Positions 1 to 64,000 of a stretch of DNA of 64,000 bases are shown here, piece after piece. The notes under the pieces are model-generated. The model saw only the letters and a program-made list of their open reading frames with translations. It did no database searches and was not told the DNA's origin. Position 1 is the stretch's first letter. Each line of letters starts with the position of its first letter. The position numbers and the translations under genes are program-made. Source of the DNA: Halichoerus grypus (taxonomy: Eukaryota > Chordata > Mammalia > Carnivora > Phocidae); assembly GCF_964656455.1 (NCBI RefSeq), contig NC_135720.1, forward strand, positions 99,956,696-100,020,695, written 5' to 3'.

Positions 1-400
1 AGTATCCTATGCCAAGTATCATCTTAAAAGTTTTATGTACAATACACTTTTTAATCATCAAAGCAACCTATCATATGAAAACCTACATTTTGCAGAAGAG
101 AAAAACTGAGGTTTGGAGAGGATTTCCTTAAGTTGAGAGTTTCCAAAGATTCTGCTTTTAGCCAGTAAGCTCTAGGTAGGTGGTTACAGGGAAGTGAAAG
201 TCATAGAGATTTGGGCCAGGGGAGGTCAGCTTTCAGGCAGGAATCCTACCCATCTTGGCGGTGACTAGTTAGTTTCAGCGGTCAGCACAGAAATGACAAG
301 AAGGCAGTATACAGTCATTATTGTGTCTAAGATGAGAGGAGGGCTGGTCAGGGAAGGAGGGAAGCTCTGCTTTATTTATTTTATGTTACAGCCAATCCAG
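1..400. repeat. MIR-like segment, paralogous to about 50680-51036
   Basis: 'cattttgcagaagagaaaaactgagg' resembles MIR. The wider stretch, with 'gtttccaaagatt(c/a)tgct' and 'ggagggctggt(c/t)agggagg', is shared with 50.68-51.04 kb. The CRISP duplication therefore reaches upstream of the window start, and an equivalent of the 50060 exon would lie before base 1. Confidence 0.55.
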
Positions 401-1991
401 GTAGAGTAGACTGGGTAAAACCCAAGAATAGAAGATTAGAAGTAAGAAATGCAACATTCTCTAAATAGGATGTAGTGTTTAATAACAATGGTCACTGAGA
501 TACTCCATCACATGTTCCAGTAAAATTGTTGGGATGGATTTAAAATCTAGACACAGGAGCAAATAACTTGCCCTTTTAAAATAAAGTTTGGATATGCAAA
601 TAAGAACAAGATGAAAGGTACTCACTGATAAAGTTGGGAGGCATGGGTCATAAAGGACCAACAATGACAATGGTGGATGTCAGTACAGAAAAAGACAAAC
701 TAATCATGGCAGATGAGGGAACAAAGGTGGTTGCAAGCAACCATTTTGGGAGATTAAGGTCAAACTGTCAATCCAATATGTGTATGGTATTTTGTGACCC
801 AAAGTAACCACATTTTACAAAATATTTGTTTAACTTAATAATAAGGGTTCTAATACTTGATAAGCATATCAGATGCATATATATATATCATGGTGCACTT
901 ATGATCATGTAGTCATAACAATGAATATAAAGTTAGAGGAAATCTATCAAGTGTTAATTATGAGTCAAAAATATATTTTCCCTTTTTATGCCATTTTCTA
1001 TCCAATTCTTATGGTAATTTCTCACATAACTACCTATACCTTCATAAATCAAACCATCTCTCACAAACTTCAAGTACAATCCCATAGCTTACAAGTGTTA
1101 GGGGCAGGTTTCTCCAGACACAGAGAGAAAAATACACATAAAATGGGAGGGAACTAACACTTTAGAAATTCTTACTACCTAGCAGGCAACTTAAACATAT
1201 TTTCTCATTTTCTCACAATTAAATAAAACAATAATACTATTCCCATTTTGGGATGTGAAAAATAATTTCTCAATGCACACTGGTTTGGAAATATAACCCC
1301 TGTCCATCAGATCATAAATCCCAAGCTCTTAACAATATTATATACCATTAAGTGCAGAGGACAATGGGCTCTGGGTGTTTCTGGATCTGGTCTTGCCCAT
1401 GAAACATTCTTCCACAGAAAATGGCTGCACAGATCTTGTTTCCAAGGTGATTTTATCCACGTGGCTGATTCAGCTTCTTGAGAGCTCTCACTTCACCTCA
1501 CATTTACTTAAAATAAAATACATTTTAAGAACTAACTGGACACATGGCAGCCGAATGGTTAGCAGTGTTTGATTTTTATTTTATTTTATATTTGAATTTA
1601 TTTTATTTTATGGTACAATCTATCTTGAGTTCTAAGTTCTCTTATAAAGAACATCTAGAGTAATGTTCAATTATGTAACTTACTGATGAACTGTAATTAA
1701 ATGATATATCTATTGAGCAGGCACTAGTCAGTTCTAGTACATTTTAACCACATTACTCATAAAGCTAGCATACACATGAAAATGAACAGAAATTACTGAA
1801 TTACTCACCACATTGTGCAATCTACATACTAACATGAGCACCCAGAAATGCCTGCCAATGCTAGGTATGTGTTATGTGATTTATTAATTCATACTTCCTC
1901 ATTTATAAAAACTCGGTATTTGGAATCATGACATTTTGGAGGTAGAGAAAAACGGAAATTATTAGTCTGACTCTCTTCATTTTTGAGATAT
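400..1991. other. Upstream noncoding sequence, no gene seen
   Basis: AT-rich sequence without convincing coding frames or splice structure. It ends at the target-site duplication of the L1 that follows. Confidence 0.6.
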
Positions 1992-2008
1992 AGAAATAAG
2001 CCTGGAAC

Positions 2009-3597
2009 CAGCTTGCATTCCCACCAACAATGTAGGAGGGTTCCCCTTTCTCCTCATCCCCGCCAACATCTGTCGTTTCCTGACTTGTTAATTTTAGCCA
2101 TTCTGACTGGTGTGAGGGGATATCTCATTGAGGTTTTGATTTGGATTTCCCCAATGCCGAGCGATGTTGAGCACATTTTCATGTGTCTGTTGGCCATTTG
2201 GATGTCTTCTTTGGAAAAGTGGCTGTTCATGTCTTCTGCCCATTTCTTGATTGGATCATTTGTTCTTTGGGTGTTGAGCTTAAGAAGTTCTTTATAGATT
2301 TTGGATACTAGCCCTTTATCTGATGTGTCATTTGCAAATATCTTCTCCCATTCTGTCGGTTGTCTTTTGGTTTTGTGGACTGTTTCTTTTGCTGTGCAAA
2401 AGCTTTTTATCTTGATGAAGTCCCAATAGTTCATTTTTGCCCTTGCTTCCCTTGCCTTTGGTGATGTTTCTAGGAAGAAGTTGCTGTGGCTGAGGTCGAA
2501 GAGGTTGCTGCCTGTGTTCTCCTTTAGGATTTTGATGGACTCCTGTCTCACATTGAGGTCTTTCAACGATCTGGAGTTTATTTTTGTGTGTGGTGTAAGG
2601 AAATGGTCCAGTTTCATTCTTCTGCATGTGCCTGTCCAATTTTCCCAACACCATTTGTTGAGGAGACTGTCTTTTTTCCATTGGACATTCTTTCCTGCTT
2701 TGTCAAGATGAGTTGACCATAGAGTTGCGGGTCCATTTCTGGGCTCTCTAGTCTGTTCCATTGATCTATGTGTCTGTTTTTGTGCTGGTACCATACTGTC
2801 TTGATGATGACAGCTTTGTAATAGAGCTGGAAGTCCGGAATTGTGATGCCGCAGCTTTGCTTTTCTTTTTCAACATTCCTCTGGCTATTCGGGGTCTTTT
2901 CTGGTTCCATACAAATTTTAGGATTATTTGTTCCATTTCTTTGAAAAAAGTGGATGGTATTTTGATGGGGATTGCATTGAATGTGTAGATTGCTCTAGGT
3001 AGCATTGACATCTTCACAATATTTGTTCTTCCAATCCATGAGCATGGAACATTTTTCCATTTCTTTGTGTCTTCCTCAATTTCTTTCATGAGTATTTTAT
3101 AGTTTCCTGAGCCCAGATTCTTTGCCTCTTTGGTTAGATTTATTCCTAGGTATCTTATGGTTTCGGGTGCAATTGTCAATGGGATTGACTCCTTAATTTC
3201 TCTTTCTTCTGTCTTGTTGTTGGTGTATAGGAATGCCACTGATTTCTGTGCATTGATTTTGTATGCTGCCACTTTACTGAATTCCTGTATGAGTTCTAGC
3301 AGTTTTGGGGTGGAGTCTTTTGGGTTTTCCACATAAAGTATCATATCATCTGCAGACAGTGAGAGTTTGACTTCTTCTTTGCCAATTCGTATGCCTTTTA
3401 TTTCTTTTTGTTGTCTGATTCCTGTGGCTAGGACTTCTAATACTATGTTGAATAGCAGTGGTGATAGTGGACATCCCTGCTATGTTCCTGACCTTAGGAG
3501 GAAAGTTCTCCATTTTTCCCCATTGAGAATGATATTCACTGTGGGTTTTTCATAGATGGATTTTATGATATTGAGGTATATACCCTCTATCCCTATA
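2009..3597 (-). mobile_element. L1 5'-inverted part (ORF2), twin-priming insertion
   Basis: Minus-strand L1 ORF2 reads, with frameshifts, from the reverse-transcriptase 3' region to just before 'PLWKTVW'. The remaining ORF2 end continues at 3598 on the opposite strand. The whole insertion, 2009-4434, is bounded by a perfect 17-bp duplication (agaaataagcctggaac at 1992-2008 and 4435-4451). Confidence 0.9.
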
Positions 3598-4434
3598 CCA
3601 CTCTGGAAAACAGTATGGAGATTCCTCAAAAAGTTGAAAATAAAGCTACCATACAATCCAGCAATTGCACTACTGGGTATTTACCCCAAAGATACAAATG
3701 TAGGGATCCGAAGGGGTACATGCACCCCAATGTTTATAGCAGCAATGTCCACAATAGCCAAACTGTGAAGAGAGCCAAGATGTCCATCAACAGATGAATG
3801 GATAAAGAAGATGTGGTATATATATACAATGGAATATTATGCAGCCATCAAAAGGAATGAGATCTTGCCATTTGCAATGACGTGGATGGAACTGGAGGGT
3901 GTTATGCTGAGTGAAATAAGTCAATCAGAGAAAGATATATATCATATGACCTCACTAATGTGAGGAATTCTTAATCTCAGGAAACAAACTGAGGGTTGCT
4001 GGAGTGGATGGGGAGTGGGAGGGATGAGGTGGCTGGGTGATAGACATTGGGGAGGGTATGTGCTATGGTGAGTGCTGTGAATTGTGCAAGACTGTTGAAT
4101 CACAGATCTGTCCTCTGAAACAAATAATACAATATATGTTAAAAAAAAAAAAAAGAAGAAGAGGAAGATAGCAGGAGGGGAAGAATGAAGGGGGGCAATT
4201 GGAGGGGGAGATGAACTATGAGAGATGATGGACTCTGAAAAACAAACTGAGGGTTCTAGAGGGGAGGGGACTGGGAGGATGGGTTAGCCTGGTGATGGGT
4301 ATTAAAGAAGGCACCCTCTGCATGGAGTCCTGGGTGTTATACACAAACAATGAATCATGGAACACTACATCAAAAACTAATGATGTAATGTATGGTGATT
4401 AACATAACAATAAAAAATTAAAAAAAAAAAGAAA
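3598..4434 (+). mobile_element. L1 3' part (ORF2 end, 3' UTR, A-tail)
   Basis: It begins 'ccactctggaaaacagtatgg' (ORF2 [12 protein letters not shown]), reaches the ORF2 stop near 'AMSTIAKL', then a carnivore L1 3' UTR ('ggtgattaacataacaataaaa') and an A-rich tail. It is joined head-on to the inverted segment 2009-3597. Confidence 0.9.
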
Positions 4435-4811
4435 AGAAATAAGCCTGGAACAATTAAGTAAAGCCCTCCATAGATGAACAGAACCAAATGATGATAATTT
4501 AGTATGTAATGTAGGTCATTGTTATATACTGAATTTTATACAAACAGAAAGTAAAAAATTAATACCATAAGAACTTGGAACTTAAAAATACTGATGTTAT
4601 GGGGTCTTTTGTCATTATGTTATGAAAGGCCCTATGTATTTCCATTTACAAAGATAAAAGACCAAAATAGTCTCCAAAATAAGGTCCAACAGATTACTAC
4701 TTATTTTAGATCTCTATAGTTCACAAAAATAAGCTTAGCTTTACTCTTAGAGAAGTAATCTTGAAAACTCTAAAGTTGTAAAGAGAATACTTTGGGTAAG
4801 AATTGTCAAAG

Positions 4812-4918
4812 TATTTCATCGTGGTTTTTATTTGTATTTCCCTGATGGCTAGTGATGTTGAACATTTTTCATGTGTCTGTGAGCCATTTGTATGTCTTCT
4901 TTGGAGAAGTGTCTGTAT
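4812..4918 (-). mobile_element. Short L1 ORF2 fragment
   Basis: Minus-strand remnant ('gtatttccctgatggctagtgatgttgaac', 'tgtatgtcttctttggagaag') of the ORF2 C-terminal region, without clear ends. Confidence 0.75.
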
Positions 4919-5408
4919 TGATTGTGAAAAATGTGGATAAATTGTAAAAGAGCTCCAAAGAATAAATATACAATAGCTAAATTTGAAATAGCAATTCTGT
5001 ATAAAGCCATGTACACAATTTGAACAGTCTTGAGAAAACATCTTGTACACAGAAAGTGTGTCTTTCCCATCATGAGGAGGATTCCATGGGCAGGGGACCA
5101 CTCTGGGTTTAAGCATGGCAACAGACGTGCTGGCAGGAATAACTGACTCCCCATTGGTTTGTGAGCTTCCTCTTTCCCCTCCCAGGCTGGTGGGTCACAT
5201 GTGAACTTGGGCCCTCTTACTGGCCCAAGGTATGGCCAGGAACAGTGCGAGCAAGGAATTTTTTAATCCATCATCCTGGGAAATTAAAGAACGCCACCCT
5301 TAAAAGGGCCCTACTGTTGGCAGACAGGATCCCAGTGGCCTCAGTTAGTCACAGTGAGTTGCCTGTTGAAACCTCTGGTTACTGTGGTTAGGGGACCTAA
5401 CTGATTAA

Positions 5409-5600
5409 GTGTAGACAGAACTCAGGCAGCTGTTAGGAAAGAATGCCATCCCCGGTCCCACGCCCTCTGCCACGTGACCTTGGACAAGTCCCATAACTCT
5501 GTGTGCCTTTGTTTCTCATCTGTAAAATGAAGTAACAGGAGCACTCACCTCATATGGTTGTTAAGAGGGTTTAATGAGCCATTCCACACACAAATTTATG
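5409..5600 (+). repeat. MIR element
   Basis: 'gtgaccttggacaagtc ... ctgtgtgcctttgtttctcatctgtaaaatg' matches the MIR core. Sequence from here to 6780 shows no gene. Confidence 0.75.
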
Positions 5601-6782
5601 ACTATCGCCAAAGTTCTAGGTACTTTTTAAACACAGAGAGAACAGTTTCAAAAGTTTGGATTTCAGATGTTTCTATAGAAAAGGGGCAATCTTGTGAAGC
5701 ATACAAAAACACGACTCTCCCCAAACAAACAGAGCCACGTGGACAGTTTCTACTCTACCTGAATCTTTCATTAAAGAAGAATCCACTTTTGGAGAAAGTA
5801 AAGCTATGAAAAAATTTAGATGATAGATTCCCAAGGCCCAGATCATGACCCTGGAAGAGAAGGAAACATGGTCAATGATGTGCTTCAACCATGCGTCACC
5901 CTGAAACAATCCCTTGTTTTAACATTCCAGTAACTCTTGACCTCGTTGTACCTGAACTTAAGAGCATACAACTTACATATAGGACAGAGGTTATAAAAGC
6001 CACAAAGTACAGCAAACATCCATGGTGGTGGTTTATCTCAAATTACTTGGTGAGTCTTGATAGTGAACAAACCCTAGGCCCAAACAGCAAACTTCTCCAT
6101 TGGTCCCATTAACTGCACATAATACCTGAAGCTACCAGCTCCCCATCAGGAATGCAGCAGAAAAGGAGGATTTTCTCAAAAACCATATTCCTGAACGTTG
6201 CTGAACCACTGGGCAGGTCCAGGCACTGAGGAACACTGGTGTACATACCTCGTCCAAAAGCCCTGCCTTACCATTAACCGTCTAAACCAGAATACGGGAT
6301 CTGAGCCATTGCTCAAGACAGGCTGGTTGATATTCCCTCTGGGGCCCCGCCCCTCACATCACCGCCTACTTTGTCAGGACTCTTAATATTATCTGTTAAG
6401 AAGAAATCCAGAACCTGAAAATCAGGAAATCAAGAATGAGGTCTAAAAAATATTTTGGAGCAAAACCCTCCTAAGGAGATGCAAAAAGTGGGAACAGCCA
6501 CACAGCGACTACGTGTAACACACATACTTACAACCAAATTCACTTTTTAAAAGCAGCAAGTTTATCCAATTAGAATCCGAATGCATTGCATTGTCTAATT
6601 TAAAGGCCTTAAAATTTTCATATGAAGGAGATAAAATCTTTCTGCCTTAAAATTTTTCAAATCAGAAAATTACAATCTAGATGTGAAAAGTTAGTTTAAT
6701 GTTGACATAGCTTCATGTTACAGGGCCAACCCTGAAAGGATGCCAAAGTAGGTGTAATTTGCTTTAGAACACAGTAAAATCG

Positions 6783-6953
6783 GGGGCACCTGGGTGGCTC
6801 AGTAGGTTAAGCGTCTGCCCTTGGCTCAGGTCATGATCCCAGGGTCCTGGGATTGAGCCCCGGGTTGAGCTCCCTGCTTGGTGGGGAACCTGCTTCTCCC
6901 TTTCCTCCCCGCTTATGCTCTCTCTCTCTCTCTCTGTAACTCAAATAAATAAT
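6783..6953 (+). mobile_element. SINEC (tRNA-Lys-derived carnivore SINE)
   Basis: Head 'gggcacctgggtggctcag', (CT)n tract and a short 'aaataaataatg' tail. About 20% diverged from the younger copies in this window by eye. Confidence 0.88.
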
Positions 6954-7404
6954 GTGTCAACTTATGGACTCATTCTGCTTCCTGAGAAATATCCAGAAGA
7001 AAGATATTTGCTTTAAATGAGGAAACATCTTTCCCAGCTCCATAGGAGAAAAAGCTCTGCACAGGGTCTTCAACCTGCCTTCCTCTGGCCCTGGGAAACA
7101 TTAAATACCCTCTAGCCAAAGTCTACAGAGAATTCACTTCTAGGAACCAAAGGGGCACTTGAGAATAAATGCACAGCAAAGGTGACATCTAAGGACATCA
7201 CTTGAGCTGAATAAAAGCCATTCAAAAAGAAAAAAAAAAAAAAACCTTAAAAAAAAAAAAGCCATGTGGAGAATCACAAGATATTGCCAAAACTGCAGTT
7301 AGACAATCAGCAATGAGACTAGTGGTATTACAAATCCTGTTTCAGACCTGTTGACTTAGATTTACTTGCACAACCATAATTGGCCAAAAACAGGAAATAA
7401 ATGT

Positions 7405-7440
7405 AATGCATATATACTGCTCTAAACTTCTTTCTCTCCA
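7405..7440 (+). promoter_or_regulatory. TATA-like sequence upstream of the 5' exon
   Basis: 'gcatatatactg' lies about 45 bp before the pyrimidine tract at 7459. A similar 'gatatatattg' sits at the same place before the paralogous exon (52404-52412). It could serve as a core promoter if transcription starts here, or it may simply be AT-rich intron. No transcript evidence is available. Confidence 0.25.
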
Positions 7441-7458
7441 TCTTCCTTCTTCCTACAG

Positions 7459-7495
7459 ATAAAGCTGATGCTTCACCTGATTCTGAGAATCAACA
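7459..7495 (+). other. CRISP3: CRISP3-like 5' exon with in-frame upstream ATG
   Basis: 37-nt exon, or 3' part of a longer first exon, ending at donor gtaagt and preceded by a pyrimidine-rich acceptor-like 'cttcctacag'. It is the paralogue of 52452-52488 and matches the exon that gives human CRISP3 its longer isoform starting MKQIL (recalled from memory). Here the equivalent first codon is ATA, but the fourth codon (7468-7470) is ATG. Spliced to 15625 it is in frame, adding MLHLILRINT before MALF. Its start context is weak (C at -3 and +4), so translation probably begins at 15627. Confidence 0.7.
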
Positions 7496-8766
7496 GTAAG
7501 TAATGTAATTTTTTAAAAGTGAACATTTTATTATGCAAATATATTTATGCTTTTTTGGTGTTAAATGATATATTGTAAAAATATCTATGATTTTCAAAAC
7601 TCTGTTAATAACTTTTATTGAGAGTAATGAGTTTAACTTTTATACTCTTTTTAAGCTAAGAAAGTAACATGTAGCTCTACTATTCCAAACGCACTTTTAC
7701 CGAATTTAACATTTAAATTAATTTTTACTTTTTATTGTAAAATAAGTAATATATTTTCCATATCTATGACTCTTGGAAACAATTATACTAGAACTTCCTT
7801 TAATAGAAAAATGAAAAACTAAGGATATATATGTCACATATTAAAAATTTTACTAATATTCACATATGTAGATATGTGTTGATAAAGACATTATTAAAAC
7901 AAGGAGCAGAAGCTATTGCTAATAATTTTAAATCTATCAAAACAAAATTATAACACCAACCTAGAGATAAAAAAATTTCATTAGCAATTATCAGCATAAC
8001 ATACATTTTCCCTCATGAAACTCGAAAATAAGACAAAAGACGGAAGACTTAGAAGTTTTCTGATCAAAAGTTAATCTACACAAGCAGCTACATTTATATG
8101 AAGATTTGAATATAATATCTGCTGAGGATATTTTATATAAGGAAGCAGTTGCCACAAAGAACTTCTTTTGGCAAATAAGAAGTGATACCTAATAATATAC
8201 AAGGAGTTATTTACCCTGCAGAGGGAAGATTTTACTTTCAAAGTATTTTATTAATGTTCTTCTTTATGGCTAAATGCCATCCAGGGAGCTTAGGGAGGAT
8301 TTATACTGTTGCCAGAGAAGATCTGGTGTTGTGTCTTCTGCCAGTTAAAACCAAAAGCTACATCTGCCTGAATGACTCACCCTTTGGAGGAGCATCAAAG
8401 GAAATGAAAGCAAAGACAAGTTGCAAAGCCAGGAGCTATTCCATAATGTTGGGTAGTAAGGTCAGTTGGTGCCCCTGAACTGAGCTCAGATTTGTAAGAG
8501 GAAGAGGTAAATTAGGAGGAAGAGTGTCAGACCTCTAAAGTAAGGTCTCAATCAGATTGTGCTAAAAATTCCAGTAATGCTGTTTAGTAAATTCAAGTAA
8601 GGGGCAGGAAATCATATGTGGAAATAAAAAGAAAACAGAAGGAAGATTAAATATGACATCTAAAGTCTGAAAAGACTGAATCAAATACTGTTCTGTAGTG
8701 ATTGATACATAGCTGTGTGGGTACCCATAATGCATACATTATACACATGTGTGTTGATGCTTTTAT

Positions 8767-8981
8767 TTTTTAAAGATTTTATTTATTTATTTATTATTGA
8801 TTGATTGACTGATTGATTGAGAGTGGGAGGAGGGGCAGAGGGAGAGGGAGACACTCTCAAGCAGACTCTGGGCTGAGCGTAGAGCTGGACACCGGGGGGC
8901 TAGATCCCACTACCCTGAGACCATGACCCCAGCCAAATGCAAGAGTAGGACACTTAATTGACTAAGCCATCTAGATGCCCC
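8767..8981 (-). mobile_element. SINEC, minus
   Basis: Bounded by a duplication of 'tgtgttgatgctttta' (about 8751 and 8982). Complement of the standard SINE head at the right, poly(T) at the left. Confidence 0.88.
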
Positions 8982-9978
8982 TGTGTTGATGCTTTTAATG
9001 GTATTTTTTTCTGGCCTGATTGTTTGAAACATTTACATTCCCTCCTTTCAGGAACTAGGGCATTGAGGCCAAACTGTCTGGGCTTATCCCTGGGTTCTTT
9101 TGCATGCAAGCACATGGCATTTCATTATTAAATATCTGATCCTGGGACTGCAGATCTGTAAAGTGGGGCATTGAGTAATATTATGTACTGTCTAAATTGT
9201 TAAGAGTTTTAATGAGCCCGTAAAGAGTGACACAGTGCTTCACACAAAACCCAGAATAACCATATGATGGCATTATTATATGGCTCACTTAAAGGCAAAG
9301 GGATATGGCCCTGAAAACTTGCATGTAAAGCATTTTATTTATTTATAAATTTAATCCCTCTACATTCACCTTTATAGGTAATGCTTAAGAAGGATCTGGT
9401 TTTAATTTTCCCCACATAGCAAGGTAATTTTCCCAAAACTATATACTAGACAATCTGTTCTTCCTCTAACGCTTTTTTATGCTACCTTGTTTGGTCTGTC
9501 TCTTATTAAATTTTCTATTTACCTTCATTGGCCCATTTATCCATTCCTAATATAATACTCAAATTTTGCCAACACAAGTTTGAAGCTTATTTTAATAACT
9601 AATATGAAAAGATACCCAAATTAATCCTTCTCATAAAAGGTATATTCAGTTATTCATGGGCCAATCAGAATTTTTATTGGAGTTATAAAGAATTTTCATA
9701 TTAATTTAATTAGGATTGATACCTTTATTGTATTAACACATACCATTTAAAAGCATGAAAATCTCTCAACTTACGTATATCTTCTTTTATGCCCTTTACT
9801 AGGGTTTTAAAATTGTCTCCAAAAAAAGATTTTTTATTCTTGGTTATTTCATAAATAAACTATATTTTTTGTACCAGTGTGAGTTTTATATTTTCTTTTT
9901 AATCTTATTTTCTAGTTGAGTGTTGCTAGTATATGGCAATGGTATTTTTTATAAACTGATATTACATCTTGCAAACTT

Positions 9979-10182
9979 TTTTTTTTTAAGATTTATTTAT
10001 TTATTTATTTGACAGAGAGAGAGAGACACAGCGAGAGAGGGAATAGAAGCAGGGGGAGTGGGAGAGGGAGAAGCAGGCTTCCTGCTGAGCAGGGAGCCTG
10101 ATGTGGGGCTCGATCCCAGGATCCTGGGATCATGACCTGAGCTGAAGGCAGACGCTTAACGACTGAGCCACCCAGGTACCCC
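9979..10182 (-). mobile_element. SINEC, minus (young)
   Basis: 'ttttttttttaagatttatttattt' to 'gactgagccacccaggtacccc', with 'atcttgcaaa(c/t)ttt' repeated on both sides. Confidence 0.9.
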
Positions 10183-13100
10183 AGATCTTGCAAATTTTTG
10201 CTTATGGTATATTCTCTAGGTAAATGGCCATATCATTTTAAAATAACACTAATATTATCTCTTCCTTTATGAGACTTACAAATATGTATTTTTTTCTTTT
10301 CTTCATATTGGAGAGATCAGGACCTCTCCAATATGATGTTGAACAGTACCAGTGACATTGGTCATTCTCTTTTTGTTCTCAATATTAAATGAATGCACCT
10401 AGAGTTTCTCCAAAAACTATATTTGCTAGAGATATTTGGTTATATTGCCATTATCGAATTAATAATCTCTACTCTCCTTTTTCTTATTTTTAACTATAAT
10501 AGGGGTTGAATTTCACAACATATTTTGCCACATGATTTTTCTTTATCCATTAATGTGATGAATAATATGACCAATAAATATTCTAATTTTGAATTATTCT
10601 TTTTTAAAATTTTGAATTATTCTTACAGCCCTGATATAAAATTTACTTGATCATAAAAATCCTTGTTTCCATAAAATAGACTTATCAGGCAAGGTATGCC
10701 TGTATAATTTTTGTGAATATATGTTTTTCATTAATTAATAAGCAGTGATATGATGTCATTAGAGAAAACAACTTATTTTTTTCCAAGTGAGTGTTTCAAA
10801 CTTAAGGTGGTCCTAAAATTAAAGAAGAACTATACATATAAATTTATGCTTCAGAAAGACACAATTTCCTCTTCTGTTTATAATTAGCAGTAAAACATCA
10901 ACACTTAGATTTGTAAATCTTTGAAAACCCTTTGACTTTTCTCTAGTCACACTTATGAGAAATTACTGATCTCTTGGAAAAGGGAAAATTACGAATGCCA
11001 GAGCAGAAAAACAGTATAAAAGAAGAGACGTGGTGACATGCATGTAGCAAAGTAACTCTTTTTAGAGAAATGATTTAAAAGGAATTTAAGTTTGTTCCTA
11101 AGGAAATCACAGAGGAGATGTGTAACGATACACATTTAGAAATTGTCTACATGCAAATAAATGACAGGAAAAAGCAGTTACTTTCCTAATTTGTCCGAAT
11201 GCTTTCTCTGTGACTCTAACAAATGCAAGTGCAAATAAAACATATCCTATCTGCACCTGCTATTTAGGAAGTCCCCTGGGGGTGAGACATGAGGTAGAAC
11301 TAAATACACTGGTCTTACAGCTGATAATAGGTTTTTATCATATTTACTGTATCTGAAATAGCCTTGTTTTATGCTAGGTCCTTCCCTGTCCTTCTCCAAA
11401 GTCCCAGAATGGGTCACGGCAAAGGAAAATAAAACTTCACATTTTACTTTTGCACACATGGGAAAATCCAACAAGCTCACAGTGTGGGCACTAGAATGAT
11501 GGGCTCCCCTAATGATATGCTAAGACTGAGGGCGGGCGGGAATTCTGTCTCGTTCACTTGACCATGTTCACCAATATCTAGCATGCTATCATGGATAGAG
11601 TGTGTAAAACCTAATGGATGCCTGTTAAAGGAAAGAAGAGTACCTGATTGCCACTGACTTGCAAAAAAGGGAGGATCTTTTTTCTCTTTGGCTCTCACAT
11701 TTTCTAGGAGGACCACTTGAGGCCATGACAGAGAGATGTGCATGCCCAAGGACACTAGTGTAAATGAGAGCCCCCTGGAGACTTCATAAGCTTCTGTCGC
11801 TCCATCACTGAGCAAGTACAGAATGAGCCATCTTTAGCCATAGCTACTCTCAATGTAGTTCAGAAAAAAGGTCAAATGTAAAGAAATTAATATCAAAGGC
11901 ATAAAGGGCATACTATCAAAGGATAATGAGGTTATTAATGAGGAGCCCATCCTGACTAGACTTATGGGAAAAAAAAAAAAGGATTATTTAATGGATGATG
12001 TACCAGGTTGTGTTCCTCAGGTAACAAAATCTGAGACACAAGAAGTTGAAGAATACGAGCTCAATTCCCTAGGAAGGAAGGGGAGAGAAGCAAGATTACT
12101 TCAAGGTGAGGTGAACTGTGGTGTAGTCCTATGGGAGGCTTCAGCCAATCAACTGAAGTGTCTGTGAGCTGAGAGATTTCTGCTGGCAATGCTCCCAGCA
12201 GAGGGCACAAGCATCCCAAATGGTAATATAAATAGTAATGTTAATGCTAAGACAGTATGTCTTAATGTATGTTTATGGTGATTTTTTTTTCATATTTTCA
12301 AATTGCTCTAACATTACTTATCTCATTCACAAGAGCCATATGAAGTAATCCTATGTCACCATACTCTAACTTGATAAAGATTTTCAATTTCATATATCTC
12401 ATTAAAGATAAAGCTGAATAAAACAGAATTAATGACAACAACAAAAGCCCAGGCTTCTTAACACTTGTAGTGCACTCTTTCCATTCTCACAATACCAGGT
12501 GCCAAGTTTAGGTGTTCAGGTTTTCTCAATATGGCCCCAGGTATCTCTGAGAAACAAAAATGGCTTTTTTGGACACTAGGTTTATGTATTTGTTTTATAT
12601 ATAATTAAGTTAGTTTTTCTTTCCATATTTTTTTCTTTTCTGTCTTCAGTTTTTCATTTTATTCTCCCACATCTTCCTCTGTTCTATGTAAAAATTACAT
12701 ATAAACAAAATCAAACTTTTCTTATTGTTAAAGTGACAGTATAATGATATGGAAGAGTTTAAATTTCCAAAACATTGTAGAAACACCTGTATAATTTGTA
12801 TCCCTTATAGAACCCTTAGAGGAATATGTTGTCAATTTTGTGAAAAATAACTCATTAGGATGCCAATAAAATTCTCCATTATTTCAACAAAGTTACATAT
12901 ATAAAGTTTATCATATCAACATTTTAAACACAAGATGGATATCCTAAGAAAATATTATTTGAGCTCTCTAAGTTTTATGAGCTTTATTTTATATTTGAGG
13001 AACAACAGAAAAGGATTGACTTAATTGTTAATACTGTGTTAATTTTTTTTCTAATTTTCTCAAATGTGTTTAGTAACCTACCAGCAATTTAACAGCCACA

Positions 13101-13204
13101 AAAAAATTTATAGCAATGCATGACTTTTTTTATCAAGACAGAAAATTCATTAAATGCTTTCATTCTTACCTGGAACCCCATGCCCCAAAAAGTATAATAG
13201 AGTT

Positions 13205-13350
13205 TAGTGGGAAATGGATATTGCGGTTAAGAGAAATCTTGGGTTCTGTCCTAGCCATACATTACCTAGCAATGATACCGTCAGGAGGTCACTTAATACC
13301 TCTGTGCCTCTGTTCTTCTCCTACATGATCACCATAATGCCTAAACTGTT
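13205..13350 (+). repeat. MIR element
   Basis: 'ggttctgtcctagccatacattacctagc' and 'ggtcacttaatacctctgtgcctctgttcttc' match the MIR core. Confidence 0.65.
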
Positions 13351-13855
13351 GGCTACACCAGGTTGCAAAAAAACAACTAATAGGTTTGACAAAATCAGAG
13401 CACTTTCCCAAGAGTTGATAATCTTTTTGCAATAAAGGGTTTTTCTTTTTCTGATTACTGTAATTACAGTACTACAGATTCATTTTAGAAAATTCAGAAA
13501 AGGATGTCTCACCACATGAAGATAAACTCATGCTCTTGTATTTCTGTTTAATCTCATTTGTTCTTTGCCTGGCTTTTTGTCTGATTGTTCGTTTTGTGAG
13601 AGAAGGGGATGAGGGGACTAGGTCCTGCTTCTGTTACTGTTCTCTAGGAGAATAATAATGTAAGCATTCTCAGATCTCCCTACACATCAAGGTTGTCAGT
13701 ATCACTATGCAATAAAATTTCTTCTGTTACTTTATCTTAAAACTGGTCTAAAATACCTATGTCATAGTTTTGTCATATATCCATGAGAAAAGCAAAGCTC
13801 ATTGAGATATGGATGCTGGATGGTAATCAGAGGTAACCCAATCTCTCAGTGTCTT

Positions 13856-14022
13856 TTTATTTTTTTTGAAAGAGAGAGAGAGAGTTCACAGAGGAATAGT
13901 GAGAGGGAGTAGCAGACTCCCTGCTGAGCAGAGAGCCTGATGGCAGGGACTCAATCTCAGGACCCCAGATCATGACCCCAGCGGAAGGCAGAAACTTAAC
14001 CAACTGAGCCACCCAGGCGCTC
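13856..14022 (-). mobile_element. SINEC, minus
   Basis: Flanked by 'aatctctcagtgtctt' on both sides; ends 'gagccacccaggcgctcc'. Confidence 0.88.
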
Positions 14023-14162
14023 CAATCTCTCAGTGTCTTGCTCACACATGTGCACCTGAATGCAGATCTGTAGCTTCAGAAGATTTCAAATTAGCACATT
14101 TTATGGACCTTCAGGTTCATTCAAAAATAACCTAACCCTCAAATACCAAATTTGGGAATGTG

Positions 14163-14555
14163 TGTGACGCTGCTTGGGCTGCCGTAACAAAATACTGCAG
14201 ACTGGGTGGTGTGAACAACAGAAATTTATTTTCTCACAGTTCTGAAGGTTCAAAGTCTGAAACCAAGGTGACAGTATGGTCAGTTTCTGGTGAGGTTTCT
14301 CTTCTTGGCTTGCGGAGAGCTACCTTCTCACTGTGTTCTCACATGGTATCTTCTTGTATATATGGAGATGAGAGAGAGAGGACTCTCTGGTGTCTCTCCT
14401 GATACGTACACTAATCCTGTTGGATCAGGGTTCATTCTTATGACCTCATTTAATCTTAATTACTTCCTTAGAAACCCAATTACAAATGCAGCCACACTGG
14501 GGACTAGGGCTTCAACATATGAATTTTGGGAGGGCACAAACATTCATCCATAAAG
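14163..14555 (+). repeat. Old interspersed repeat, same family as 55096-55540
   Basis: 'gctgccgtaacaaaatactgcagactgggtgg ... aacaacagaaatttattttctcacagttct' is a common ancient mammalian repeat. The copy in the other gene's intron belongs to the same family but sits at a different place. I cannot name the subfamily. Confidence 0.6.
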
Positions 14556-15626
14556 GAAGATAAGGATTTCCCATATGCTGTGTTTTTAACTTTGAAGCAT
14601 AAGCATTGTTTTTGTTAGAACACCATTGGAGACATCATTGCTATGTCTAATACACTCTAACAAGAGGATATATTCTAATTTATTTGAACATTGTATCTCC
14701 CTACAATTAAGCATTAATAAATTATAATATTTTTATCCTTATAAATATTAATGTAATGAAAATGTATGCCTAAAATTTTTCCAGTATATATTATTATTTC
14801 CTCAGAATTCCAAGAAGTTAAATTAGTGAGGCAAGGATGTGAACCTATTAAGGGTATTGATACAGATTGGGTGGGTAATCTAATTTTAAAAGTGAGAAAT
14901 CTACCTTCTGTTTTTAGAACCAGAAGGAGAATATTGCCTTTGTGGGGGAGGGGCGGAGGAATTTAATGCATTGTAATAAAGGGCAAGGTTTGAATGGGAA
15001 TGAATGAGGACACTGGCTGCCTGGGTGTAGCTGAAAGAGTGGTTGAAAGTATTAAAGAAAAGCATTTACTTCTTAGTGGACTTACCTATGGTTCTAGGAA
15101 TGTCAAGTATATGAGCCAGACTCATGGCAGGTAAAAAATGGCAAATGATCATTAGTAATTTGAAAAGATCTTGATGAGGGTGTATTTATAAAAGATTAAG
15201 AAGGGTTTAAGGAAACCAGCAAAAACTAATACAGGAGCACCCCAGTATTACTAACAGTTGGGAGCTATGAATGGGCAATGTGAAGAACCCATTCCTAGAA
15301 CCAGAGAGTAGCTACATGGACAAGAATGTGGAACTAGAGTGAAAATGGGTAGTATATACTTAGCATTTATAGGTGTACTTCAAAATCTTCAATCAAGTAC
15401 TTCCTTTTGTTCTTTAAGTCCCCATTGGAGGGTTGCTTCTGGGTGAATCCATTATCATTCTAGTGGCATCATGTAACAAATCTTCTCTTGTTATATTACT
15501 AATGAATTTGGAACAACTGAGATCACTACATTGTTTTGTTTTATTTTTCCTCCTGTATTCCTCAGAAGTTCATACACTAAACAATCCAATGTAGGTCTTT
15601 GTTCCCTTTGTTTTGTTTTCCCAGCA

Positions 15627-15695
15627 ATGGCCTTATTCCTGGAGTTGCTGTTCCTGGCTCTTGTGTTGCTTCCATTCTTTCCTGCAAATGGACAG
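15627..15695 (+). CDS. CRISP3: CRISP3-like coding exon 1 (signal peptide)
   Basis: The exon begins at 15625 after the acceptor 'ttttcccag'; the ATG at 15627 has A at -3 and G at +4 (strong start context). It encodes 23 residues beginning [16 protein letters not shown], a leucine-rich signal peptide ending PANGQ. The donor is gtatgg and the exon ends in phase 0. The sequence is clearly diverged from the matching exon of the downstream gene ([16 protein letters not shown]). Confidence 0.93.
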
Positions 15696-18600
15696 GTATG
15701 GTGGAGGTTGAAAATATTTTCAGAACAGCTGAAGCAACTTATAAACAGAAATCTATTAGATCAATTTTCAAAAGTGAAAAGGAGTAGAGAGTCTGGTACA
15801 TCACAAAGTACTCATTGGTTGCTCAAGTAGTTAACACAATTAAGTCTAAGGCTGTGGTGACCGGTGTTGTAGCCTCTAGCCACAGGAGGGTATTGAACAC
15901 TGGAGATATGGATGGTCAGAATTGAGATCTGCATAATTACATAGCAGAATTCAAGACTTAGTAAAAAAGGAAGGTAAAATATTTCATTAATAATTTTAAT
16001 ACTGACTGCATGATGAAAACATAGTATTTTGAAACAATTAGATAAATAAATATATTATAAATATCAATTTAATCTGTTTATTTTTTCTTTTTCGAAGTGG
16101 CCACCCAGAAATTAAAATTACCTTTGATGCTATCATTATATTTCTATTGACAGCAATAGTCTACAGGTTTAAAAGCTAATGAAACTCACCCTGTCCAAAG
16201 ATCTTTACTGATCTCCTTATATTTAATTCATTACAATGTGATCCTCACAGAAAATTAGCAATATATTTATATAATCGCAAATTAGCAAAACTTCTTCACA
16301 TACATCACCACATTTATTTTCATAGTCAATGTGTAAGAATAATAATACCTATTTTTTAAGTTAAAAAAGAAACTTTAGTAAAGAGATTAAGTATTTGGAT
16401 TTTTTCATGGTCTTACAATTAATATATAAAGAATAAGATGCTCTAATTATTTCTAATATGCTGCTTTACTTTAATAATCCTAAGAACAGGATCAATGATT
16501 CTCTTAAATGTTTGGTGGGTAGGTGTCTATATAAGGTGTCTATCTTCTGATCAGAAAAACTCTGAATGTGAAGTTTGGTCATTGCTGTCTATTTCCACAT
16601 TCTCCTTTAACTCTGAGCATACAAGAATAGCTAGGACTCCACAGATCAGAGTTCAGGCAATAGGTCAAAACTCATGTGGCATTCAGAAATATAGTCATTA
16701 TGTTACCATAATTAATTTTCAATCTGAAGACAATTTATTCATCACCTGGGTCTTATTCAAAAAGTTTGTTGCCTTCCCGATCTCTTTCCTAAAGATTTTT
16801 TTAAAATTTTATTTATTTATTTGAGAGAGAGAGCAAGAGAGAGAGAGAGCGCACCAGCGGGGGGAGGGAGGCAGAGGGAGAAGCAGACTCCCCGCTGATC
16901 AGGGAGCCCAATTGCAAGGGAGATCAATCTTGGGACCCCGGGATCATTACCTGAGACAAAGGCAGACGCTTAACCAACTGAGCCATGCAGGAGCCCCCTA
17001 AAGATTTTTTTTCATGGTCCTTTCCAATCCCCAGTTATCTCTCTGGTCCATCTCCTGGTCTTCATTATAAAATTATTTAAAAGAGAGATATATTTTGCTC
17101 TTTTGCACTGCTAAATGTTTGCTAATCAGATTTTCTGCATACCTTCTGCCTGGTATGGTTTTTTCTGCACCTTCTCAATAGAAAACACTATTCATCCTTT
17201 ATAACCTCAATCCAGACCATCTTTTGCAAAGCTTTCCTAGCCTGAATAAGAATTGATCCCTTGTTTTTTATACATCTAGCAGAATCCACCTATCTTCAGT
17301 TATCATGTGGTATTGTAATTATTATTCATGTCATATAGTTTACCGAAATAAATTTCTTTTTTAAGATTTGATTTAATCATTTTAGAGAGAGAGAGAGTGA
17401 CAGTGCACAAACAGGGAGGGGTAGAGGAAGAGGGAGAAAGAATCGAAATAAATTCTTGAAGGATAGATAGATACCTTATTAGATCCATTTTATGCTCAAC
17501 ACTCTTCATATTCCCTGTCACCTAATAAAAGCTTTCTTGAAGCTCATTAAAAAACAACAAAGACATGTCTTCAGTAGGACTTGTATCTACAAAAGATAGG
17601 ATAAGAAGGAGGAAATAATTATTTCTTTCTCAGGGACCAAATTTTGATGTGTTTTGAAATGAAATTCTATGAAGCAGGTTTTTGAGAGTCAATAGGAAAT
17701 ATCCAAGGATGTTATTTTATGTCTTAGTGTGCAGCAGAAGTGGGCCACGGCTAATATTTCACATGTGCATCCTTTCTAGCTTAGGCATTAGTAGCTGGGA
17801 ATGTGCCAAATCTGTGAGTACAATGAAATTCACTAAAAAAAAAAAAAAAGAAAGAAAAGAAAAGAAATTCGTTATTGGTTCCTGTCCTTAGGAACATAAA
17901 GCAAGTAGGAGAATGGATGCATAAATTAATAATGGCAATAAATGTGGTTAAACCTAAGTTTGCACTATTTGGAGGGCTTTGAGCAACTTCAGTATTGGGA
18001 GAAGAGAGAATAACTTACCCCAATGTGTCAGATAAAATCAACAAAGAGTCCTATCTATTTAGACTTAGATTTTAAACTCTTGGTCATGTTCATACAACAT
18101 AACACTCATGTGTAATTTTAAGTCATCAAATATCTCAGACCTTGTGAGAACAATTCACACACCCTACTCTACCTCCAGGATAGACATCTCCTCCCTGCCA
18201 CACACACAATGATAAAATATACCAAAAATTTCAGCAGCTGATTTAATACTTTATTCTGTTACTAAAAAGGAACAGAGTCAGCAATGGCCCATTAACTGGA
18301 TGATTTTGTTCCCTCTAAATGGCCTTGGAAATTTTTTAATATTGCAAAAGTACCTTTTGAGTGATGCCATGAAATCAGATCATATAATAAAATAGATCAT
18401 AATATCTATCATAATAGGAAGAATAATTTTATTAGCACTGAAAGCACTTTGAACCTGAACATCCCTTCCCTAGATACATTTTAAATACATTATTTCTCTA
18501 AATACAGACCATATCAGGTCAAACTTTCCTTAAAGTCTAGGATGAATCTTGAGGTCTACTCTCATCCCACCTGCTGCAGCCTGATCGAATGTGAATGAAT

Positions 18601-21600
18601 ATGTCTTAATGTTTCTATTGTGTACCTTTATGGTTATAAAATATTATCACTCATATGGCTAGAAAAGGCACAGTAAGAATTCCCTTGAAACTAGAAATTG
18701 GCATCTGTGGCCTCAGAGGAGATTTTAATTTGTCATGCCATGAATTTCATCCTCCTTCTCAAAGCTTCAAATTACTTCTTTCCTATCTGTCATAGCTTTG
18801 GCTCAGGTTCATTGGCAATGCTTAACAACTAATATTGATTTGAACTGAATGCTCTTTAAAATGATCTTTGTTCCCTCGACCGTTTATTCACTCTTAAATG
18901 CAATTTTAACAAATGTTAAGAAGATAACCCTAATTTTATCTCCCTTTAGGATCCATCCTTTACTGCTTTGCTAACCACTCGAAAGCAAGTCCAAAAAGAG
19001 ATTGTAAATAAACACAATGAACTAAGGAAATCAGTCTCTCCACCTGCCAGCAACATGCTAAAGATGGTAAGAGGTAGTGATAAAGGCTAATGGTGTGAAT
19101 CAGCAGTGATAAGAGCAGGGAGCTGGTAACTGGCATCTCTTAAGAACTTTGTTTTGCTTCCATTCTGCTATTTCATTTGAGCTGTATTATGGGCAGGGCA
19201 AAAATTAATTTTCCTTTATAATGGTTAAATAATCTAGCAAGGGTGCGGGGCTATTAAGTCGGGAAGGCATAATTAGAAGCCAAATCTTCAGACATCAAAT
19301 GTGAAGCCATTGCACTTTTTGTTCACTATCTGCCCTAGTCTAAAATAAAGGAGTCCACTTTCCTTCAAAATCAGTGCCATTTAGGGTTAATAATAGTTCA
19401 CTTTCCAAGACACAATCCATAAATGCTAGATATCTCCCATCTGAGTGCAGTGGGCTACAAGTGGAACTGGGAATAAACTAGGCTAGTTTATTACCATTGA
19501 AATATAATTTAAAGACTTCGCATATTGATGAGTGCTTAGACTAGCACTATTACTAAAAATCCTAGGTGTGGCTCCTGTGTTATCATAAATTGTCAGATAC
19601 TGTATTGGATATTTCTGTCAGTAGACACATCATTTATGAACTTCTCTTCATGTGGAAATTGGCACTGGAGCAGATAAACACACACACACACACACACCCC
19701 TAACAAAAGATCTTATCATACCAATGACAATGAATATATCTATAGAAATTTTAAAGTAGTGCGAATCAACCTACCAATCAGATTATAAAGTATATGTTTC
19801 ACTGGAGTTGAATCTTTAAGTGCATTTTTTTTTCTTGTGACATTTAGGAATGGAACCGAGAAGCAGCAGCAAATGCCCAAAAGTGGGCAAACAAGTGCAC
19901 TTTAGAACACAGCATGCCAGAGGACCGAAAAACCAGTACGTAAATGAGTATTTTTTGAATAAATGAACAAATAAAATAATATTGGAAAAATCAAATAGAA
20001 TGGAACATTCTGGGATGTTTTAGAAGACTTAATGAATAAATGTTGCTTATACTGCTCTATTTAAAATCAAGCTATCTGTAGAAGGAGAGAGAATTATAAG
20101 TATCATTTCGTGCTTGTTGACTGTTTATGTTATGCAAATAATTTCTGAAGCAATACTTCATTTGTTCCTCTCAACCAGCTCATGAGTCAACACGTCATGT
20201 ATCATCATTTCTCCAGCTTCAAAGATTAGGGACATGGGTGAAATGACCTAGGAGCACATCCTGAAGTTGTGTCATGTACTGGAAAGTTAACCAGGCTTAT
20301 TGATTTATTTTTTTAATCTTTTATTTAAGTTCAATTTAATTAATATATACTATATTATTAGTTTCAGAGGTGGAATTCAGTGATTCATCAGTTGCATACA
20401 ATACCCAGTGTTCATTATATCATGTGCCCTCCTTAATGTCCATCACCCAGTTACCCCATCCCCCCACGACCTTCCCTCCAGCAACCCTGAGTTTGTTTCC
20501 TAGAGTTAAGAGTCTCTTATGGTTTGCTTCCCTCTGTGTTTTCATCTTGTTATTTTCCTTCCTTTCCCTTATGTGTATCTGTTTTGTTTCTTAAATTCCA
20601 CATATGAGTGATATATATATATATATATATGATATATAGATATATAGAATATATAGAATATGTATATAGGAATATTACTCAGCCATCAAAAAGAATGAAA
20701 TCTTGCCATTTGCAATGATATGGATGGAACTAGAGGGTATTATACTTAGTGAAATAAGCCAGTCAGAGAAAGACAGGCTTATTGATTCCTAATCCACTGC
20801 CCTTTTTCTATATTGTGCTGCTGTTTGGTGTTTAAATATCTCTTTTTTTATGTTTATAAATATACTGAATTATGTGAATAGTTCCTGAATTTTGCTGTAA
20901 AAATACTTAAACTTTTAATATCATCATGAATATTTTGTGTATGTTCACTCAGTTTTTACTTTTTGATAATAAATAGTCAAGTAGTTTGCATAGACTGTGT
21001 ACCTATAAAGCATAGAATAATATATCACATGCAAAAAACTATAAAAGTTTCAAGAATTATAAAAATTATGAGAGAGAACTTTTATGCATAAACTTTACAT
21101 AAAATATTTATTTACATTATCAAGCATGAAAGGCAAACTCAATTTGAAAGTAGTGAATAATTACCTATAATTTCAGTAGAATTATTATTTATATTGTTGA
21201 TATTAACATTATAATGAAATTATGAAGAGAGATAACTGCATTCAGTAGAAGATTAAAACAAATGGTCTTAAGATCAAATTATGTTAGATTCTGAGTTTCT
21301 TTCCTTCCATATTAAAGAAGATATACAAGAATATTTTATATTCTCTTGAAGCAGCATGTAGACATAATATTTCAAGCCACCAAAATGCAAATATTATGTG
21401 AGAGCTGAAAAGATAGGCAAATGTTTCTGGGCTGCAAGACATTTATTAATGTTTTCATTTTTTTATTATTTTTTATTTTTTATTCTTATTTTTTAATTAA
21501 TTTTATTGTAACAACAATGCTTTTTAAAAAATTTTATTGTAGTAAGAATACTTAACATGAGACCTACACTCTTGACCAATTTTTAAATATATTATACAAT

Positions 21601-24600
21601 ATTGTTGACTACATGTACATGTTGTATAGCAGATATCTAGAACTTATTCACCTTGCTTACCTGAAATTCATTGATTAGTAAGTCCCCATTTCTCCTTTCC
21701 CTCATCCCCAGCCGCCACCATTGCACTCTTTGATTCTGTGAATTTGATTCTTTTAGATATTTCACATAAATGGACTCGTTTAGTAGTCTTTCTGTGACTG
21801 GTATATTTTGCTTAGCATCATGTCCTCAAGTTTCACCCATGTTATCACATGTTGCAAAACTTCCTTCTTTTTTTAAAGATGAATGATATTCATCATATAT
21901 ATATATATATATATATATATGTCATCTTGTCATCCGTTCACCTGTCCATGAACATTTAGGTTGTTTCCAAATGTTGCCTATTATGACTAGTGCTGCAACG
22001 AACATGAGTGTACTAATATCTCTTCAAGATGCTGATTTCAATTCTTTTGGATAAATACTCAGAAGTGGTATTGCTGGATCATTTTGTAGCTCTACTTTCA
22101 ATTTTTTGAGGAACCTCCATACTGTTTTCCACAGCAGCTACACTATTTTTTCATTCTCACCAACAGTGTACATGATTCCGATTTCTCTACATCCTCACCA
22201 TTACTTGTTGTCTTTTTTTTTCTTTTTGGTAATAGACATCAAAACAGATGTAAGGTGATATCTCATTGTGATTTTAATGTACATTTCTCTGATGATTAGT
22301 AATGTCGAGCTTCTTTTCACATACCTGTTGGTCATCTGTATGTCTTCTTTGGAAAAATGCCTGTTCAAATCTTCTGCCCATTTTTTGAGCAGAAGAGATG
22401 AACAGGTATTTTTACAAAGAAGACCTACAGGTGGCCAGCACTGACATGAAAAGATGTTCAAAATCAGCCATCATCAGGGAAATGCAAATCAAAACTACAG
22501 TGAGGTATCACCTCACACTTATCAGCATGGCTAAAATTAAAAAAAAAAAAAAAACAATAAACAACAACTGTTGGAGAGGATGTGGAGAAAAAGGAACCCT
22601 CATGCACTCTTCGTGGGAATCCAAACTGATGCTACCACTGTGGAAGACAGTACAGAGGTCCTTGAAAAAGTTAAAAATAGAACTATCTTGCAATCCAGTA
22701 ATTATGCTACTGGCTGTTAACCCCAAAACTACACAAACACTAATTCAAAGGGATACATGCACCTCTATGTTTACAACAGCATTATTTATAATAGCCAAAT
22801 TATGGAAGCAGCCCAAGTGTCCACTGATAAATGAATGGATAGAGATGTGTATACACATACGCATATATATATATATATGATGCAATATTATTCAGCCATA
22901 AAAAAGGAAATTTTGTCATTTGGAACCACATGGATGGAGCTAGAGAGTATAAGGCTAGGTAAAATAAGTCAGAGAAAAACAAATTTTATATGATTTCACT
23001 CATATGTGGAATTTGAGAAACAAAACAAATGAGAGAAAAGAAAGAGAGAGAGACAAACCAAGAAAATTACTCAACATAGAGAACAAACTGATGATTACCA
23101 GAGGGGAGGTGGGTGGGAGGATGGGTGAAATAGGTGATGGGGATTAAGGAGTGCACTTGTGATGAGCACAGAGTGATATATAAAATTGTTGAATCACTAT
23201 ATTGTACACCTGAAACTAATATAACACTGTATGTTAACTGTATTGGAATTAATAAAATAAAATAAAATAAATTAAAATGCTAAATAAAAAGTGGTAAATA
23301 AAAAATATTCAGAAAAAACAAAACAAAACCAAATCTGCCCATTTTTAAATAGGGATAATTTTTGCTATTGGGTTATATGAGTTCTTTATATACTTTGAAA
23401 ATTAACTCCTTATCAATTATAAGCTATGCAAATGTTTTCACCCATTCCATAAGTTGCCTTTTCACTTTGTTGATTGTTTCTTTTGTTGTGGAGAAACTTT
23501 TTAGTTTTGTTCAGTCCCACTTATTTATTTTTGCTTTTGTTGCTTATACTTTTAGTGTCCTATCCAGGAAAGAATTGCTAAGACCAATGTCAAAGAGGTT
23601 TTTCTGTATGTTTTCTTCTAGGAAGTTGTCGGTTTCAGGTCTTATGTTTAAATCTTTAATCTGTTTTGAGTTAATTTTTGTGAGTGTTTTAAGATAGGGG
23701 TCTAAATTAACTCTTCTCCATGTGGCTGTGCAATTTTCTCATCACCACTCTTTGAAGAGAGTATTTTTTGCCCATTGAGAAGAATTAATATTGTTAAAAT
23801 GTCCATGTGACCCAAAGCCATTTATATACCCATTGGTCAGTTGTACATCTTCCTTGGAGAAATGTCTATTCAAGTTCATTGTGATCAAAAAAGATCTATA
23901 GTCAATTCCTCAGGCAGCCCCCTGAAAAAGATAGATCTTTGGGCATTTCATCCAACTCTTTCAGCTGAAACTTGGGTTTTTTATCTATTCACTCTGTGCT
24001 GAACTAGGAAGGGAAGCTGTGGCAACTATGAACCCAAATCTCTATCTATTCTCATTTGCCCCAGGCAGCTAGATTATGCTGGATCTTATTAGCATTCTCA
24101 GAGAGGAAAGTCAGAAGCCAGTCTTTGGGGCAGCCTCTGGAAAATTTGTGGCATTTGATACCCAGACCAAAACTGTCCCACTCCAGGGAGAAACAGGCAG
24201 CAGTGGTGTTAGTCAGCTTGCTCTGTGCTGAGCTGGGGAGAAGAGCCATGGCACCTACCAATCCAAACTACCATCTCTGCTCTCCCCCAGGGGGCAACAC
24301 TGCGAAAAACTTCAGAGCTCCAAGACTGGCAAGACAGAAGTCAGTTCTTTAGGGACCCCTGGAGAAATTGGAGCGTTGGACACACTGATCAACTCTTTGC
24401 TTCCCCAGGAGGAAGCTGAGAACTAAGATTTTTCATTTGCTTGCTCTGTGCTGAGCCAAGGGGAGGAGATATGGTATCTACCAGCTCAAGCCACCATCTC
24501 CATTCTCCTACAGATGGCTAGCCTGTGCCTGACTGTCAGAGCTCCAAGACTACCAAGACAGAAGCCAGCCATCTGGGGAGTTTCCATAGGGAAGGTTGGG

Positions 24601-27600
24601 ATGCTGGACACAAGAACCAACTCCTTCCTTCCCCTGGGAGAAGTTGGGGGCTAGGGGACCTTTTCCTGATCATATGGCAGGCACTGTGCTGAGGGTAAGC
24701 ATTCTAGCAAGAGGGTGTCCCAGTTTCACTACAGACTTCAGTGAGTTGGGGTTCATATTCTCCCAGGGTCTAGGAGACTTTCAATTAGTTTTGGATTTCC
24801 CACCAAGGCAATTTTTTGGAAATTGTTGCTGGATCAGCGTGTTTGTTAAGGGAAAGAGAGTCCAAGGCTCCCTACTCCACCGTCTTGCTGATGTCACCTT
24901 CGGCAAGGCTCTTCTTGCCTAATTCTAAAGGAGGAAGATTTGGTCTTATGATATTCTGATTTAGTGATTAAGAGGGAATCCAAAAGCTTTGAAATCTGCC
25001 ATCCCTCCTGATGTCAGTTGCCTGTTAATTGGGGCTCTTATAGGCTGCCTGTAGAACTCTTTTTCCAAGTTCACACAAAATCATAATCATAAACATTTAG
25101 ACAGGGTCCAATATGTGAAAAATCTCTGGTGAGGGTAGACAAGAGGAGAAAAAGAATAAAAGTTGGTCACTGCCTTTTGCAAATTTACAGCACAAAGCTG
25201 AGAGCATAGGAGTCATTACAATGTGAAGAATTTAGCTTGAAAAAGAATGCATCTCTGAAACTCCAGAGGATTTTTGAATAATAACGTCTTCTTAACCTAT
25301 TCAAAGTTTTGCATGTTGATGCCGACCGCCGTGTCCTAGACTGATCTGTCTTTTTTTTTTTTTTTTTAAGATTTATTTATTTTTGCGATGCCTGGGTAGC
25401 TCATTTGGTTAAGGGTCTGCCTTCAGCTCAGGTCATGATCCCAGGGTCCTGGGATTGAATCTGGCATCTGGCTCCTGGCTCAGCGAGGAGCCTGCTTCTC
25501 CCTCTGCCTGCAGTTCCCACTGCTTGTGCTCTCTTTCCCACAAATAAATAAATAAAATCTTTAAAAGAAAGATTTATTTATTTTAGAGAGAGAAATAGAG
25601 TGTGAGCAGGAGGAGGGGCAGAGGGAGAGAGAGAGAATCCTCAAGCAGACTCCCTTCTGAGTGAGGAGCCTGATCCAGGGCTTGATCTCAGGATCCTGAG
25701 ACCATGAACTAGCCGAAATCAAAAGTCAGCCTCTTAACCCACTAAGCAACCTTGATGTCCCTAGACAGATCTGTCTTCTATTCAGCTTTAGAGCTGAGAA
25801 GGACAGAAGCCCTTTTATTATGTATTAACAGTTATAAGTATAGGCACTGTGTTTGAAGGTCAGCATCCTTGTGTTCGTATAGTTGATTTCTTTTTTTTTT
25901 ATGTTATGTTAGTCAACATACAGACATCATTAGTTTTTGATGTAGTGTTCCATGATTCATTATTTGCATATAACACCCAGTGCTCATTGCAACATGTGCC
26001 CTCCTTAATACCCATCACCAGACTACCCCATCCCCTGACCCCCCTCCCCTCTGAAACCCTCAGATTGTTTCCCAGAGTCCATAGTCTCTCATGGTTCATC
26101 TCCCCCTCTGATTTTCCCTCTTTCAGTTTTCCCTTCCTTCCCCTAATGTTCTCTGTGCTATTCCTTATGTTCTACATAAGAGTGAAGCCATATAGTTGAT
26201 TTCTTTTGCCATTGCATGTTTTATTGCTTCCTCAAGGATGATCTATTTCTATTTAGGTACAAAATGTGGTGAGAATCTCTTTATGTCAAGTTACCCTGCT
26301 TCCTGGTCAGATGCAATCCAAAACTGGTATGAGGAGTACCATAATTTTGTCTATGGTGTAGGACCTAAGAGTTCTGATGCAGTTGTTGGACATTACACCC
26401 AGGTAAGACAAACAAATGAAAATACTTCTACCACAAATGCTCTAATATGAAAGCATCTCTAAATTATGGCCAAGTCCGATGTTCAATTTGAGTAAGAGCC
26501 TGAATAGATGTTAATAGTCCTCGCATTGGGTGGTACTTCATCTAGAGCTGTCATTTTTTCCCATCACTTGAAAAACTCTTGGTAAGAAAGCATACTCTGT
26601 ACTTTTTCAAACTTAGAAATGGATAAAATAGTGAAGGTACTTTAAGATTTAATACTTTAAAATTTGTGATTTTCTTCAATAATTGAACTAAATGTTTTCA
26701 AAAGGTACTTGGCTCCAAACTATAATAGTAACATTTTTTCAGTTTTACATTTGCTGTTACTATTTTTTTCAATATTTTCCCTCTTCTTTAATGTACTCTC
26801 ATATATTCCTTTTTGGAAATGTAGGTCGTTTGGTACTCTTCTTACCACGTTGGATGTGGAATTGCCTATTGTCCCAACCAAGAAAGTCTAAAATACTACT
26901 ATGTTTGCCAATATTGTCCTGCGTAAGTATATACTTTAGAATTTCATGCAATAATCCTATGTACAAATTAATATTTTTAAAATTCTTGTATAGAAAACAA
27001 ACTAGAATATAAAATATATTTCGGTAAAGGGAAGGAATAAATCCTTTTTTCATTTTTTAAAATTGATACATAGTTCATACACAATGTCACCTTAGTTTTA
27101 TGTGCATGACATAGTGACAGGTCTATACCTTGTGCTATGCTCACCACATGTGTAGCTATCAGCAGTCACCATACAATGCTATTATAACTATTTTTTATTT
27201 TTTTAAAGATTTTTATTTATATATTTGTCAGAAAGCACAAGCAGGAGGAACGGCAGGCAGAGGGAGAAGCAGGCTCCCCACTGAGCAGGGAGCCTGATGT
27301 GGGACTCAATCCCAGGACCCTGGGATCATGACCTGAGCCAAATGCAGACTCTAAACTGCATGAGCCACCCAGGCGTCCCATGCTATAATAACTATTACAA
27401 TACTATTGACTCTAGTCCCTATGCTGTACTTTTTATCCCCATGACTTATTTATTCCATAACTGGAAGCCTGTACCTCCCACTCCCCTTCAAATATTTTGC
27501 CCACCCCCCATTGCCACCCCTCTGGCAAACATCATTTTGTTCTTGTACTTATGGTCTGTGTCTGCTTTTTATTTTTTTTATTTTGTTTTTTAGAATCCCT

Positions 27601-30255
27601 ATATAAGTGAAATCATATGGTATCTGTCTTTTTCTGTCTAACTTATTTTACTTAGCATAATACCATCTAGGTCATCTAGAAGGAATAAATCTTTGGAAAT
27701 GCCTTTTAAGTTGAGATACATTCAACTTAGCAGGGAAGAGACCAGGTTCTCAAATCCAAGTATAAAATCTGAAACTCTCTTCCCTCAGTTACAGAGTGAC
27801 ATCTTTTCTTTCAGTCGCCTTTCCCGTCAGCTCACAGCTATTCCATGAGCCTGGGCGGTGTGCATTTCTCTAGATTTGATATCATCAGTTCTCATCAACT
27901 TCACACTTTAGGAGGGTGGCAGCTTGATGGTTAAGCAAGGGATGGTAGTGGACTGGCAAGTAGGGGATGGCAGATTGCAATTTCACCTCGGCCTGCTAAA
28001 AAGTTCCTTGCCCTACTTATCTAAAAAACTCCCTACATTGTTACCATCACAGATGATTCATTCTTTTGCGTCTCAAAGATTTTTCAAGAGATTTTTAATG
28101 TACTTCAGAATCCAGAAAAGAACATCTTCAGTCTTTGCTTTTCAGAAGTTTTCACAAAATTTCCATAATGAATCAACCTTTAAGGTCTTGACCAGTAGCA
28201 GGAAATATGTTCTTTCATCAAGGATTATGTTTAAACTTACCTACAATAAATTCTGTGGATATACTGAAGACCTAATCTCAACTTACCTGTTAACCTTACT
28301 TTCTTTTAATGTTTGAAGTTTCTTGCCACTGGAGACAGGAGGACCCCTAGAACCAAGGCTCCTATAGGATTTATTTTGAGATTGTAGATAACCTGAGCAT
28401 ATGGATCTCCAGGGTGAGAAGTATGACCTCCAATGTCATTTTCCTGCAAGCACTTCTTAGGGTTTAGTAGAAAGAATTGAAAGGTCCTAGGAGAATGCAT
28501 CCAAACTCACCGGCTGGCTGTAAGAGAGGAGGCTCTGGAACCAGGCATCTGAAGTGAGAGTTTGGAGTGAAAAATGAGGGAAAGCAGGGGCGAGAAAACT
28601 TCCAGAACATGTTTGTGTCTATTTCACATTTTTCCAGGGGCTCACACATGGTCAATTATATTCTGTGCAGGGAGTGAGATTCAGATGCATGACATTGTAT
28701 TTTTGGCCCACTTGGTACAATTGAGACTTTGACTCTCTTGAAAAATATTCATCAATGAGATGTAGGCTAGATACTGTAAGACCAATATACCTTAGCGATT
28801 AGTGTTAATAAAACTGTTTTTTAACATTCCCATTTTTGTAAATATTAAAATCTCACACACAAAGCATCTAGACATTCAAAAACCTTTTAAGCATCCCTAC
28901 TCCCAAAAACATACACCAAAAACTACTTTAAAAAATCATTACTTCCATCTTTTTTTTAATGTCTTATTTATTTATTTGAGAGAGGGAGAGCGCGCGAGAG
29001 AGAACAAGAAGAGGGGTGGGGCGAGGGAGGGGGACAAGCAGACGCCTCACTGAGCAGGGAGCCCAACATGGGGCTTGATCCCAGGACCCTGGAATCATGA
29101 CCTGAGCTGAAGTCAGACACTTAACCACCTGAGCCACCCAGTTGCCCCAAATCATTACCTCCATCTTGAAGCCAAAATTATCCAGGGGCTTTACCTTCCC
29201 TAGTTCATATTATAGAGATTATCACTTTTTTAGATATAAAATTATATGTAACTTTAAGCATTTCCACACTGCAACCCTTTCTCTCCCAGTAACTTGTACA
29301 GTCTCTCTAAGGAATATGTTTTATCACTAGCCAGCACCTTAGAGTACACTACTTTAGCAATTTGACCAAGTCTTTTGGGGGAGAAAGAATGTTGTCATGT
29401 TGAAATGTACTCCGAATATTTTAGACCCTATTCATCCCATTTCAATTGTTCAGGCTGTGAAATAATGGTCAAGGAAGTCAGTGCATATGTATGTTATTTT
29501 CTTTACATTGATATCTGAGTACATTTTGGGAATTTTAGTTTGTCAGTTATTTGACATGATGAAAAACATTGACCAAATATTCAGGTACATATGGTGATAG
29601 ATGCTACCCTGGGAGCATAAACTAAACTGAAAAATGAAAAATGTCTGACATTTTGTATTTCAAATTTCAGTGGCAATCTTCTTAGCAAGATTTATACCCC
29701 TTACCTAAAAGGAGAACCTTGTGCCCGCTGCCTTCATCACTGTGACAATGGACTATGCAGTAAGTTTGAAGTCATTAATTTGCTAGTATATATAATAGAA
29801 TGACCTGGCTTTTTTTTTCCTTTGAGTATCTTTTATTTTTTAAAATTATTTATTTAAATTCAATTTAATTAACATATATTTCATTATTAGCTTCAGGGGT
29901 AGAATTTAGCAATTCATCAGTTGCATATAATACCCAGTGCTCATTGCATCAAGTGCCCTCCTTAATGCCCATCACCTGGTTACCCCATCCCCCTACCCAC
30001 CTCCCCTCCAGCAACCCTCAGTTTGTTTCCTAGAGTTCAGCATCTCTTATGGTTTGCCTCCTTCTCTGTTTTCAACTTATTTTATTTTTCCTTCCTTTCC
30101 CCTATGTTCTTCTGTTTTGTTCTTTAATTCCACATGAGTGAAATCATATGATGTTTGTCTTTCTCTGACTGGCTTATCTCACTTAGCCTAATACCCTCTG
30201 GTTCCAACCATGTTGTTGTAAATGGCAAGATTTCATTCTTTTTGATGGCCAAGCA

Positions 30256-30307
<52 letters not shown>

Positions 30308-33300
30308 GTATATATATCTTCTTTATTAGTTCATCTGTCGATGGACATCTGGACTCTTTACATATTTTGGCTATTGTGGATATTGCTGCTATAAACATTG
30401 GGGTGCATATGCCCCATTAAATCACAATGTTTGTATCCTTTGGATAAATACCTAGCAGTGTAATTGTTAGGTCATAGGGTAGCTCTCTTTTTAACTTTTT
30501 GAGGAATCTCCATATTGTTTTCTGGAGTGGCTGCACCAGTTTGCATTCCCACCAAAAGTGCAAGAAGGTTCCCTTTTCTCTGCATCCTCACCAACATCTG
30601 CTGTTTCCTGTGTTGTTCATTCTAGCCATTCTGACCTGTGTGAGGTGGTATCTCATTGTAGTTTTGATTTGTATTTCCCTGATGCCAAGTGATATGGAAC
30701 ATTTTTTCATATGTCTGTTGACCATTTCTATGTCTTCTTTTTTTTTTTTTAAGATTTTATTTGTTTGACAGAAAGAGACACAGTGAGAGAGGGAACACAA
30801 GCAGGGGGAGTGGGAGAGGGAGAAGCAGGCTTCCCGCCGAGCAGGGAGCCTGATGCGGGGCTCGATCCTAGGACCCTGGGATCATGACCTGAGCCGAAGG
30901 CATACGCTTATCTTTGGAGAAATGTCTGTTCATGTGTTCTGCCCATCTTGACTGGATTTTTTGGTTTTGAGGTGTTGAGTTTTATAAGTTCCTTATAAAT
31001 TTTGATACTAGCCCTTTACCTGATAAGACATTTGCAAATATCTTCTCCCATTCCGTAGGTTACCTTTTGGTTTTGTTGACTGTTCCTTTGCTGTGCAAAA
31101 GCTTTTGATCTTGATGAAGTCCAAATATTTCATTTTTGCTTTTGTTTCTTTTGGCCTTGGAGATGTGTTTAGCAGGAAGTTGCTGTGGCCAAGGTCGAAG
31201 AGATTGTTGCCTATGTTCTCCTCTAGGATTTTGATGCATTACTGTCTCACATTGAGGTCTTTCATCCATTTTGAGTTTATTTTTGTGTATATGGTAGAAG
31301 AGTGGTCCAGTTTCATTCTTCTGCATGTGGATATCAAATTTTCCCAACATCATTTTTTGAAGAGACTGTCTTTTTTCCATTGGATATTCTTTTCTGCTTT
31401 GTCAAAGATTAGTTGACCATAGAGTTGAGGGTCCATTTCTGGGGTCTCTATTCTGTCCCACTGATCTATATGTCTGTTTTTGTGCCAGTACCATACTCTC
31501 TTGAAGATTACAGCTTTGTAATAGAGCTTGAAGTTTGGCACTGTGATGCCACCAGTTTTGCTTTTATTTTTCAACATTCTTTTGGCTATTTGGGGTCTTT
31601 TCTGGCTCCATACAAATTTTAGGATTATTTGTTCCAGCTCTGTGAACAATGTTGATTGGCATTTTGATAGGGATTGCATTGAAACTGTAGATTGCTTTGG
31701 GTAGTATAGATATTTTAACAATATCTTCCAATCTATGTGCATGGAATGTTTTTCCATGTCTTTGTGTCTTCCTCAATTTCTTTCATAAGTGTTCTATAGT
31801 TTTCAGAGTACAGAGCTTTTCTCTTTTTGGTTAGGTTTATTCCTAAATGTCTTATGGTTTTTTGGTCCAATGGTAAATGGGATGAATTCCTTGATTTCTC
31901 TTTCTTCTGCCTCATTGTTAGTGTTTAGAAATAGGGCTGATTTCTGTGCACTGATTTTATATCTTGCTACTTTGCTGAATTCCTGTATCAGTTCTAACAA
32001 TTTTTTGGTGGAGTCTTTTGGATTTTCTACATAGAGCATCGTCTGAAGAACATGGATGTAAAATTCTCACCAGGGCACTAGCTAATAGCATCCAACAGTA
32101 CATTAAAAGGATTATTCACCACGACCAGGTGGGATTTATTCCGTGGCTGCAAGGGTGGTTCAACATCTGCACATCAATCAATGTGATACACCACATTAAT
32201 GAAAGAAAGGTTAAAAACTATATGATCCTCTCAGTAGATGCAGAAAAAGCATTTGACAAAATACAGCATCATTTCTTGATAAAAACTCTCTGCAGTGTAA
32301 GATAGAGGGAACATGCCTCAATATCATAAAAGCCATAGACTCCTTTTTTTTTTTTAAGAATTAGGAAATCTTCTGATTGCAACCTACTTAAGCAATGCCT
32401 TCATGCAAAAGACAAAAATAAAAGTATTCAATAGAGTGTGTTTAATAAAAAATTTTACACAGTATCTATGTATTATTTGCAATGAAAACCTCATTACCAT
32501 GTGTAACCTAAAGAAACATCTACCATCAATGTATATGGACTTGTTACATATTGGCATATATAAAAATGTGTCTGTGGAAATAATTCATTGTAATTAAATA
32601 TTTTTCCTATCAAAGTTAATGCAATTACATCAAAAGTGGCATTTTATAAAGAGAAAATATGTACAAAATATAAAGATGTGAGAACACAAACACAGTTCAG
32701 TTCAGACACCAAACAATCTTTATATATCAATGAGTTCATCATACTAAATTCTTCATTTTCCCCATAGTATAGAATAATCAAGTTTAATTTAATAACCACT
32801 CACACTTGTGTTTGCTAGTAATTTTTACATACTTTCAAAATGTCAATCAAATCGGCATATAACATTATTAGCTCACAGAAGTCTCAAAATATTTTAGCAA
32901 AAGGATTAAATTTAGTGTCATATAATATCTCATGTTTAGTATTGTTATGGATATAAATACAAAAAGTTGGTACTTTTGTTTAGTTGGGATATGTTATTAA
33001 AATTATTATGAACAAAACAGCTAACCACTAACAGAAATTTTTACCTTTCCAAATGCATTCAACAGATTGAACTGTACCATTCTTTCTGAGTGAATTGTAT
33101 AGCTCTAATTCAGAATATCGAATGATATCAAAGCTATACATCCATTAAAGAAGAAAATATTTTCTCCTCTGCTGAATACTATTTGTTAAGGGATTTGGAA
33201 TTCATCCTGTTAGCAATAAGCAACCAATTGAAAGATTTTTACAGAGAAGAGTGATGAGATCAGAATTGCTTTATAAAGATCTGGCAGTAGTATGGAGAGA

Positions 33301-34371
33301 CAAGTGGATGAAAGCCAGCTTGGAGACTGTTGAAAACATGGGTTTGAAAAACAAATGAATGTTTTTACTGCATTCTGACAAAATGAATGAAGAGAAATGG
33401 ACAGTAATGAGCAATAGGTAGGAAGTAGTAAAACCAGTGTTTGTTACTTGCACTTGGTAAATGCTGATAAAAAGTAGAGAGCAATGAGTTCATGTTGATT
33501 CCCAGTTCCTGATTTGAATTATTTAGTAGTTAGGAGTTTAATTCCTCTTATCCCAGGGGAATTGAGTTGGGAGTTGGGGAGTGACTCCAAAGAAATGCCA
33601 CACTTGGAGGTAAAATGATGAATTTAGTTTGAGAGTTATTGAGTTTGTAACCACTGAGGAACTTCAAAGTAGAAATGTCCGATAATCATAGTGAAATTCC
33701 CTCTAGTTTTTACATCCACATCTTCTCATAATGATTTCTTACTCTTGAAAGAAAGACTAGTGGCACTAGAATCTGTATAGAGCAATAGTGTCTAATATAA
33801 ATTTTTTCAATAACGGAAATGTTCAATATTTGCACTGTCATGTAAAGTAGCTCCTAGATAGACTGGTTATCGAGCATTTGGAATGTAACAAGTATCACCA
33901 ATGACCTGAAAATTTATTTTTTAATGTTATGTGATTTTAATTAATTTAAATTTAAACAACCACATGGCTAGAGGCTAAAATTTGGACACTGTAATTGTAG
34001 AGAGACTCATTTAAGCTTATTTTATTTTCTGAGGGAAGAAAATAGGTCAATTCATTTTAGAAACATTCCAAAAAGCTCAAATTTTAAAAGAAATGATGGA
34101 CTAATGTGTCCCTTTGTATCATAATGTGATACCAACTTCTTTGCTCAATTGTCTTCTCCCCACTTACATTGAATTTATTGTTTGCACTGCTGCTATGGAG
34201 GAAAACAATAATGAACTGACTAATTTCTTTGTTTTTATTCCAGCCAATACTTGTGAATATGAAGATCGTTATTCTAACTGTAATGCTTTGAAGAAAAGCT
34301 ATACCTGTAGCCATAATTTTGTCAAGACAAATTGCAAAGCTTCCTGCGAATGTGAAGACAAAATTTATTAA
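15627..34371 (+). CDS. CRISP3: Cysteine-rich secretory protein, CRISP3-like (7 coding exons, complete)
   Basis: Secreted CAP-superfamily protein. CRISP3 in other mammals is found in saliva, seminal plasma and neutrophil granules. The CDS joins 15627-15695, 18950-19066, 19848-19935, 26257-26402, 26825-26922, 29671-29759 and 34244-34371, giving 735 nt, 244 residues and a TAA stop; every junction keeps frame with GT-AG borders. Residues 1-23 contain a hydrophobic signal peptide. The CAP domain follows (NKHNELRK with His45; GHYTQVVW at 136-143; [11 protein letters not shown] near 164-174). The hinge and C-terminal CRISP/ion-channel-regulator domain end in CECEDKIY. I count 16 cysteines after the signal peptide, the full CRISP complement. 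Human CRISP3 has 245 residues and CRISP2 243. [15 protein letters not shown] and the C-terminal 'YEDxYSNC' recall CRISP3; 'KCTLEHSxPEDRKTS' recalls CRISP2, probably because of gene conversion with the downstream gene. Family assignment is firm; the symbol rests on gene order and partial similarity. Confidence 0.9.
16797..16996 (-). mobile_element. SINEC, minus
   Basis: Flanked by 'ctaaagatttttt' (16788 and 16997). It ends 'ccaactgagccatgcaggagcccc'. Confidence 0.87.
17010..17176. repeat. Segment present inverted and relocated in the second gene
   Basis: It aligns, at roughly 85-90% by eye, to the reverse complement of 59190-59347. Shared landmarks are 'tctctggtccatctcctggtcttcatt' and 'atattttgctcttttgcactgct'. 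The following 17177-17335 resembles an L2 3' end. Confidence 0.8.
17355..17442 (-). mobile_element. Truncated SINEC, minus
   Basis: Only the tail half remains. Flanked by 'cgaaataaatt' at 17344 and 17443, so it arose as a short insertion. Confidence 0.7.
18950..19066 (+). CDS. CRISP3: CRISP3-like coding exon 2 (start of CAP domain)
   Basis: 117 nt, phase 0 at both ends, acceptor 'tccctttag', donor gtaaga. It encodes [18 protein letters not shown] followed by [18 protein letters not shown] and LKM, the N-terminal CAP segment with the conserved His of NKHNE. Only 4 nucleotides differ from the exon at 59634-59750, giving three amino-acid changes (T/A, R/Q, K/T), and the flanking intron is equally conserved. 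Confidence 0.95.
19067..19847 (+). other. CRISP3: CRISP3-like intron 2, with shared (CA)n
   Basis: Both ends near the exons are nearly identical to the second gene (59751-60592), while the middle is more diverged. A (CA)n run at 19677-19697 has a shorter counterpart at 60422-60437. Confidence 0.8.
19848..19935 (+). CDS. CRISP3: CRISP3-like coding exon 3 (CAP domain)
   Basis: 88 nt, acceptor 'gacatttag', encoding [17 protein letters not shown] and then [12 protein letters not shown], ending in phase 1. Two GT dinucleotides overlap at the 3' end (ccaGTACGTaaat). Only the first one keeps frame with the next exon, restoring S-T-K-C-G-E. The matching exon of the second gene differs by one base (Met to Val). 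Confidence 0.95.
20306..20774 (-). mobile_element. L1 3' end with inverted 5' part
   Basis: Minus-strand L1 3' UTR at 20306-20610, an AT microsatellite, then a plus-strand ORF2-end/3' piece ('caaaaagaatgaaatcttgcc') at about 20660-20774. A 13-bp duplication (aggcttattgatt) lies at 20293-20305 and 20775-20787. The second gene has the uninterrupted site near 61295. Confidence 0.88.
21500..22385 (-). mobile_element. Older L1 3' region, shared by both paralogues
   Basis: Minus-strand L1 3' UTR and ORF2 end. A related copy lies at 61900-62740 in the second gene, so it predates the duplication. It resumes at 23334-23880 after a younger L1 interruption. (TA)n at about 21893-21920. Confidence 0.85.
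22386..23333 (+). mobile_element. Younger L1 nested in the older L1
   Basis: Plus-strand ORF2 C-terminus ('[12 protein letters not shown]', '[18 protein letters not shown]'), 3' UTR and A-rich tail. The 13-bp sequence 'tctgcccattttt' is repeated at 22373-22385 and 23334-23346. Confidence 0.88.
23334..23880 (-). mobile_element. Continuation of older L1 (ORF2)
   Basis: Minus-strand ORF2 ('ttagttttgttcagtcccac', 'ctcatcaccactctttgaagag'). It ends just before the tandem block that starts at about 23890. Confidence 0.82.
23992..24670 (+). repeat. Three tandem units of about 225 bp
   Basis: Units start at 23992, 24221 and 24444, each with 'ctctgtgctgag/actgggg-like' and ending '(g)aagctgagaactaagattttt...gcttg'. 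A partial unit precedes them. The same three units lie at 62871, 63093 and 63324. Open frames across this block (for example 24448-24654) are incidental and lack gene structure. Family unknown. Confidence 0.8.
24345..25120. repeat. Near-identical block shared with 63225-64000
   Basis: At constant offset 38880 (apart from small indels) the two stretches differ at only scattered positions; 24481-24760 is essentially identical to 63361-63640. Sequence just before (23992-24300) is visibly more diverged. Confidence 0.88.
25352..25761 (-). mobile_element. SINEC, minus, split by a second SINE
   Basis: Flanked by 'tagac(t/a)gatctgtct' at 25337-25351 and 25762-25776. The body resumes at 25570 after the nested copy. 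Confidence 0.87.
25385..25569 (+). mobile_element. SINEC, plus, nested
   Basis: 'gcgatgcctgggtagctcatttgg ... aataaataaaatctttaaaaga', inserted into the tail of the minus SINE. 'agatttatttatttt' is duplicated on both sides (25369 and 25570). Confidence 0.87.
25895..26190 (-). mobile_element. L1 3' UTR fragment upstream of exon 4
   Basis: Minus strand ('gttatgttagtcaacatacag ... ataagagtgaagcca'). The 17-bp duplication 'tatagttgatttctttt' lies at 25878-25894 and 26191-26207, leaving about 50 bp to the acceptor of coding exon 4. Confidence 0.87.
26257..26402 (+). CDS. CRISP3: CRISP3-like coding exon 4 (CAP core)
   Basis: 146 nt, acceptor 'tttctatttag', donor gtaaga. After two bases completing a Ser codon it encodes [20 protein letters not shown] and continues to [14 protein letters not shown], including the first half of the CAP signature (GHYTQVVW) with its conserved His. 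An L1 insertion ends only about 50 bp upstream of the acceptor. Confidence 0.96.
26825..26922 (+). CDS. CRISP3: CRISP3-like coding exon 5 (end of CAP domain)
   Basis: 98 nt, acceptor 'ggaaatgtag', donor gtaagt. It encodes [20 protein letters not shown] and [12 protein letters not shown], completing the two CAP signatures, and carries four conserved cysteines. It ends in phase 2, splitting an Ala codon. Confidence 0.96.
27055..27670 (-). mobile_element. Old L1 3' fragment interrupted by a SINE
   Basis: 'aattgatacatagttcatacacaatg' and 'catttgttcttgtacttatggtctgtg-like' L1M-type 3' sequence. Split at 27193-27379 by a SINE. Confidence 0.65.
27193..27379 (-). mobile_element. SINEC, minus
   Basis: 'atgctat(t/a)ataactatt' is duplicated at 27176-27192 and 27380-27396. 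Standard head complement 'gagccacccaggcgtccc'. Confidence 0.88.
28952..29148 (-). mobile_element. SINEC, minus
   Basis: 'aaatcattac(t/c)tccatctt' is duplicated at both ends. The interior is purine-rich. The rest of the intron 27.7-29.67 kb shows no exon. Confidence 0.88.
29671..29759 (+). CDS. CRISP3: CRISP3-like coding exon 6 (hinge)
   Basis: 89 nt, acceptor 'caaatttcag', donor gtaagt. It encodes [20 protein letters not shown] and LHHCDNGLC, the cysteine-rich hinge linking the CAP domain to the C-terminal CRISP domain. It carries four cysteines in the PCxxCxxxCxxxLC spacing shared by mammalian CRISPs. Confidence 0.95.
29811..32041 (-). mobile_element. L1 3' UTR and ORF2, minus, with SINE and (TG)n
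   Basis: Long minus-strand L1 from the 3' UTR through ORF2 ('[20 protein letters not shown]'). It carries a (TG)n tract at 30257-30308 and a SINE at 30738. ORF2 is broken by several frameshifts. It is joined to an inverted 5' piece at about 32042. Confidence 0.88.
30738..30912 (-). mobile_element. SINEC, minus, 5'-truncated, inside L1
   Basis: 'ttttttttttttaagattttatttgtttgacag' to 'cgaaggcatacgctta'; the head is missing. Confidence 0.82.
32042..32340 (+). mobile_element. Inverted 5' part of the 29.8 kb L1
   Basis: Plus-strand ORF2 reverse-transcriptase segment ([22 protein letters not shown]), placed head-on to the minus-strand body. This is the mark of twin-primed integration. About 180 bp of ORF2 is missing at the junction. 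Confidence 0.82.
32350..34243 (+). other. CRISP3: Last intron of CRISP3-like gene, unique part
   Basis: AT-rich sequence with no further exon or recent transposon that I can identify. Confidence 0.6.
34244..34371 (+). CDS. CRISP3: CRISP3-like coding exon 7 (CRISP/ICR domain and stop)
   Basis: 128 nt from the acceptor 'tttttattccag' to TAA at 34369-34371. It encodes [20 protein letters not shown] and then [21 protein letters not shown], with the six-cysteine ion-channel-regulator motif complete. The terminal KIY resembles human CRISP2, while 'YEDxYSNC' resembles CRISP3. Confidence 0.95.
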
Positions 34372-34915
34372 ATGCTCAATACAGACTGAGCAGGGCTAAG
34401 TGAAGGAGGACCACATCATCTACTTAGATTTGACATTAGCACAGATGTTGTAAGCATGTTAGCTATAAATTTTATTGCAAATAATGAGTCTTTTTCTCTT
34501 GGATCTACTTTTTATTTTACAGAAATCTCTTTCATACAAAGGATTAAAAAATGACATAATCTATGATTATCTGTTGCTCATGTAAAAATCATGAGCAAAA
34601 AGGAAATTCTGAGAAAGCATTATGGACCAGAAGAGACTAAGAAAACATGAGAATAAATGGAATGTGGTCTTCTGCGTCAGATCTTTGAACACAAAAAGGT
34701 CATTAGTGGAAAAAGTGGTGAAATCTGAATAGAATCTGAATTGTTTTTGATAGTAACATCCATTCTTAGTCTTGACAAATGTACCAGAATAATGCAAGAT
34801 GATAACATTAGGGGAAACTAAAGCTGGGTGAAGGGTATATGGGAATTCTCTGTACTATCTTAGCAAAATTTCTGTAAATCTAAAAATACTTCCAAATAAA
34901 AGATGCATTTTAAAA
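34372..34915 (+). other. CRISP3: CRISP3-like 3' UTR with polyadenylation signals
   Basis: Unique AT-rich sequence following the stop codon. AATAAA hexamers lie at 34652-34657 and 34895-34900; the second is followed about 30 bp on by a T-run, a better fit to a cleavage site. The 3' end is inferred. Confidence 0.55.
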
Positions 34916-35654
34916 AACAACAACAACATCTTTTTTTTCTTGGCTCTATAATGTTTGGAAAATTTTTCTCCTGATTCTCTGGTTATTCTTTCTCAGCCAC
35001 TTTCCCACCCAGTGTCAATTTCTCTATTCCATTGCTAAATGTTTGATTTTATCTTTTTCATGGACCTTTCAGATATATCAATTACTGGACTGTCATATTA
35101 GTCTCACATCCTTATCCAGTGTCAAGATTCACAAATTATTTCAAGGACAAGTATAGTCATGGGGTAAAGGGAAAGCAAGGAGAGGTTCAAGACCACCAAT
35201 GCAGCTCCTGGATGCTATTTTTGCAGCACATTTCTTAACCTCTAAAGAGAAAAACTTCTTACTCAGTCTACTTTCAAAACCTTTCCATAGACTTCTTAAG
35301 TACTTAGATAATATTCATACTCTTAAACTGATCTGCAAGAAGTTGAATGATTTTTTATACTCTCCTTTCTAATCTCACTTCATTCCACTTTCTTTTATTT
35401 CTTATGCTCCAAAAATGATCAGTGATTTTATTAAATTTTCTCAAGTTCCTCAAGATTTTCCTTATCTAAGGGCATTTGTGTTTGCTATTAGTTCTGTCTG
35501 GAAGAGTCATCCTTCTATTATTTGCTAGAATAACTCCTTCATATTAAATGCCATTTTATCCAAGAGATTCCTTTGAGCATTTAATATGAAGAACTCCCCC
35601 CATTCTCTCACAGCTCCTTTTATTTTCTTTCATAATAATCTTCACAATGTAATG

Positions 35655-35870
35655 CAATTCATTCCTGCATTCAACAAATATTTATTGAAAAATGTCTCAG
35701 GTATTTAATTAGGGACTTTGAAATAGGGTGATTAACAAGAGAAACCAAGTTCTGAACTTCATGGAGTTCACACTTTCATAGGGGAAATAGGAAGGAAGTT
35801 ATTTTGCAAATAAACACTTAAGACAATATTGGAAGCGGTAAGTGCTATGAACTAAAATGGGCAACAGAAT
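35655..35870 (+). repeat. L2-like fragment
   Basis: 'attcaacaaatatttattgaaaaatgtctcagg ... gaacttcatggagttcacactttcatagg' resembles an L2 3' end. The flanks 34.9-36.4 kb hold nothing else recognisable. Confidence 0.55.
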
Positions 35871-36399
35871 AGAGAACAGTGAAGATAGACTGGGAAAATG
35901 TTAATAGGATTGTCAAGTACATCCTCTCTAAGGATGGATTAGAATCACAATAGAAGTTAAGAGAACAATGGATAAGATGATTTGATGGAGAAAACAGAAT
36001 AGTGAGTACAAAGCTGTTGAGGTAGGAATAAATTTGGCATATTTGAGGAAAAGCAAGAAACATAGAATGACTGGAGCAGAATGAGCAAGGTAAAGATCAT
36101 TTTGAAAGCAGGCCAGAGAGTTAGGCAGAAACTTAGTCACATGATGTACTCTAGGGCACATAAAGAATTGGGATATTGTTATAAGTAGGATAACAAGCCA
36201 TGAGAATATATTAAAGAAGATTGTGATATGATGAAGTATAAATTGTAAGAGAACAAGAGTGCAAGTAAGAAACCAGTTAAGAGACTATTGACTAGAAGAG
36301 AGATTGAGTTAAATTTCACTAGATTATGGATGGATGTACCTTAAATATACAAAGCATATTGTGCAATTTCAGGATAATATTTGTTTATGTCATGACAGA

Positions 36400-36890
36400 A
36401 AAGAGGACAACTATTTCCCAGCTAAGGGTAGCATTAACTTATGCCATAGCCAGATAAAGATATCACAAGAAAAGGAAACTAGACTATTATTTCTCATGAA
36501 CATAGATGCAACATATAAAAAGATTATACACCATGACAAAGTGAGGTTACTGCAGGAATTAAATGCTTCAATATTCAAAAATCAATTAATGTCATATACC
36601 ATATCAAAATAAAGATATCATGTGATCATCACAAAAGATACAAAAAAAATGCACTTGACAAAATTCAACACCTGCAATGAAAACAATTTTCAGAAAACTA
36701 GGAATAGAAAGTAACCTCTTCATCTTAATAAGAAATATTTTACAAAATTCTCCAGCTAACCTTTTACTTAGTAGTGAATGAATGTTTTCTCTTTATGTTA
36801 TCAGGGAAAACAGTATTATAGTATTTTTCCAATCTGGAATCCCCTCTCAGGAATAAAGCAAAACTAACAGTTTGCACCACTTTGTTCACA
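36400..36890 (+). mobile_element. Degraded old L1 ORF2 fragment
   Basis: Decayed reverse-transcriptase region ('catgaacatagatgcaac', IIHHDKV). Followed by an (A)n run at 36915-36938. Confidence 0.65.
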
Positions 36891-37044
36891 TTTTAAGTGT
36901 ACTGCCAATGCAGTAAAAAAAAAAAAAAAAAAAAAAAAGGAAGAAGAAAATAAAAACGTTTAGGGTGGAAAAGGGCACTGGGTAAGTATTCAGAGACCTA
37001 GATTCCAATCTTGCTCCCCACTGGACTGCCTGCGTGTAACCTTG

Positions 37045-39333
37045 GGGGACCATGGCAGAGTAGGAGGAGCCTAAGCTTGGCTTATCCCACAGAAACAACT
37101 AAATAACACTCCCATCAGTGTAAATAACCCAGAAAATGATCCAAAGATTGGCAGAACAAACTCCACAACTAAAGAAGAAGCCATATGAAAGAAGGTAAGA
37201 CGTGTGAAGACACGGTTTGGGAATGAAATGGGCCATGGCTGGCCACAATGGAGAGGAAGCTGGTGGCATGAAGAAAGGCAAAAAACAGATTTCACACTGG
37301 GGAGGCCATGAAAAGGGAGGACAAATCTCCATAATATTTGCCTTTGAAATCAAGAGGGGCTGAATTTCATGAACTCTTACAACCAGGAGAACTTAAAGTG
37401 TGGAATTTTAAAAATCACTGGGCTCTGGCTCTGGTAGAGTCTGGAGGTAAGAAGCTGAGTCTTTGGCCTTAAACAGACAGCACAACAAACAGGCCACGCA
37501 GATACTGCATGGAACTAGCAGTTTTGCTGGACCTCAGTTCCCACTACAGTGCAGGCAAGTCTCTTTTCACAAGCAAACCACTGCACACCTTGTTAAAACA
37601 CACCTCACCCCTTCTGGGGACAAAACACTGCCATAATAGCCAAAGAGGATCTCTGCAGACAACTGGACTGAAGGAAAAAGAAGCCAAGACTCAACAGCAG
37701 AACACATGCAACACATGTAGGAGACACTCCCTGAGGCACCAGGCCTTGGGGGATAGGGAAAACTGCAATGCAGGGATCGATCTCCTCTTCATAAGGCTAT
37801 TATTGTTAAGAGCAAGAGAAGTAGCTAACTTTCCTAACACAGAGAAACAGACACAGAGAGTTAGACAAATGAGGAGACACAGAAATAAATCCCAAATGAA
37901 TGGAACATGACCAAACCACAGCAAGAAACCTAAGCAAAACAGATATAAATAATATGTCTGATAGAGAATTTAAAGTAATAATCATAAAAATACTCACTAG
38001 GCTTGAGAAAAGAGTAGAAGGCATCAGTGAGATCCTTAACACAGAGATAAAAAATAACCAATCAGAGATCAAGAACACAATAAATGAAATTAAAAGTATA
38101 CATGATGGAAAAAATAACAGACTAAATGAAGCAGATGAACAAATTAATGAACTGAAAGACAGAGTAGTGGAAAGCAACCAAGACAGGCAAAGGAGAGTAA
38201 AGAAAATTATACAAATTGAGATTAGTCTTAGAGAACTCTGCAACTCCATCAAGCATAACATTTGCATTATAGGGATTTCAGAAGATGAAGAGAGAGAAAA
38301 GGGGGCAGAAAATTTATTTGAAGAAATAATAACTGAAAGCTTCCCTAATCTGGGGAAGGAACAGATATCCAGAACCAGGAGGCACAGAGATTCCCCCCAA
38401 AATTCAACCCAAGGAGGTCCACAACAAGACACATAATAATTAAAATGGAAAAAGTAGTGATAAAGAAAAAAATTTAAAAGCAGCAAGAGAAAAGAAGATA
38501 GTTACATACAAGGGAAACCCCATGATATATTCAAAGTGCTGAAAGGAAAAAATCTGCAGCCAATAATATTCCATCCAGAAAGACTATCATTCAGAATAGT
38601 AGGAGAGATAGTTTCTCAGATGAACAAAAGTAAAAGGAGTTCATGACCACTAAACCAGTCCTACAAGAAATATTAAGGGAGACTCTTTGAGTGGAAAAGA
38701 AAGACCATAAGTGAGAGTATGCAAAGTAAGAAATACAAAAGCAGTAAAAATAAGGTTTTCAGTAAACATCAGTCATTCATAAAATAAAAGGATGTAATAT
38801 ATGACACCATATACCTAAAACATGGGGAGGAGAGGAGTAAAAACGGGTTTAAACTTAAGCAACCATCAACTTAATATAGACTTAATATAGACTGATATAT
38901 TTAGAAGATGTTATATACAAACCTAATGTTAACCACAAATCAAAAACCATAATAGCTATGCAAAAAATAAAGAGAAAGGAATCCAAGTATATCACTAAAG
39001 AAAACCAACAAAACATGAGAGAAAGAGAAGAAAGGATCAGAGAAAATATATAGATAAAAACACAAAACAACTATCAAAGTGGCAATCAATGCATATATAT
39101 CAATAAGTATGTTGAATGTAAATGGACTAAACTCTCCAATCAAAAGACTAGGATGACAAAGTGGACAAAAAAAAAAAAACCCACCACCCATCTATATGCT
39201 GCCTACAAGAGACTGATTTCGGACTTAAAGATACATGCAGATTGAAAGTGAGGGGATAGAGAAACATTTATCATGCAAATGGATATCAAAAGAAAGCCAG
39301 GATAGCAATACTTATATTAGACAAAATAGACTT
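37045..39333 (+). mobile_element. L1 5' UTR, ORF1 and start of ORF2 (broken)
   Basis: It starts with 5'-UTR-like 'ggaccatggcagagtaggagg'. ORF1-type coding runs at 37900-38436 (coiled-coil part 'LTRLEKRVEGISEI', then 'NICIIGISEDEEREKGAENL'), truncated before the RNA-binding C-terminus. The start of ORF2 follows from about 39.07 kb ('ITKWTK..PTIYMLPTRD'-like, frameshifted). It is interrupted at 39334. Confidence 0.85.
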
Positions 39334-39470
39334 AAAAATTATTTATTTATTTATTTATTTATTTGACACAGAGAGAGCAGGAGTGGCAGAGGGAGAGGGA
39401 GAAGCAGGCTCCCCACTGAGCAAGGAGCCTGATGTGGGACTATATCCCAGGACCCTGGAATCATGATTTA
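39334..39470 (-). mobile_element. Truncated SINEC, minus
   Basis: '(atttatttatttattt)gacacagagagagcagg ... caggaccctggaatcatga'; the head is lost where it meets L1 ORF2. Confidence 0.8.
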
Positions 39471-41599
39471 TTTTAAGCCTATTTTGATGGTATTTTCATA
39501 GGGATTCCATTGGAAGTGTAGACTGTTCTGGGTGGCATAGACATTTTAACAATATTTGTTCTTCCAATCAATGAGCATGGGAGGTTTTTCCATGTCTTTG
39601 TGTCTTTCTCAATTTCTTTCATTAGTGTTCTGTAGTTTTTAGAGTACAGAACCTTTACCTCTTCAGTTAGGTTTATTCCTAGGTATCTTATGGTTTTTGG
39701 TCCAGTTGTAAGCAGGATCGATTCCTTAATTTCTCTTTCTTCTGTTTCATTGTTAGTGTATAAAAATGCAACTGATTTCTGTGCATTGATTTTATATCCT
39801 CCCACTTTGCTGAATTCCTGTATGAGTTCTGGCAATTTTGGGGTGGAGTCTTTTAGGTATTCCACATAAAGTATCACATCATCCGCGAAGAGTGAGAGTT
39901 TGACTTTTTCTTTGCTGATTTGGATGCCTTTTATTTCTTTTTGTTGTCTGATTGCTGAGGGTAAGACTTCTAGTACTATGTTGAACAACAGTGGTGAGAG
40001 TGGGCATGGCATCCCTGTTGTATTCCTGATCTTAGGGGAAAATAGGTATTATTTCTTTAAATGTTTGGTAGAATTCCCTTGGGAAGCCATCTGGCCCTGG
40101 GTTCTTGTTTTTTGGGAGGTTTTTGATTATTGCTTCACTTTCCTTACTGGTTATGAGTCTGTTCAGATATTCTATTTCTTCCTCTTTCAATTTTGGTAGT
40201 TCATAAGTTTCCAGGCATGCATCCATTTCTTCCAGATTGCCTAGTTTGTTGGCATATAGTTGCTCATACACGTTCTTAAAATTGTATTTTCTTGGTGTTG
40301 GTTTGTAAAGAAATCAAAACTTACATATATATATATACACAAAACTAAGATCGAATAGAATGAAAGGAAGCCAAAAATGAAGAATATATCTATAAAATGT
40401 AAATGTAAAAATGATAGTTAAAAAAAAGACTTAAAAACAAAGAGTTGATAAAGTAAGAAACTAGTTGAAAAGGGGAAAAAGAGAAATGGAAAATTTTAAA
40501 CTGAAAGATAAATGAATCATGAGAAAAAACCTTGTGTTCTATATACTATTTTGCCATAGCACTGGAGTTCTTCAGTCCTTTGAGGTCCATAAATTTGCTG
40601 TTCCCCTGTTCTTCCAGTTGCTCTTCTGGAGGAGGGGCCTGCTGTGCTGATTCCCAGGTGTCTTTGCCTGGGCAGAGTTGCACCACTGTTGCTAGGCAGC
40701 CAGGCTCAGTGTAAACTCTTTCTGGTTGCTCTGTGTGGATTTTGTTCCCTTGAAGGCTTTGTGCAGCACCTCTTTAGAGGATCAAAATTAAAATGGCCAC
40801 GCCCCCAATCTCCAGCCCCAGAGCCAAAAGACTGCAAACCCTCAGGGATAAGCAGTCTTCACTTTTGTGTGTGCCAAACTCTGCAGACTCCTGTGGTGTA
40901 TACTCACTCCACCCCTCCTGGGGGAAAGCAGAAAGTCACCACATTCCTGTTTTTTGCACACACTGAGAGCTGTCTCCCAGTGGTACATCCAACTGCTCCG
41001 TGCCTCCCAGGGGAAGGTGGAAGGTCCCCACATTCCTGTCCTCCACTGGGTCCCCACATAGAGAGTGGTCACCTGATCACCCCGGCTCATGGTTTATGGT
41101 GAACTGACCTGAGACCTCCCCTTCCCAGGTTCACTAACCATAACCAGTTTCCCTGCTTCAATGTTTGGGAACTCAACCGGCCCAGGCACACCCATTCTTT
41201 CTGTGATGCCAGGGATCCTGAGACCACACTGTCCCACCTAGAATTCTGCCCCATTTCACCACCTGAGCATCTTTCAGGCAAGAATGTCTCTCAGTGGAGC
41301 AGATTTCTGAGGGGTCTGATTTTGAGCTCCAGGGCTATATCACTTTCCAGTGCCAGCTTATGGAGGCTCCCTCTCCCCACAGCTTATCTTCTGATATATC
41401 CCCTCAGATTCACTTCTCTGCACCTCCTACCTTGCAAAAAGTGGTTGCTTTTCTACTTGTAGTGTTCCAGATATTCTTTTCTTACATCTCAGGTTGAATT
41501 CATGGGTGTTCAGAATGATTTGATAGTTACCTAGCTAAATTCAAGGGACCAGATGAAACAAGGTTCCACCCCACTCTTCTGCCATCTTGCCTCTCTTCC
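39334..41599 (-). mobile_element. Minus-strand L1 inserted in the 37-46 kb L1
   Basis: The right end is the L1 5' end (complement of 'ggaagagaggcaagatggc'), with 5' UTR at about 40.5-41.6 kb and ORF2 fragments at 39.47-40.3 kb with internal deletions. The left end is a SINE fragment (39334-39470). 'aaaatagactt' is duplicated at 39323-39333 and 41600-41610. Confidence 0.83.
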
Positions 41600-42565
41600 A
41601 AAATAGACTTTTAAACAAAGAGTGTAACAAAAGACAAAGGACCCTATATAATAATAAAGGGGACAATCCAACAAAAGGATATAACAATTGTAAATATTTA
41701 TGCACAAACATGGAAGACCCACATGCATAAAATAGTTAATAACAAAAATAAAGGAACTAGTTGGTAGTAGTACAATAATAGTAGAGGACGATAACACCCC
41801 ACTTACATTGATAGACGGATCACCCAAGCAGAAAATCAACCAGGAAAGAGTGGCTTTGAATGACAAACTGGGCCGGATGGATTTAACAGATATATTCAGA
41901 ACATTCCATCCTAAACCACCAGAATACATATTCTTCTCAAGTGTAGATGGAAGATTTTTCAGAATAGATCACATATTAGGCCAAAACATGTCTCAACAAA
42001 TTCAAAAAGACCAAACTCATAACATCATTATGTTATATGACCATATGTTATATGTTATATGACCACAACATCATTAAACTAGAAATCAACCACAAGAAAA
42101 AAATCTGGAAAATCCACAAGTACATGGAAGTTAAATAACATGCTACTAAACAATGAATGGGTAAGCCAAGAAATCAAAGAAGAAATCAAAAAGTACATTG
42201 AAACAAACAAACAAATGAAAACACATGGTCCAAAATCTTTGGGATGCAGCACAAGTGCTCCTAAGAAAGAAATGTATAGGAATACAGGCCTATCTCAAGA
42301 AGAAGCAAGAAAAATTTCAAATAAACAACATAAGCTTACACCTAAAGGAGCTAGATAAAGAAGAACAAAAAAACCCAAAACCAGCAGAAGGAAGAAAATA
42401 ATAAATATTAGAGCAGAAATAAATGATAGAGAAACTAGAAAAACAATTAAATAGATCAATGAAACCAGGAGGAAGTTCTTTGAAAAAATCAACAAAATTG
42501 ATAAACCTCTAGTCAGACTTACCAAAAACACAGGGAGGACCCAAATAAATAAAACCACTAATAAA

Positions 42566-42766
42566 AGGGGCTCCTGGGTGGCTCAGTTGGTTGAGTGACT
42601 GCCTTCAGCTCAGGTCATGATCCTGGAGTCCCAGGATCGAGTCCCGCATCAGGCTCCCTGCTCAGCGGGGAGTCTGCTTCTCCCTCTGACCCTTTCCCCT
42701 TTCATGCTCTCTCTTTCTCTCATTCTCTCTCTCTCAAATAAATAAATAAATAAAATCTTTAAAAAA
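42566..42766 (+). mobile_element. SINEC, plus (young)
   Basis: 'ggctcctgggtggctcagttgg' to 'aataaataaataaaatcttt'. Flanks repeat '(c)actaat(a/g)aaag'. Its sequence is the arctoid-type variant used here for lineage inference. Confidence 0.92.
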
Positions 42767-43717
42767 AAACACTAATGAAAGAGGAGAAATAACAACCACA
42801 GAAATACAAATAATTGTAACAAAATATTATGAAAACCTATATGCCAGCAAATTGTACAACCTGTGAGGAATTGCTAAGTTCCTAGAAACATATAACTTAC
42901 AAAACTAAAGTCAGAAGAAATAGAAAATTTTAACAGACCAATAGCCAGCAATGCAATTGAATCAGTAAGCAAAAAACTCCCCCCAAAAAACAAAAATCCA
43001 GGACCAGACAGCTTCACAGGAGAATTTTACCAAACATTTAGAGAAAAGTTAATACCTACTTTTCCCAAACTATTCCAAAAAATAGAAGAGGAAAGAAAAC
43101 TTCCAAATTTATTCTATGAGACTAGTATCACTGTGATACCAAAACTAGATAAAGACACCACAAAAAAGAAAACCACAGGCCAATATCTCTTATGAATATA
43201 TATGCAAATATCCTCAACAAAATATTAGCAAACCAAATGCAAGACTTCATTTAAAAAACCATACACCACAATCAAGTAGGATTTAATCCCAAGATGCAAG
43301 AGTGGTTCAATATTGATAAAACAATCAACACGAATCATCACATGAATAAGAAAAGATAAAAATCATACAATCATTTCAATAGATACAGAAAAAGCATTCA
43401 AAGTACAACATCCATTCATCATTAAAAAACCTCTGCAAAGTAGGTCTAGAGGGAACATACCTCAACATCATAAAAGCCTTATGTGAAAAACTCACAGCCA
43501 ACATCATACTCAAAGGTGAAAAAGTGAGAGCTTTCCCCCTTAGGTCAGGAACAAGACAAGGATGTCCACTCTCACCACACTTACTCAACAGAGTCCTAGA
43601 AGTCCTAGCCACAGCAGTTAGAACACATAAAGAAATAAAAGGCATCCAAATTGGTAAGGAAGAAGTAAAACTCTCACTATTTGCACATGACATGACACTC
43701 TATATAGAAAACTCTAG

Positions 43718-43950
43718 GGGCGCCTGGGTGGCTCAGATGGTTAAGCGTCTGCCTTTGGCTCAGGTCATGATCCCGGGGTCCTGGGATCGAGTCCCGCATC
43801 GGGCTCCCTGCTAGGCGGGGAGCCTGCTTCTCCCTCTGCCTCTGCCTCTCTCTCTCTCTCTGACTTTCATGAATAAATAAATAAAACATTTAAAAAAAAA
43901 AAAAGCAAAACAAAACAATGTTTAAAAAAAAAAAAAGAAAGAAAACTCTA
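43718..43950 (+). mobile_element. SINEC, plus (young), long A-rich tail
   Basis: 'ggggcgcctgggtggctcag ... atgaataaataaataaaac', then two A-runs. 'gaaaactcta' is duplicated around it. It breaks L1 ORF2 right after the FAHD motif. Confidence 0.92.
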
Positions 43951-44814
43951 AAGACTCCACCAAAACACTACTAGAACTGATACATAAATTCAGTAGTCAT
44001 AGGATACAAAATCAATGCACAGAAATCTGTTGCATTCCTATATGCTAATAACGAAGCAGCAGGAAGTGAAAATAAAAGAATTCCATTTATAATTGCACCC
44101 AAAACAGGAAAATATCTAGGAATAAACCTAACCAAAGAGGTGAAAGGCCGGTACTCTGAAAACCATAAAACAGTAATAAAAGAAGTTCATGATGATGTCA
44201 AGAAATGGAAAGACATTCTCATGGGTTGGAAGAACAAACGTCTATACTACCCAAAGCAATCTACAGATTTCATACAATCCCTATCAGAATACCAACAGCA
44301 TTTTTCACAGAACTAGAACAAAGCATCTTAAAATTTGTTTGGAACCACAAAAGACCTCAAATAACCAAAGCAGTCTTGAAAAAAAAAAAAAAAGAAAAAG
44401 AAAAAGAAAAGAGAAGCGAAACTGGAGGTATCACACTTCATTACATTACAAGTTACATTACAAAGCTATAGTAATGAAAGCAGTATGGTACTGGCATAAA
44501 AACAGACACATAGATCAGTAGAGTAGAACAGAAAACCCAGAAATAAATCCACACTTATATGGTCAATTAATTTTCAGCAGAGGAAGAATGAATATGCAAT
44601 GGGAAAAGGACAGTCTCTTCAACAAATGGTGTTAGGAAAACACATTGCAGCCACATGCAAAAGAATGAAACTGGACCACTTTCTTGTACCATACACAAAA
44701 GTAAACTCAAAATGGATTAAAGACCTAAATGTGAGACCATAACAATCCTAGGAGAGAGCACAGGTGGTAATGTCTCTGACATCGGCTGTAGGAATATTTT
44801 TCTAGATCTGTCTC

Positions 44815-45016
44815 TGTTTTTTTTTAAAGATTTTATTTATTTATTTATTTGACAGAGAGAGAGACAGCAAAGAGGGAATACAAGCCGGGGGAGTGGGAGT
44901 GGGAGAAGCAAGCTTCCCGCTGAGCAAGGAGCCCAATGCGGCACTCGATCCCAGGACCCTGGGATCATGACCTGAGCCGAAGGCAGACGCTTAATAACTG
45001 AGCCACCCAGGTGACC
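44815..45016 (-). mobile_element. SINEC, minus
   Basis: 'ctagatctgtct' on both sides (about 44803 and 45017). It interrupts L1 ORF2. Confidence 0.9.
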
Positions 45017-46557
45017 CTAGATCTGTCTTTGAGAAAGGGAAATAAAAGCAAAAATAAACTACTGGGACTACAACAGAATAGAAAGCTTCTGCACAGCAAA
45101 AGAAACAACAACACTAAAAGGCAACTTCCTGAATGGGCAAAGATATTTGCAAATGATATATCTGAGAAAGAGTTAGTATCCAAAATATTTAAAGGACTGA
45201 TACAACTCAACACCCAAAAACAAATAATCTAATTAAAAATGGACAGAAGACATGAACAGACATTCTCCAAAGAAGACATATGGATGGCCAAGGGACAAAT
45301 GAAAAGATGCTCAACATCACTCATTATCAGGCAAATGCAAGTCAAAACTATGAAGAGATATCACCTCACACCTGTCAGAATGGTTTTAATCAAACACAAG
45401 AAACAACAACTTGTTGGCAAGAATGTGGAGAAAAAGGACCCTCCTGCACTGTTGGTGGAAATGCAAACTGGTACAGCCACTGTGGAAAACAGTGTGGAGT
45501 TTCCTCAAAAAGTTAAAAATGGAGCTACCCTAGGATTGTACTACTATATATTTACCCGAAAACTACAAAAACACTAATTCAAAGGAATACGCACATCTCT
45601 ACATCTATAGCAAAATTATTTACAATAGCCAAACTATGGAAGCAGCCCAAGTGTCCACTGACAGATGAATGGATAAAGAAGATGTGCCATGTATATAAAA
45701 TGGGATATCATTCAGCTATAAAAAGAATGAAATATTGCCATTTGCAACAACATGAATGGAGCTAGAGTATAAGGCTAGGTGAAATAAGTCAAAGACAAAT
45801 ACCACATGAATTCACTCATATTTGGAATTTAAGAAATAAAACAAATGAGCAAAGGGAAAAAGAGAGTCAAACCAAGAAACATACTCTTAAATGTGGAGAA
45901 CAAACTGATGAGTACCTGAGGAAAGATGGGTGTGGAGAATGGGTGAAATAGTGATTGAGATTAAAGAGTACACCAACCAAGATGAAAAAAAAAAGTTAAG
46001 TGATTTTTTAAAAAAAGAAGAGAAAAGAAAGGTAGAAACTCTCTTTACAAATTAAAATATTTGTAGAAAATCCAAAGGAATCTATGAAAAAACCTATAAG
46101 AACTAGTAAGTTTAGTAAGGTCACTTGTTTATGGGTGGAGGGGGAAGGGAGCATCTTATATATAAAGGAGCAGGGTAAGAATTAGAGTGGGTTTCTCTGC
46201 AGAATCCATGCAAGACACTAGCCCCTAGCTCTCAGGCATTTTCAACACTGCACCTTTGAGCTCAGCACACTGCTAACTTTTGATTTTACATGAATATTTA
46301 GAAGTACCTGCACTGTTCCTTTCAATAGTGGAGATGTGCTTTCAAGTGACTCAAAACCTACAAGCTCTCTTCTATTCTGGATTTGCCCTCCATACCAACT
46401 TCATCATCAACACTGTCTTCTAAATCTCTTCAAATCCCAACTTTTGTTCTATTTCTACTGTTCTAAAATTAATATGGGAAATTGTCACCACATTCTTATT
46501 TTTTCTGTCACCAATTTCTCCACTCTGCAAATCACCCTGCACAGTATTATTGGGTGG

Positions 46558-46856
46558 AGTTTTTTTTTTTTAAGTTTTTATTTAAGTTTCAGTTAGTTAA
46601 CATACAGTGTAATATTAGCTTCAGGTGTACAATATAGTGATTCAACACCTACATACAACACCCAGTGCTCATCACAACAAGAGCAATCCTTCATCCCAGT
46701 CTCCTGTTTCATACCTCCCCCTAACTCACCTCCCCTCTGGTAACATCCGTTTGTTCTCTATAGTTAAGAGTCCATTTCCTGGTTTGCCTCCCGCTCTCTC
46801 TCTCTCTCTTTTTTTTCTTTTGCACTTGTTCTTATGGCTAAGTAATATTCCATTTG
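46558..46856 (-). mobile_element. L1 3' end fragment, minus
   Basis: 'tttttttttttaagtttttatttaagtttcagttagttaacatacag ... ggctaagtaatattccatt', with a small internal deletion. Confidence 0.82.
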
Positions 46857-46859
46857 GTA

Positions 46860-48380
46860 GCTTTTATTAAATAATATTTGATCATAAAATTTCCCAATTA
46901 TCTAAACATCAATGAAATTATTTTCCCATGTTATACAAAGAAGCAAGTCTCCTTAGACTTCTATATAAAATTATCCCAACATTTTAAACAGCCTATCATA
47001 CTGACTTACATACACCTTGTGATACATTGATTTGTCTGTTTCTGCCCTTCCAAACAAGTGTTCAAAACTTTTTTTTTCTGATCAAGTCATATACATTTTT
47101 CAAAGGAATTCAAATGTCATTTTCCCCTGGCAATGTTAAAATTCTAATTTTTACCCAGATAATATTAACTCAGAATTCCCAGTTACTGATATTTCCTGTT
47201 CCAACTACTTAGCACTAAACTACACTACCTGGTAATGATCGTATGTGTGCATTTTTCCTCCAGTACTATAAGTCTTAGAGGAAAAAGATGTTTGTTTTTC
47301 TCTACATTCCCTAAGAATCTAGGCCAAGTCAATATTTATTCTCTCAACAAATATTTATAAACTATTACCTAAGTAATTCGGATCATGCTAGGCTTTTGAC
47401 ATATAGCAATAATCAAAAGAGATATAGCCCACTTCTCAAATATATATTTACTCACAATATCTACCACTACAACACTCAAGTTGTTCTCATTCTGACATCA
47501 TCTATGGAAACAAGTAATAATTATAGGTATGGTGTCTCCCAGAATGAAAAATGGGATATTCATAGTAAATTATAGACTGCTACAGGATGATGATTGTGTT
47601 GCACTAATAAAAAAATAATGTATGAAGCAATTCTATTTATAAATAAGTGAGTAGCAATTTTGTGGATATAAGTATTTGAAATATTAAATTAATAATCTAA
47701 GGAAGATACAGTGAAAACATGAATATAGCATTGAGAAAGACAGATCCGGGGATGGATTTTGTAAACTTTCAGAAAGGCAAACTGTCAGAAGTTAACTTGA
47801 TTGAATGGAACCATAAGAGTAAAGCAGGCTAGGAGGACTTCTAAATTCCAATTTTTTTTTTAGTCAGTGGTATTTGAACTGAAATAGCAGTAAAAAAGAA
47901 CTAAAATAATATCTGTGCATTGGTCTCTTGGAATTTTAACATTGCCAGGGGAAAATGACACTCAGTACTAGGAGACAGTGTTTGTTAGAGTTAACAATTG
48001 TGCATAGGTGAGTCTCAAATGTTGGAATGAAAAATCCAAGCCTCTTTGCATGGGGTAGAGAGAGTTAATGTGTGATGGGTGTTTGTTGATCCTTGGTTCG
48101 TCATCTTTTGACCAAACCTGTCTTCTATGTGATGAATTAATTCATTCCTTTAAATCTTGAGAACAACTAAGCATAGGAGGAAATGCATCTATTACTCATC
48201 TGCCCTCTGTGAAGACAGGCACTACATCTTCAACCAACGCCAGATGTACCCGCTGACCTTGAAGTCACCAGCCTTGGATCAGGAATTCTGGGCATTTTCC
48301 TAAGACCTGCTCTTGTTACTCTTATTGAATTTCTTAACCACAAAACCACAAAAATTGGAAGGGAAGAGGGGCAAGAACGT
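46860..48380. other. Intergenic sequence upstream of CRISP2-like gene
   Basis: AT-rich; an L2-like piece ('ctcaacaaatatttataaac') lies near 47.34 kb. No exon supported. Confidence 0.5.
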
Positions 48381-48381
48381 C

Positions 48382-48498
48382 AATCTTTAAAAATTAAAAA
48401 AAAAGTGGCGTAAGGATTTGGGATTTGGGAGTCTGGAAAATATGCTGTGATATTCTAAGGAAGTCAAGTGAACTTCTTTAAAAAGCCCACTTCTTTAT
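48382..48498 (+). repeat. Direct repeat copy 1 flanking the CpG exon
   Basis: 117 bp starting 'aatctttaaaaattaaaaaaa', repeated at 49743-49861 with a handful of differences. It lies about 0.3 kb upstream of the CpG-containing exon. Confidence 0.88.
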
Positions 48499-48759
48499 GA
48501 GCAAAACTACAAAATGCCAACTTTATGTAACCTTGAATGCACTTTTGGCACTAACTAGCATTGCCTTGCGAACTTAATTATCTGTGGACTTTACCAATCC
48601 GCTCTTTAAATTCCGACCTGTGTTAATTCAGGAATTCTTATCTGAAAAGGAACGCCTCCTTTTTCAACCACCCCCTGTGCATTTCGAATCCTAGTATTAT
48701 CTCCATCTTCTTCCTACTGTTCAAGTGTGTGAGCAGACATTTCCTTTCCTCAAGGGAAG

Positions 48760-48975
48760 ATGTGTAGGATTTTGTCAGCGCGGCGTCACAGGGAGATGAG
48801 GCAGTCGTGGGAATTCAGTAAGCTGACGACTGCGCTGAAGGCACAAAGCCGCGTGTCGTCGCTCGTCGCTCACACCTGCTTGGATGGGTATTTTACTCTC
48901 ACTGTCCAAGCAGCCGGCAGCAGCCAGTCTCTGGCTCCGTCCCCGCTGTAGGAAGATCTGGGCTCTGGAGCCAGG
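48760..48975 (+). promoter_or_regulatory. CRISP2: CpG-containing probable promoter and first noncoding exon of CRISP2-like gene
   Basis: This is the densest CpG cluster I see in the window (gcgcggcgtcac, gctgacgactgcgct, cgcgtgtcgtcgctcgtcgctc). It ends in a good splice donor (CCAGG/gtaaga, 48975/48976). CRE half-sites lie at 48784-48788 (CGTCA) and 48824-48828 (TGACG), of the kind used by CREM in testis genes. The transcription start cannot be placed. The role is inferred from position, composition and the donor. Confidence 0.55.
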
Positions 48976-49536
48976 GTAAGAATTGGAGCAGTCTGGGAAA
49001 GGAAATGACCAGGGCCTGGGAGGTGGGGTGAAGGTGATAGAGAAAGATCTGTGAGGTGAGGGGTCTTTAGTCCTCCGTGCCTCTTCTGACACTCTGGTGG
49101 GCACATCGGGGGGCTGGTTCAGCGCGGATGGACAGCTTTCAGTTTTGTGGATTATTTCCGATCCACCAAAGTCTTTCAACGTGCCTCTCGTCGATGTTTA
49201 TCTTATTGAAACTCTGTCTTAAAAGATTAATCGTTAGATTTACATGAAATGCTCTGATTCATAGCAGAAGCCTGAAGTCATTTGTAAATGAGGACTTCAT
49301 GAAGTCAAATTAAGAACTTTGGTTACTTTCTTGTGTTTTGAATGCACAGTTATTAGAAACTGTGTATTGCAACCAATTAGACTTATAGCTGTTGACTCTT
49401 CTGGACTATATGTCATCTACTGGCTTCCAGGAAAAGACGTGAAGACATATAGGTGTGACCCCAAATCCATGGAGTAAATGCTTACTATGTGGGTGACTAC
49501 TTATAGAAATTATCTTCTAAAGAGTGTATATATACG

Positions 49537-49742
49537 GGGGGCACCTGGGTGGGCTCAGTCCCCTAAGTGGGGATTCTTGGTTTTGCTCAGGTCATGAACT
49601 CAAGGTTGTGGGATGGAGCCGGTGTGGGCTTCATGCTCAGTGCTGGGAGTCTGCTTGTCCTTCTGCCTCTGTTCTTTCCCCTACCCTCATCGTGCTCTCT
49701 CCCCATTTTCTCTCCTTCTCAAATAAATAAATAAATAAATAA
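49537..49742 (+). mobile_element. SINEC, plus (diverged)
   Basis: 'ggggcacctgggtgggctcag ... ctcaaataaataaataaataaataaa'. Its tail runs directly into direct repeat copy 2. Confidence 0.85.
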
Positions 49743-49861
49743 AATCTTTAAAAATTAAAAAAAAAGAGTGGTATAAGGATTTGGGATTGGGGAGTCTGGA
49801 AAATATGCTGTGATATTCTAAGGAAGTCAAGGGAACTTCTTTAAAAAGCCCACTTCTTTAT
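49743..49861 (+). repeat. Direct repeat copy 2, abutting a SINE tail
   Basis: Matches 48382-48498 through 'tctggaaaatatgctgtgat' and 'aaaaagcccacttctttat'. Confidence 0.88.
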
Positions 49862-50059
49862 TATTTGAAGGAAATATCAAGATATCAAAACATAATCTGA
49901 TCTCAGAAGGATATTATGGTCTTAATGTGTGAGATCAATAAATACAGGAAAATATTGTGGTAATACTAAAACACAGTTAAGTTTGTGACAGAGATTATTG
50001 ATACTGTCTATTTATTCTTCCCATCTTTATTTTAAATATTATCTTTTTCCTTGTTCTAG

Positions 50060-50160
50060 GATTATGAAACGCAACACCATGATCTTCCTACAGACACCTT
50101 AGAACTATGTCATCTCAGTCTTAAAAAACCTGCAAGAAAGGGCACAGTACTTTTCCATTA
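50060..50160 (+). other. CRISP2: Probable noncoding 5' exon of CRISP2-like gene, with two uORFs
   Basis: 101 nt between an acceptor 'ttccttgttctag' and a consensus donor gtaagt at 50161. It holds two short upstream ORFs: ATG 50064 to TAG 50102 (12 codons plus stop) and ATG 50107 to TAA 50124 (5 codons plus stop). Neither is open into the main ORF. Recognised as an exon from its splice sites and its place between the CpG start and the 37-nt exon. Confidence 0.5.
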
Positions 50161-51036
50161 GTAAGTAGCAAGGAAAAAAATGGCAGCAGACTTTCCAACT
50201 ATGTATGAATGTGGGTTTTGTCATTGCTTTCACTGATGAAACAAAGATGATTATAGGTTGGGTGAATGAGGGTAGGGAGGAATATGTGGCATCTTGGTCT
50301 ATTGAATTATGGAATTGTGGGTCATCTAATGCAATCCCATTGAATGACTGAGCTATACAGAATTATCAGGCTTATGTGTATGTTTGTCACTGAGCTGGTA
50401 AGGATACAACAGCCCAGATGTTAAATCATTTTCTTAAAAGTTAGCCAGAAGATTTCCAGTAGAAGTGGGCCTTGAACATTTGAATCTCTGATTAGATTAT
50501 GCTGATATTTTTTCCTATGATACCCGGAAGTAAAAACAGGTCTTAACCCTTCTAAAATTAGCAATTTAAAATCAAACAACATGCATTCATGGAAAGATCT
50601 TATGAACTCAGTAAACTACCACACATTGTAAAGGATTATAGTAAAAAAATGAATAATTTCCATTTATTATTATTTGTCAGGCATTGTATTAGGGGCTTGA
50701 TGTATATGTATATGTTTATGTATATCAAAGCAAAGTTCTTGATATGATAATCCACATTTTACAGAAGAGAAAATTGAAACTCAGGATTTCCCAGAACTGA
50801 TGGTTTCCAAAGATTATGCTCTTAAGCAATAAGTCATAGAAAGTTGATAAGTGGAAAGTAAAAGAAAGCTGAGCCATAAGAATTCAGCTGTAAGGTAGGA
50901 TCCTGGTTTCCTTCACAGTGATTAACCAGTCTTCAGTGGTTATTAAAAAAATACTAAGCCAAAAAAGCAATACCCAGATTTTAATGTGCTTGGGAAGGGG
51001 GGAGGGCTGGTTAGGGAGGGAAAACATGCTGTATTA

Positions 51037-51389
51037 ACTCATGTTAAAGAGATACCACCTCACACAGGTCAGAATGGCTAGAATGAACAACTCAGGAAAC
51101 AGCAGATGTTGGCAAGGATAGGGAGAAAGGGGAACACTTTCACACTGTTGGTGGAAATACAAACTGGTGCAGCCACTCTGGAAAACAGTATGGAGGTTCC
51201 TCAAAAAGTTAAAAAGAGAGCTACCCTGTGACCCAGCAATTGCACTATTAGGTATTTATCCAAAGGCTACAAACATAATGATTCAAAGGGGCACATGTGC
51301 CCCAATATATATAGCAGCAATGTCCTCAATAGCTAAAATATGGATGTTGATCGACAGATTAATGGATAAAGATGTGATGTGTGTGTGTG

Positions 51390-51439
<50 letters not shown>

Positions 51440-51850
51440 TACTCAGCCATCAAAAAGAATGAAATCTTGCCATTTGCAACGACATGGATGGAAGTAGAGG
51501 ATATTATGCTAAGCAAAATAAGTCAGTCAGAGAAAGACAAATATCATATAATTTCATTCCTATGTGGAATTTAAGGGAAAAAAAATCAGATGAACATAGG
51601 GGAAGGGAAGGAAAAATAAAATAAGATAAAAACAGAGAGGGAGGCAAACCGTAAGAGACTCTTAAGTATAGGAAACAAACTGAGGGTTGCTGGAGGGGAG
51701 ATGGGTGAGGGGATGGCATAACTGGGTGATGGACATTAAGGAGGGCACGTGATGGAATGAACACTGGGTGTTATATGCAACTGATGAATCACGAAATTCT
51801 ACCTCTGAAACTATAATACAGTATATTTAATTAAATTTAATTTAGATAAA
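51037..51850 (+). mobile_element. 5'-truncated L1
   Basis: ORF2 C-terminus ([20 protein letters not shown]) and 3' UTR to an A-rich tail. Contains (TG)n(TA)n(GA)n at 51378-51434. Confidence 0.88.
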
Positions 51851-52451
51851 AAGTTAAAAAAAGAAAAACGTGGTATATGTACCAGTCTTTGGAAATGCTT
51901 TTCTAAAGGATAAAAAAGAACCTGCTAGTGTTGTGAAAAAAGTAAATGGTAGAATTGAGACTAAGTTAAATGTAAAAATAAATGTGAAGAATGACTGAAG
52001 GTAACTGATGAAATCTATTGCCACTTTGACATCACAATTTCAAATTCTTTTCATAGTATGTTCTAAAATTATTGATTGTTCTTTTGCTTGTGTTTTAATG
52101 CAGTGATTGAATAAACATGATCTACTTTCACAAAAAAGGCAGTTTGTAACAATTAATGTAATATGCAAAAACTATTGAATTGTGCACTTTAAATGAGTGA
52201 ATTGTATGGTATGTAAATTAGATCTCAATGAAGTTTGTCTTTTTAAAAACTTTTAAAAAAACGTTATATGGAAACCAAATAATGTCAAAAGACATGTCAG
52301 ACTACTAGCAATGAAATTTGAAGATACTGGTGTGGAAAATTCTGTTTCAGAAATTTATTGACTTAGATCTACTTATACAAGCAGAATTTGCTAAAACAGA
52401 ATAGATATATATTGTGCTCTAACCTCTTCTCTACCTTCCTTCTTTCTACAG

Positions 52452-52488
52452 ATAAAGCAAATACTTCCTCCTGCTCTGAGAACCAACA
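52452..52488 (+). other. CRISP2: CRISP2-like 37-nt 5' noncoding exon
   Basis: Paralogue of 7459-7495. Acceptor 'ctttctacag', donor gtaagt. Its frame reads I-K-Q-I-L-P-P-A-L-R-T-N-K into MALC, matching the extra N-terminus of the long human CRISP3 isoform (MKQIL..., from memory), but the first codon is ATA instead of ATG. It is therefore noncoding here unless a non-AUG start is used. Confidence 0.65.
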
Positions 52489-52591
52489 GTAAGTGATAAC
52501 TCATTTATTTTAATGTGAACACTTTGTCAATCATTTTTGTTTTGCCAATGGTAAAATTGTATATTCAATACATTTATCCATGATTTTCCAA

Positions 52592-52831
52592 ACGTTATGG
52601 ATACATTTTTATTAAGAGAATCAAATTAATTTTACTCTTTACTCACTTTATCAAGTTGAAACTTAAATTAATTCTTTAGATTTCATCTTAAAATAGATAA
52701 TATAATTAATTCTCAGGTTTATGACTTTGAAACAATTATTCTAGAACTATCTTTACTAGAAGAAATGTAAAAGAATGACAAATTGTATATATTATTGATG
52801 ATTTTTACTATGAACATCTATGATTATGTAT
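52592..52831 (+). repeat. 240-bp direct repeat, copy 1 (ancestral place)
   Basis: It is followed and preceded by sequence that aligns with the CRISP3-like intron after 7495, so this is the original copy. Copy 2 is 1060 bp downstream with one visible mismatch. Confidence 0.9.
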
Positions 52832-53651
52832 TAATACAGGGATTGTTAAAATGAGGATAGGAATGCCTCCAGTGTACTCCAAAATGATTGCTTTTCTCAG
52901 ATGAAACTATGTTCTTTTCAGTGTGCTTTGACTTTGATGTTATACTTGGTGGGAGGCTAATTTCTGAAGTTACTTAAGAACTTACCATTGGCATAGGTAA
53001 ATTAACTGTTCTAACGCTCAATTTCTTCAGCTGTAAAATATAGTCATACCCACCAAAGTATGATGATGAAATTAGACAGCAAATTTTGCATTACATGGTC
53101 AATAAATGTTCAATCTTCTCCCTTTTATGAGCACATTATTGAGGATAAAGGGAATCCATGGAACAATTATCGTCTACTATTTACAAATCAATAAGGCCTA
53201 AGAAGTACCACAGATAAATTGTTTCGAATATTCTTTCTTTTCAAGAATTTCAGAGTACCAATATCACACAAAGAAAACAAATCAATGCAACATCCCTTTA
53301 GTTTACAGAGTGAGTAATTTATATGACTAATGGCCAGAAGATGAGTGTTTTTTTTAAACTTAGTGGGCTTGTTGCTTCATCTAAATGACCAAGAATTTTT
53401 TTGACACGTTGAGAAAGGACAACACCATGTCTTTTAGAAGTTAGTGAGAATATTAAACAACTTTTGTACCAAATCATAGATTCAGCAAATTTGAACAGGC
53501 TTGATTTTCAATATATTACTTGTATTTTATTTTTTTATACTGGGAAATTTGAGATATAGACAAGTATAAGTAATAAAATCAAAATAACTTTTAATCCCTC
53601 TGCCAGGGAAATAACCACTAATAAAGTGTTTGTTTATATATATATACATAT

Positions 53652-53891
53652 ACGTTATGGATACATTTTTATTAAGAGAATCAAGTTAATTTTACTCTTT
53701 ACTCACTTTATCAAGTTGAAACTTAAATTAATTCTTTAGATTTCATCTTAAAATAGATAATATAATTAATTCTCAGGTTTATGACTTTGAAACAATTATT
53801 CTAGAACTATCTTTACTAGAAGAAATGTAAAAGAATGACAAATTGTATATATTATTGATGATTTTTACTATGAACATCTATGATTATGTAT
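53652..53891 (+). repeat. 240-bp direct repeat, copy 2
   Basis: It begins 'acgttatggatacattttta' and runs to 'gattatgtat'. It sits between a TA-rich tract and the tail of the minus-strand SINE at 53892. Confidence 0.9.
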
Positions 53892-54116
53892 ATATATATA
53901 TATTTAGATTTATTTGTTTATTTTAGAGAGAGAGAGAGAGAATGCATATGAACATGCACCCGTGGGGCAGAATGGCAGAGGGGGAGGTAGAGAGACAAGC
54001 AGGTTCCACGCTGAGCACAGAGCCCCACGTGGGGCTCAATCTCATGACCCTGAGACCATGACCCGAGCTGAAATCAAGAGTTGGACGCTTAACCGACTGA
54101 GCCATCCAAGCTCCCC
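53892..54116 (-). mobile_element. SINEC, minus
   Basis: 'tttagatttatttgtttattttagagag' to 'ccgactgagccatccaagctcccc'. Its A-tail side faces the 240-bp duplicate. Confidence 0.87.
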
Positions 54117-54633
54117 TGTACATTTATTTCTGTGTAAACATAACCTTGGAATCTTGATTAGAACCATGTGTAAATAAAAGAACAAACAGTTCTACTATTT
54201 ATAGAGCAGAGCAAAACAAGAGATAGTGTATACTGAAAATAACCTTTTCCCCAAAATTGGGATGAATAATCAATGCAGTACCATAATTAACTCTGAAGAA
54301 ATCTATTTTTTCCACATTTTTAATGAACTTAGAAGCAATAGAGCTGATTAGAAATATGATGACATGTCCCTAGCCTTTAGATGTATACTTTAAGAGCATC
54401 AGTCAAGTGTTTCATTTTATTTTTTATTGTCCCTATCAGTGACAAAATTGGTTCCACTATGATTCCACTGACACCAAATAACAATCTCCTCTTGCCACAT
54501 TTTTTATGAATGTGGGAATTACAGTGCCTTTAAACTAACCAAGATCACTACATTGGCTTTTCCTTATAGTCTGAGGTCCGTGTACTACATGTTTTAATGC
54601 AGACCTTTGTTCTCTTTGACTTATTTCCCAGAA

Positions 54634-54702
54634 ATGGCATTATGCCCACTAGTGGTGTTTCTGGCTGCTGTGCTGCTTCCATCTATACCCACAGAAGGAA
54701 AG
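54634..54702 (+). CDS. CRISP2: CRISP2-like coding exon 1 (signal peptide)
   Basis: The exon starts at 54632 after the acceptor 'cttatttcccag'; the ATG at 54634 has A at -3 and G at +4. 23 codons end ...IPTEGK at donor gtaaag, phase 0. Splicing of the 37-nt exon at 52452 to 54632 is in frame but contains no ATG, so this ATG is the expected start. Confidence 0.92.
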
Positions 54703-57700
54703 GTAAAGTTAAATTGGAAAACCTTTCTAAAGCTATCCAGGCAACTTTGTGGGATGGTTAGGTCCTTTGAGAGTAGAAGGGGAAGAGTGTCTGGTACATC
54801 ACAAAGTACATCACAAAGGAAAATATCTAGGAATAAACTTAAGCAAAGAGATCACTTAACACAATTATCTAGATGGCAGTCTAAGGCTGAGCTCTCCAGT
54901 AGCCACTAGTCACATGTGGCTATTGAACACTTATACAATGCGGCTTATCCAGGACAAAATATACTGTAAGTGTAAAACACACACTAGATTTCAAAGATTT
55001 AGTACAAAAAAAAAAAAAAAAGAAGAAGAAGAAGAAGAAAATATGTCATTAATAACTTAGATATTCAATACATGATGAAATGATATTTTGGATAAATAAT
55101 TAAATAATGTATTAGGTTCTCAAGGCTGTTGTAAGAAATGAATGCAAGTTGGGTGACTTGGAACAACAGAAATTTATTCTATCACAGTTCTGGTGGCCAG
55201 AAGCCTAAAATCTAGGTGTCAACAAGGCCACACTCCCTCTGGAGGATCTAGGAGGGAATGTGTTCCATGTCTTTTAGCTTACGGTGGCTTTGACAAATCA
55301 CTGTGATAAGTAGGCTTGTGGCTACATCACCTATTCTCTGCCTCCCTTTGCACATCACCTTCTCCTCTCTGTGTCTTTTATAAGGATACTTGTCATTGGA
55401 TTTAGGTCCTACTTGGATAATCTAGGATGATTTAATATTGAAATCCTTAACTATATCCAGAGAAGGTCACATTGGCAGAAATTGGGGATTAGGATGTAGA
55501 CATATTATTTTTGTAGATTATTAGTCAACCCATTAAAAGTAAAATTTATTACTTAAAATAATGTCAATACATTTTAAAAATCAAACATCATGATCAAGTA
55601 GGATTTATTCCCAGAATGCAACAGTGGATCAATATTTGTGAAACAATCAATGCAATATGTCACATGAATAAGAGAAAGGATAAAAACCATACAATCATTT
55701 CAATAGATACAGAAAAAGCATTTGACAAAGTACAATATCCATTCATCATAAAAAGCCTCTGCAAAGTAGGTCTAGAGGGAACATACCTCAACATAATAAA
55801 GGCCTTATGTGAAAAACTCACAGCCAACATCATACTCAATGGTGAAAAAGTGAGAGTTTACCCCCTTAGGTCAGGAACAAGACAAGGATGTCCACTCTCA
55901 CCACACTTACTCAACAGAGTCCTAGAAGTCCTAGCCACAGCAGTTAGAACACATAAAGAAATAAAAGACATACAAATTGGTAAGAAGTAAAACTCTCCCT
56001 ACTTGCACATGACATGATACTCTGTATAGAAAACCCTAAAGACTCTACCAAAACACTATGAAAACTAATACATAAATTCAGTAGTCATAGGGTGCAAAAT
56101 CAATGCACAGAAATCTGTTGCATTCCTATATGTTAATAATGAAGCAGCAGGAAGTGAAAATAAGAAAAGAATTCCATTTATAATTGCACCCAAAACAGGA
56201 AAATATCTAGGAATAAACTTAACCAAAGAGGTGAAAGGCCAGTACTCTAAAAACCATAAAACAGAATAAAAGAAGTTCATGATGATGCCAAGAAATGGAA
56301 AGACATTCTCATGGGTTGAAAGAACAAATGTCTATACTACCCAAAGCAATCTACAGATTTCATGCAATCCCTATCAAAATACCAACAGCATTTTTCACAG
56401 AACTAGAACAAAGAATCCTAAAATTTGTTTGGAACCACCAAAGACCTCAAATAACCAAAGCAGTCTTGAAAAAAAAAATGAAAAAGAAAAGAGAAGCAAA
56501 ACTGGAGGTATCACAATTCATTACATAACAAGTTACATTGCAAAGCTATAGTAATGAAAGCAGTATGGTACTGGCATAAAAACAGACACATAGATCAGTA
56601 GAATAGAACAGAAAACCCAGAAATAAATCCACAATTATATGGTAATTAATCTTCAGCAGAGGAGGAATGAATATGCAATGGGAAAAGGACAGTCTCTTCG
56701 ACAAATGGTGTTAGGAAAACACATTGCAGCCACATGTAAAAGAATGAAACTGGACCACTTTCTTGTACCATACACAAAAGTAAACTCAAAATGGATTAAA
56801 GACCTAAATGTGAGACCTGAAACCATAAGAATCCTAGGAGAGAGCACAGGAGGTAATGTCTCTGACATCAGCTGTAGGAACATTTTTCTAGATCTGTCTG
56901 TTGAGGAAAGGGAAATAAGAGCAAAAATAAACTATTGTGACTACAACAGAATAAAAAGCTTCCACACAGCCAAAGAAACAATCAACACTAAAAGGCAACG
57001 TCCTGAATGGGCAAAGATATTTGCATATGACATATCTGATAAAGGGCAAATATCCAAAATATGTAAAGGACTGAAACAACTCAACAGAAACACAAAAATA
57101 ATCCAATTAGAAATGGACAGAAGACATGAACAGACGTTCTCCAAAGAAGACCTACAGATGGCCAATGGACCCATGAAAAGATGCTCAGTGGCACTCATCA
57201 TCAGGGAAATACAAATCAAAACTGTAATGAGATGCCACCTTACACCTGTCAAAATGGCTAAAATCAACAACACAAAAAACAACTTATTGGCAAGGATGTA
57301 GAGAAAAAGAAACCATTGTGCACTGTTGGTGGAAATGCAAACTGGAGCAGCCACTATGGAAAACAGTATGGAGGTTTCCCCAAAAAATTAAAAATAGAAT
57401 TACCATATGATCCAGTAATTTCACTACCAGGTATTTACACAAAGTATATGAAAACACTAATTAGAAAAGATATATGCACCCCTATGTTTATTGCAGCATT
57501 ATTTACAATAACCAAACTATGGAAGCAGCCCACATGTCCCCTGATAGATGAATGGATAAAGAAGATGTGATATAGATAGATGATAGATGATAGATAGATA
57601 GATAGATAGATGATAGATAGATGATAGATGATAGATAAATGATAGATAGGTAGAATAATGTATATATATAATGTATATAATGTGTGTATATATATATAAT

Positions 57701-60680
57701 GAAATATTATTCAACCATAAAAAAGAGTGAAATCTTGTCATTTGCAACAACATGGATAGAGCTAGAGAATATAATGCTAAGCAAAATAAGTCAGTCAGAG
57801 AAAGACAAATAGCATATGATCTCACTTATAAGGGCAATTTAAGAAACAAAACAAATGAGAAAAGGAAAAAAAGAGAGAGAGAGAGAGAAACCAAAAAACA
57901 GACTATTAATTATACAGAACAAATAGATGGTTACCAGAGGGGAGTAGATGAGGGGATGGGGGAAGTAGGTGATGGGGATTAACGAGTATACTTATCATGA
58001 TGAAATAACATTTAAAAAATTATAAAATAAATTAATATCACTGGATTCTTTTACTTTTTTAATGTGACCACCAAAAAGTTAAAATTACGTGTCATGCTTG
58101 AATTATTTTTTTATGGACACACTGGTCTGTGATTTAAAAAGCTAATGATACAAACTGAGGGTTCTAGAGGGGAGGGGGGTAGGGGGATGGGTTAGCCTGC
58201 TGATGGGTATTAAAGAGGGCACGTATTGAATGGAGCACTGGGTGTTATACACAAACAATGAACCATGGAACACTACATCAAATACTAATGATGTAATGTA
58301 TGGTGATTAACATAACATAATAAAATAAAATTTTAAAAAATGATAAAAAAAAGCTAATGATAGTCCTCTCCCCATGAGATCTTTTCCCATTTATTTTATT
58401 TAATGTGCTTCAGTGTGATCTTAAAGAAAATTAACAATAACATAACCTTAAATTAGCACAGCTTCATATATTGCCATGTTTAATTTTCATCATTTCTATA
58501 TGATAAAGTTTTACTTATTTTTTACATTAAAAAAATCTACCTCTAAAAGTCTTAGTGTTTGTTTTGCTTTCTTATTCATGTGCAAAAACTTGGTATGTGA
58601 GAGCCCAACTCTTGAATTCAAATCTTCTAATTTGAATAAACTACTTTGCTTTAAATAATCCCAAGACCAAGATCAATCATCCTCTTCAATAATTGGGGGT
58701 TGGTTCCCATATATGGTGTCTATCTCTTGATCAGAAAATCTCTGAATGTGAGGAGCTCTGGTCATTGCTGTTTCTCCATCTCTAACTCTGGGCATACAGG
58801 AAGACATCCCAGGACCAGAGACTACTAGGACTAGAACCTATCAGACTAGAGAATTCTGATACTGGCTGAAAACTCATTTGGCATTCAGAAATACAGATTG
58901 TAATATAATAGATCATAATATCTACCATAATAGGAATAATTTTACTAGCATATTGAATGAACTTTGAACTCCTGAACATTCTTTCTCTAAATATATTATG
59001 AATACATTATTTCTCTAAATACAGACTGTATCAGGTTAAATTTCCCTTAAAGTCAAGGGTGAATCTTGAGCCCCACCCTCATCCTACTTGCTGCAGCCTG
59101 ATCAAATATGAATGAATATGTTTTAATGTTCCTGTTGTGTGTCTTTGGGGTTATAAAATATTATCACTCATATGTCTAGAAGAATCACAGAGAAGGTGCA
59201 GGAAACCATATGGGGCAGAAAGTAGAGAATCTGATTAACAAACATGTAGCAGTGCAAAAGAGCAAAATATATTTCTTAAATAATTTTATAAATGAAGACC
59301 AGGAGATGGACCAGAGAAATAACAGGGGATTGGGAAGGGCCATGAAAGGAGAAAAAGCACATTAAGAATTACCTTGAAACTAGAAATTGGCATCTGTGGC
59401 CTCAGAGATTTTAATTTGTCATGCCGTGAATTTCATCCTTCTCAAAGCTTCAAATTACTTCTTTCCTATCTGTCATAGCTTTGGCTCAGGTTCATTGGCA
59501 ATGCTTAACAACTAATATTGATTTGAACTGCATGCTCTTAAAATGATCTTTGTTCCCTTGAATTCGCTTATTCACTTTTAAATGCAATTTTAACAAATGT
59601 TAAGAAGATAACCCTAATTTTATCTCCCTTTAGGATCCATCCTTTACTGCTTTGCTAGCTACTCAAACGCAAGTCCAAAAAGAGATTGTAAATAAACACA
59701 ATGAACTAAGGAAATCAGTCTCTCCACCTGCCAGCAACATGCTAAAGATGGTAAGAGGCAGCGATAAAAGCTAATGGTGTGAATCAGCAGTGATAAGAGC
59801 AGGGAGCTGGTAACTGGCATCTCTTAAGAACTTTGTGCTTACAAAGTTTTGCTTCTATTCTGCTATTTTATTTGAGCTGTGTTATGGGCATGCAGAAATT
59901 AATTTTCATTTTTAATGGTTAAATAATCTGTCAAGGTTACAGGGCTATTAAGTCGGGAAGGCAAAATTAGAAGGCAGATCTTCAGATACCAAGTGTGAAG
60001 CCTTTGCATTTTTGTTCACTATCTGCCCTAGCCTAAAATAAAGGAGGTCCTTTTCTTTCATGTATTTTATTCTTTTTAAATAATCTCTATGACAACGTGA
60101 GGCTCAGACTCAGGAGCCGAAGAGTCCTGTGGGTAAATACGAGCCCACTTTCCATAGCATAGTTCATAAACACTAGACTATCTTCCATTTGAATGCAATG
60201 GGCTGCAAGTGGAATTGGGAATAATCTAGGCCTGCTTATTACTAAGGAAATATAATACAAAGACTTCACACCTTGAGTATTTAGAGTAGCCCCATTACTA
60301 AAAATCCTACATGTGATTCCTGTACTATCATAAATTGTCAGATATTATATTAGATATTTCTATCATTAGACACATCATTTATGAACTTCTCTTCATGTGG
60401 ATATTGGCACTGGAGCAGATAAACACACACACACACATATATACCCCTAACAAAAAGGTCTTTTCATATCACTAACGATCAGATACTATATAGAAGTTTA
60501 AAGTAGTGCAAATCAACCTACCAATCAGATTATAAACCATATGCTTTGTTGGAGTTGAATCTTTAAGTGTATTTTTTTCTTGTGACATTTAGGAATGGAA
60601 CCGAGAAGCAGCAGCAAATGCCCAAAAGTGGGCAAACAAGTGCACTTTAGAACACAGCGTGCCAGAGGACCGAAAAACCA
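54634..60680 (+). CDS. CRISP2: Cysteine-rich secretory protein, CRISP2-like (5' part; continues beyond window)
   Basis: CRISP2 (TPX1) is a testis and sperm protein of the acrosome and flagellum, linked to sperm-egg interaction and ion-channel regulation. Coding exons visible are 54634-54702 (signal peptide), 59634-59750 and 60593-60680, which are in frame (23 residues, 39 residues, then 29 residues plus one base). The product starts [19 protein letters not shown] and reads [20 protein letters not shown], close to human CRISP2 (MALLPVLFLVTVLLPSLPAEGK from memory). The ICR, hinge and later CAP exons lie past 64000. Three 5' noncoding exons and a CpG-containing start also fit CRISP2, which has several noncoding 5' exons in human. 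The CAP exons are nearly identical to those of the upstream gene, so identity rests on the signal peptide, promoter type and gene order. Confidence 0.88.
55096..55540 (+). repeat. Old interspersed repeat, same family as 14163-14555
   Basis: 'tattaggttctcaaggctgttgtaag ... tgtcattggatttaggtcctacttgg'. A (GAA)n/(A)n run at 55003-55039 precedes it. Subfamily not identified. Confidence 0.6.
55565..58025 (+). mobile_element. 5'-truncated L1 (ORF2 RT to 3' end)
   Basis: It begins in the RT domain ('catgatcaagtaggatttattc'). ORF2 is broken, but 56639-57301 stays open for 220 codons. The FADD motif reads 'LAHD' (gcacatgac), as in the 43.7 kb copy. It ends after (GATA)n (57571-57654) in an A-rich tail. 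Confidence 0.9.
57571..57654 (+). repeat. (GATA)n microsatellite in L1
   Basis: Interrupted GATA/GATG tetranucleotide run, followed by a TA/TG-rich stretch to about 57700. Confidence 0.9.
58151..58347 (+). mobile_element. Short 5'-truncated L1 3' end
   Basis: 'caaactgagggttctagagg ... ggtgattaacataac' plus A-rich tail. A perfect 15-bp duplication (aaaaagctaatgata) lies at 58136-58150 and 58348-58362. The paralogous intron near 16170 has the site empty. Confidence 0.92.
59190..59347. repeat. Inverted copy of CRISP3-like intron segment 17010-17176
   Basis: Inserted between 'tctaga' and 'aaaaagcac', where the first gene reads continuously (near 18660). Confidence 0.8.
59634..59750 (+). CDS. 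CRISP2: CRISP2-like coding exon 2 (CAP domain)
   Basis: 117 nt, acceptor 'tccctttag', donor gtaaga, phase 0. It encodes [18 protein letters not shown] followed by [18 protein letters not shown] and LKM. It differs from 18950-19066 at four nucleotides, all within a 12-base stretch; the rest is identical. Confidence 0.94.
60593..60680 (+). CDS. CRISP2: CRISP2-like coding exon 3 (CAP domain)
   Basis: 88 nt, acceptor 'gacatttag', encoding [17 protein letters not shown] then [12 protein letters not shown], phase 1 end with the same overlapping GTACGT donor as 19936. There is one substitution relative to the other gene (ATG to GTG, Met to Val). Confidence 0.94.
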
Positions 60681-60805
60681 GTACGTAAATGAGTATTTTT
60701 TGAATAAATGAACAAATAAAATAATATTGGAAAAATCAAATAGAATGGAACATTCTGGGGTGTTATAAGAAGACTTCGAGAATAAATGTTGCTTATACTG
60801 CTCTA

Positions 60806-61041
60806 TTTATTTATTATTTATTTATTTTTATTTTTTAGAGAGAGAGAGTGTGTGAGCGGCGGGGGGTGGGGGGAAGGGGCGGGGGGAGGGGCAGAGGGAG
60901 AGAGAGAGAATCCCAAGCAGGCTCCATGTCCAGTGTGGAGCCTTACACCTTACACGGGGCTTGATTTCACGACCCTGAGATCATGACCTGAGCTGAAATC
61001 AAGAGTTGGTTGCTTAACCGACTGAGCCATCCAGGCGCCCC
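60806..61041 (-). mobile_element. SINEC (older type), minus
   Basis: 'tttttagagagagagagtgtgtgagcgg ... ccgactgagccatccaggcgcccc'. It is absent from the paralogous position near 20065, where 'ctctatttaaaatcaag' is uninterrupted. Confidence 0.88.
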
Positions 61042-61899
61042 TATAGTGTTCTTTTTAAAATTAAAGTATCTGTAGAAGGAGAGAGAATTATAGGTACCAT
61101 TTTGTGCTTGTTGATTGTTTACATTATGCAAATGACGTCTGAAGCAATACTTCATTTTGTCTTTCAACCAGCTCATGAGTCAACAGGTCATGTATCATTA
61201 TTTCTCCAGATTTAAAGATGAGAAGATGAGGACTGGGGAGGAATGACTTCCCCAAGACACAATCTGAAGTGTGTCATATACTGGAAAGTTAACCAGGCTT
61301 AATTATTTCTAATCCTCTGCTCTTTTTTGTGATATTGTGTAGCTGTTTGAAGTTTTCATATCTCTTCTTTTGTATTCATAAGATACTAAATTATGGTGAT
61401 TTTTTCCTGAATTTTGTGACTTTTGCTCTAAAAATACTTAAATTTATAAAATCATGATAAATACTTTGGGTATGTTGGTTCATTTTTTAATTTTTGAATC
61501 CTTATCAAGTATTATACTATGAAAGAAAAAATGTTTTATGCATAAATCTTTACATCAAATATTTATTTATGTTATCAACCATAATATACATATAGGCAAG
61601 CTCAATTTGAAAGCAATGAATTTTTACCTTTAATTTCATCACATTATTACTTATATTGTTGATGCTGTTCTATTAATGAAATTATGAAGAGAATGACTGC
61701 ATTCAGTAAAGATTAAAACAAATGGTCTTAAAGATGCAAGTCTACTATTAGATTCTTAGTTTCTTTTTTCCATATTAAAAGAGATACCCAAGAATATTTT
61801 ATACTCTCTTTAAGCAGCAGGTAGACATTATATTTCAAGCTACCCAAATGTAACTCATAATTGAGAGCTTGAAAAGATAGAGAAAAGTTCCTGGGCAAC

Positions 61900-62740
61900 A
61901 AGTTACTTCTTTTATTGTGGTAAAAACACTCCATGAGACTTACACCTTTAACAAATAATTAACTGTACTGTATGATATTACTGACTAGGTACAACATTGT
62001 ATAGCAGAATTTATTCATCTAGAACTTATTCATCTTGCTTACCTGAAATTTTATGCCCATTGATTGGTAATTCCCATTTCTCCTTCCCCCCATCCTTATC
62101 TATCACTGTTCTATTCTTTGATTCTATGAATTTGGCTATTTTAGGTACTTCATATAATGGAATCATGAGTAGTTATCTTTCCGTGACTGGATTATTTCAC
62201 TTAATATCATGTTTTCAAGATTCATCCATAGTGTCCCAACCAACTGCTGCAGAATTTCCTTCTTTTTTAAGGATGAATGACATTCATTGTATATATATGT
62301 GTGTCATTTTGTTCATCCATTCTTCTGTCCATGGATTTTAGGTTTTCATATATTGACTACTGTGAATAGTGCTGCAATGAATATAAAGAATGCTAATATC
62401 TCTTCAAAATCCTGATTTCAATTCTTTTGGATAAATACTCAGAAGTGATATTACTGGATCATTTGGTAGTTCTACCTTTAATTTTTTGAGGAACCTCTAT
62501 GCTTTTTTCCACAGCAGTTACCCCATTTTTTAGGACCAACAAAAGTATCCAGGATTCCAGTTTCTCCACATCCTTATCATCGCTTGTTGTCCTTTTTATT
62601 TTCCCCATAATAGACATCCTGACAGGTATAAGGTGATATCTCACTGTAGTTTTGATTTGTATTTCCCTGTGATTAGCAATATTGAGCACCTTTTCACATA
62701 CCTGTTGGCCATTTGTGCATCTTTGGAGAATGTCCAATCA
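61900..62740 (-). mobile_element. Older L1 3' region (paralogue of 21.5-22.4 kb)
   Basis: Minus-strand L1 3' UTR and ORF2 end, aligned to the first gene's copy. It lacks the nested L1 seen at 22386-23333 and much of the following ORF2. Confidence 0.83.
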
Positions 62741-62870
62741 AATCATGATCAGAAAAGATCTCTAGTCAGTTCCTCAGGCAGCCTCCTGAAAGAGATAGAT
62801 CTTTGGGCATTCCATCCAACTCTTTCCCTACTCAGGAAGAGGCTAGAAGCTCAGGTTTTTTATCTGCTCA

Positions 62871-63550
62871 CTCTGTGCTAAACTAGGAAGGGAAGCTATG
62901 GCAACTATGAATCCAAATCTCTAGCCTCATGAGCTCCACATCTTAGTTATGCTAGATCTGTTAACATTTTCAGAGAGGCAAGTCAGAAGTCAATCCTCTG
63001 GGCAGCATCTGGAAAATCTGTGGCACTGGATGCCCAGGCCAACTTTTTCCCACTACAGGGAGAAACAGGCAGCTATGGTATTTGCTTGCTTGCTCTGTGC
63101 TGAGCTGGGGAGATGAGCCATGGCATCTACCAATCCAAACCACCATCTCTGTTCTCCCCCAGGAAGTAACACTGTAACTGTGTCAAACCCATCAGAGCTT
63201 CAAGACAAGCAAGACAGAAGTCAGTTCTTTAGGGACCCCTGGAGAAATTGGAGCATTGGATACACTGATCAATTCTTTGCTTCCCCAGGAGGAAGCTGAG
63301 AACTAAGATTTTTCATTTGCTTGCTCTGTGCTGAGCCAAGGGGAGGAAATATGGTATCTACCAGCTCAAGCCACCATCTCCATTCTCCTACAGATGGCTA
63401 GCCTGTGCCTGACTGTCAGAGCTCCAAGACTACCAAGACAGAAGCCAGCCATCTGGGGAGTTTCCATAGGGAAGGTTGGGATGCTGGACACAAGAACCAA
63501 CTCCTTCCTTCCCCTGGGAGAAGTTGGGGGCTAGGGGACCTTTTCCTGAT
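62871..63550 (+). repeat. Three tandem units of about 225 bp (paralogous block)
   Basis: Units start at 62871, 63093 and 63324, matching the block at 23992. The third unit is nearly identical between genes, the first two less so. It continues as shared intron to the window end. Confidence 0.8.
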
Positions 63551-64000
63551 CATATGGCAGGCACTGTGCTGAGGGTAAGCATTCTAGCAAGAGGGTGTCC
63601 CAGTTTCACTACAGACTTCAGTGAGTTGGGGTTCATATTCTCCCAGGGTCTAGGAGTCTCAATTAGTTTTGGATTTCCCACCAAGGCAATTTTTTTTGGA
63701 AATTGTTGCTGGATCAGTGTGTTTGTTAAGGGAAAGAGAGTCCAAGGCTCCCTACTCCACCGTCTTGTTGATGTCACCTTCGGCAAGGCTCTTCTTGCCT
63801 AATTCTAAAGGAGGAAGATTTGGCCTTATGATATTCTGATTCAGTGATTAAGAGAGAAGCCAAAAGCTTTGAAATCTGCCATCCCTCCTGATGTCAGTTT
63901 CCTGTTAACTGGGGCTCTTATAGACTGCCTGTAGAACTCTTTTTCCAAGTTCACACAAAATCATAATCATAAACATTTAGACAAGGTCCAATATGTAAAA

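What the first reader, a model, noticed from the sequence alone, without database searches (positions are those of the whole stretch)
18690..20060. CAP-domain exons of the tandem CRISP genes look homogenised by gene conversion
Seen: exon pairs 18950/59634 and 19848/60593 differ by 4/117 and 1/88 nt, and the flanking introns (about 18690-19120 and 19900-20060, against 59367-59790 and 60650-60790) are similarly close. The middle of the intron between them is much more diverged, and the signal-peptide exons with their upstream introns are clearly different. Introns being preserved along with the exons argues against protein-level selection alone. The resulting CRISP3-like protein mixes CRISP3-like and CRISP2-like residues, so the two secreted proteins share the N-terminal CAP surface but differ in signal peptide. 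Inference: repeated conversion tracts in a reproductive gene pair.
Basis: partly seen in the sequence, partly recalled or inferred. Interest (0 to 1): 0.75.

Follow-up and report, generated by a model that had tools for sequence, protein, structure and literature searches.

The report
CRISP2/CRISP3 gene pair share converted CAP
In this seal-like genome two neighbouring sperm-and-semen genes appear to have copied DNA into each other more than once across the exons for one domain (CAP) and the introns around them, while their signal peptides and ion-channel-regulating tails stayed very different, which may help explain why these genes are hard to name across mammals.

Summary
Gene A (CRISP3-like, 15627-34371, intact, 244 aa) and gene B (CRISP2, from 54634, ending 6.3 kb past the window) differ by 25-33% around exon 1 and the 3' end, but are nearly identical in patches over exons 2-5: A 18670-19173 (16/497 mismatches), 19808-20014 (2/205), 24332-25313 (19/980, all intron) and about 25763-28659 (exons 4-5 and intron 5; 132/2549 over 26190-28743). 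Silent-site divergence is 0.09 in exons 2-5, against 0.58 (exon 1) and 0.61 (exons 6-7). The strongest mark is a carnivore-type SINE in intron 5 of both genes, at the same site with the same 17-bp target duplication; the two copies are 96% alike, other scored near-full-length copies at most 88%. CRISP2/CRISP3 pairs occur in many eutherian orders, so this SINE was copied between older genes. Protein comparisons suggest several exchanges: carnivoran-wide for exon 3, caniform for exons 4-5, younger patches in the seal lineage. Exon trees alone are too weak to reject a simple history. The mechanism is a known kind; eight CRISP text searches showed no report of it.

The parts
15627..15695 (+). Gene A (CRISP3-like) exon 1, signal peptide
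   Evidence: Open frame with splice donor; 22/69 nt differ from B
18950..19066 (+).
   Evidence: 4/117 nt differ from B
19848..19935 (+).
   Evidence: 1/88 nt differ from B
26257..26402 (+).
   Evidence: 9/146 nt differ from B
26825..26922 (+).
   Evidence: 4/98 nt differ from B
29671..29759 (+). Gene A exon 6 (hinge/CRD)
   Evidence: 21/89 nt differ from B
34244..34371 (+). Gene A exon 7 (CRD, stop)
   Evidence: 39/128 nt differ from B
54634..54702 (+). Gene B (CRISP2) exon 1, signal peptide
59634..59750 (+). Gene B exon 2
60593..60680 (+). Gene B exon 3 (exons 4-7 lie beyond the window at window-continued coordinates 64635-64780, 65202-65299, 67954-68042, 70155-70282)
18670..19173 (+). Conversion tract 1, A side (exon 2 and flanking introns)
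   Evidence: 3-state HMM, 16/497 mismatches
59359..59868 (+). Conversion tract 1, B side
19808..20014 (+). Conversion tract 2, A side (exon 3 and flanking introns)
   Evidence: 2/205 mismatches
60555..60759 (+). Conversion tract 2, B side
24332..25313 (+). Conversion tract 3, A side, intron 3 only; 308 bp identical without gap at 24469-24776
   Evidence: 19/980 mismatches; the B copy is 97% identical, all other matches of the 40 scored candidates (of 52) 78% or less, mostly about 70%
63212..64000 (+). Conversion tract 3, B side (runs on to about 64196, past the window)
25763..28659 (+). Conversion tract group 4, A side (exons 4, 5 and intron 5); B side beyond the window at 64461-67050; the HMM breaks it into several sub-tracts and it holds an A-only insertion at 25877-26189
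   Evidence: 132/2549 mismatches over 26190-28743; 102/2221 noncoding and 13/244 coding over 26190-28658
27193..27379 (-). CanSINE-type element in intron 5 of A, present at the same place in B (about 65572-65757), with target duplications 27176-27192 and 27380-27396
   Evidence: alignment; A and B copies 96% alike, other scored near-full-length copies at most 88%
59178..59349 (.). B-only insert abutting the left end of tract 1; its reverse complement (86%) lies in A intron 1 at 17010-17176
60810..61057 (.). B-only insertion holding a SINE, 50 aligned columns past tract 2
20307..20788 (.). A-only insertion in intron 3

Best explanation
A and B are an old tandem pair (CRISP3-like and CRISP2, found in many eutherian orders). 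Recurrent interlocus gene conversion (non-allelic repair copying, probably between the tandem copies in meiosis) has overwritten stretches of 0.2 to about 3 kb between exon 2 and intron 5. [quoted passage not shown] Shown: patchy DNA near-identity, low silent divergence only in exons 2-5, and a shared derived SINE. Inferred: meiotic timing; direction (mostly B to A for exons 3-4, from the absence of a CRISP3-type residue and the CRISP2-like residues of caniform A; possibly A to B at the start of exon 5 in seals); and the result that both secreted proteins show nearly the same CAP surface (adhesion, egg binding) on different CRDs (ion-channel regulation) and from different signal peptides.
For: Permutation and HMM segmentation (BIC 9099 for one rate, 8241 for three; states 2.6%, 17.8%, 32.4%). 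dS 0.58 / 0.092 / 0.61 for exon 1 / 2-5 / 6-7; Fisher p 4e-6 on rounded counts 8/93 against 24/59. Intron-only tract 3. Shared SINE with the same target duplication. A to B amino-acid differences in exons 2-5 are 9/150, against 42-64 of 149-150 in 12 of the 13 non-carnivore pairs with full data (33/150 in Pan/Homo), while exons 6-7 differ at 29/71 in the window and 26-38/71 in those 13 pairs; the 14th, Pteropus, lacks exon 5 (44/117 and 19/64) (sums). A CRISP3-type extra residue at the exon 3/4 junction is present in 20 of 22 non-carnivore laurasiatherian CRISP3s and in 0 of 7 informative carnivoran A proteins of 8. On exons 6-7, A+B of Carnivora as one clade is rejected (AU p 0.019).
Against: Protein trees of exons 2-3 and 4-5 do not reject a single carnivoran A clade (p 0.127 and 0.30; 0.063 for exons 2-5), and carnivoran A with other CRISP3s is also a side of a branch in the exon 2-5 tree (74/95). 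In the 24-row exon 6-7 tree, A with B and the CRISP2s is not rejected (p 0.245). No DNA from other carnivores was held, so direction and dates are indirect. Val at the start of exon 5, my A-to-B hint, also occurs in 3 of 27 other informative CRISP2s and in the pangolin proteins.
Confidence: 0.93

Rival explanations
1. Purifying selection on the CAP domain (and regulatory introns) kept the two copies alike without DNA exchange.
For: Exons 2-5 encode a conserved fold; many residues are shared by the 20 CRISPs printed.
Against: Silent sites are homogenised too (dS 0.092 against about 0.6); 980 aligned bp of pure intron 3 differ at 1.9%; the same exons are strongly diverged between CRISP2 and CRISP3 in the non-carnivore pairs; a SINE is shared.
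Confidence: 0.02
2. A is a young carnivoran duplicate of CRISP2 whose two ends were replaced or evolved fast, so the middle is simply young.
For: Carnivoran A exons 2-5 resemble CRISP2 in places; several A proteins are named CRISP2-like in databases, though those of hyenas are named CRISP3-like.
Against: A exons 6-7 fall on the CRISP3 side against CRISP2 (99/97); divergence alternates between about 2% and about 18% within the middle, which one duplication age cannot give; DNA around exon 1 and the 3' end still aligns at 27-33% divergence, so the ends are old paralogous DNA.
Confidence: 0.04
3. Assembly artefact: reads of one gene were placed or polished into the other.
For: Only one assembly was examined at DNA level; no reads were available.
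Against: No N in the window or in the 30 kb after it; tracts differ by 1-5%, not 0%; private insertions sit in and between tracts; a walrus CRISP2 (P0121) and an elephant-seal A protein (P0009), from separate database records, show the same contrast (exons 2-3 differ 6/68, exons 6-7 28/71).
Confidence: 0.01

Closest known systems
SIGLEC11 / SIGLEC16 in primates (PMC5701461; abstract and passages seen)
   Same: Neighbouring paralogues homogenised by repeated, fragmented gene conversion over exons of the ligand-binding extracellular part; separate events in different lineages.
   Different: Those are paired inhibitory/activating receptors, the converted regions lie about 9 kb apart, and similar binding was measured; here the genes encode secreted reproductive proteins whose first exons lie 39 kb apart, the pair is older, and no function was measured.
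Mammalian BEX/GASP chimaerism by gene conversion (PMC1274310; search listing only)
   Same: Per its title, coding and noncoding chimaerism sustained by conversion in mammalian paralogues.
   Different: Other gene family; I did not read the text.
Mammalian CRISP2 / CRISP3 (EVAC2 / EVAC3) family (PMC7278046; abstract, outline and passages seen)
   Same: The two genes here are members: CAP plus Crisp domains. The paper reports unresolved orthology and calls CRISP3 ambiguous.
   Different: The words conversion and recombination have 0 occurrences in its main text; in the passage seen it suggests rapid divergence of the cluster and duplication as the reason for the difficulty.

Membership tests
Interlocus gene conversion between paralogues | Patches of near-identity with fairly sharp borders inside otherwise diverged paralogues | tested here: met
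   HMM and permutations
Interlocus gene conversion between paralogues | Patches include neutral DNA (introns, silent sites) | tested here: met
   19/980 in intron 3; dS 0.092 against about 0.6
Interlocus gene conversion between paralogues | Derived insertion shared at the same paralogous site | tested here: met
   CanSINE-type element with the same target duplication in both intron 5s; the family name is from recalled consensus
Interlocus gene conversion between paralogues | Flanks on both sides remain paralogous and diverged (not a crossover chimera) | tested here: met
   Exon 1 region 27-29%, region from exon 6 on 25-33%
Interlocus gene conversion between paralogues | Gene trees differ between segments | tested here: inconclusive
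   Exons 6-7 reject carnivoran A+B (p 0.019); exons 2-3, 4-5 and 2-5 do not reject an A clade
Interlocus gene conversion between paralogues | Confirmed in independent DNA (reads or related species) | not testable with these tools
   No other carnivore DNA was available to me; protein records only
CRISP (CAP + Crisp domain) secreted proteins | CAP domain PF00188 and Crisp domain PF08562 | tested here: met
   Both proteins, residues 42-170 and 190-244
CRISP (CAP + Crisp domain) secreted proteins | Sixteen cysteines and a signal peptide | tested here: met
   Gene A: 16 cysteines counted by eye in the sequence and a hydrophobic N-terminus; no signal predictor was run
CRISP3 orthology of gene A | Groups with CRISP3 outside the converted segment | tested here: met
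   Exons 6-7: A with other CRISP3s against CRISP2s, 99/97 in a 24-row tree from which horse CRISP3 was dropped; with horse kept (35 rows) the CRISP2 side also holds horse CRISP3, 100/97
CRISP3 orthology of gene A | Laurasiatherian CRISP3-type extra residue at the exon 3/4 junction | tested here: not met
   Absent in 7 of 7 informative carnivoran A proteins of 8; read as overwritten by CRISP2, so A is a CRISP3/CRISP2 mosaic

The most novel reading that the evidence does not exclude
CRISP2 and CRISP3 evolve across eutherians as a domain-exchange pair: conversion keeps passing either the CAP domain (Carnivora; perhaps exon 2 in apes and human) or the CRD (horse) between a testis and a glandular gene, and selection keeps the homogenised domain in some lineages. 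'CRISP3 orthology' is then not defined for whole genes, and CAP binding and CRD channel regulation are evolutionarily separable modules, as in paired receptors.
Probability: 0.3. Interest if true: 0.65.

Novelty: new member of a known kind. Interest (0 to 1): 0.5.

Why it matters
CRISP orthology in mammals is described in print as confused (PMC7278046). Segment-wise conversion gives a concrete, testable reason: different exons of one gene have different histories. Positive-selection and sexual-selection scans that treat CRISP2 and CRISP3 as whole-gene orthologues may be biased where tracts lie. It also offers a natural experiment: carnivores in which two secreted reproductive proteins share a CAP domain but carry different channel-regulating tails.

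Tried and rejected
Selection-only reading: rejected by intron and silent-site data. Young-duplicate reading: rejected by exons 6-7 and the alternating divergence. GC-biased conversion signature: GC of tract pieces (0.24-0.45) overlaps that of neighbours (0.29-0.46), no clear signal. Do tract ends abut private insertions? 4 of 8 ends lie within 85 aligned columns of a private insertion of 40 bp or more, random mean 1.74, P 0.07; median-distance test P 0.037: a hint only. The 85-column cutoff was chosen after seeing the distances, and the tract list was hand-picked from the HMM, leaving out two short low-divergence stretches (19624-19688 and 21223-21263) and merging the sub-tracts of block 4. 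Rfam search at gathering thresholds: no match. PDB search with exon 2 alone: six sequences named as in snake-venom CRISPs (that they are snake proteins is recalled), not used further. Tandem-repeat search of 23800-25400: none. Exon trees: too few columns for firm results. Exon-by-exon comparison is unreliable for P0009, P0121, P0125, P0123, P0026 and P0029, whose gene models miss or add stretches. The third protein-database search and both structure predictions were not used.

Full report
What is there. The window lies at G000:C9:99956696-100020695 of a 2.4-Gb genome. The top six proteins found with gene A are carnivoran. Gene A is 94% identical over exons 6-7 to an elephant-seal protein, and gene B's exons 6-7 are identical to walrus and stoat CRISP2, so the animal is most likely a pinniped (inference). 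Gene A is a complete CRISP gene of seven coding exons, 15627 to 34371, 244 aa. Gene B starts at 54634 and ends at window-continued coordinate 70282, beyond the window; I fetched 30 kb downstream and built its seven exons. Both carry Pfam CAP (residues 42-170) and Crisp (190-244) domains. A third, weaker CRISP-like locus lies about 109-113 kb upstream of the window (C9:99843982-99847478); it may be CRISP1 (recalled gene order, not tested).

The observation. Over 10,612 aligned columns a one-rate model is far worse than two or three rates (BIC 9099, 8294, 8241; a fourth rate gives 8273). The three rates are 2.6%, 17.8% and 32.4%. The low-rate stretches are 18670-19173, 19808-20014, 24332-25313 and a broken group from 25763 to 28659, plus two short ones (19624-19688, 21223-21263) that I do not count as tracts. 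Exon 1 and its surroundings and the region after 29273 are mostly at the high rate. Permuting mismatches over 9,877 noncoding columns 1,000 times never gave a run above 96 (observed 309) or a segment score above 124 (observed 1312).

Why it is DNA copying. Tract 24332-25313 is intron only and differs by 19/980. In the genome search its B copy is 97% identical, and every other match among the 40 scored candidates (of 52) is 78% or less, mostly about 70%. Silent divergence (Nei-Gojobori, my script) is 0.58 in exon 1, 0.092 in exons 2-5 and 0.61 in exons 6-7. In intron 5 both genes hold a SINE at the same site (A 27193-27379) with the same 17-bp target duplication, 16 of 17 matching between its two ends in A and 17 of 17 in B (read by eye). 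The copies are 96% alike; of the 40 scored candidates (of 2,581) no other near-full-length match to A's copy exceeds 88%, and one 29-bp fragment reaches 97%. I call it a CanSINE from its sequence and a recalled consensus. CanSINEs are unique to Carnivora according to PMC4084570 (abstract and passages). The same paper says that independent CanSINE insertions at one locus occur, with different yet overlapping target duplications, which is not the case here. CRISP2 and CRISP3 proteins both occur in sheep, bats, moles, shrews, primates, colugo, dugong and rodents, so the pair is older than the element.

How it was built up. I compared CRISP3 with CRISP2 by exon in 14 non-carnivore pairs. Two mix species (Myotis, Pan/Homo), and in Tamandua both proteins are named CRISP2-like, so its pairing is my choice. 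Of the 13 with exon-5 data, 12 differ at 42-64 of 149-150 residues in exons 2-5 and Pan/Homo at 33; in exons 6-7 they differ at 26-38 of 71. Pteropus lacks exon 5 (44/117 and 19/64). In the window pair exons 2-5 differ at 9/150 but exons 6-7 at 29/71. Mustelid genes (Enhydra A against Mustela B) are low in exons 2-5 (19/150). Felids (Panthera A against Prionailurus B) are low in exons 2-3 (10/68) but not in exons 4-5 (22/82). These two comparisons mix genera. An extra residue at the exon 3/4 junction is present in 20 of 22 laurasiatherian CRISP3s outside Carnivora that I picked by name from the lists (exceptions P0040, P0049), absent in 7 of 7 informative carnivoran A proteins (P0009 uninformative) and absent in 26 of 27 informative CRISP2s of 30 (the exception P0123 is an odd gene model). 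I read this as an early carnivoran overwrite of A by CRISP2, a later caniform one over exons 4-5, and younger patches within the seal lineage. Rough ages (about 10-20 Myr for the youngest tracts) would follow from a recalled neutral rate of about 1e-9 per site per year; this is not measured. At the first residue of exon 5 both pinniped CRISP2s (window, walrus) have Val like A, and the six other carnivoran CRISP2 records have Leu (P0005, P0091, P0125, P0026, P0029, P0123). But Val is also found in 3 of the 27 other informative CRISP2s and in the pangolin proteins, so A-to-B copying is only possible there.

Evidence against, told fully. Trees of exons 2-3 (35 rows) and 4-5 (34 rows) are poorly resolved. 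They do not reject a carnivoran A clade (p 0.127, 0.30), a B clade (0.328, 0.406), B with the other CRISP2s (0.201, 0.412), A with the other CRISP3s (0.213, 0.452) or A+B of Carnivora (0.323, 0.289). On exons 6-7 (35 rows) the A clade is in the tree but weak (59/83), and of the tests only A+B is rejected (0.019). In the 25-row exon 2-5 tree A sits between CRISP3 and CRISP2: both 'A with CRISP3' (74/95) and 'A with B and CRISP2' (93/82) are sides of a branch; an A clade has p 0.063 and caniform A with CRISP3 0.359. In the 24-row exon 6-7 tree, A with B and CRISP2 held together is not rejected (0.245), nor is caniform A with CRISP3 (0.275). Horse CRISP3 was left out of that tree because its exons 6-7 fall inside CRISP2. 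The window A exon 2-3 protein is nearest window B (94%), but the elephant-seal A shares residues with B at two sites where window A does not, so a conversion in this very species is not needed; a conversion in the seal stem would do.

Meaning. The CAP domain is described as adhesive and egg-interacting and the CRD as ion-channel regulating (PMC7278046, passages). The homogenised exons 2-5 (residues 24-173) hold the CAP domain. Shared CAP, private CRD and private signal peptide resemble SIGLEC11/SIGLEC16, where conversion is held to keep the binding part alike (PMC5701461, passages). Whether selection favours this, or conversion simply runs where the introns stayed alignable, is not decided. 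In exons 2-3 all four differing codons are replacements; in exons 4-5 five of eleven are. That is too few to argue selection.

Literature. Searches for CRISP2 or CRISP1 with CRISP3 and gene conversion, or for CRISP2 with CRISP3 and concerted evolution, gave 0 papers. 'Cysteine-rich secretory protein' with gene conversion gave 17, of which 15 were listed and two opened in passages; those passages report nothing on CRISP conversion. The other CRISP searches gave no title or abstract start on it; apart from PMC7278046 and the two above their papers were not opened. Searches were on SINEs and on gene conversion at large. The library lacks most subscription journals, so absence here is weak.

Noticed in passing
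P0020 (horse CRISP3), P0034 (rhinoceros CRISP3): Horse CRISP3 exons 6-7 fall inside the CRISP2 clade (100/97) while rhinoceros CRISP3 does not: a likely equid exchange of the other domain.
   Followed up: partly
P0030 and P0050 (Pan CRISP3, human CRISP2): Exon 2 differs at only 3 of 39 residues although exons 3, 4, 6 and 7 differ by 22-45%: possible separate exon-2 exchange in apes/human.
   Followed up: no
P0016 (meerkat 'CRISP2'): A-like exons 1-5 joined to CRISP2-like exons 6-7: a fused or deleted chimera, or a gene-prediction join.
   Followed up: no
P0010, P0013, P0023 (pangolins): CRISP3-type signal peptide with a CRISP2-like body: the exchange may go back to the carnivoran-pangolin ancestor.
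   Followed up: no
window 17010-17176 and 59178-59349: About 160 bp of A intron 1 occurs inverted in B intron 1 (86%), as a B-only insert right at the left border of tract 1.
   Followed up: partly
window 52592-52831 and 53652-53891: A 240-bp direct repeat, 239/240 identical, about 1.06 kb apart upstream of gene B.
   Followed up: no
P0095: A 'Salmonella enterica' CAP protein on a 1.3-kb contig that looks like a mammalian, shrew-like CRISP: probable database contamination.
   Followed up: no
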